24,749 bases of DNA, from the IMG/VR virus record IMGVR_UViG_3300032323_002881, positions 1 to 24,749 of that record; one strand, written 5' to 3'. Positions 1 through 24,749 of this stretch are shown in pieces; the stretch's first letter is position 1; the number at the start of each line of letters is the position of its first letter. Both the position numbers and the translations under genes were made by a program. Origin of the DNA: a virus. The notes beneath the pieces are model-generated. The model did not search any database and had not been told where the DNA came from. It worked only from the letters and a program-made list of their open reading frames with translations.

Positions 1-801
1 AAGTTTAGAAAACTATTGTCCTGGTTAGGCGCAGATGATCTAACTGTGCGCCGACTGGTCATTGATGCAGTCAGATTACGAGAATTAGTTGCACCCGAAC
101 AACTCGAACCGGAACCTGAACAAGAGATTGCGTATGAAGCCAGAACATTGCCCGAACAAGCACGAAATGTAGTCGAACTAGCTAACTTTTACAGTATCGG
201 TGATTACAACAATGTACCTGCTGAATTACTTGCTGCAATAGAATATGTTAACCGCAGAGCAATAAATATCAATAAATATAATTTTTATTGGACTCCGGAA
301 GAAGCTTATAATTTGCACCGAAGAATCATTGTTCCTTTTTACTATCAAAAGGAACTTATAGGCTACACTGCACGTGGTATCGCAGATGGAATTAAGCCTA
401 AATATTATTCAAATCATCCGGCAGATTACGTTTTTAATCTTGATAATCAAAAATCAAACAGTAAATTTGTTATCGTATGTGAAGGTCCTTTTGATGCAAT
501 GAGCATAGATGGTGTAAGTATAAATGGTTCTGAAATTTCTGATCAACAAGCAGAACTAATTGATAGATTACAACGCGAAGTAATTGTTGTACCAGATGCT
601 GATCGCCCTGGTGAAAAAATCATTGATCGTGCCATTGAATTAGGGTGGACAGTAAGTTTTCCTATATGGCAGGAAACTTGTAAAGATATAAATGAAGCTG
701 TTATTAAATATGGTAAGTTATTTACGTTGTTTGCTATTTTAGCGTCTCGCGAGCATAATAAATTACGAATAAAAATTATGAAAAACAAACATAATAATTA
801 A
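1..801 (+). CDS. DNA primase, T4 gp61-like, 3' part (5' end outside window)
   Basis: This is the C-terminal part of a toprim primase, which makes RNA primers at the fork together with the DnaB-like helicase encoded downstream. The frame is open from base 1, so the TTG at 16 is not the true start; the zinc-finger end would lie upstream. Counting from that TTG, the toprim glutamate is in CEGPFDAM (about residues 155-162) and the metal-binding aspartates are in PDADRPG (about 193-199). GYTARGI before the toprim is usual for phage primases. The stop is followed one base later by a radical SAM gene, which separates primase from helicase; in many T4-like phages these two lie close together. Identification as a toprim primase is firm; gp61 type is inferred from context. 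Confidence 0.85.
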   Translation, partial: KFRKLLSWLGADDLTVRRLVIDAVRLRELVAPEQLEPEPEQEIAYEARTLPEQARNVVELANFYSIGDYNNVPAELLAAIEYVNRRAININKYNFYWTPEEAYNLHRRIIVPFYYQKELIGYTARGIADGIKPKYYSNHPADYVFNLDNQKSNSKFVIVCEGPFDAMSIDGVSINGSEISDQQAELIDRLQREVIVVPDADRPGEKIIDRAIELGWTVSFPIWQETCKDINEAVIKYGKLFTLFAILASREHNKLRIKIMKNKHNN

Positions 802-802
802 A

Positions 803-2338
803 ATGAAAACAGTAGATATAGTATTATGTGTTATTCCGGTTATTCATACGAGATCTGTTACCCTCGGCCCTGCATTATTAAAATCTTATTTAAGTGAAGC
901 AGGATTTTCATCAAAGATAATTGACTTTAATATAAGATTGTATGCTGAATTAACTGACGAAACAAGACAAAATGTAGAAAGTTTTTTACTATCAATGTCA
1001 GACGAACACGTTAGAGGCAAAACAGAATCTTTTGAAATGATAGAAAATTGGGCGAATGAAATATTAAGTCATAAACCTAAATTTATAGCTTGTAGCGTTT
1101 TTAGTTTTCAGTCGCAAAAAGCCACAAAAATTTTAGTTTCATATTTAAAACAAAAATCTCCAGATACAAAAATTTTATTAGGTGGATCAGGTTTAAGTAG
1201 TTCTGGAATAGCCAATGATGCAGATTTTGCAGACAATCTTCAAAAAAAAGGTATTATTGATTATTATATAAGAGGCGCAGGTGAAGAATCATTGGTACAA
1301 TTGCTTAAGGGTAACGTTTCACCCAGCGTTAATTCGTTTAGTGCAGTTACAATCACACACGATTTTTTAAAAAATATATCATATCCAAATTTTGATGATT
1401 ATGATTTCAACCAATTTGAACTTTCTTTGCCCATAATGAGTAGTCGCGGTTGTATAAGAAAATGTTCCTTTTGTGATGTACATCAAACAAGCAAATATCA
1501 TTTTAGAACTGGAGAGTCGGTATTTAATGAAATGAAATATCAAAGTCAAAAATATAAAATTTCGCATTTTCATTTTACAGATAGTTTAAACAACGGACAT
1601 CTTAAAGAATTCGTCAAACTTCTTACGTTATTAGATGAATACAACAGTTCAGCGGCAAATCCTATAAAATGGGGTAGCCAATACATAATCAGATCCGAAA
1701 AGCAATTGCCTGAAAATTATTGGCATCTCATGTCTAAATCTGCAGCTCAAATTTCAATAGGTATAGAAACAGGTAGCGATCGAGTTCGAGAACATATGAA
1801 CAAAAGATTCACCAATGCTGATATTGAATACACGTTTAAAAAATGTGAAGAATATAATATTCCCATTCATGTCATGATAATCGTAGGGTACCCAACTGAA
1901 ACTATTGAAGATTTTAACGAAACTTTAAGTTTTTTTTCAAAATATCAGCATCTAGCAAAAAAAAATATTATTCAAGGTGTTCAAATTGGCAACGGATTAA
2001 GCATTCTACCCAATACTCCACTAATGGATAACATACAAAAATTAAACATCGACATAGATGAAAAATTTATAGATAATTGGATAGCAAATGATAACCCTGA
2101 TTTAACATTTCAAGAAAGAATTTTGCGAGCAAAGATACTTAATGATCATGTTAAAAATCTTGGATATAATCTTCCTGATGCAACATCAATTGATAGACTA
2201 GAAAACGAAATACCATATTATGAAAAGAGAAATAAGATTAGAAAAATTATAAAAATTAAAGAGCAAAAAAAAATTGAATCTCAAATACAATCGCATTATA
2301 ATACTAACAATTTATTAAATGATAATGGAAAAATATAA
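803..2338 (+). CDS. B12-binding-type radical SAM protein
   Basis: A 511-residue radical SAM enzyme with a probable N-terminal cobalamin-binding-like Rossmann domain (about 1-165: TLGPALLKSYLSEAGF, ILLGGSG) followed by a radical SAM barrel. The 4Fe-4S motif CxxxCxxC is at Cys217, Cys221 and Cys224, and GIETGSDRVREHMNKRF further on is the usual SAM-barrel glycine/glutamate motif. The C-terminal tail (about 430-511) is Lys/Asn/Ile-rich. Relatives perform methylations or rearrangements, but the substrate cannot be read from sequence. The DxHxxG histidine motif of B12-ligating domains is not evident, so cobalamin use is uncertain. The gene sits between primase and helicase, overlaps the helicase start by 20 bases, and seems more AT-rich than its neighbours, consistent with an inserted accessory gene. 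Confidence 0.85.
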   Translation: MKTVDIVLCVIPVIHTRSVTLGPALLKSYLSEAGFSSKIIDFNIRLYAELTDETRQNVESFLLSMSDEHVRGKTESFEMIENWANEILSHKPKFIACSVFSFQSQKATKILVSYLKQKSPDTKILLGGSGLSSSGIANDADFADNLQKKGIIDYYIRGAGEESLVQLLKGNVSPSVNSFSAVTITHDFLKNISYPNFDDYDFNQFELSLPIMSSRGCIRKCSFCDVHQTSKYHFRTGESVFNEMKYQSQKYKISHFHFTDSLNNGHLKEFVKLLTLLDEYNSSAANPIKWGSQYIIRSEKQLPENYWHLMSKSAAQISIGIETGSDRVREHMNKRFTNADIEYTFKKCEEYNIPIHVMIIVGYPTETIEDFNETLSFFSKYQHLAKKNIIQGVQIGNGLSILPNTPLMDNIQKLNIDIDEKFIDNWIANDNPDLTFQERILRAKILNDHVKNLGYNLPDATSIDRLENEIPYYEKRNKIRKIIKIKEQKKIESQIQSHYNTNNLLNDNGKI

Positions 2339-3083
2339 CTCTGAATTACAAAAACTATTTTTAGAAATGATGCTGCAGGATGCAGAGACATATGTGCGTG
2401 TTCAAAATATTTATAATGCAGAAAACTTTGATCGTAGTTTACGTGAAGCTGCTCGTTTTATTAAAAAACACAGCGAAGATCATAAAACACTTCCAACAAG
2501 AGAACAAATTCAAGCGGCAACAGGAACAGAATTACGTGAAGTCCCTGAACTAAGAGAAGGTCATTACGACTGGTTTCTGACAGAATTTGAAAGTTTTAGT
2601 CGTAAACAAGAACTAGAGCGAGCTATTCTTCGAGCAGCAGACATGATTGAAAAAGGTGACTTTGATCCAGTGGAAAAATTGATCAAAGATGCAGTGCAGA
2701 TCAGTCTGACCAAAGACATGGGCACAGACTATTTTGAAGATCCTAGAGCTCGACTATTAAAAATTAAATCGAACAATGGACAAGTAAGCACAGGCTGGCC
2801 TACAATGGATCAACGACTGTTTGGCGGAATGAATCGCGGTGAACTTAATATTTTTGCTGGCGGCTCCGGTAGTGGTAAAAGTCTTTTTATGCAAAACATT
2901 GCTCTTAATTGGATCACTGCCGGGCTTAATGGTGTTTTCTTAACATTAGAACTAAGTGAAGAATTAACTGCTATGCGTATGGATGCAATGGCAGCAAATT
3001 GTAGCACTAAAGAAATTTTTAAAGATTTAGACACATTAGAAATGAAGATTAAATTTCTAGGTAAAAAATCTGGTAGGCTTTGA
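2319..3083 (+). CDS. Replicative DnaB-like helicase, N-terminal half (gp41-like), ends at in-frame TGA
   Basis: This is the first half of a T4 gp41/DnaB-type hexameric helicase, which unwinds duplex DNA ahead of the polymerase and works with the primase. It has a helical N-terminal domain (about 1-140), then STGWPTMDQRLFGGMNRGEL leading to the Walker A motif GGSGSGKS at about residues 181-188. The next elements, FLTLELSEE and the following helices, are normal. The frame then meets TGA at 3081-3083, just after KSGRL, where the family continues directly towards Walker B. The second half resumes in the same frame at 3093. A protein stopping here would lack Walker B and the DNA-contacting C-terminal motifs, so it should not be an active helicase alone. 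A start at 2325 (second ATG) is also possible. Confidence 0.85.
   Translation: MIMEKYNSELQKLFLEMMLQDAETYVRVQNIYNAENFDRSLREAARFIKKHSEDHKTLPTREQIQAATGTELREVPELREGHYDWFLTEFESFSRKQELERAILRAADMIEKGDFDPVEKLIKDAVQISLTKDMGTDYFEDPRARLLKIKSNNGQVSTGWPTMDQRLFGGMNRGELNIFAGGSGSGKSLFMQNIALNWITAGLNGVFLTLELSEELTAMRMDAMAANCSTKEIFKDLDTLEMKIKFLGKKSGRL
3081..3083 (+). other. In-frame TGA interrupting the helicase gene
   Basis: The two helicase halves are in the same frame. Reading this TGA as sense gives 477 residues, close to the 475 of T4 gp41. Nothing is missing or inserted: the sequence runs KSGRL-stop-IKYMPAQ straight across a conserved segment. This can be a point mutation, a sequencing or assembly error, or readthrough. 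Other genes here use TGA as a true stop (9302-9304, 13269-13271, 20590-20592, 23831-23833), so a reassigned code is unlikely. Confidence 0.9.
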
Positions 3084-3092
3084 ATTAAATAT

Positions 3093-3752
3093 ATGCCAGC
3101 ACAGAGCAATGTGAATCATATTCGTGCCTATCTAAAAGAACTAGAAATACAAACAGGCCAAAAAACAGATTTTATCATGGTAGACTATCTTGATCTGGTC
3201 ATGCCAGTAAGTGCCAAAGTCAGTCCCAGTGATCTGTTTGTCAAAGACAAATATGTGAGTGAAGAACTCAGAAACTTGGCAAGAGAATTTAACATACTGA
3301 TGATTACTGCGTCGCAGTTGAATCGTAGTGCTGTGGAAGAAATTGAATTTGATCATAGTCATATCTCGGGTGGTATCAGTAAAATTAACACAGCAGATAA
3401 TGTGTTTGGTATCTTTACTTCAAGAGCCATGCGTGAGCGTGGCAGATATCAAATACAGTTAATGAAAACTCGTAGTTCGAGTGGTGTAGGACAAAAAGTT
3501 GATCTTGAGTTCAATCTAGAAAGTCTACGTATTACAGATCCTGGCGAAGACGCTCAGAGTGAAAATGGTGGTCAAGGATTCCGCACCAGCAGTCAGATTA
3601 TGGATCAGATTAAGACTACTGCAACAACTAGTAGTCCTATGATTACAGCCAAACCCAAACCCGGATTTGATCTTGAAAAATCCGTGCAAGCAAATGTTGA
3701 CAGCACCAAGCTAAAACAGATGCTAGCCGGATTAAAATCTAAGGCAGAGTAA
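3093..3752 (+). CDS. Replicative DnaB-like helicase, C-terminal half
   Basis: This is the second half of the gp41-like helicase. It contains the Walker B strand DFIMVDYLDLV (Asp31 counted from this ATG), the motif H3 region MITASQLNRSAVE, and the H4 region LMKTRSSSGVGQKVDLEF that contacts DNA in DnaB-type motors. The last 60 residues are a Thr/Lys-rich linker and a short C-terminal helix. The ATG at 3093 has no convincing Shine-Dalgarno sequence, which argues that it is not a natural start and that the gene was, or is, one continuous reading frame with the upstream half. The stop overlaps the next gene's start (TAATG). Confidence 0.85.
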   Translation: MPAQSNVNHIRAYLKELEIQTGQKTDFIMVDYLDLVMPVSAKVSPSDLFVKDKYVSEELRNLAREFNILMITASQLNRSAVEEIEFDHSHISGGISKINTADNVFGIFTSRAMRERGRYQIQLMKTRSSSGVGQKVDLEFNLESLRITDPGEDAQSENGGQGFRTSSQIMDQIKTTATTSSPMITAKPKPGFDLEKSVQANVDSTKLKQMLAGLKSKAE

Positions 3753-4849
3753 TGGATCAATTTTGCGCCGATATACACAATAATTTAAGTATTAATTTAA
3801 CTAATCGAGGTGTTGAATTAGCTCCTTGTTGTTGGTATACCGAAGGCATTCCTTTAATAGATAACAATAGTTGGAATAACAGTAAATTAATTAAAATTAG
3901 AGAAGATAATAAGAACAATATATTAGATGAATCTGGTTGTAGGCAATGTATATACATGGAAAAAAATGGTTCCCACAGTCTACGCAAAGGAGTTAATGAA
4001 TATTATAATTCTCAATCAACAGATTTATCTGGTCCTCGTGGATTAGAAATTTCAGTTGACTTTACCTGTAACATTGCCTGTGTGTATTGTGGTCCACGAG
4101 TAAGCACACAATGGCGTCGTGAGTTGGGAATAGACAACAAAACATTTCCGATTCGACTCAATAAATTAGACATTATTAAAATATTAGATAAAATTGATTT
4201 AAGTAATCTAGATAACATACATTTTTACGGTGGGGATCCTTTTTTTACTCGTACACATGAAATAATATTAGATTATATTGATAAACGTGTGGGACTAAAA
4301 AAGTTATATATTTGGTATAATACCAATGGAACATTACGTGTTCCTGAGCGGGTATTTGAACTTTGGGATAAATGTAGATTAATCAAGGTTTATTTTAGTA
4401 TTGATGATATAGGAAAAAGATTTGAATATATCAGATATGGAGCAGTTTGGAATCATGTTGAAGATAATATGATGTGGTACCGATCAGAAGCTCCAGTGAA
4501 TGTTATGTTTGCATTACAACCAACACTAAGTTGCTTGAATTTATACTATCATCAAGAATTACATAACTGGAAAACACAAAATTTTAACACCAATAGATTG
4601 GGCGATTTCAACGATATTACACGACACAATGTTTTTAGCAAATTTGAGCTCGGTGCAATGCCAGACGAACTTTTAACAAAATGCTTAGAAAATAATAAAA
4701 ATGATCCCTGGGTAGTTGAATTTTCAAAATCATTTAAGCATAATCCAATAGAACTAGAAAAAACTAAATTGGAAATTAAACAACTTGATCAACGCAGAAA
4801 TCTAAATTTCACAGAGATATTTCCTGAGTTAGCTTCGTATTTCACATAA
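3752..4849 (+). CDS. Radical SAM protein with N-terminal Cys-rich (twitch/SPASM-like) region
   Basis: A 365-residue radical SAM enzyme. The canonical CxxxCxxC is at Cys106, Cys110 and Cys113 (DFTCNIACVYCG). Before it lie APCCWYTEG (Cys26/27) and SGCRQC (Cys63/66), the cysteine pairs expected of an auxiliary-cluster (twitch/SPASM) domain, here N-terminal. IHFYGGDPFF at about 156-165 is the GGE-like SAM-binding strand with Asp in place of Glu. Such enzymes usually modify peptides or act in natural-product or sugar pathways; the substrate is unknown. The gene overlaps the helicase stop by one base and is followed at 4861 by a late promoter. With the B12-type radical SAM gene it brackets the helicase, so this phage invests in at least two Fe-S enzymes. 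Confidence 0.85.
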   Translation: MDQFCADIHNNLSINLTNRGVELAPCCWYTEGIPLIDNNSWNNSKLIKIREDNKNNILDESGCRQCIYMEKNGSHSLRKGVNEYYNSQSTDLSGPRGLEISVDFTCNIACVYCGPRVSTQWRRELGIDNKTFPIRLNKLDIIKILDKIDLSNLDNIHFYGGDPFFTRTHEIILDYIDKRVGLKKLYIWYNTNGTLRVPERVFELWDKCRLIKVYFSIDDIGKRFEYIRYGAVWNHVEDNMMWYRSEAPVNVMFALQPTLSCLNLYYHQELHNWKTQNFNTNRLGDFNDITRHNVFSKFELGAMPDELLTKCLENNKNDPWVVEFSKSFKHNPIELEKTKLEIKQLDQRRNLNFTEIFPELASYFT

Positions 4850-4860
4850 AGCCTAAATCT

Positions 4861-4868
4861 TATAAATA
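4861..4868 (+). promoter_or_regulatory. T4-like late promoter octamer
   Basis: TATAAATA, an exact match to the T4 late consensus, lies 12 bases after the radical SAM stop and 20 bases before the TTG start at 4889. The predicted transcription start is near 4874, giving a short leader that contains the GGAG ribosome site. Confidence 0.75.
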
Positions 4869-4888
4869 TAACTAATCTGGAGTAAATT

Positions 4889-5137
4889 TTGCAAAAGCGT
4901 ACTCGTAGTATCCTTGATGAACTTGCCCACATGCCCGTCACAAAAGACCGGGAAAATCTTGTGGAAAGTAGAGCCGGGCATGTAATACATGGTGCTATAA
5001 ATTTGATTAATTACATCAAAGAAAACTACAATGCTGAACAAGCAGCAGAACTAGAGCGTAGATTATTGAATAGCATACGTGCTCAGGATCCTGCTAAATT
5101 TGCTCGTGGTGTAAGGAGATTTAGGCGTGAAGATTAA
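4889..5137 (+). CDS. Small unknown protein, TTG start
   Basis: An 82-residue charged, mostly helical protein of unknown function, rich in Arg/Glu with a basic C-terminal end (GVRRFRRED). The TTG at 4889 is chosen because GGAG (4879-4882) sits six bases upstream, a late promoter lies immediately before, and no ATG occurs early in the frame. RSILDELAHMPVTKDRENLVESRAGHVI reads like a recurring small T4-like phage protein, but I cannot name it. It overlaps the next gene by 11 bases, so the two are probably translated together in late infection. Confidence 0.75.
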   Translation: MQKRTRSILDELAHMPVTKDRENLVESRAGHVIHGAINLINYIKENYNAEQAAELERRLLNSIRAQDPAKFARGVRRFRRED

Positions 5138-5663
5138 ACACATACTTAATGAAGTTGAAATTGACACATATTCTGTACCGAAGTTTTACAAAAAATTAGG
5201 ACAACAAAGTCAAGTTATAAGACCTACAATACTAAGACATACAAAAGATATTGGCGATTTGTATGTTCATGCCAAATCCGGGATCCGCGATATCGAAAAG
5301 GCACCAGCAGACACCACTAAAGTAATTACAAACATAGATCAAATTGATCAAGGCGCTGCTCAACCATCAGAACAGCCATCTGAACAACCTGCAGAAAAAT
5401 CTGTAGAAAAAGTCGCAAAAACAGATAAAAAACCAATTAGTCAAAATGTACCTAAACTTTATAGTATAACAACTAAATCTGGAATAAAAATAAGTAAACA
5501 CAACGATGGGCTTTGGAGAACTCCCGAAGGACAAGTTCTTGATGATCCAACTTTGATAAATGCTTTAGAAAATCTTGCAACTGCTCAAAGACAAACAGCA
5601 CAAATGGCACCAGGATATCAACCTATGCCACCATCTTCAAAAGTTCAAAGAAGACGCAGATAA
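5127..5663 (+). CDS. Unknown protein with Pro/Glu/Gln linker
   Basis: A 178-residue protein in three parts: an N-terminal region (1-65) starting MKIKHILNE, a disordered linker with near-repeats PSEQPSEQPAEKS (about 87-100), and a C-terminal piece (about 107-150) with SGIKISKHNDGLWRTPEG, ending in a basic SSKVQRRRR tail. The short Ile/Asn/Glu-rich opening resembles those of the genes at 5663, 9993 and 16034, a possible common N-terminal feature. GGAGATTTAGGCGTG just upstream gives a ribosome site. No enzymatic motif is visible. It overlaps the next gene by one base (TAATG). Confidence 0.75.
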   Translation: MKIKHILNEVEIDTYSVPKFYKKLGQQSQVIRPTILRHTKDIGDLYVHAKSGIRDIEKAPADTTKVITNIDQIDQGAAQPSEQPSEQPAEKSVEKVAKTDKKPISQNVPKLYSITTKSGIKISKHNDGLWRTPEGQVLDDPTLINALENLATAQRQTAQMAPGYQPMPPSSKVQRRRR

Positions 5664-6775
5664 TGAATATAGAATTTATTCAATCTTTAAACGAGGCAAT
5701 CACTGGTCGTACTCCTCATCCAGAAGATGCTATCTTTATCAATAGCGCCGCTGCCGCCCAGCAGTTAGCAAGTTTAAAGACCTTGATAGCTAACCCTGCA
5801 AACATTACAATTAAATGGGACGGATACCCTGCTATTATTTTTGGACGATTATCCAATGGTAAAATAGGAATGGCTGACAAATATATGTTTGATAGAGGAG
5901 TACTAGTAACTGGTCCTGAAGAATGGCAAGATTATGATGCAAAAAAAGCATCAGGTGGTTTACGTGGAACTTTGTATAATGCAGCAGCAGCGTTATGGCC
6001 AGGACTAGATGCTGCAACCGTAGGACCTGGATTTTACTGGGCCGACCTGATGTATGCAGGAAAATTAACTCCACAAAATGGAGTGTATGCTTTCAAGCCA
6101 AATCTAGTAGAATATCAAGTTGATATTAAAAGTCCATTAGGAAAAATAATTGGTAACAGCGTCGGCGGAGTAGTAGTACATCAATATTTCCAGAATATAG
6201 GAGAACAACCGGTTCAATGGAACGGGCAAGGATTAGAAAATGTTCCAGGTGGTGTAGCTATAATAAGCCCCACTGCCGGTAATAAGTTTACACTCAAAAC
6301 TCCTGTTCAACAAGAAAGAGCAGCAGATGCTAGTATTCAAAAGTACGGAAAAGAGGTTGATAGCTTATTGGCTCCTTTACCGCAAACTACTAGAGACAAA
6401 ATTAAAACTTATTTTAATAAAAGAATTACAGGACAAACCAATCAAGAATTACATGACTGGCTACAAACACAAATTAGCGGAAAACAATTTAATTACCTAG
6501 TAGGTCCAAATTACGAAGGTGTGTTGTTTATGCAAAATAAAAATGGGGAAGTCACCGAAAGTGTTGGTTATCAAGGACTTAAAAGCATATGGAATTCCAT
6601 GTACTCGTTTAAGCAAAATTTAGCTAAACAATTAGCAAATCAAGTAAAGGGCATTAAAGAATATATAAATGGTGTGCCAGCCGGGGAAGGATTCATTTTT
6701 CCTACACAGTTTGGATTAGTCAAAATTGTAGATAGAGAAGTGTTTAGTGCAGCTAATTTCGCAAAAATGGGCTAA
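5663..6775 (+). CDS. Phage protein with ligase-like KWDG motif (possible DUF6267-type)
   Basis: A 370-residue protein. ITIKWDGYPAIIFGRL has K51-W-D-G54, which resembles motif I (KxDG) of the nucleotidyltransferase superfamily of DNA/RNA ligases and capping enzymes. GFYWADLMY (123-131) could stand for motif III/IIIa. EG occurs at 285-286 (NYEGVLFM) and 342-343 (GEGFIF), and GLVKIVDRE (351-359) resembles motifs IV and V. The order and spacing are those of a ligase-like fold, though the matches are loose. From memory it resembles phage proteins annotated DUF6267, whose function I do not know. If the reading is right, Lys51 would be the nucleotidylated residue. It ends five bases before the late promoter at 6780. 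Confidence 0.75.
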   Translation: MNIEFIQSLNEAITGRTPHPEDAIFINSAAAAQQLASLKTLIANPANITIKWDGYPAIIFGRLSNGKIGMADKYMFDRGVLVTGPEEWQDYDAKKASGGLRGTLYNAAAALWPGLDAATVGPGFYWADLMYAGKLTPQNGVYAFKPNLVEYQVDIKSPLGKIIGNSVGGVVVHQYFQNIGEQPVQWNGQGLENVPGGVAIISPTAGNKFTLKTPVQQERAADASIQKYGKEVDSLLAPLPQTTRDKIKTYFNKRITGQTNQELHDWLQTQISGKQFNYLVGPNYEGVLFMQNKNGEVTESVGYQGLKSIWNSMYSFKQNLAKQLANQVKGIKEYINGVPAGEGFIFPTQFGLVKIVDREVFSAANFAKMG

Positions 6776-6779
6776 CTTG

Positions 6780-6787
6780 TATAAATA
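6780..6787 (+). promoter_or_regulatory. T4-like late promoter octamer
   Basis: TATAAATA upstream of the gene at 6825. The predicted start of transcription is about 6793, so the leader begins at the GCGGAAACGC element (6794-6803) and includes AGGAG (6813-6817). Gene, terminator and promoter form a self-contained late unit. Confidence 0.8.
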
Positions 6788-6793
6788 TTAACA

Positions 6794-6817
6794 GCGGAAA
6801 CGCAAATAATTTAGGAG
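6794..6817 (+). promoter_or_regulatory. Leader element: GNRA mini-hairpin plus Shine-Dalgarno (copy 1)
   Basis: GCG-GAAA-CGC at 6794-6803 can form a three-pair stem closed by a GNRA loop, followed by AAATAATTT and AGGAG. The same arrangement recurs at 7344-7366 with GTAA as loop, so both loops fit GNRA. It lies at the predicted 5' end of the late mRNA; mRNA stabilisation or help with translation is inference. Confidence 0.5.
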
Positions 6818-6824
6818 AAATAAA

Positions 6825-7274
6825 ATGACAATCGGAGTCCAAAGAGTACATGGCGATTCACAAGTTGTAAATAACATTGGTGACAGCCAAACAAGAAATG
6901 CTAATGCCGTAATTATTAACACAGGTATAAACAGCCCAATTCAGGCTTACAAAATCACTACCTTAGGTGCTACTGCTAACCTAGCAGCAGAATTAAGAGG
7001 CCCAAGTGCATCAGAAAAAGATCCTGCAGTACACACACTACTAAAAACAATCAGCTCAAATGCTACAGTTCTAGCATATCAAGTTGATACAAATGGTTCA
7101 ACAGCACAATTAAGTGTTATTACTGAACGTAGCAGTTGGACAGCAGCCGATTTACAAGTTGCCATTCGTACACTAAGTCACGATGGCACACCTGGTGCAA
7201 ACATTGGTGCGTATGGTAATGTATTCCCTGCACTAGCAACAGTTACAACCACAAGCGGTATCAAGATTGCTTAA
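6825..7274 (+). CDS. Late gene of unknown function, possible virion protein
   Basis: A 149-residue protein rich in Ala, Thr, Asn and Ser with almost no Cys or aromatic residues, as is common for beta-rich virion proteins. It opens MTIGVQRVHGDSQ and ends TTTSGIKIA. It has its own late promoter, a strong AGGAG site and its own terminator (7295-7320), which suggests high late expression. The next gene (7374) shares the leader, a similar MxIGxxR opening, an ADLQVAIRTL/AASLQTALQAIG segment and a TVT(T/S)xx ending, so the two may be paralogues. A structural or decoration role is inferred from expression signals only. Confidence 0.8.
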   Translation: MTIGVQRVHGDSQVVNNIGDSQTRNANAVIINTGINSPIQAYKITTLGATANLAAELRGPSASEKDPAVHTLLKTISSNATVLAYQVDTNGSTAQLSVITERSSWTAADLQVAIRTLSHDGTPGANIGAYGNVFPALATVTTTSGIKIA

Positions 7275-7294
7275 TTGATTTGATATCAGTAAAG

Positions 7295-7320
7295 AAAGCA
7301 GCTTCGGCTGCTTTTTTTTT
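7295..7320 (+). terminator. Rho-independent terminator with UUCG loop
   Basis: AAAGCAGC (7295-7302), loop TTCG, GCTGCTTT (7307-7314): a perfect eight-pair stem running into a T tract up to 7320. It ends the unit that begins at the late promoter at 6780. Confidence 0.92.
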
Positions 7321-7328
7321 ATAGGTAC

Positions 7329-7336
7329 CATAAATA
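7329..7336 (+). promoter_or_regulatory. T4-like late promoter octamer (CATAAATA variant)
   Basis: CATAAATA lies nine bases after the T tract of the preceding terminator and 38 bases before the ATG at 7374. It differs from the T4 late consensus at the first base only and occupies the same place relative to the leader element as the octamer at 6780. Confidence 0.7.
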
Positions 7337-7343
7337 CATACAT

Positions 7344-7366
7344 GCGGTAACGCAAATAATTAGGAG
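7344..7366 (+). promoter_or_regulatory. Leader element: GNRA mini-hairpin plus Shine-Dalgarno (copy 2)
   Basis: GCG-GTAA-CGC (7344-7353) with an extra T-A pair outside, followed by AAATAATT and AGGAG (7362-7366). Apart from the loop base and one- or two-base length changes in the A/T runs, it matches the leader at 6794-6817. Confidence 0.5.
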
Positions 7367-7373
7367 AATAAAA

Positions 7374-7724
7374 ATGCCAATTGGAATTGATCGCAGTGCA
7401 GGTTATTTTTTTGCAGGTACAACAGGTACTTTAATTGAACCCGGACAAAGTATTGCACTTTATGTAGTAAATGCTGGTGTTAACTTATCAGCTGAGGATG
7501 ATGCAGCAAATGAAGCATATGAAGCAATTATTCAAGCATTTCCACCGGTTTTAGCTTATTATGCACATCCAACAAGTGGTGTAATTAGTTTGGTATGTGA
7601 CGGAGTAAATGCCCCTGATGCAGCTTCTTTACAAACTGCATTACAAGCAATTGGAACTAAAAAAGGTTCTGTTAACTTGTCAAGTGCTACAGTAACAAGT
7701 GGGACAAGTTTTGTAGTGTCTTAA
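7374..7724 (+). CDS. Late gene of unknown function, possible paralogue of the gene at 6825
   Basis: A 116-residue acidic protein, opening MPIGIDRSAGYFF and ending SSATVTSGTSFVVS. It has a dedicated late promoter, a strong AGGAG and a terminator, like its upstream neighbour. EPGQSIALYVVNAG and a middle helical segment (about 40-60, AEDDAANEAYEAIIQAF) precede SGVISLVCDG and ASLQTALQAIGTKKG, the last comparable to a segment of the upstream protein. No catalytic motif is seen. High-level late expression suggests a virion or assembly role, but this is inference. Confidence 0.8.
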   Translation: MPIGIDRSAGYFFAGTTGTLIEPGQSIALYVVNAGVNLSAEDDAANEAYEAIIQAFPPVLAYYAHPTSGVISLVCDGVNAPDAASLQTALQAIGTKKGSVNLSSATVTSGTSFVVS

Positions 7725-7742
7725 TCTAATAAACTACAATAG

Positions 7743-7768
7743 AAGGCAGACTTCGGTCTGCTTTTTTT
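7743..7768 (+). terminator. Rho-independent terminator with UUCG loop
   Basis: GCAGAC (7746-7751), loop TTCG, GTCTGC (7756-7761), then seven T. It closes the unit of the gene at 7374; the next late promoter begins only six bases further on. Confidence 0.92.
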
Positions 7769-7773
7769 GTGAC

Positions 7774-7781
7774 TATAAATA
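7774..7781 (+). promoter_or_regulatory. T4-like late promoter octamer, start of transcription at or next to the ATG
   Basis: TATAAATA ends six bases before the ATG at 7787. With T4 geometry (octamer at -13 to -6) transcription would begin at the A of that ATG, so the mRNA would be leaderless. Confidence 0.75.
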
Positions 7782-7786
7782 TCTAT

Positions 7787-8215
7787 ATGAAATTTTACAC
7801 TTGTGCCACATTAGTTGACATTACTGCCACCGGCGTTATTCGTCATACGGCAGAAAATGAACTACAAAGAAATCAACAACGAAATTGGGAAACAGTATTA
7901 CAGTGTATAGGTTTGAAATCACAACCTCAGTTAATAGATGGCCCTTATTGTAACGAACTTGATATAGATGATTCTACAGTATTTGGCGATTATTTTTTAG
8001 GTACTAGGCAAAAAGTTTGGATGTTTAGCTTTGGTATAGAATCCCAAGATGTTTTTCTATTAGACAATGATCCTGTAGGTTATTTAGATAAAGATTTTGC
8101 TCAAGTACCTGTCATTTGCGGATTAACAGAAACAGCTAGATTTATATTACCTATTTTTTACCCGTACGGATCTATTAAAAACATATACTTTATAGAAGGA
8201 CGTTTTCGTCTATAA
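7787..8215 (+). CDS. Unknown T4-like phage protein, probably leaderless
   Basis: A 142-residue protein: MKFYTCATLVDITATGVIRH, then NQQRNWETVLQCIGLKSQPQLIDGP, and an aromatic-rich C-terminal half. The whole reads as a small globular protein of a type I associate with marine T4-like phages, function unknown. The start is placed at ATG 7787, not at the in-frame GTG at 7769, because the GTG lies in the preceding terminator's T tract, upstream of the promoter that would transcribe this gene. There is no Shine-Dalgarno sequence. The stop TAA is embedded in the next late promoter (8211-8218). Confidence 0.8.
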   Translation: MKFYTCATLVDITATGVIRHTAENELQRNQQRNWETVLQCIGLKSQPQLIDGPYCNELDIDDSTVFGDYFLGTRQKVWMFSFGIESQDVFLLDNDPVGYLDKDFAQVPVICGLTETARFILPIFYPYGSIKNIYFIEGRFRL

Positions 8216-8218
8216 ATA
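8211..8218 (+). promoter_or_regulatory. T4-like late promoter octamer overlapping a stop codon
   Basis: TATAAATA contains the TAA stop (8213-8215) of the preceding gene. It would drive the genes from 8318 to about 10460. Predicted transcription start is about 8224, leaving a leader of about 95 bases. Confidence 0.7.
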
Positions 8219-8317
8219 TCTTTTGATTCACTGGCACAATTAGGCTTTACTCATGGCACATTTTATAGGCAAGTACACAGAACCCTTTGCTTTTTTTTAC
8301 GAAAGAAAAATAATAAA

Positions 8318-8611
8318 ATGGCTGAAAGCGAAAGAACCGACCTTGGAGCACATGTGGATTTATGTGCTGAAAGGTACCGTACGTTGGAAAAGAAATTAGA
8401 TAACTTAGAAGAACGTATGGATAAATTAGAGGAGCATATTATTGTCATACGAACTACACTTATGGCAAATCAAACGACACAATCATTGACTAAGGACGGA
8501 GCAACAGCAACCGAAAAAGCTCAAGGAACGATCATTACAATAGGCACCGCTTTTGGGGTAGCTCTATTAACAGGCTTAATTACAGCAATAGTTCATTTTA
8601 TAATGAAATAA
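8318..8611 (+). CDS. Coiled-coil plus C-terminal membrane-anchor protein (XhlA/holin-like?)
   Basis: A 97-residue protein. Residues about 18-50 (RYRTLEKKLDNLEERMDKLEEH) form a heptad coiled coil; about 71-96 (TIITIGTAFGVALLTGLITAIVHFIM) is one membrane segment at the C-terminus. Coiled coil followed by a terminal transmembrane helix is the plan of XhlA-type and other small phage lysis or membrane proteins. The opening SERTDLGAHVDLCAERY is conserved in style among T4-like small proteins. A role in lysis or membrane anchoring is plausible but unproven. Ribosome site is weak (GAAAG). Confidence 0.75.
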   Translation: MAESERTDLGAHVDLCAERYRTLEKKLDNLEERMDKLEEHIIVIRTTLMANQTTQSLTKDGATATEKAQGTIITIGTAFGVALLTGLITAIVHFIMK

Positions 8612-8613
8612 AA

Positions 8614-8820
8614 ATGAAAATAGTAGAATTATTAAATAATGTAAAACTATCCATTACTAATGAAGAAGCAGATGTACTGGGAAAGTTTGATAAGGATAAA
8701 AAAATTGCTAAAAAAGATCTAGATCAACGACAGATATATATTGCAAATAATTTAGTTAACAAAGATATTTTACATAGAAAAAATGAAAAAGGAAAAATTT
8801 ACTACAAGAAAAAAATTTAA
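8614..8820 (+). CDS. Small Lys-rich unknown protein
   Basis: A 68-residue very basic protein (MKIVELLNNVKLSITNEEADVLGKF, then many Lys, ending KGKIYYKKKI). The pattern of two helices then NLVNKDILHRKNEKGKIYYKKK looks like a small winged-helix fold, where the last two strands form the wing; this is a guess from pattern only. It starts two bases after the previous stop, so it is probably cotranscribed from the late promoter at 8211, and its 3' end overlaps the next gene by 38 bases. Confidence 0.7.
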   Translation: MKIVELLNNVKLSITNEEADVLGKFDKDKKIAKKDLDQRQIYIANNLVNKDILHRKNEKGKIYYKKKI

Positions 8821-9304
8821 AGAAGTACGACAAGTTTTTTCTGAGTTTGGCATAAAATATATAACAGAATGGACTGAAAAACAATTACAAAACTATAAAA
8901 ATCAACCCGTAATTATACCACGCGGTAATTACGGGTTTTTACTTGGCACATATGAAATAAATGGAATTCATAGTGCATGCTGGAGAGTAAAAGTTCAAAA
9001 CGAAGACAATATTATCCACGATTTTCAAAGTAAACTAGCAGCAATAATATACTGTTATTATTTGATAAATAATAAATTATTACCTGCCTATGAGTTAGCC
9101 GAGCTCGACGGAAAATTAGGCAGATTAGATTTAGATATTTTATATTTTAAAAATAGTCTAAAGAATTGTAAAGATACTTTTAAATGGAACATTATAAATG
9201 ATAGATACTATCAATCTATTAGGAGAAAGAATCAACTATCCGAAATTTTAAAAAAAACTTTAAAATCGGCTAAATACTTAAACTTTGGGAACCAAATAAT
9301 ATGA
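8783..9304 (+). CDS. Unknown protein, basic, overlapping start
   Basis: A 173-residue protein with no motif I recognise: basic N-terminus (MKKEKFTTRKKFKEV), a strand-rich centre (PRGNYGFLLGTYEINGIHSACWRVKVQNED), then helices ending LKSAKYLNFGNQII. The ATG lies inside the 3' end of the preceding gene (38-base overlap), so the start is less secure. The stop TGA overlaps the ATG of the next gene (ATGA). The coding region contains a perfect 12-pair inverted repeat followed by T5 (8904-8940). It is AT-rich compared with flanking structural genes, as are the SGNH and radical SAM genes. Confidence 0.7.
   Translation: MKKEKFTTRKKFKEVRQVFSEFGIKYITEWTEKQLQNYKNQPVIIPRGNYGFLLGTYEINGIHSACWRVKVQNEDNIIHDFQSKLAAIIYCYYLINNKLLPAYELAELDGKLGRLDLDILYFKNSLKNCKDTFKWNIINDRYYQSIRRKNQLSEILKKTLKSAKYLNFGNQII
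8904..8940 (+). terminator. Terminator-like hairpin inside a coding region
   Basis: AACCCGTAATTA (8904-8915) and TAATTACGGGTT (8926-8937) are perfect reverse complements, 12 pairs around a 10-base loop, followed immediately by T to 8940. The sequence has the form of an intrinsic terminator but lies within codons of the gene at 8783 (NQPVIIPRGNYGFLLG). Confidence 0.6.
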
Positions 9305-9993
9305 GATTAACAGAAATGGGGCACAAACCCACAACAAAAAAAATTAACAAGGTAATGGAAAGTCGTTTTGGAATTAAAATTGATTATAACAATTTGACTT
9401 TTCCAAAAGCTCTTAAATTAGCCCAAGGACTTACTGAAAGTCTAAATCAAGTTAAATTAAGCCATGGTGCTCATGTTGCAGAAAAAAATTCCAAATATAT
9501 GGAGTTACTCATGTTACGTGAAGGTATCCATCGTTGGATGATAGAAAACAAGCATATACTGTTAGCTGAAAGCGAAATGGGTAAGAGCCAGGCTATTCTT
9601 GCTGCAAAGGATATGGTTGATAGTATCCAGGACATGCTCGAAGAAGTTAGCAAAATGCAAAATGAGCAAATGCCTGCATTACTAGATACGATCCGCGATC
9701 AGATTGGCATGGAACAAGCAGATGCATTTAAAGCAGCAGTCGAACCTTTACTGCAAGAAATGTCACAACAATTAAGTTCGGCTAGAGGTACTGCTGATAA
9801 CGCTGCTCGTGCATTAGCTGGAGAGCAGGTTGCACAACCAATGGATATGGGAGGCATGAATGCCGCAGTTGGTGGTACTCCAGGCCAAATGCCTTCTACA
9901 CCTGTAGTCGGCGGTGAAATTGAAACAGATAGTTTTGGGGCAACTGATGCAGCAGCCGGCGGAACATCTTCGTTAGGTCGTGAGAAGCGTTAA
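9301..9993 (+). CDS. Unknown, probable virion or assembly protein, helical with Gly-rich tail
   Basis: A 230-residue protein. Residues about 1-60 carry GHKPTTKKINKVMESRFG and a helical domain; about 60-165 are long amphipathic helices (EMGKSQAILAAKDMVDSIQDMLEEVSKMQ) likely to form coiled coils; from about 180 the chain becomes Gly/Met/Pro/Ala-rich and disordered (MGGMNAAVGGTPGQMPSTP). This combination is seen in phage core, scaffold or tail proteins, and I regard a structural or assembly role as likely but not shown. It starts inside the preceding stop (ATGA) and ends overlapping the next start (TAATG), so it is tightly coupled to both. Confidence 0.75.
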   Translation: MRLTEMGHKPTTKKINKVMESRFGIKIDYNNLTFPKALKLAQGLTESLNQVKLSHGAHVAEKNSKYMELLMLREGIHRWMIENKHILLAESEMGKSQAILAAKDMVDSIQDMLEEVSKMQNEQMPALLDTIRDQIGMEQADAFKAAVEPLLQEMSQQLSSARGTADNAARALAGEQVAQPMDMGGMNAAVGGTPGQMPSTPVVGGEIETDSFGATDAAAGGTSSLGREKR

Positions 9994-10460
9994 TGCGTGT
10001 TAACGAAATTATTGTCGAAGATACTTTAGACGATATCTTAGAGGATGAGGCTGCAGATCCTGTAGTCTTCTCTTTGATAGATATTCTTGAGGCGTTAAGA
10101 AATAGAGCACACGATAATCATGCAGTACCTAGAGTTAGAGCAGATAGTTTAATTAATCTTGTTCAACTGCAACATCCACAATTCACTTTAGATACATTAC
10201 TTCAATTGAAGTCCGACAACGAAAATGTCAAAGAATTGATCAAGGACATTAAGGACGTTAGTGTAACTTCCAATCCAAACAATCCTGATCAGGTGTCAAT
10301 AAATAACAATTCTGGCAGCCAGATTGTAAAATATGTCTATCTTAAACCGTTTGCAGATGACGATGAAGAGAATGATCTTCAAGGCGAATATGCACCAAAA
10401 ACCGCTCCGGAAAAGACTGTTGATGCAATGGCCAAATCTGCTCTTGCAAAACGCGGTTAA
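9993..10460 (+). CDS. Unknown acidic protein
   Basis: A 155-residue acidic protein, pI clearly low from sequence: MRVNEIIVEDTLDDILEDEAADP, then a helical region RADSLINLVQLQHPQFTLDTLLQLK, a short region QIVKYVYLKPFADDDEEND and a basic end (AKSALAKRG). The opening is similar in style to MKIKHILNE (5127) and [12 protein letters not shown] (16034), which may reflect a shared short N-terminal signal in proteins of this phage. No catalytic motif. Coupled to the upstream gene by TAATG. Confidence 0.72.
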   Translation: MRVNEIIVEDTLDDILEDEAADPVVFSLIDILEALRNRAHDNHAVPRVRADSLINLVQLQHPQFTLDTLLQLKSDNENVKELIKDIKDVSVTSNPNNPDQVSINNNSGSQIVKYVYLKPFADDDEENDLQGEYAPKTAPEKTVDAMAKSALAKRG

Positions 10461-10472
10461 ATAATTTATAAT
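10444..10472 (+). promoter_or_regulatory. Sigma70-like promoter before iscU
   Basis: TTGCAA (10444-10449), 17-base spacer, TATAAT (10467-10472). The -10 is a perfect match and the -35 matches 4 of 6. Transcription would begin near 10479, just before AAAGGAG, giving a leader of about 11 bases. It would let host polymerase transcribe iscU-iscA early. No regulator site seen. Confidence 0.5.
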
Positions 10473-10489
10473 AACTCAAAGGAGACCAT

Positions 10490-10888
10490 ATGGCTTATTC
10501 AGGTCAAGTTCTGGATCACTATGAGAATCCACGTAATGTAGGTAAATTAGATAAAAATGATCCGCGTGTTGGTACAGGATTAGTTGGAGCTCCTGCATGC
10601 GGGGATGTATTACAGTTACAAATACAAGTAGACGATGGAGTAATTACAGATGCGAAATTTAAGACATATGGTTGCGGTTCGGCGATCGCATCGTCGTCGC
10701 TGGTTACTACGTGGCTTAAAGGAAAAAGTCTTAATGAAGCGGCAGAAATTAAGAATACCCACATTGCGGAAGAACTCGCGTTACCTCCAGTTAAAATACA
10801 CTGTAGCATTTTAGCAGAAGATGCTATCAAAGCCGCACTATCAGATTATAGAATAAAAAATGATACAACTGACAGATCTAGCAGCTAA
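10490..10888 (+). CDS. iscU: IscU-like Fe-S cluster scaffold protein
   Basis: IscU builds 2Fe-2S and 4Fe-4S clusters on three cysteines using sulfur from IscS and hands them on. All hallmarks are present: Cys37 with Asp39 in GAPACGDV, Cys62 in TYGCGSAIASSS, and His104-Cys105 in LPPVKIHCSILAEDAI; the LPPVK motif (98-102) is the HscA chaperone-binding site. Length (132) matches cellular IscU (128), with a few extra C-terminal residues. No IscS or HscA gene lies in this window, so it would depend on the host for sulfur donation and chaperones. It has its own RBS (AGGAG) and possible promoter, and overlaps iscA by 29 bases. Most likely supports Fe-S enzymes such as the two radical SAM proteins (inference). 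Confidence 0.95.
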   Translation: MAYSGQVLDHYENPRNVGKLDKNDPRVGTGLVGAPACGDVLQLQIQVDDGVITDAKFKTYGCGSAIASSSLVTTWLKGKSLNEAAEIKNTHIAEELALPPVKIHCSILAEDAIKAALSDYRIKNDTTDRSSS

Positions 10889-11186
10889 GAAAGTTACACA
10901 ACAAATATCTAGACGCGGTAGCGGAATAGGCATCATGATTGGTGTTCGAACCACCGGATGTTCTGGATTGGCTTATAAACTAGAATATGTAGACACTCCC
11001 CCGGTTACCCGTGATTGGATAAAGTACGACAGTAATGGAGTCACAGTGTGGGTTAACGGTAAAGACCATCCATATATAAATGGTCTTACAATGGACTACA
11101 GACGTCATGGACTTAACGAAGGATTTGAATTTATTAACCCAAATGAACGAGATCGATGCGGTTGCGGCGAAAGTTTCCGAGTTTAA
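10860..11186 (+). CDS. iscA: IscA-like Fe-S cluster carrier
   Basis: A 108-residue A-type carrier, which takes clusters from IscU to target enzymes. The three ligands are in place: Cys34 in TTGCSGLAYKLEY and Cys100/Cys102 in CGCGESF at the C-terminus, as in E. coli IscA (35, 99, 101). NGLTMDYRRHGLNEGFEFINPNE is the usual IscA core. It lies within the 3' end of iscU and stops immediately before the nuclease ATG at 11187. The pair iscU-iscA is the compact part of the bacterial isc operon, without iscS, hscBA and fdx. Confidence 0.95.
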   Translation: MIQLTDLAAKKVTQQISRRGSGIGIMIGVRTTGCSGLAYKLEYVDTPPVTRDWIKYDSNGVTVWVNGKDHPYINGLTMDYRRHGLNEGFEFINPNERDRCGCGESFRV

Positions 11187-11885
11187 ATGATTACAGCAAA
11201 ATTTGATTATACGCCTCTAGCCAGAGAAAGCGTAGAAGGTAAGCGTCATTATGCCCTTCCAGATGGAAGTCGTGTTCCTAGTGTTACAACTATACTTGAT
11301 AAGACCAAACCAGCAGAAGCACGACAAAAACTTCAAGAATGGAAAAATAGGGTAGGTGTTGAACGAGCACAACAGATCACCACTGAAGCTGCTAATCGTG
11401 GAACTAGAATGCATACCTATCTTGAACGTTACATTAAGAATGACGATTTAGGAGAACTACCTACAAATCCGTTCGCACAGCCAAGTTGGTTTATGGCGGC
11501 ACAGGTTATATTAGAAGGATTGCAACATGTTGATGAATATTGGGGTTGCGAGGTGCCTTTATATTATTCTGGGCTGTATGCTGGTACTACTGACTGTGTC
11601 GGCCTATGGAAGGGACAGCCTGCAATCATGGATTTTAAGCAAACGAATAAACCTAAAAAACGTGAATGGATCGACGATTATTTTTTGCAGCTCGCAGCGT
11701 ATGCGGCAGCTCACAACGATACACACGGAACCCAGATCAATTCGGGAATTATTCTCATGTGTGCTAAACCTGCTGATGAAAACACCACTCCTCAGTACCA
11801 AGAATTCATACTAGAACCTAAGGATTTTCAGTACTGGAGCGATCAATGGATGCGTAGAGTAGAGCTCTACTATCTTACAAGCTAA
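11187..11885 (+). CDS. PD-(D/E)XK nuclease, RecB/exonuclease-like
   Basis: A 232-residue nuclease. The RecB-type motif set is visible in order: GTRMH (72-76), Glu122 in CEVPLYY, Asp136 in GTTDCVG, D149-F-K151 in IMDFKQ, and Q168-x-x-x-Y172 in QLAAYAAAHN. These position a metal-dependent phosphodiesterase site used by exonucleases in recombination, repair or host DNA degradation. Proteins of this kind are found in T4-like phages and annotated simply as exonuclease. The start follows the iscA stop directly. Confidence 0.88.
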   Translation: MITAKFDYTPLARESVEGKRHYALPDGSRVPSVTTILDKTKPAEARQKLQEWKNRVGVERAQQITTEAANRGTRMHTYLERYIKNDDLGELPTNPFAQPSWFMAAQVILEGLQHVDEYWGCEVPLYYSGLYAGTTDCVGLWKGQPAIMDFKQTNKPKKREWIDDYFLQLAAYAAAHNDTHGTQINSGIILMCAKPADENTTPQYQEFILEPKDFQYWSDQWMRRVELYYLTS

Positions 11886-11888
11886 ATA
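11881..11888 (+). promoter_or_regulatory. Weak late-promoter-like octamer
   Basis: GCTAAATA overlaps the nuclease stop and lies 21 bases before the tail-fibre ATG at 11910, in the place where late promoters sit elsewhere here. It differs from TATAAATA at two positions, so this is only a candidate. AGGAT precedes the ATG. Confidence 0.3.
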
Positions 11889-11909
11889 CACAACAATTGA
11901 GGATTTAGC

Positions 11910-13271
11910 ATGGCTGTTACACAAGTAAGTAGAATTCAACACAGACGAGGACTTCAGCAAGATTTGCCACAGTTAGCTTCGGCCGAATTAGGTTGGAGTG
12001 TAGATGAACAAAAGTTATACATTGGTAATGGCACTCTTGAGGAAGGTGCACCCAGCACTGGTGTAACCGAAATACTTACACAAAAATCACTTGACTCTGG
12101 CGAATTAATTAGACTGTTAGGTAGTTATTCATTTTTTGGCAACTTAGCCGGATATACTGCACAAACTGGTCCTAGTTCTTTATCACCTATTCAACGCAGT
12201 TTACAAGATAAACTTGATGACATTGTTAATATTCGAGATTTTGGCGCAGTTGGTGACGGCGTCACAGATGATACAGCAGCTATTAATAGAGCACTTCAAC
12301 AAATTTATCTATCAACAGCAAGTAACATTGAACCTAGAGCAAGAAGAACAATTTATTTTCCTGGCGGCACATACTTAACCTCATACTCATTAACAATACC
12401 AACATACGCCAGATTGGTGGGCGATGGATTATCTAGCAGTATTATCAAGTTAACACAAGCAGCATATTCTGTTGCTAATATTACAGATAGTAAATTTCAA
12501 AACTCAACATCAATAGGTACAAATGGTGCAACTAAACCCAATGATGTTGAAATTAGTGGCTTGAGTTTTTTTAATTCAAACTTATCATTAAGTTCCCCAC
12601 TATTCATAATTGATAGTGCAACCAATGTAAAAATCTATAACACTAGTTTTGTTTCCAATCTTACAACTGCAAATTTAATTAATATACGTTCAACTGTAAG
12701 TAATACAAATGCGGTTACTTTTGACTCATGTAAATTTATTAGAGCAGGCAATGCAGTAACTATCAACAATGTTGTTAGTAGCGTCAGGATCTTTAATAGC
12801 ATGTTTGATAATATTGTTTACAATGCTTTATCTGTAGTCGGTTTAGAAAACTTGATAAGTGTAGGTAATTATTTTGGTAATGTAGGTAATGTATTTCAAT
12901 CAAATACTTCAGAATTAGTTAGTATCGGAGATACAAAATATGGTAATTTTGATGACTTATCTGGAGTAAGATTAGGAAAACTACAAATTTTATCAACCAA
13001 ATCTACAACTATAACTACAGCCGAGACTGTTATTCCAATAGCAGCAAATACTATGGGAAGTATAAAGTATCAAATCAGCAATAGTTCAGCAAGAAGATTT
13101 GGTGAATGTTCTTTTGTGAATGGTTCGTCATCGACTTTTATAAATGATGAATTTATTGAAACCGGGGTGTCAATTAGAGCAATAATATCGGCCAATAATG
13201 ATTCATTAGTTGTATCATTAACCTCGGGTGCGTCTGCAACATTTGATTACAATCTAATAAAATTTAATTGA
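11910..13271 (+). CDS. Tail fibre/spike protein with Mtd-N-like start and pectate-lyase beta-helix
   Basis: A 453-residue receptor-binding or depolymerase-type tail protein. Residues about 4-45 (VSRIQHRRGLQQDLP...AELGWSVDEQKLYIGNG) match the Mtd N-terminal domain found at the start of many phage tail fibres. From about 105, VNIRDFGAVGDGVTDDTAAINRAL is the classic opening of the pectate-lyase-3 superfamily right-handed beta-helix, followed by YFPGGTYLTSYSLTIPTYARLVGDG and many N/S/T/V strand repeats to about 375; a short trimerisation-like end follows. Whether it cuts a polysaccharide or only binds is not clear. The stop TGA overlaps the next start (TTG at 13268). Confidence 0.9.
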   Translation: MAVTQVSRIQHRRGLQQDLPQLASAELGWSVDEQKLYIGNGTLEEGAPSTGVTEILTQKSLDSGELIRLLGSYSFFGNLAGYTAQTGPSSLSPIQRSLQDKLDDIVNIRDFGAVGDGVTDDTAAINRALQQIYLSTASNIEPRARRTIYFPGGTYLTSYSLTIPTYARLVGDGLSSSIIKLTQAAYSVANITDSKFQNSTSIGTNGATKPNDVEISGLSFFNSNLSLSSPLFIIDSATNVKIYNTSFVSNLTTANLINIRSTVSNTNAVTFDSCKFIRAGNAVTINNVVSSVRIFNSMFDNIVYNALSVVGLENLISVGNYFGNVGNVFQSNTSELVSIGDTKYGNFDDLSGVRLGKLQILSTKSTTITTAETVIPIAANTMGSIKYQISNSSARRFGECSFVNGSSSTFINDEFIETGVSIRAIISANNDSLVVSLTSGASATFDYNLIKFN

Positions 13272-13717
13272 TTTTTAAACTAGACCAATCTAAAAGATTA
13301 GCTCGGTGGAAATCTTTTAGGCAAGAAATAAGTTTTATGCCATTAGAAACGGCATTAGAAAAAACTGTTCAATTCTGGAGCCAATGTCCATTTTCTCCGT
13401 TTTATCTATCGGAAAATTCTACCAATGATTGGCCAGATCCATGGGAATTATTGAAAGAAAATTACTACTGTGATCTTGCTAAAGTATTAGGAATTGTATA
13501 TACTTTACATCTATCTGAACATAATAATTTATTACCCGAAATACGCATATACTCTGACCTAATTAAGCGTCATACTTACAATATAGCTTACCTTGCTCGA
13601 GGAAAATATGTACTTAATTTGATTGAGGGTGCTATTGTAAATAAAGAACACATAAATCAAAATTTAAAATTAAAACACTGCTACACAGCAGCAGATTTAA
13701 AATTAGAACAATACTAA
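13268..13717 (+). CDS. Unknown protein, TTG start overlapping tail-fibre stop
   Basis: A 149-residue protein: FKLDQSKRLARWKSFRQEISFM, then TALEKTVQFWSQCPFSPFYLS, NDWPDPWELLKENYYCDLAKVLGIVYTL and a basic/aromatic C-terminal half. The order of conserved-looking W, P and Y residues suggests a globular, conserved T4-like phage protein, but I cannot assign a function. The TTG at 13268-13270 forms TTGA with the upstream stop; an alternative start is not evident before residue 24 (ATG). No ribosome site, so translational coupling to the tail-fibre gene is likely. Confidence 0.7.
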   Translation: MIFKLDQSKRLARWKSFRQEISFMPLETALEKTVQFWSQCPFSPFYLSENSTNDWPDPWELLKENYYCDLAKVLGIVYTLHLSEHNNLLPEIRIYSDLIKRHTYNIAYLARGKYVLNLIEGAIVNKEHINQNLKLKHCYTAADLKLEQY

Positions 13718-13726
13718 GAGGCGTTG

Positions 13727-16030
13727 ATGACACAAATTCAAGTTACAAAAAGAGATGGACGTAAAGAATTATTAGATATAGAAAAAATGCACCGAGTGGT
13801 CATGTGGGCTACAGAAGGAATCACAGGAGTTAGTGCAAGCGAAGTAGAAATTAAAAGTCACATACAGTTTTACAACGGAATAAAAACAGCAGATATTCAA
13901 GAAACATTAATTAAATCTGCAGCCGATTTGATTAGCGAAGAAACGCCTAATTATCAATATGTAGCCGGTAGATTAATAAACTATCATCTCCGTAAACAAG
14001 TATATGGTGATTATACTCCTTGTTCTTTGATTGATTTAGTTAGAACAAATGTGGAGTCTGGATTTTATGACGCAGGCCTTCTCGCCGCTTACAGCGAAGA
14101 CGAATGGACTAAACTAAATTCATACATACATCATGAGCGAGACGAAAATTTCACTTATGTAGCAATGGAGCAATGGAGAGGTAAGTATCTCGTACAAAAT
14201 CGAGTAACCAATGATATATATGAAACTCCACAAATCGCATATATGCTTATTGCTGCAACATTGTTTCAAAATTATACACGAGAAACCAGATTACAATGGG
14301 TGAAGGATTACTACGATGCTATCAGCCTACATGATATTAGTTTGCCTACTCCTGTTATGGCCGGTGTACGTACTCCGCAAAAGCAATTCAGTAGTTGTGT
14401 TCTTATCGAAACTGACGATAGTTTGGACAGCATTAATGCTACCACTAGTGGTATTGTCAAGTATGTCAGCCAGAAAGCCGGGATCGGAATTGGCGCAGGT
14501 AGAATACGAGCACTTGGCTCCCCAATACGAAACGGAGATGCTTACCACACTGGGGTTATACCTTTTTACAAGTTGTTCCAAAGTGCAACAAGGAGTTGTT
14601 CGCAAGGGGGTGTCCGTAACGGCGCCGCTACATTGTACTACCCAATCTGGCACTACGAGATTGAGGATTTGATTGTTTTAAAGAACAACAAAGGAACCGA
14701 AGACAATCGTGTACGCCATATGGATTATGGCGTACAATTTAATAAGTTAATGTATGAAAGACTAATTGCAGGTGGCGACATTACTTGTTTTAGTCCCAAT
14801 GATGTACCAGAGTTGTACTCTGCTTTTTTCACAGATCAAGACCGATTCAAAGAACTGTACGAACGAGCAGAGCGTAATACGAAGTTGAGAAAGAAGACCT
14901 TCCGAGCAGCAGATTTGTTTAGTAGATTTATGCAGGAACGCAAGGATACCGGACGCATTTATCTCCAGAATGTTGATCATGCAAATACGCATTCACCATT
15001 TGATGAAAAGGTAGCACCAATCAAGATGAGTAATCTTTGTGCAGAAATAGATTTGCCAACTGTGCCGTTACGAGATGTCAACGACGAGGATGGTAGGATC
15101 GCCCTGTGTACTTTATCAGCGATCAATTGGGGCAATGTAAAAGGCCCCCATGACTTCGAAAAAATGTGTAAGTTGGCGGTTCGTGGATTGGACGCTTTAT
15201 TGAGTTATCAGAACTATCCAATCCTTGCAGCACGTTTAGCTACAGAAGAATTTAGACCATTGGGCATCGGTATTATTAATTTTGCCTACTTCTTGGCCAA
15301 ACACGATGTTAGTTATAGTGATCCAGCAGCATTATCTTTAGTAGACGAGTATGCAGAAGCTTGGTCGTATTACTTGATTAAAGCTTCTGCAGACCTCGCA
15401 GAAGAACAAGGCGCTTGCACCAGATGGCAAGATCTCAAGAGTTCAAAAGGTCAATTGCCTATCGACACACGTAAACAAGATGTTGATGAACTGGTGCCCT
15501 ATCAGGAGCGTATGCCATGGCAAGAGTTGCGTAAACAGGTGCAGCGTACAGGACAACGAAATGCTACATTAATGGCACTAATGCCTGCAGAAACTTCCGC
15601 ACAAATTAGTAATGCGACCAACGGAATTGAGCCACCACGTTCGTATGTGTCCGTTAAACAAAGCAAACATGGTGCATTACGTCAAGTTGTGCCTGAGTAT
15701 CGTAGATTAAAGAACAAATACGAACTGCTGTGGGACCAAATAAGTCCCGAGGGTTATCTCAAGCTATGTGCAGTGCTACAGAAGTATATTGACCAAGGTA
15801 TCAGTGTAAATACTTCCTACAATCCACAATACTACGACGATGAAAAAATTCCTATGTCGGAAATGTTACAGCATCTTCTAATGTGTTATAAGTATGGATT
15901 AAAACAACTGTACTATTTTAATACGTTTGATGGCCAAGGCGAAATCAATATTGATAAATTAGTTGAGTCAAAATTCGTTGAAGAAGGCCCGGCGCTCGAT
16001 CAAGAAGATTGTGATAGCTGCGTAATTTAA
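13727..16030 (+). CDS. nrdA: Class Ia ribonucleotide reductase, large (alpha) subunit
   Basis: NrdA reduces ribonucleoside diphosphates to deoxy forms, with NrdB supplying the tyrosyl radical. From the ATG at 13727: an ATP-cone at about 1-90 (TKRDGRKELLDIEKMHRVV), then active-site Cys224 (FSSCVLIE), Asn436-Cys438-Glu440 (NLCAEIDLPT) and Cys461 (LCTLSAINWG), at nearly the same numbers as E. coli. The C-terminus EDCDSCVI carries the shuttle cysteine pair, spaced CxxC where E. coli has CxxxxC. The ATG is preferred to TTG 13724 because AAGAGG stands just before it. 767 residues is normal for the family. NrdB and glutaredoxin follow downstream, but other genes are interposed. Confidence 0.97.
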   Translation: MTQIQVTKRDGRKELLDIEKMHRVVMWATEGITGVSASEVEIKSHIQFYNGIKTADIQETLIKSAADLISEETPNYQYVAGRLINYHLRKQVYGDYTPCSLIDLVRTNVESGFYDAGLLAAYSEDEWTKLNSYIHHERDENFTYVAMEQWRGKYLVQNRVTNDIYETPQIAYMLIAATLFQNYTRETRLQWVKDYYDAISLHDISLPTPVMAGVRTPQKQFSSCVLIETDDSLDSINATTSGIVKYVSQKAGIGIGAGRIRALGSPIRNGDAYHTGVIPFYKLFQSATRSCSQGGVRNGAATLYYPIWHYEIEDLIVLKNNKGTEDNRVRHMDYGVQFNKLMYERLIAGGDITCFSPNDVPELYSAFFTDQDRFKELYERAERNTKLRKKTFRAADLFSRFMQERKDTGRIYLQNVDHANTHSPFDEKVAPIKMSNLCAEIDLPTVPLRDVNDEDGRIALCTLSAINWGNVKGPHDFEKMCKLAVRGLDALLSYQNYPILAARLATEEFRPLGIGIINFAYFLAKHDVSYSDPAALSLVDEYAEAWSYYLIKASADLAEEQGACTRWQDLKSSKGQLPIDTRKQDVDELVPYQERMPWQELRKQVQRTGQRNATLMALMPAETSAQISNATNGIEPPRSYVSVKQSKHGALRQVVPEYRRLKNKYELLWDQISPEGYLKLCAVLQKYIDQGISVNTSYNPQYYDDEKIPMSEMLQHLLMCYKYGLKQLYYFNTFDGQGEINIDKLVESKFVEEGPALDQEDCDSCVI

Positions 16031-16033
16031 AAT

Positions 16034-16477
16034 ATGAATATCAGAAAGTATATAAATTTATTTGAGGACCGAGGCATTACCGATGATTGGTTCGCCAAGG
16101 GTGCGTTTAAGACTTATAAGCAACCTAATCCTGAAAAGTATCAAATAGCACAGACTGACGGAGTTATTCAAACGTTAGAAGGTCCAGTAAATTATAAACA
16201 AGGATATTATATTTTAACTGGCCCAAAAGGTGAACAATATCCCATGCCGCCGGAAAAGTTTCGTGAACTAAAAGATGACGCAGGTGATGGTGTTTGCTAC
16301 CCAAAGAAAATTGTTAAATTAGCCAAAATGGCTGATCATGATGGTTCAGTTGCAACCAGTTGGGGAGAAAAATTAAATTACCAGGCCGGCGAAGATTTTA
16401 TAGTCAAACATGGTCCCGGTGACTACGGTGTAGTAAAAAAAGACATATTTGCAAAAACTTATGTACAGGAACAATAA
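16034..16477 (+). CDS. Unknown protein with two tandem related repeats, between nrdA and nrdB
   Basis: A 147-residue protein made of an N-terminal tail (1-40, [20 protein letters not shown]) and two related domains. Repeat 1 (42-80) [16 protein letters not shown]...[14 protein letters not shown] aligns with repeat 2 (102-143) [20 protein letters not shown]...[13 protein letters not shown]. The shared pattern is DGx3Tx2G, NYx2G, GPxG(E/D)xY, F. Similar small beta domains ending PGDYGV...F occur in bacterial proteins of unknown role. It is coupled to nrdB by a one-base overlap (TAATG), so it is expressed with the reductase; a regulatory or metabolic link is possible but unproven. Confidence 0.78.
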
Positions 16478-17604
16478 TGAGCGTATTTAACATCAATAAT
16501 AAGAATAAACACACTGAATCGTTAGCATTTTTAGACGTTTCTGGGGCACAACCAATCCAACGGTACGATACACTTAAGTATAGGCAGTTTGATAAACTAA
16601 CAGACAAACAATTAGGATTCTTCTGGCGACCAGAAGAAGTAGATGTACTTCGAGATGCAAAAGACTTCAAAGAACTAACAGAACATGAACAACATATTTT
16701 TACAAGTAATCTTAAGCGACAAATCCTTTTGGATAGTGTTCAAGGTCGTAGTCCCAATCTTGCTTTTCTTCCCATCGCTACTATTCCTGAGCTCGAAACT
16801 TGGATTCAAACTTGGGCGTTCAACGAAACTATTCATAGTCGCAGCTATACTCATATTATACGTAATGTTTATAGCGATCCTAGTGTTATATTTGATCAGC
16901 TCACGGATATAAAAGAGATTGTAGATTGTGCCAAGGACATTAGTCGTTATTATGATGATCTAATTGAAACAGTACAGTACTATAATCTACTTGGTTACGG
17001 CGTTCACACAGTTAATGGAAAAGAAATTGTCGTCAATCGCAGAGACCTAAAAAAGAAACTATGGTTGTGCCTTAACAGTGTTAACGCACTAGAAGGCATT
17101 AGATTCTATGTGAGCTTTGCTTGCAGTTGGGCATTTGCAGAGTTGAAAAAGATGGAAGGTAATGCTAAAATTATTAAGCTCATTGCACGAGACGAAAATG
17201 TACACCTTGGGTCAACACAGACCCTCCTGAAGCTGCTTCCAGCAGACGATACCGACTATACTTCTATCCGAGAAGAAACTCGTGCAGAATGTGAGCAAAT
17301 GTTTTTGGCAGCAGCAGCCCAAGAAAAAGCCTGGGCACATTATTTGTTCAAAGACGGATCAATGATTGGACTCAATGAACAGTTATTGAGTCAATATGTG
17401 GACTGGTTGACCTGCAAGCGTATGACAGCAGTAGGATTGAATTGCGGAATGAAACCAGGATCCAATCCATTACCTTGGACGGCCAAATGGATTGCTGGCG
17501 CAGAAGTACAAGTGGCTCCACAAGAAACAGAAATTTCAAGTTATGTGATTGGTGGCACAAAACAAGATGTAGATAATAATACTTTTAAAGGCTTTAGTTT
17601 GTAA
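16477..17604 (+). CDS. nrdB: Class Ia ribonucleotide reductase, small (beta) subunit
   Basis: NrdB houses the diiron centre and tyrosyl radical. All ligands are present: Asp86 ([11 protein letters not shown]), Glu117 and His120 with radical Tyr124 ([14 protein letters not shown]), Glu206 ([11 protein letters not shown]), Glu240 and His243 ([10 protein letters not shown]); these equal E. coli 84, 115, 118, 122, 204, 238 and 241. Length 375 against 376 in E. coli. The C-terminus NNTFKGFSL is the tail expected to dock on NrdA. The last codons AAAGGCTTTAGTTTGTAATG (17587-17606) also hold the start of the next gene and are repeated before two further genes downstream. Confidence 0.97.
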
Positions 17605-17606
17605 TG
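17587..17606 (+). repeat. nrdB tail / start junction, reference copy
   Basis: AAAGGCTTTAGTTTGTAATG encodes the true NrdB end KGFSL-stop and the overlapping ATG of SGNH copy 1. Related sequences recur at 18334-18353 and 19067-19083 before the other two SGNH genes. Confidence 0.9.
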
Positions 17607-18305
17607 GACTTTTTAACTTCGGGTTGTAGTTTTACAGGTCAAGAAAAATATAACAGTGGATGGCCTGTCTGGTTAAAAGAATTTGGTCAAGTAAAAAATC
17701 TTGGCGTGCCGGGAGCAGGAAATCAATACATTAGTGACAGTATTATACTTGAAGTATCGGCTGGTAAGAAACAATACGACTGCGTTTTGGTAATGTGGTC
17801 CGGATTACAAAGAATAGATTTTATAGTAGACCATTTAGCAGCAAATAAAGATCATCAGGCGCTTGATGATGTTAGTTATCTAGTTTATGGAGATTTAGTA
17901 CACAAACTAAAAGAATACAAGAGTATCATTATGTCAGGTAACGAATTGACACGAGGCATTAGAAGTATACTAGAAATTATAAAGTTGCAAAATTTTCTAA
18001 AAAATAAAAAAATCAAATACTATTTCATGTCCTACGTGAATTACTGGAATGATAAAGATAATGTAAAAAATTATAATTTTGGTGTTTTTAAATATGAAAA
18101 ATTAAAAGTGCTGTGTAATGAAATTGACTTTGATAATTTTATATTTGCGGAAAATAATGACTGTATTTTTGAAACATCAGAAAAATGCAACGGGTTACAC
18201 TCAGACGATTTTCATCCTAGTGCTGTAGGGTATGATTATTGGATGACTCAATACGTAATACCAAGATTAAAAAAAGACAAAGTTATAGAGGAGAAAATGT
18301 GTTAA
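17604..18305 (+). CDS. SGNH/GDSL-like hydrolase, tandem copy 1
   Basis: A 233-residue protein of the SGNH fold type (serine esterase or lipase). Block I is SGCSFTG with Ser9; PGAGNQY (36-42) gives the Gly/Asn of block II-III; VMWSGLQR (63-70) is a conserved strand; SDDFHPSAVGYDYW (200-213) has the Asp/His of block V with His204. Members deacylate sugars or lipids, or act in envelope modification; the phage substrate is unknown. It is closely related to copy 3 (shared SGCSF, PGAGNQYIS, YDCVLVMWSGLQR, KLQN, KYYFMSYVNYWN) and its last 15 residues are the same as in copy 3. It starts on the nrdB stop (TAATG). Catalytic activity is inferred from motifs. Confidence 0.75.
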   Translation: MDFLTSGCSFTGQEKYNSGWPVWLKEFGQVKNLGVPGAGNQYISDSIILEVSAGKKQYDCVLVMWSGLQRIDFIVDHLAANKDHQALDDVSYLVYGDLVHKLKEYKSIIMSGNELTRGIRSILEIIKLQNFLKNKKIKYYFMSYVNYWNDKDNVKNYNFGVFKYEKLKVLCNEIDFDNFIFAENNDCIFETSEKCNGLHSDDFHPSAVGYDYWMTQYVIPRLKKDKVIEEKMC

Positions 18306-18333
18306 CTGTATATTCAAAAAATAATTGCCCGTT
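18259..18333 (+). repeat. 75-bp perfect direct repeat, first copy (holds a cut-off grx start)
   Basis: Identical to 19712-19786, period 1453. It covers the last codons of the SGNH gene (PRLKKDKVIEEKMC) and the first codons of glutaredoxin. At this first copy glutaredoxin stops abruptly after CP, and a nrdB-tail copy follows at once. Confidence 0.95.
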
Positions 18334-18376
18334 AAAGGCTTCAGTCTGTAATGAAGATTTTGATAGCAGGGTGTAG
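18299..18376 (+). pseudogene. Relic of glutaredoxin 5' end
   Basis: The frame starts with GTG at 18299 as in the real grx at 19752: MLTVYSKNNCP is the same. It then leaves homology inside the third codon of the CPFC active site (position 18334) and runs on through the nrdB-tail copy into a stop at 18374-18376, giving a 25-residue peptide. The ribosome site GAGGAG is intact, so a short peptide could be made, but no redox site remains. Confidence 0.8.
18334..18353 (+). repeat. nrdB tail relic, copy 2
   Basis: AAAGGCTTCAGTCTGTAATG: it encodes KGFSL-stop with overlapping ATG exactly like the true nrdB end, but with silent changes TTT to TTC and TTG to CTG. It joins directly to the grx relic on its left. 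Confidence 0.85.
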
Positions 18377-19061
18377 CTTTTGCATGGCGTTAGAGCCAAT
18401 ACTTTCACAAAAGATACCCGGTTGCAAAATTACTAATCTAAGTCATGCCGCTGCCGGGAATAAATTTATAGCCGATTCGGTAATTGCGGCAACAGCTAGA
18501 GAAAAATTTGATTTAATATATGTTAGTTGGTCTACGCTATCGAGACTTGATGTAGTAGTTGACGATCATAGCTATTTTCACAACTGGATGGCTAAAGGAT
18601 CTATATATGATGCAAAATATCTTTTTACTGGTGGTATAGGTAGTTGGGATCATTTGAAACATCAGTACGCCGACATGATTTTTGTGGGAATACATAAATT
18701 TCTTGATCAACAACAACTACACTATCTGAGTTTTCTAGAAATGCTAAAAATACAAAACTATCTGGCTAGTTTGGGAACACCGCATTATTTTAGTATCATA
18801 ATGAATCAATTTAATGAGACTTTAATAGAACCAGCTCTTAGAGAAAGTAGCGAAGTCAGTGCCAGTCATTTTCCAGAAAATAGTTTCTTAATTGAAAAAT
18901 TAAATATACAAAATTGGATTTTAGACGAGGGCATGGGTGAATTTGAGGCTTGCTACAATAAAAATCTTATATCCGATGACAGATTCCATCCAACAACCCA
19001 AGGATATGAATATTGGATGGAATTGTTATGTCAAAGATTAGAAAAAGATAACATTATATAA
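18351..19061 (+). CDS. SGNH/GDSL-like hydrolase, tandem copy 2 (divergent)
   Basis: A 236-residue paralogue. IAGCSFCM gives Ser9, HAAAGNKFI (32-40) the Gly-Asn block, YVSWSTLSRLD (57-67) the middle strand, and SDDRFHPTTQGYEYW (208-222) the Asp-His block with His213. Conserved positions are the same as in copies 1 and 3, but the rest is far more divergent and its C-terminus (RLEKDNII) differs. It starts with the same TAATG overlap, now on a relic nrdB tail, and it seems a separate lineage brought into the locus. Substrate unknown. Confidence 0.72.
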   Translation: MKILIAGCSFCMALEPILSQKIPGCKITNLSHAAAGNKFIADSVIAATAREKFDLIYVSWSTLSRLDVVVDDHSYFHNWMAKGSIYDAKYLFTGGIGSWDHLKHQYADMIFVGIHKFLDQQQLHYLSFLEMLKIQNYLASLGTPHYFSIIMNQFNETLIEPALRESSEVSASHFPENSFLIEKLNIQNWILDEGMGEFEACYNKNLISDDRFHPTTQGYEYWMELLCQRLEKDNII

Positions 19062-19066
19062 AACAT

Positions 19067-19083
19067 GGATTTAGTTTGTAATG
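19067..19083 (+). repeat. nrdB tail relic, copy 3
   Basis: GGATTTAGTTTGTAATG matches the true nrdB end GGCTTTAGTTTGTAATG at 16 of 17 positions and encodes GFSL-stop plus the overlapping ATG of SGNH copy 3. It stands in the gap after copy 2, where no nrdB exists. Confidence 0.8.
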
Positions 19084-19758
19084 AAATTTCTCACTTCGGG
19101 TTGTAGTTTTTCTGGTTGGCATTCGTGGTTGGAACCGTATGGAGAAACTAAAAATTTAGGGTTGGCCGGTGCCGGAAACCAATATATTTCCGAAAGTGTA
19201 ATTATAGAGCAAACGCTCAATGACATTGAATACGATTGTGTTCTTGTAATGTGGTCGGGACTACAAAGGCAAGATTATATAGTTGATCCGTTAGTAGATA
19301 TTAATAACCTTCCGGTATACAATGATGTGCGTTATTTGCCTGCCGGAGATTTGATAGTAGAAAAAACATTCAAAGAAATAACAAAAAAAGGTAATGAATG
19401 TACCAGGGCAATAAAAAGTTTGTTAGAAATGATAAAATTACAAAATTATCTTCAAAATAAAAAACAAAAATACTATTTTATGTCTTATGTAAATTACTGG
19501 AATAAAGAAGATTATTTGATTAATAGAAATTTTGGAATATACAGATATGATATCTTAGCTAAATTAGCTAGTCAATTAGATTTTTCAAGATTTATTTTTG
19601 GGCAAGATAAAAAATGTTTGTATGAAGTATGCTTAGAAAAGCAACTACTCATTGAGGATAATTTTCATCCCAATTACCAAGGACTTGGTTTCTGGATGAC
19701 GGAATATGTTTTACCAAGATTAAAAAAAGACAAAGTTATAGAGGAGAAAATGTGTTAA
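19081..19758 (+). CDS. SGNH/GDSL-like hydrolase, tandem copy 3
   Basis: A 225-residue close paralogue of copy 1. SGCSFSG (Ser9), GAGNQYIS (30-37), YDCVLVMWSGLQRQD (51-65), and EDNFHPNYQGLGFW (192-205, His196) keep all SGNH blocks. The C-terminal PRLKKDKVIEEKMC and its DNA are identical to copy 1, consistent with recent duplication or gene conversion of the 3' end, while the N-terminal half differs by substitutions and length changes. The stop overlaps the glutaredoxin GTG, which is probably the ancestral SGNH-grx junction. Confidence 0.75.
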   Translation: MKFLTSGCSFSGWHSWLEPYGETKNLGLAGAGNQYISESVIIEQTLNDIEYDCVLVMWSGLQRQDYIVDPLVDINNLPVYNDVRYLPAGDLIVEKTFKEITKKGNECTRAIKSLLEMIKLQNYLQNKKQKYYFMSYVNYWNKEDYLINRNFGIYRYDILAKLASQLDFSRFIFGQDKKCLYEVCLEKQLLIEDNFHPNYQGLGFWMTEYVLPRLKKDKVIEEKMC

Positions 19759-19786
19759 CTGTATATTCAAAAAATAATTGCCCGTT
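19712..19786 (+). repeat. 75-bp perfect direct repeat, second copy (real grx start)
   Basis: Identical to 18259-18333. Here the glutaredoxin frame continues past the repeat into the intact gene. Confidence 0.95.
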
Positions 19787-19994
19787 TTGCGACAGGGCAA
19801 AACAGCTACTAGAAAGCAAAGGAGTAACCTATACCGAAGTCAATATCGAGCTTGATCCAGAGTCAAGACAAATGTTACTAGATAAAGGTCTTAGAAGTGT
19901 ACCACAAATATTTCGCGGTTATGAATTAATTGAAGGTGGCTTCAAAGGTATCGCAGGAAAACCAGATAGTTTTTTTAAACAACTTCAAGGATAA
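19752..19994 (+). CDS. grx: Glutaredoxin
   Basis: An 80-residue dithiol glutaredoxin. CPFC at residues 10-13 is the active site, SVPQIF carries the cis-proline (residue 50), and GG in the IEGGFKG segment is the glutathione-binding turn. It re-reduces the C-terminal cysteines of NrdA, so its place by nrdAB makes functional sense. It starts with GTG inside the ATGTGTTAA end of SGNH copy 3; GAGGAG (19741-19746) is the ribosome site. A cut-off copy of its 5' end lies upstream at 18299. Confidence 0.95.
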   Translation: MLTVYSKNNCPFCDRAKQLLESKGVTYTEVNIELDPESRQMLLDKGLRSVPQIFRGYELIEGGFKGIAGKPDSFFKQLQG

Positions 19995-19996
19995 AA

Positions 19997-20308
19997 ATGT
20001 TAATCAATAAAAAATATGATTCGGGCGATATTATAGCCTTCAAAATAGTTAATGGTGACGAAATCGTAGCCAAGGTCTTAGAGGATAACCCTATTGAATT
20101 TATTGTAGATAAGCCGTGTACAGTAATCCCTAGCGCACAAGGCATAGGTCTAGTGCAAAGTCTCTTTACTGCTGACCAAAAAAACAGCATAAGTATTAGC
20201 AAGACTCATGTTATCATGCACAGTAAAGTGATTGATCAGATGGAAAACCACTACATTCAGACCACAACTGGCATACAACCTGTAACCAAAGGAAGCATAG
20301 TAATCTAA
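19997..20308 (+). CDS. Unknown small beta protein (possibly Sm/SH3-like)
   Basis: A 103-residue protein starting two bases after the grx stop. SGDIIAFKIVNGDEIVAKVLEDNPIEFIVDKPCTVI looks like consecutive strands of a small barrel, as seen in Sm/Hfq-like proteins; this is only a pattern. The C-terminal part (TTTGIQPVTKGSIVI) is also strand-rich. It is coupled by TAATG to the PAAR gene. AAGGA lies before its ATG. The position between grx and the PAAR gene does not tell its job. Confidence 0.72.
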   Translation: MLINKKYDSGDIIAFKIVNGDEIVAKVLEDNPIEFIVDKPCTVIPSAQGIGLVQSLFTADQKNSISISKTHVIMHSKVIDQMENHYIQTTTGIQPVTKGSIVI

Positions 20309-20592
20309 TGCCAGCAATTGCTAGAGATCAAGACACCAACGAAGAAGGTGGCGCTATAATTTCAAGTGCCAGCACAGTAATGGTCAACGGTAAATTAGTT
20401 GGTCTGATCGGTGACACACTTACAGCCCATTCGCCCTATGGACCCCCGCACCCACCTCATGCAGCACCTACTATCACTGACGGAAGTGGAACAGTCATGG
20501 CCGACGGCAAGTTTGTGGCCTGGGTGGGCAGTGGAAACACTTGTGGCCATAGTATTATCGTGGGCAGTGGTGATGTTGAAGTAGGACAGTGA
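20308..20592 (+). CDS. PAAR-type spike tip protein
   Basis: A 94-residue PAAR protein, which caps the central baseplate spike and pierces the host envelope (T4 gp5.4 is the model). MPAIARDQDTNEEGGAIIS begins the fold, SPYGPPHPPHAAPTITDGSGTVMADGK carries the His-rich metal-site region, and NTCGHSIIVGSGDVEVG the second Cys/His pair near the tip. Three short pseudo-repeats with turns (VMVNGKLVGLIGD / VMADGKFVAWVGS / SGDVEVG) make the conical fold. It is followed one base later by a large structural gene. Confidence 0.93.
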   Translation: MPAIARDQDTNEEGGAIISSASTVMVNGKLVGLIGDTLTAHSPYGPPHPPHAAPTITDGSGTVMADGKFVAWVGSGNTCGHSIIVGSGDVEVGQ

Positions 20593-20593
20593 C

Positions 20594-22204
20594 ATGAGTA
20601 CAGTAAGTTCTGCACAAACTATTGCACTTGCCGGTTTTCTTTCCGGACAAGGACTGGTCACTAGTCAAAATATGCTGAACACTTTGAACACGTTCAATTC
20701 GCAAACATTTGTCACATTGATCAATAACATTTACGCAGGTGAGGCTAACACAGCAGCCAATGTGGCAGGACTGGCTGCAAATATTTCACTGTTGCCAAAA
20801 TGGGTCACAGGCAGAAATTCAAATATAGCGATTACCAGTAATGTGACTACTCGTGCCAATTTGATTTTGGTGAATTCTGTTCCCGGCTACAAAAATTTCG
20901 CCAGCTTCTTGGCACAAGCATCTGGATTCTGTTCGGCAGTTTTGCCATGGTATGGTAGTCTTCAAAAATATTCCAATCAAAACTTTTCAAACATTGCACT
21001 AGGCGCTAAAAAATATTCTGATCTCACTTCAGGTGGTGCTACCAGATATCTAGAACCATTGAGAAATGATCCCAGAGGTTTCAATCAGGCCATACGAGAT
21101 TTAGCAGCAGCAATAGGATTGTTGGGCACTGCTTTTGATTTTAGTAATTTGTTTCTGGCCTTTACTCCGTTGAATTTTTTAGAAAATTTAAGACGGCAAG
21201 GAGTTGGTAGTATATTGGCACCCTATCTAAGAACCATATACCAAGAAACCACACCAAGGAATGATAGTCAACTGATTGACATGTTTAGAGAGGTACAAGG
21301 TTATGATCTCTCTAGAATTCTCACTGTGTTAAGTGTAACTACTCGAACCGGTGTGGTTCTCGAAAGTCTTGCAGACTTGTTTGACAGTAAAAAAATGCTG
21401 CCCAACAACTTACAAGTGTTAACGCCAAAAGGATCAATGACTGAATTATCAAACAGTATTGGACAACTTGGGGGCAACTATCAATCTTCTGGAGAATTGG
21501 CCAATTACTTGAATTCTTTGGTAACCACAGAGAATCTTACACAGTTAGAAGCTGAAAATGCACCTTTGCCAGCAGATGTTGTGACAACAATCGAACCTAC
21601 TATTGGCAAAGGCTTTGGCACAGGACCGATCGGTAATCCTCGCATTGTGGACATATTAGGCACTGTGGCCGGCGCCAATGTTACTGTTAATTTTCAATTG
21701 ATAAACAATGCTCATGCCTACCTACAACAGTCTGGTTTGATAAGTTCGGTACAAAACCAACTGACTGCCATTTACAACAATGATAAAGCAAGTTCACCAA
21801 TTGGGTCGCTTGCAGCGTTGACTTCTGCTATAATTGCATTCAACAACAGTTTAAATAGTTCTCCGATTCTTGATCAAGCCAATGTTCAAATAAACAACAC
21901 ATTGACGCAGTTATCGAGAGAAACTGCACTAAGTAGTTTGGTCGGAATAAATCTCGGCGCACCGTCGTCAATCTCTTCGAGTGTTCCCTTGATGAGTATG
22001 GCAAGAAGTTTACCAGGTTATGGATCAGAAACAACATTAGGATATCAAGAAATTTTTTCAAATATTGCCGACCAAAATTCAAAATATGGAGAGGCAGTTC
22101 GAGCCAGTCTGCAGGAAGGTACCAATCAAAATGCTCAAAGATTGGTTAACATACCTGATAACATTTCGGCAGACTATACAAAAATTTTACAGGCAACCAG
22201 TTAA
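20594..22204 (+). CDS. Large unknown protein after PAAR, probable tail/baseplate or ejected virion protein
   Basis: A 536-residue protein rich in Asn, Ser, Leu, Thr with few charges, typical of virion proteins. It opens STVSSAQTIALAGFLSGQG and contains several helical stretches (YLEPLRNDPRGFNQAIRDLAAAIGLLG, about 150-176; LTSAIIAFNNSLNSS, about 408-422). No catalytic motif or transmembrane span is clear. The direct junction to the PAAR gene and cotranscription suggest a baseplate or spike-associated component. A homologue with known role was not recognised. Confidence 0.75.
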   Translation: MSTVSSAQTIALAGFLSGQGLVTSQNMLNTLNTFNSQTFVTLINNIYAGEANTAANVAGLAANISLLPKWVTGRNSNIAITSNVTTRANLILVNSVPGYKNFASFLAQASGFCSAVLPWYGSLQKYSNQNFSNIALGAKKYSDLTSGGATRYLEPLRNDPRGFNQAIRDLAAAIGLLGTAFDFSNLFLAFTPLNFLENLRRQGVGSILAPYLRTIYQETTPRNDSQLIDMFREVQGYDLSRILTVLSVTTRTGVVLESLADLFDSKKMLPNNLQVLTPKGSMTELSNSIGQLGGNYQSSGELANYLNSLVTTENLTQLEAENAPLPADVVTTIEPTIGKGFGTGPIGNPRIVDILGTVAGANVTVNFQLINNAHAYLQQSGLISSVQNQLTAIYNNDKASSPIGSLAALTSAIIAFNNSLNSSPILDQANVQINNTLTQLSRETALSSLVGINLGAPSSISSSVPLMSMARSLPGYGSETTLGYQEIFSNIADQNSKYGEAVRASLQEGTNQNAQRLVNIPDNISADYTKILQATS

Positions 22205-22232
22205 ATTGGACCTGAAAATAATACCATATAAC

Positions 22233-22261
22233 TAGATTTTTTCTCTAAAAGATGCTATAAT
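22233..22261 (+). promoter_or_regulatory. Extended -10 host-type promoter before the lysin
   Basis: TAGATT (22233-22238), 17-base spacer, TGCTATAAT (22253-22261). The TG two bases before the -10 makes an extended -10 element that compensates the poor -35. Leader of about 80 bases to ATG 22348. The 143-base gap 22205-22347 holds this promoter and the leader; nothing else is recognised. Confidence 0.6.
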
Positions 22262-22332
22262 CTACTCAGTTAATGGGTTATAGTGGAGTTTTTCTTGAAA
22301 TTTAGATGGTTATATAAAACTACAACCTTAAG

Positions 22333-22339
22333 AAGGAGG
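22333..22339 (+). promoter_or_regulatory. Very strong Shine-Dalgarno for the lysin
   Basis: AAGGAGG eight bases before the ATG at 22348 is nearly the full anti-16S complement and the strongest ribosome site of the window. Confidence 0.8.
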
Positions 22340-22347
22340 GAAAAAAG

Positions 22348-22902
22348 ATGAGACAACATTTGCCGAATTTGACAAAATTTGTATCAATCGTTTTTGGTAT
22401 GTGGTTGGCCACATACACCTTGGTAGAGGTCACCAAAAACAAATTTGCATCACTCAAGGTCGCCAAGGCCGAGATGACTGCCATGCAACCAGTAACTGGA
22501 GAAGAAAGAGCTCGCCAGCTACGTTGCCTTACGCAGAACATTTATTGGGAAGCTGCCAGCGAACCGTTTGAAGGTAAAGTCGCTGTAGCTCAAGTAACAA
22601 TCAACCGCGCAGCCAGCGGACAGTTTCCCAATGATATCTGTGCTGTGGTATACCAGAAGAATGTGGTATATTCAAAAGTAGTTTGCCAGTTCAGTTGGTA
22701 CTGCGAAGGTACTCATAGAGTACGTCCTGTGCATCAACCTTTGTATAACGAAAGTGCAGAGGCCGCTAAAAAAGTACTACTAGAAGGTTTCAGACTACCC
22801 AGTCTCAAAAATGCAATGTATTATCATGCTGACTATGTTCAACCAGGATGGGGCAAAAAGCCTATAGCCAAAATTGGACGCCATATTTTTTATGGTAGTT
22901 AA
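22348..22902 (+). CDS. SleB/CwlJ-type cell wall hydrolase (lysin)
   Basis: A 184-residue Hydrolase_2 family protein that cuts peptidoglycan. An N-terminal anchor (FVSIVFGMWLATYTLVEVT, about 11-29) suggests export or membrane attachment, possibly as a signal-anchor-type endolysin. The catalytic domain runs from about 55 to the end: LTQNIYWEAASEPFEGK with Glu68, the expected catalytic residue, AVAQVTINRAASGQFPNDICAVVY, CQFSWYC, and AMYYHADYVQPGW...IGRHIFY. It has a host-type promoter and a strong RBS, so it may be expressed early; control of its activity would then matter. It could also be a virion-associated wall-degrading enzyme. Confidence 0.9.
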   Translation: MRQHLPNLTKFVSIVFGMWLATYTLVEVTKNKFASLKVAKAEMTAMQPVTGEERARQLRCLTQNIYWEAASEPFEGKVAVAQVTINRAASGQFPNDICAVVYQKNVVYSKVVCQFSWYCEGTHRVRPVHQPLYNESAEAAKKVLLEGFRLPSLKNAMYYHADYVQPGWGKKPIAKIGRHIFYGS

Positions 22903-22914
22903 GCAGGATACGCA

Positions 22915-23283
22915 ATGCCATTATTAACATCAACCCCTAAATCAAAAATTGTAAAAATGGAAAATTCAAATAAAATTGATTTTGATCGTGCAAAACAAAG
23001 TGTGGTAGAATTTTTCTCTACCCACTTTAGCAAAATTTCTGCAGAAACCATGGGCTGGTTGGCGGCCATTGCATTACACGCTGCTACCATCCCAACACTG
23101 CTTGCCTTGCTTACTGGATTGACTGACACTACTCCTAGTGTAGATGTAGTTCTTTTTATGTGGCTGGGTCTTGTGTTGTTATTTGGTCGAGCAGTTATTT
23201 TGCGTGACTTGCTCAATGTAGTCACTATTGGATTGGGATTTGTAATTCAGGCCACATTAATGGCATTGATCCTGTTCAAGTAA
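22915..23283 (+). CDS. Membrane protein with three predicted spans
   Basis: A 122-residue protein. A 45-residue soluble N-terminus (KIDFDRAKQSVVEFFSTHFSKIS) is followed by three hydrophobic segments: WLAAIALHAATIPTLLALL (about 48-66), VVLFMWLGLVLLFGRAVIL (about 78-96) and LLNVVTIGLGFVIQATLMAL (about 99-118). It lies just after the lysin, with GCAGGA as ribosome site, so a holin-like role is conceivable, but such proteins are common in phages and other roles fit as well. The next unit starts at a late promoter 3 bases after its stop. Confidence 0.78.
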   Translation: MPLLTSTPKSKIVKMENSNKIDFDRAKQSVVEFFSTHFSKISAETMGWLAAIALHAATIPTLLALLTGLTDTTPSVDVVLFMWLGLVLLFGRAVILRDLLNVVTIGLGFVIQATLMALILFK

Positions 23284-23285
23284 AC

Positions 23286-23293
23286 CATAAATA
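23286..23293 (+). promoter_or_regulatory. T4-like late promoter octamer (CATAAATA variant)
   Basis: CATAAATA starts three bases after the stop of the membrane protein and ends 22 bases before ATG 23315. CAGGAGG lies in the leader. Confidence 0.7.
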
Positions 23294-23314
23294 CACTTAG
23301 AACAGGAGGCAGCG

Positions 23315-23536
23315 ATGACCAAACGTGCCGAAATCGAAATCCAAGAAGCTGATGCAGATTACCAGGATATCGGAGACGAAGATTATGGATTCATCTTCGA
23401 TTCCCAAGGTAATCTAAAGTATGCATTTATTCCCGAAGTAGTTCCAGACAAACCACCAAAAACGATAGCAAAAATTATGAAGGTACTAGGAGTTATAGAT
23501 CTTAGTCAATTTGACGACGACATAACTATTCATTAA
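23315..23536 (+). CDS. Small acidic unknown protein
   Basis: A 73-residue acidic protein: EIEIQEADADYQDIGDEDYGFIFDSQGNLKYAFIPEVVPDKPPKTIAKIMKVLG, ending QFDDDITIH. GDEDYGFIFDSQGNLKYAFIPE looks like a beta hairpin, then a proline hinge and a helix. Strong AGGAGG (23304-23309) and late promoter indicate late expression. Function unknown. Confidence 0.75.
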   Translation: MTKRAEIEIQEADADYQDIGDEDYGFIFDSQGNLKYAFIPEVVPDKPPKTIAKIMKVLGVIDLSQFDDDITIH

Positions 23537-23564
23537 TGTTGCTAAATTGTTAACATTTAAATGG

Positions 23565-23593
23565 TAGACCAAAAAGATCCTTTTTGCTATACT
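23565..23593 (+). promoter_or_regulatory. Extended -10 promoter, same architecture as the lysin promoter
   Basis: TAGACC (23565-23570), 17-base spacer, TGCTATACT (23585-23593). It mirrors the promoter at 22233-22261 (TAGA at -35, 17-base spacer, TGC before the -10). The predicted transcription start, about 23600, coincides with ATG 23600. Confidence 0.55.
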
Positions 23594-23599
23594 AGCAGC

Positions 23600-23833
23600 A
23601 TGAATAAAGAACTTGTATTTTATCTTAAGTGGCTTGCAACTTTTGTAACAATTGTTGGAGCAGTATGTACCAGTATTAACTTGTACCCGCTAGGGCCTGC
23701 CTTACTTAACCTGGGTGCCCTGCTTTGGTTGATAGTGGCAATAGCATGGCGGGAATGGAGTCTAATTGTTATAAATGCAACACTTCTTGCAATTTATACA
23801 ATTGGGTTGGTTGTTAAATTTTTAACATTGTGA
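23600..23833 (+). CDS. Small membrane protein
   Basis: A 77-residue protein starting MNKELVFYLKWLATFVTIVG, with three hydrophobic stretches at about 7-25, 30-48 and 53-74 and a WREWSLIVINATLL motif between the last two. Small three-span proteins of this kind occur in phages and bacteria without assigned function; the KW...NLYPLG...LLW pattern recalls short transporter-like families, but this is only a resemblance. An ATG at 23561 in the same frame would add 13 residues, but it lies upstream of the -35 element, so ATG 23600 is preferred. The mRNA from the mapped promoter would be leaderless. Confidence 0.7.
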   Translation: MNKELVFYLKWLATFVTIVGAVCTSINLYPLGPALLNLGALLWLIVAIAWREWSLIVINATLLAIYTIGLVVKFLTL

Positions 23834-23840
23834 GCAGACT

Positions 23841-24032
23841 ATGAACGCAGATTTTACCCCAAACAACAATTACAATTTGATCAAAATGACTCTGGTTGGC
23901 ACCAGTCGCGAAGATATTGATGTCTTGCTTGAGATGCTACACCAAGAACAATTGGCCATGGTTGATCGTGCAGTTGACGCCAGCGATTTGCGTGAAGCTC
24001 GCGAACTGATTGAATACATCAAAGGATTGTAA
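23841..24032 (+). CDS. Small helical unknown protein
   Basis: A 63-residue protein: NADFTPNNNYNLIKMTLVGTSREDIDVLLEMLHQEQLAMVDRAVDASDLREARELIEYIKGL. A short N-terminal strand region is followed by two helices with Asp/Glu/Leu heptads. It follows the membrane protein closely and is coupled to the next gene by TAATG. No function assigned. Confidence 0.7.
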   Translation: MNADFTPNNNYNLIKMTLVGTSREDIDVLLEMLHQEQLAMVDRAVDASDLREARELIEYIKGL

Positions 24033-24316
24033 TGGATATCGAAAAGCTAGTGGATAATATTCTGTCAGATCAAATTACCATTGCGGATCTAGATATTCAG
24101 CAAATGGAAGCAGTGATTGATTTTATGCGTGAGCATATTTCTACGTTACCCGACGAAGATCTAAGCGAAGCACTTCTTTCTTTGGTTGACACCATCGAAG
24201 ATGCGGCCGAAGTTAGATTCGCTAATCATGCATCCGGAGACTGGGACAAAACGATTGAAGCCAGTGTGGCTCGTGGTAATAGCTATTTTGAACTTGAAAA
24301 TTATGTAGTGCAGTAA
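24032..24316 (+). CDS. Small acidic helical unknown protein
   Basis: A 94-residue strongly acidic protein, helical throughout (MDIEKLVDNILSDQITIADLDIQQMEAVIDFM; DEDLSEALLSLVDTIEDAAEVRF), ending YFELENYVVQ. Size and charge are those of small regulatory or host-takeover proteins of phages, but no target can be inferred. The terminator at 24336-24360 ends this transcription unit. Confidence 0.72.
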   Translation: MDIEKLVDNILSDQITIADLDIQQMEAVIDFMREHISTLPDEDLSEALLSLVDTIEDAAEVRFANHASGDWDKTIEASVARGNSYFELENYVVQ

Positions 24317-24335
24317 TCAATTAGCATTATATGCT

Positions 24336-24360
24336 AACCCGCTTCGGCGGGTTTCTTTTT
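24336..24360 (+). terminator. Rho-independent terminator with UUCG loop
   Basis: AACCCGC (24336-24342), loop TTCG, GCGGGTT (24347-24353), then T-rich TCTTTTT. A perfect seven-pair stem; third UUCG-loop terminator in the window. Confidence 0.92.
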
Positions 24361-24365
24361 GGCAG

Positions 24366-24373
24366 TATAAATA
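24366..24373 (+). promoter_or_regulatory. T4-like late promoter octamer
   Basis: TATAAATA six bases after the terminator's T tract. Its end is eight bases before ATG 24381, so the predicted leader is about two bases. Confidence 0.75.
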
Positions 24374-24380
24374 CTTGACT

Positions 24381-24749
24381 ATGGCAGCTAACGGAATATC
24401 TACTCTGGCAACAAAAGAACTTAAACAAAAAGCAAAACTTGATCTTGCGGCTATAGATCGCGCAGCAGTTGGGAATCCCAGAGCAACATATGATTTAAGT
24501 CAGTTACCGACACAATACAATAATAATAGTATTGTGGACAATCCAAATACCGGAGGATTGATATTGGGCCGTCCTTGGGCGCCTGCAGAAGTATACACAG
24601 GCTTGGGTTTTACCTATGGTTCTGCCACAATCAGTTTTACACTAGCTGGCGGAATTTTTTACAATGTCACTGTCGCAGATGGTGCTGGTGGGTATCCTTT
24701 TGGTCCAGGTGTCGATCCAGTGATCACAATGCCAGGGAACCAGTTAACA
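24381..24749 (+). CDS. Structural protein, 5' part (continues past window)
   Basis: The frame is open from ATG 24381 to the window end (123 codons). MAANGISTLATKELKQKAKLDLAAIDRAA, then NPRATYDLSQLPTQYNNNS and NPNTGGLILGRPWAP, leading to a Gly/Phe/Val-rich beta region (TYGSATISFTLAGGIFYNVTV). A helical N-terminus followed by a beta-rich body, with a dedicated late promoter, is typical of virion or tail proteins. It has almost no leader and no Shine-Dalgarno. Confidence 0.75.
   Translation, partial: MAANGISTLATKELKQKAKLDLAAIDRAAVGNPRATYDLSQLPTQYNNNSIVDNPNTGGLILGRPWAPAEVYTGLGFTYGSATISFTLAGGIFYNVTVADGAGGYPFGPGVDPVITMPGNQLT

Follow-up and report, generated by a model that had tools for sequence, protein, structure and literature searches.

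Aquatic phages rich in radical SAM (rSAM) and IscU genes are already in print. Passages of one report describe T4-like aquatic phages rich in Fe-S genes that encode IscU or an A-type carrier, a glutaredoxin and several rSAM enzymes, with up to 12 rSAM genes in one 183-kb genome (Nishimura et al. 2017, PMC5332604). In pelagimyophages, as presented in part of their description, rSAM gene cassettes vary between close phages within a region containing many glycosyltransferases, a region that the authors link to a change of the host O-chain (PMC7029224). The giant cultured phage vB_AerVM_332-Vera is described in a passage on its genome as carrying eight rSAM genes inside a core gene cluster (PMC12390700).

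The DNA analysed here (the window, 24,749 nt, positions 1 to 24,749 of the IMG/VR record IMGVR_UViG_3300032323_002881) derives from a large (jumbo-type) phage, of which it covers a part; this phage belongs to a group rich in rSAM enzymes. Its two rSAM genes lie in a primase-helicase block, whereas the pelagimyophage cassettes, in the passages compared, lie in a host-recognition region (PMC7029224). Those of 332-Vera, a member of the Chimallinviridae per its authors, are placed by the passage on its genome in a structural-gene cluster, and the phage is likened to the window by description alone (PMC12390700).

Two probable cargo slots in a replication block

All features of the window described below are on the plus strand. 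The block opens with a TOPRIM primase whose 5' end is missing (1..801; Toprim_2 6.3e-9, phrog_47 DNA primase 3.7e-33), followed by a B12-binding-type rSAM gene of the long type (803..2338, 511 aa; identified by Pfam, NCBIfam and alignment), a DnaB-like helicase read in one frame as an N-terminal (2319..3083; phrog_19 7.2e-38) and a C-terminal part (3093..3752; phrog_19 1.6e-28, DnaB_C 2.1e-10), an N-terminal-twitch rSAM gene (3752..4849, 365 aa) and a gene for an 82-aa structural protein (4889..5137; phrog_11854 virion structural protein 4.6e-18). An earlier note on this DNA had placed the B12-type gene between primase and helicase and the twitch-type gene directly 3' of the helicase, and had called both AT-rich; coordinates and domain matches agree with this arrangement, and GC contents are 29.5% and 31.1%, respectively, against 36.8% for the window. 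The few-base overlap with the replication genes that it also reported is found between B12 gene and helicase (20 bases, or 14 if the second ATG is the start) and between helicase and twitch gene (1 base, TAATG) but not between primase and B12 gene, which are separated by 1 base. The twitch gene is followed by 39 bases up to the next gene. Within this spacer, where the downstream slot meets the 82-aa gene, lies TATAAATA (4861..4868), identical to the T4-type late promoter core. Motifs of this type were counted at most 90 bases 5' of the 82-aa gene in 7/70 loci and 5' of the helicase in 0/83, and a late promoter as a general feature of the slot border was dropped with only 7/70 loci showing it.

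The helicase frame contains an in-frame TGA (3081-3083) that was overlooked in the earlier note. The helicase is intact in contig L002 (99.95% identical; L001, L002, L009 and L105 are one contig), which has a sense codon at this site, and TGA also terminates other genes. The TGA is therefore best read from the sequences as a point variant or an assembly error, and the same two observations rule out an alternative genetic code or recoding.

Occupancy of the two junctions was scored in viral loci picked by helicase alone; these (L016-L095) are the best 80 of a set of relatives of the helicase that numbers 548 or more. The junction between helicase and 82-aa gene was seen with both borders in 65 of these best 80 loci: 17 were empty and 48 occupied, 30 with an rSAM gene. 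At the primase-helicase junction, 51 of the 73 seen were empty and 22 occupied, with rSAM in 3. L023 was counted as occupied without rSAM, though a profile search found a twitch stretch in it, and L085 and L089 were counted as rSAM from sequence motif and clustering. Dereplication at 95% reduced the 80 loci to 76 and changed the results little. The two junctions are very probably slots for cargo genes, while the rest of the block is conserved. A single one of 19 non-twitch slot proteins matched Pfam at 1e-3, the other 18 having no match; a methyltransferase was found in one slot. Nothing usable was obtained for 10 non-twitch proteins (six of them rescanned) with Pfam at E up to 1, and 10 proteins (3 partner, 7 slot) had no match in PHROGs. 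By eye only, many non-twitch slot proteins resemble SGNH hydrolases, sulfotransferases or glycosyltransferases.

The rSAM repertoire of these phages extends beyond the slots. PF04055 matches were found in 41/80 contigs (8/10, 23/39 and 10/31 in three scans), including 11 in a 354-kb and 12 in a 300-kb contig. IscU was present in 10/16 contigs and an IscA-type carrier in 11/16. The window itself combines its two rSAM genes with IscU, an Fe-S cluster scaffold (10490..10888; TIGR01999 214.9 bits, cut-off 192.4), an IscA-type Fe-S carrier (10860..11186; TIGR00049 92.2 bits, cut-off 58.8) and a glutaredoxin (19752..19994; PF00462 5.9e-19). These proteins probably help to supply the [4Fe-4S] clusters of the rSAM enzymes.

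The two enzymes and their candidate substrates

The B12-type protein matches Pfam Radical_SAM (7.1e-19, 69 bits, cut-off 29.5) and B12-binding (4.5e-7), the latter at 30.2 bits, slightly below the cut-off of 32.1 that its homologue in L057 (the same contig as L121) exceeds with 36.6 bits. The motif C217xxxC221xxC224 is kept in 12/12 aligned homologues. Domain order and core motif are shared with PhpK, RiPP C-methyltransferases and HpnJ/BchE-type enzymes, but the protein stays far below every curated cut-off shown: its best NCBIfam match has 93.7 bits against 600, and among the 25 matches listed to named B12-rSAM families (PhpK, RiPP C-methyltransferase, HpnJ, BchE and others) all are far below cut-off. 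By family it is a probable methylcobalamin-dependent methyltransferase. Cultured phages gave six weak tblastn matches.

The twitch-type protein matches Pfam Radical_SAM (1.8e-9) and, over residues 2-364 of 365, NCBIfam NF033640 N_Twi_rSAM (184.5 bits, cut-off 170), as do 31/31 aligned slot twitch proteins; the family records give no function. Across the 31 aligned rows C106/C110/C113 are invariant, C63 and C66 nearly so, and C26-C27 occur in most untruncated rows, making Cys 26/27 and 63/66 probable ligands of an auxiliary cluster. The window's protein had no tblastn match in cultured phages; two other slot twitch proteins have distant relatives in Vibrio phages. Among the structures closest to the predicted one (pLDDT 92.7) are RiPP maturases and viperin as well as sugar-related enzymes. 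Deriving a substrate from it was abandoned, since anSME, BlsE, viperin and PFL-activating enzyme tie at Z about 12.

Nucleotides, glycans and a peptide had been suggested as substrates, and among these glycans are, on circumstantial evidence, best supported. A small partner gene lies directly 3' of 15/24 viral B12-rSAM homologues. Its predicted fold is CBM60/CBM36-like (Z 8.7 and 8.5 against at most 5.5 for the rest; the match with Z 8.7 spans 101 residues at an rmsd of 3.1, and Foldseek gives an E of 2.2e-3). The partner has no sequence match in the PDB or PHROGs and no tblastn match in cultured phages. The likeness to CBM60/CBM36 modules concerns homologues of the window's B12 gene, which is itself of the long type and has no such partner. 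Near an rSAM cluster, in a chosen region, matches were found to glycosyltransferase 8, a cytidylyltransferase with a mannose-P-isomerase domain, an epimerase and, weakly, GDSL. The KVP40 relative lies near a PF00534 gene (again a chosen region), PF00534 being a glycosyltransferase family. The methyltransferase that occupies one slot also fits a role on glycans. Tentatively, and at somewhat less than even odds, both enzymes would act on the sugars of a surface polysaccharide or on its precursors, so that swapping would give the host cell or virion an altered surface.

Action on peptides, in a RiPP-like or protein-modifying system with its precursor elsewhere in the phage or host, appears quite unlikely. 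The Foldseek top match of the twitch model is 5wgg, the sactipeptide maturase CteB, followed by SkfB; the family's top PDB sequence match is TigE (8vpo), and in NCBIfam the B12 protein has a RiPP C-methyltransferase family as its second-best match, at 89.5 of 281.85 bits and thus far below cut-off. Against this, the twitch proteins show weak matches to many rSAM families. Furthermore, the remark of the earlier note that no precursor peptide gene adjoins the two genes holds locally: because genes overlap or nearly touch from 801 to 4849, a separate precursor gene would not fit into 803-4849. Nor was a short conserved ORF noticed travelling with swapped contents among the ORFs listed from 70-100 aa up.

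Action on nucleotides or phage DNA, as a viperin-like chain terminator or in base hypermodification, is less likely again. A site beside primase and helicase would suit a replication role, the twitch model has viperin among its structural matches and 11/31 twitch members match a viperin model weakly, but all 31/31 aligned members match N_Twi_rSAM. The replication neighbours are moreover what stays constant around the slot while its content varies, and relatives also occur in many other places, between iscU and iscA or 3' of genes that by eye are SbcC-like or tail-fibre-type.

Exchange, selection and independence of slot contents

Close relatives differ in what the downstream slot contains, one content having replaced another at sharp borders. 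Where the helicases of two phages are about 97% identical, the slot twitch proteins are often just 24-35% identical; in L054 and L055 the helicases are 97%, the primases 92% and the 82-aa proteins 97% identical, against 25% for the twitch proteins. In 28 loci with a plus-strand twitch gene directly 3' of the helicase, helicase and twitch identities correlate with r 0.14. For 23 of them, r is 0.26 for helicase and twitch, 0.81 for helicase and primase and 0.66 for helicase and 82-aa gene. A weak residual correlation of twitch identity with the flanks (0.26-0.41) is seen, and the spread of twitch identities may partly reflect several old subfamilies. Nucleotide homology stops near the helicase stop and returns mostly about 25-33 bases 5' of the 82-aa gene. 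Between L061 and L062, whose helicase DNA is 95% identical, the slot changes from 46 bases and empty to 2259 bases with two rSAM genes. Replacement probably proceeds through homologous recombination between the conserved genes on either side.

It is very unlikely that the rSAM genes are chance or mobile-element passengers lacking a phage function. High turnover and AT-rich content would fit such passengers, and so would L055 and L080, in which the slot contains direct repeats of the 3' end of the helicase gene. Insert-flanking repeats were found, however, in only 2/53 occupied downstream slots, in 0/23 upstream slots and not in the window, and were dropped as a general insertion mark; matches to transposases or homing endonucleases numbered 0 among 19 scanned slot proteins. 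Where computable, dN/dS is 0.06-0.14 in 7/8 rSAM pairs (0.5, based on very few changes, in the close pair L025/L028; the window's own twitch pair is saturated), which indicates purifying selection on the slot rSAM genes of relatives. Because the catalytic cysteines are also kept, both rSAM proteins of the window are, on sequence grounds, working enzymes.

The earlier note proposed checking whether the two genes co-occur in other phages. Among the best 80 loci, seeded by helicase, 58 had both junctions visible, and rSAM genes stood in both junctions in 0/58. The 24 viral B12-rSAM loci, counted without dereplication and with a near-identical contig left out, include nine with the gene directly 5' of the helicase; a twitch match was found in 0/9 of these fetched loci and, anywhere, in 3/24. 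L003, L005, L006 and L007 have twitch homologues with 60-63% identity to that of the window, yet only 5-13 bases separate their primase from their helicase. At the helicase site of other phages the two genes therefore occur independently, and of the suggestions made earlier, the counts favour independent insertion and do not support a shared pathway. The two genes appear to be separate slot occupants, acquired independently, and not a fixed pair; a fixed pair or single operon function as a general rule is ruled out by the 0/58 and 0/9 counts. B12-type and twitch-type genes are adjacent or close in L117, L122 and the bacterial-titled contigs L131-L133 and L135, and both can thus belong to one larger rSAM repertoire. 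One functional pair acting in one pathway, for which these few neighbourhoods and the joint presence in the window speak, is largely refuted as a general rule and is the least probable alternative of all.

The preferred reading, in which the slots are sites of exchange for independent, functional rSAM cargo with a role on glycans, is given a probability of about 0.6. Each rSAM gene would be an accessory gene in one slot, acquired independently. Tight gene packing suggests that the cargo would be transcribed with the replication genes. A swap of enzymes could alter the host-cell or virion surface and in this way, for instance, exclude competing phages.

Comparison with known systems

Replacement of twitch rSAM genes at a fixed site with near-constant flanks turns a list of accessory genes into a testable system. 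The recurrent pair of B12-rSAM and predicted carbohydrate-binding fold provides a concrete substrate hypothesis, and the presence of IscU/IscA genes alongside hints at a route by which the rSAM enzymes are supplied with cofactor. No published account of slot swapping or of the B12-rSAM/CBM-fold pair was found in the limited collection of literature searched. A rather doubtful extension would make the system the phage counterpart of serotype switching: interchangeable rSAM 'alleles', sometimes with a CBM-fold partner, would occupy replication-block slots and be fed by phage Fe-S assembly, and a slot swap would change the radical-modified glycan on the surface of infected cell or virion and thereby its competitor or host profile.

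In the passages compared, the T4-like aquatic phages show neither helicase slots and swapping nor a B12-rSAM gene with a carbohydrate-binding-fold partner (PMC5332604). They are T4-like, whereas the cultured helicases nearest to those of the window's group are in the jumbo phages PA5oct and Atu_ph07. Overall, what these passages and the window share is the union of IscU or an A-type carrier, a glutaredoxin and rSAM genes in one phage (PMC5332604).

Gene order at the left end of the window

The left end of the window (a 24,749-base virus record) carries in this order a primase gene, a B12-type radical SAM (rSAM) gene (803-2338), a DnaB-like helicase gene (2319-3752), a twitch-type rSAM gene (3752-4849) and the gene of an 82-aa structural protein (4889-5137). 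The bracketing of the helicase by two AT-rich rSAM genes, reported in the earlier note, was confirmed, their GC content being ~30% versus 36.8% for the window; so was, locally, the lack of a precursor peptide gene, since tight packing leaves no space for one between these genes. An in-frame TGA (3081-3083) that splits the helicase is a point variant or an assembly error; in a 99.95% identical contig of a different record this position is a sense codon, and the helicase was therefore treated as a single gene. The motif TATAAATA, the core of T4-type late promoters, is found on the + strand at 4861, 6780, 7774, 8211 and 24366, mostly near the starts of structural-type genes. Between NrdB and glutaredoxin lie three related ORFs in tandem, each 225-236 aa long (17604-19758); by eye they start SGNH-hydrolase-like, and two have a weak DUF6071 match. 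The window's NrdB has matches in XaC1 and other large phages. Among cultured phages, the best matches to the helicase of L003, a related locus, come from jumbo phages, PA5oct and Atu_ph07 among them (48-52% identity); related contigs reach 354 kb.

The catalytic cysteines are invariant in aligned homologues of both rSAM types. dN/dS was 0.06-0.14 for seven of the eight computable rSAM pairs and 0.5, resting on very few changes, for L025/L028; four pairs, the window's own included, were saturated.

Probable independent exchange of rSAM genes at the helicase

The analysis supports the rSAM genes of the window as independent, exchangeable accessory enzymes. Loci were collected through their helicase, irrespective of rSAM content, and the best 80 of at least 548 relatives were taken. 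Among these, the junction downstream of the helicase was empty in 17 of the 65 loci with both borders visible and occupied in 48, 30 of them with rSAM; the upstream junction (73 visible) was empty in 51 and occupied in 22, three with a twitch rSAM. A B12-rSAM preceded the helicase in one of the 80 loci (L057, whose contig begins inside the B12 gene). A first search with the B12 protein matched the near-identical contig only, and a two-sequence profile recovered 24 further loci (26-37% identity), nine with the B12 gene ahead of the helicase (primase visible in seven). The earlier note had left open one shared pathway or independent insertions. A fixed pair was rejected: none of the 58 helicase relatives (from the best 80 of at least 548) with both junctions visible had rSAM in both, and none of the nine B12 loci had a twitch match in the fetched locus. 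The upstream B12 position thus recurs, and the two-rSAM bracket was seen only in the window phage and its near-identical contig. This separate occurrence of the two kinds supports independent insertions.

Swapping was examined at the downstream slot. Across the 28 loci in which a + strand twitch gene immediately follows the helicase, helicase identity hardly predicted twitch identity (r 0.14). In the 23 flank-comparable loci, identities correlated at 0.81 (helicase-primase), 0.66 (helicase-82-aa gene) and 0.88 (primase-82-aa gene) versus 0.26 (helicase-twitch). In L054/L055 the twitch proteins share 25% identity versus 97% for helicase, 92% for primase and 97% for the 82-aa protein; in L007/L025, 33% despite a 96% identical helicase. 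The 82-aa protein also falls to 67-78% in other pairs (L047, L050), and some close pairs retain the rSAM gene (L054/L062, 92%; L083/L086, 100%). DNA homology breaks near the helicase stop codon, in L035/L054 already ~200 bases ahead of it, and mostly returns ~25-33 bases 5' of the 82-aa gene. L061 and L062 form an empty-site pair: their helicase DNA is 95% identical, with the slot empty in L061 and filled by two rSAM genes in L062.

Of the 65 visible downstream slots, 8 hold a facing pair of twitch genes, + then - (L016, L021, L028, L034, L051, L054, L062, L067); their minus-strand members appear to form a subgroup of their own. Another frequent minus-strand occupant (L066:3521-4984 and 18 relatives, 298-721 aa) resembles by eye a tail-fibre-type protein, L066 itself having no Pfam match. 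In L055 and L080 the slot contains a repeat of the final 55-70 bases of the helicase gene, which might be a trace of single-crossover insertion.

Clues to the substrate

The twitch model (pLDDT 92.7) matches anSME, BlsE, viperin-like enzymes and PFL-activating enzyme, tied at Z ~12, so its substrate cannot be read from them. Both at the helicase and at other places, a conserved gene of ~140-150 codons stands directly 3' of short-type B12-rSAMs, in 15 of the 24 B12 loci (L110:7299-7745 and 14 other loci; dN/dS 0.25 and 0.31); the window lacks it and has a B12 protein of the longer type. It moves with its B12-rSAM to different genome places, and the contig of L027 begins with it, just 5' of the helicase. 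The best structural matches of its model (pLDDT 82.1) are a pair of carbohydrate-binding modules, vCBM60 (2xfd) at Z 8.7 and 2xhh at Z 8.5, against 5.5 for the next row, with a Foldseek E of only 2e-3; a CBM60/CBM36-like fold is predicted.

In a 213-kb contig an rSAM cluster neighbours GT8, cytidylyltransferase/mannose-P-isomerase and epimerase genes (a GDSL match is weak), and in KVP40 a distant relative lies close to a PF00534 gene. The closest B12 relatives found (39%) sit in contigs titled as Bdellovibrionia MAGs, one of them beside a twitch gene and a further B12-rSAM. We infer the substrate from such fold and context, which favour glycans without proving them. In L135, a 349-kb contig titled as a bacterial MAG, at least seven rSAM-motif ORFs lie within 13 kb around a B12-rSAM, which may represent either a phage or an rSAM island of a bacterium.

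The wider rSAM repertoire and known phages

PF04055 matches occurred in 41 of the 80 contigs (best 80 of at least 548 helicase relatives), reaching 11 in 354 kb and 12 in 300 kb. Relatives of the window's twitch protein in viral contigs share 61-63% identity. rSAM genes occupy many other places: the window carries IscU and IscA-type genes overlapping by ~30 bases (10490-11186), and in L098 and L103 rSAM genes, accompanied by acetyltransferase or other ORFs, lie between the iscU and iscA counterparts, a further insertion place. Among 16 contigs tested, IscU was present in 10 and IscA-type genes in 11.

Neither slot replacement at the helicase nor the B12-rSAM/CBM-fold pair was found in the literature searched on phage rSAM genes, slots and swapping. 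The rSAM richness of phages is already known, and the repertoire described here agrees, as far as the parts consulted go, with the rSAM and Fe-S genes of Nishimura et al. 2017 (PMC5332604), with the pelagimyophage rSAM cassettes (PMC7029224) and with the cultured giant phage vB_AerVM_332-Vera, which has eight rSAM genes (PMC12390700).

Follow-up and report, generated by a model that had tools for sequence, protein, structure and literature searches.

An in-frame TGA in the replicative helicase gene of an uncultured giant phage is very probably a one-base change in a single metagenomic record

The window (24,749 bases) is the whole of an IMG/VR virus record; it comes from an uncultured giant phage and is probably a fragment of its genome. 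It carries a gene for a DnaB/gp41-like replicative helicase that is broken by an in-frame TGA and is otherwise fully conserved. This TGA is very probably a one-base change specific to the record, an error or a rare defective allele, rather than anything programmed or conserved. One A-to-T substitution, confined to this one metagenomic record, would have converted an arginine codon to a stop, and the underlying gene would encode an otherwise normal single-chain replicative helicase of the gp41/DnaB type. We infer that the TGA stems either from a mistake in the consensus sequence of the assembly or from a non-functional allele that is rare in the population sampled. The features concerned are:

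2319..3752, + strand: DnaB/gp41-like replicative helicase gene, 477 codons with the TGA read through (PHROG 19, Pfam DnaB_C)
2859..2882, + strand: Walker A (GGSGSGKS), 5' of the stop
3081..3083, + strand: in-frame TGA; the near-identical contig has AGA (Arg) here, and 149 homologues have R, Q or W
3093..3752, + strand: mechanical second open reading frame, 219 aa, opened by the ATG for the conserved Met in IKYMPAQ
3168..3194, + strand: Walker B stretch (DFIMVDYLD), 3' of the stop

The helicase frame is open on either side of the TGA, with 254 codons 5' and 222 codons 3', and closes with TAA at 3750–3752. Its two halves cover consecutive parts of the PHROG 19 profile (156–422, then 437–589) and of the Pfam DnaB_C profile (2–81, then 111–252), and the read-through protein scores 80.7 bits against DnaB_C versus 33.7 and 41.0 for the separate parts. 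The nearest solved structures are gp41-type helicases (8due and 8dtp, E about 1e-22), and the protein is ~48% identical to the helicases of the Pseudomonas jumbo phages PA5oct and MIJ3 and of Agrobacterium phage Atu_ph07. DnaB_C extends across both halves and the gene is a single chain in a near-identical contig, as befits a gp41/DnaB-like helicase; as written in the window record it is not a single chain. An earlier note on this DNA had described one continuous helicase frame split at 3081–3083, giving 477 residues on readthrough, with the stop lying between Walker A and Walker B, and the frame and the motif positions (2859–2882 and 3168–3194) bear this out.

The helicase gene is flanked by two radical SAM genes (803–2338 and 3752–4849), the first of which shows a weak match to a B12-binding domain. 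Elsewhere in the window, adjacent NifU_N-like and Fe-S_biosyn (IscA-type) genes (10490–11186) lie upstream of ribonucleotide reductase genes (13724–17604). These are followed by three adjacent related genes of 233, 236 and 225 aa (17604–19758), tandem duplicates by appearance. Repeats in this region are 73–86% identical and lie 1453 bases apart, and the first and third genes share the ending YVIPRLKKDKVIEEKMC.

Only one contig near-identical to the window was found, IMGVR_UViG_3300033571_021915 (L086/L158), recovered by a pattern search with the exact flanks of the window and the central codon left free. It matches window positions 1–15112 at 99.96% identity, with no indels and six substitutions (3081, 4459, 6849, 9783, 12362 and 12380). 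At 3081 the window has T and the contig A, giving AGA (arginine), and all 477 codons of the helicase in this contig are open. Because the contig has AGA, the change is A-to-T and does not follow the pattern of cytosine deamination; for the same reason, the idea that a CGA codon was lost by a C-to-T change was rejected. The window may come from another sample than the contig, one in which the TGA could be common. The earlier note had listed five causes for the stop. Two of them, a defective genome and a sequence error, gain support, whereas readthrough, a suppressor tRNA and a split helicase, taken as features of the lineage, have several observations against them: the sense codon in a contig of this similarity, the lack of a stop at the site in every homologue, the lack of a UCA tRNA in the stretches searched, and the lack of an evolved start or intein at the break.

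The homologues agree with this comparison. The earlier note had proposed looking at the same codon in related genomes, and all 149 homologues that span the site have arginine (99), glutamine (46) or tryptophan (4); a conserved stop, as expected of programmed readthrough or recoding, occurs in none of them. A first alignment, of 80 helicase loci from viral contigs, likewise showed no stop at the site, with R in 48, Q in 31 and W in 1. A degenerate search for a TRR codon (TAA, TAG, TGA or TGG) preceding the conserved ATHAARTAYATGCC motif returned four loci in viral_contigs, all with TGG, and none in genome_contigs. Tryptophan at the site is limited to four relatives, with 63–69% identity. Reassignment of TGA to tryptophan, by which the frame would stay open, was rejected, as arginine is found in the nearest contig and in every close relative. 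With a near-identical contig and about 150 relatives lacking the stop, the TGA is almost certainly a private change.

Isolated lesions of this kind also occur elsewhere in the fetched relatives. The helicases of 153 loci contain one other nonsense codon in 69,651 aligned codons (a TAG at query residue 397 in L066), and two of the 153 loci are frameshifted (L112 and L118). Homologues of other window genes show one nonsense codon in 95,102 (a TAA in L083), and the overall rate is about one isolated nonsense codon per 80,000 codons. These rates, in helicases and in other genes, indicate that lesions confined to a single record are a regular background of the collection. At such a rate the chance of a nonsense codon in any 25-kb record is ~1 in 10, and one that fell in a conserved gene would stand out to a first-stage reader. 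About 4% of random substitutions in the helicase gene create a stop.

An intact contig this close to the window leaves no need to invoke readthrough, suppression or complementation, and nothing supports any of them as the cause of the break. The one that survives best is that the stop is a real nonsense allele, tolerated because a near-cognate tRNA-Trp reads UGA and yields some full-length helicase. Low-level readthrough of UGA by tRNA-Trp is established in bacteria. The site itself is variable (R/Q/W), with tryptophan occurring naturally in four relatives, so a product of tryptophan readthrough would probably fold. However, the TGA is not conserved, and the near-identical contig has arginine. 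Nor does anything point to efficient decoding of UGA, since relatives retain a stop where neighbouring genes end in TGA. Readthrough of this kind is accordingly very unlikely, and just as improbable is an allele that really segregates in this phage population and is tolerated because the host inserts tryptophan at UGA often enough to supply helicase.

The TGA codons in question are part of the ordinary stop usage of this phage. Among the 37 open reading frames taken as genes in the window, 32 end in TAA, five in TGA (including that of the helicase) and none in TAG. Homology read past the gene ends shows that relatives likewise stop where the window has TGA at 9304 and 13271; the remaining TGA gene ends of the window lie at 20592 and 23833. 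No other in-frame TGA was seen to break a recognised gene of the window. TGA is neither read as sense in several genes nor unused as a stop, as would be expected of opal reassignment or suppression; it is a normal stop in this phage family.

Decoding by an opal suppressor tRNA of the phage or its host is less probable still. Only about 25 kb of the phage is sequenced, and an unseen tRNA is therefore possible; the large relatives do encode many tRNAs, including a predicted CUA (amber) tRNA in two of them. However, ARAGORN finds no tRNA gene in the window, nor in the near-identical contig or 29 further loci, and none of the many tRNAs in 38 stretches of four large relatives (about 750 kb) has a UCA anticodon. 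The search for an opal suppressor tRNA, another check put forward in the earlier note, thus came back empty in the window, the near-identical contig and the fetched stretches of the four large relatives. TGA is moreover a used and conserved stop, and only one recognised gene of the window is seen interrupted. Opal suppression has no support, although this is judged from ~25 kb of the phage genome.

The predicted CUA tRNAs, possible amber suppressors, lie at L177:6901-6974 (- strand) and L194:18225-18298, and ARAGORN calls both Pyl. In one of these two relatives, a 72-kb contig, no open reading frame of at least 120 aa ends in TAG, and the other uses TAG.

Equally improbable is a split helicase in which reinitiation at the ATG at 3093 yields a second polypeptide that complements the first to form one ATPase. 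This ATG lies 10 bases 3' of the stop, and a genuine split is present in the family, at a locus (L144) with an apparent split intein. However, the ATG encodes the Met of the family motif IKYMPAQ and is therefore older than the stop; it is an ancestral coding Met and not an evolved start. It also has no good ribosome site, the best anti-SD pairing before it being -2.4 kcal/mol (random median -0.9, 5% value -5.9). The statement in the earlier note that the second half lacks such a site holds, but it is little informative: many window genes have no better one and the start of the helicase gene itself scores 0. The near-identical contig is unsplit. At the break in the window there is no insertion and there are no intein halves; the two parts abut directly without extra residues.

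The main lesson of the preferred reading, a private one-base change, is that near-identical contigs should be consulted before a stop that interrupts an essential gene on a lone contig is put down to readthrough or gene splitting. A stop that proved fixed and tolerated would be relevant to how phages decode UGA.

The window helicase resembles T4 gp41 and the DnaB family (PHROG 19, PF03796) in sequence, in the order of Walker A and B and in its read-through length, and differs from them in the window record in that one TGA cuts the frame between Walker A and B. The gp41 gene is reportedly among those fractured with split inteins. At L144:1184-4104 (- strand) an apparent split intein breaks a gp41-like helicase after residue 336. 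The intein-like N part starts with CLSLDTQV and gives weak Pfam intein matches, under the curated cut-offs. The C part ends in GILTHN followed by a +1 Ser, and a separate open reading frame of 498 codons, stop to stop, with a partial DUF7487 match lies between the helicase halves. The arrangement is similar to that of published split-intein fractured genes (Dassa et al. 2009, as cited in PMC6892783 and PMC11766414). The window shares with such genes a helicase gene in two pieces. In contrast to them it lacks intein halves, a homing endonuclease and inserted DNA, its near-identical contig is intact, and its break, at residue 255, lies elsewhere than the intein site of L144 (after residue 336).
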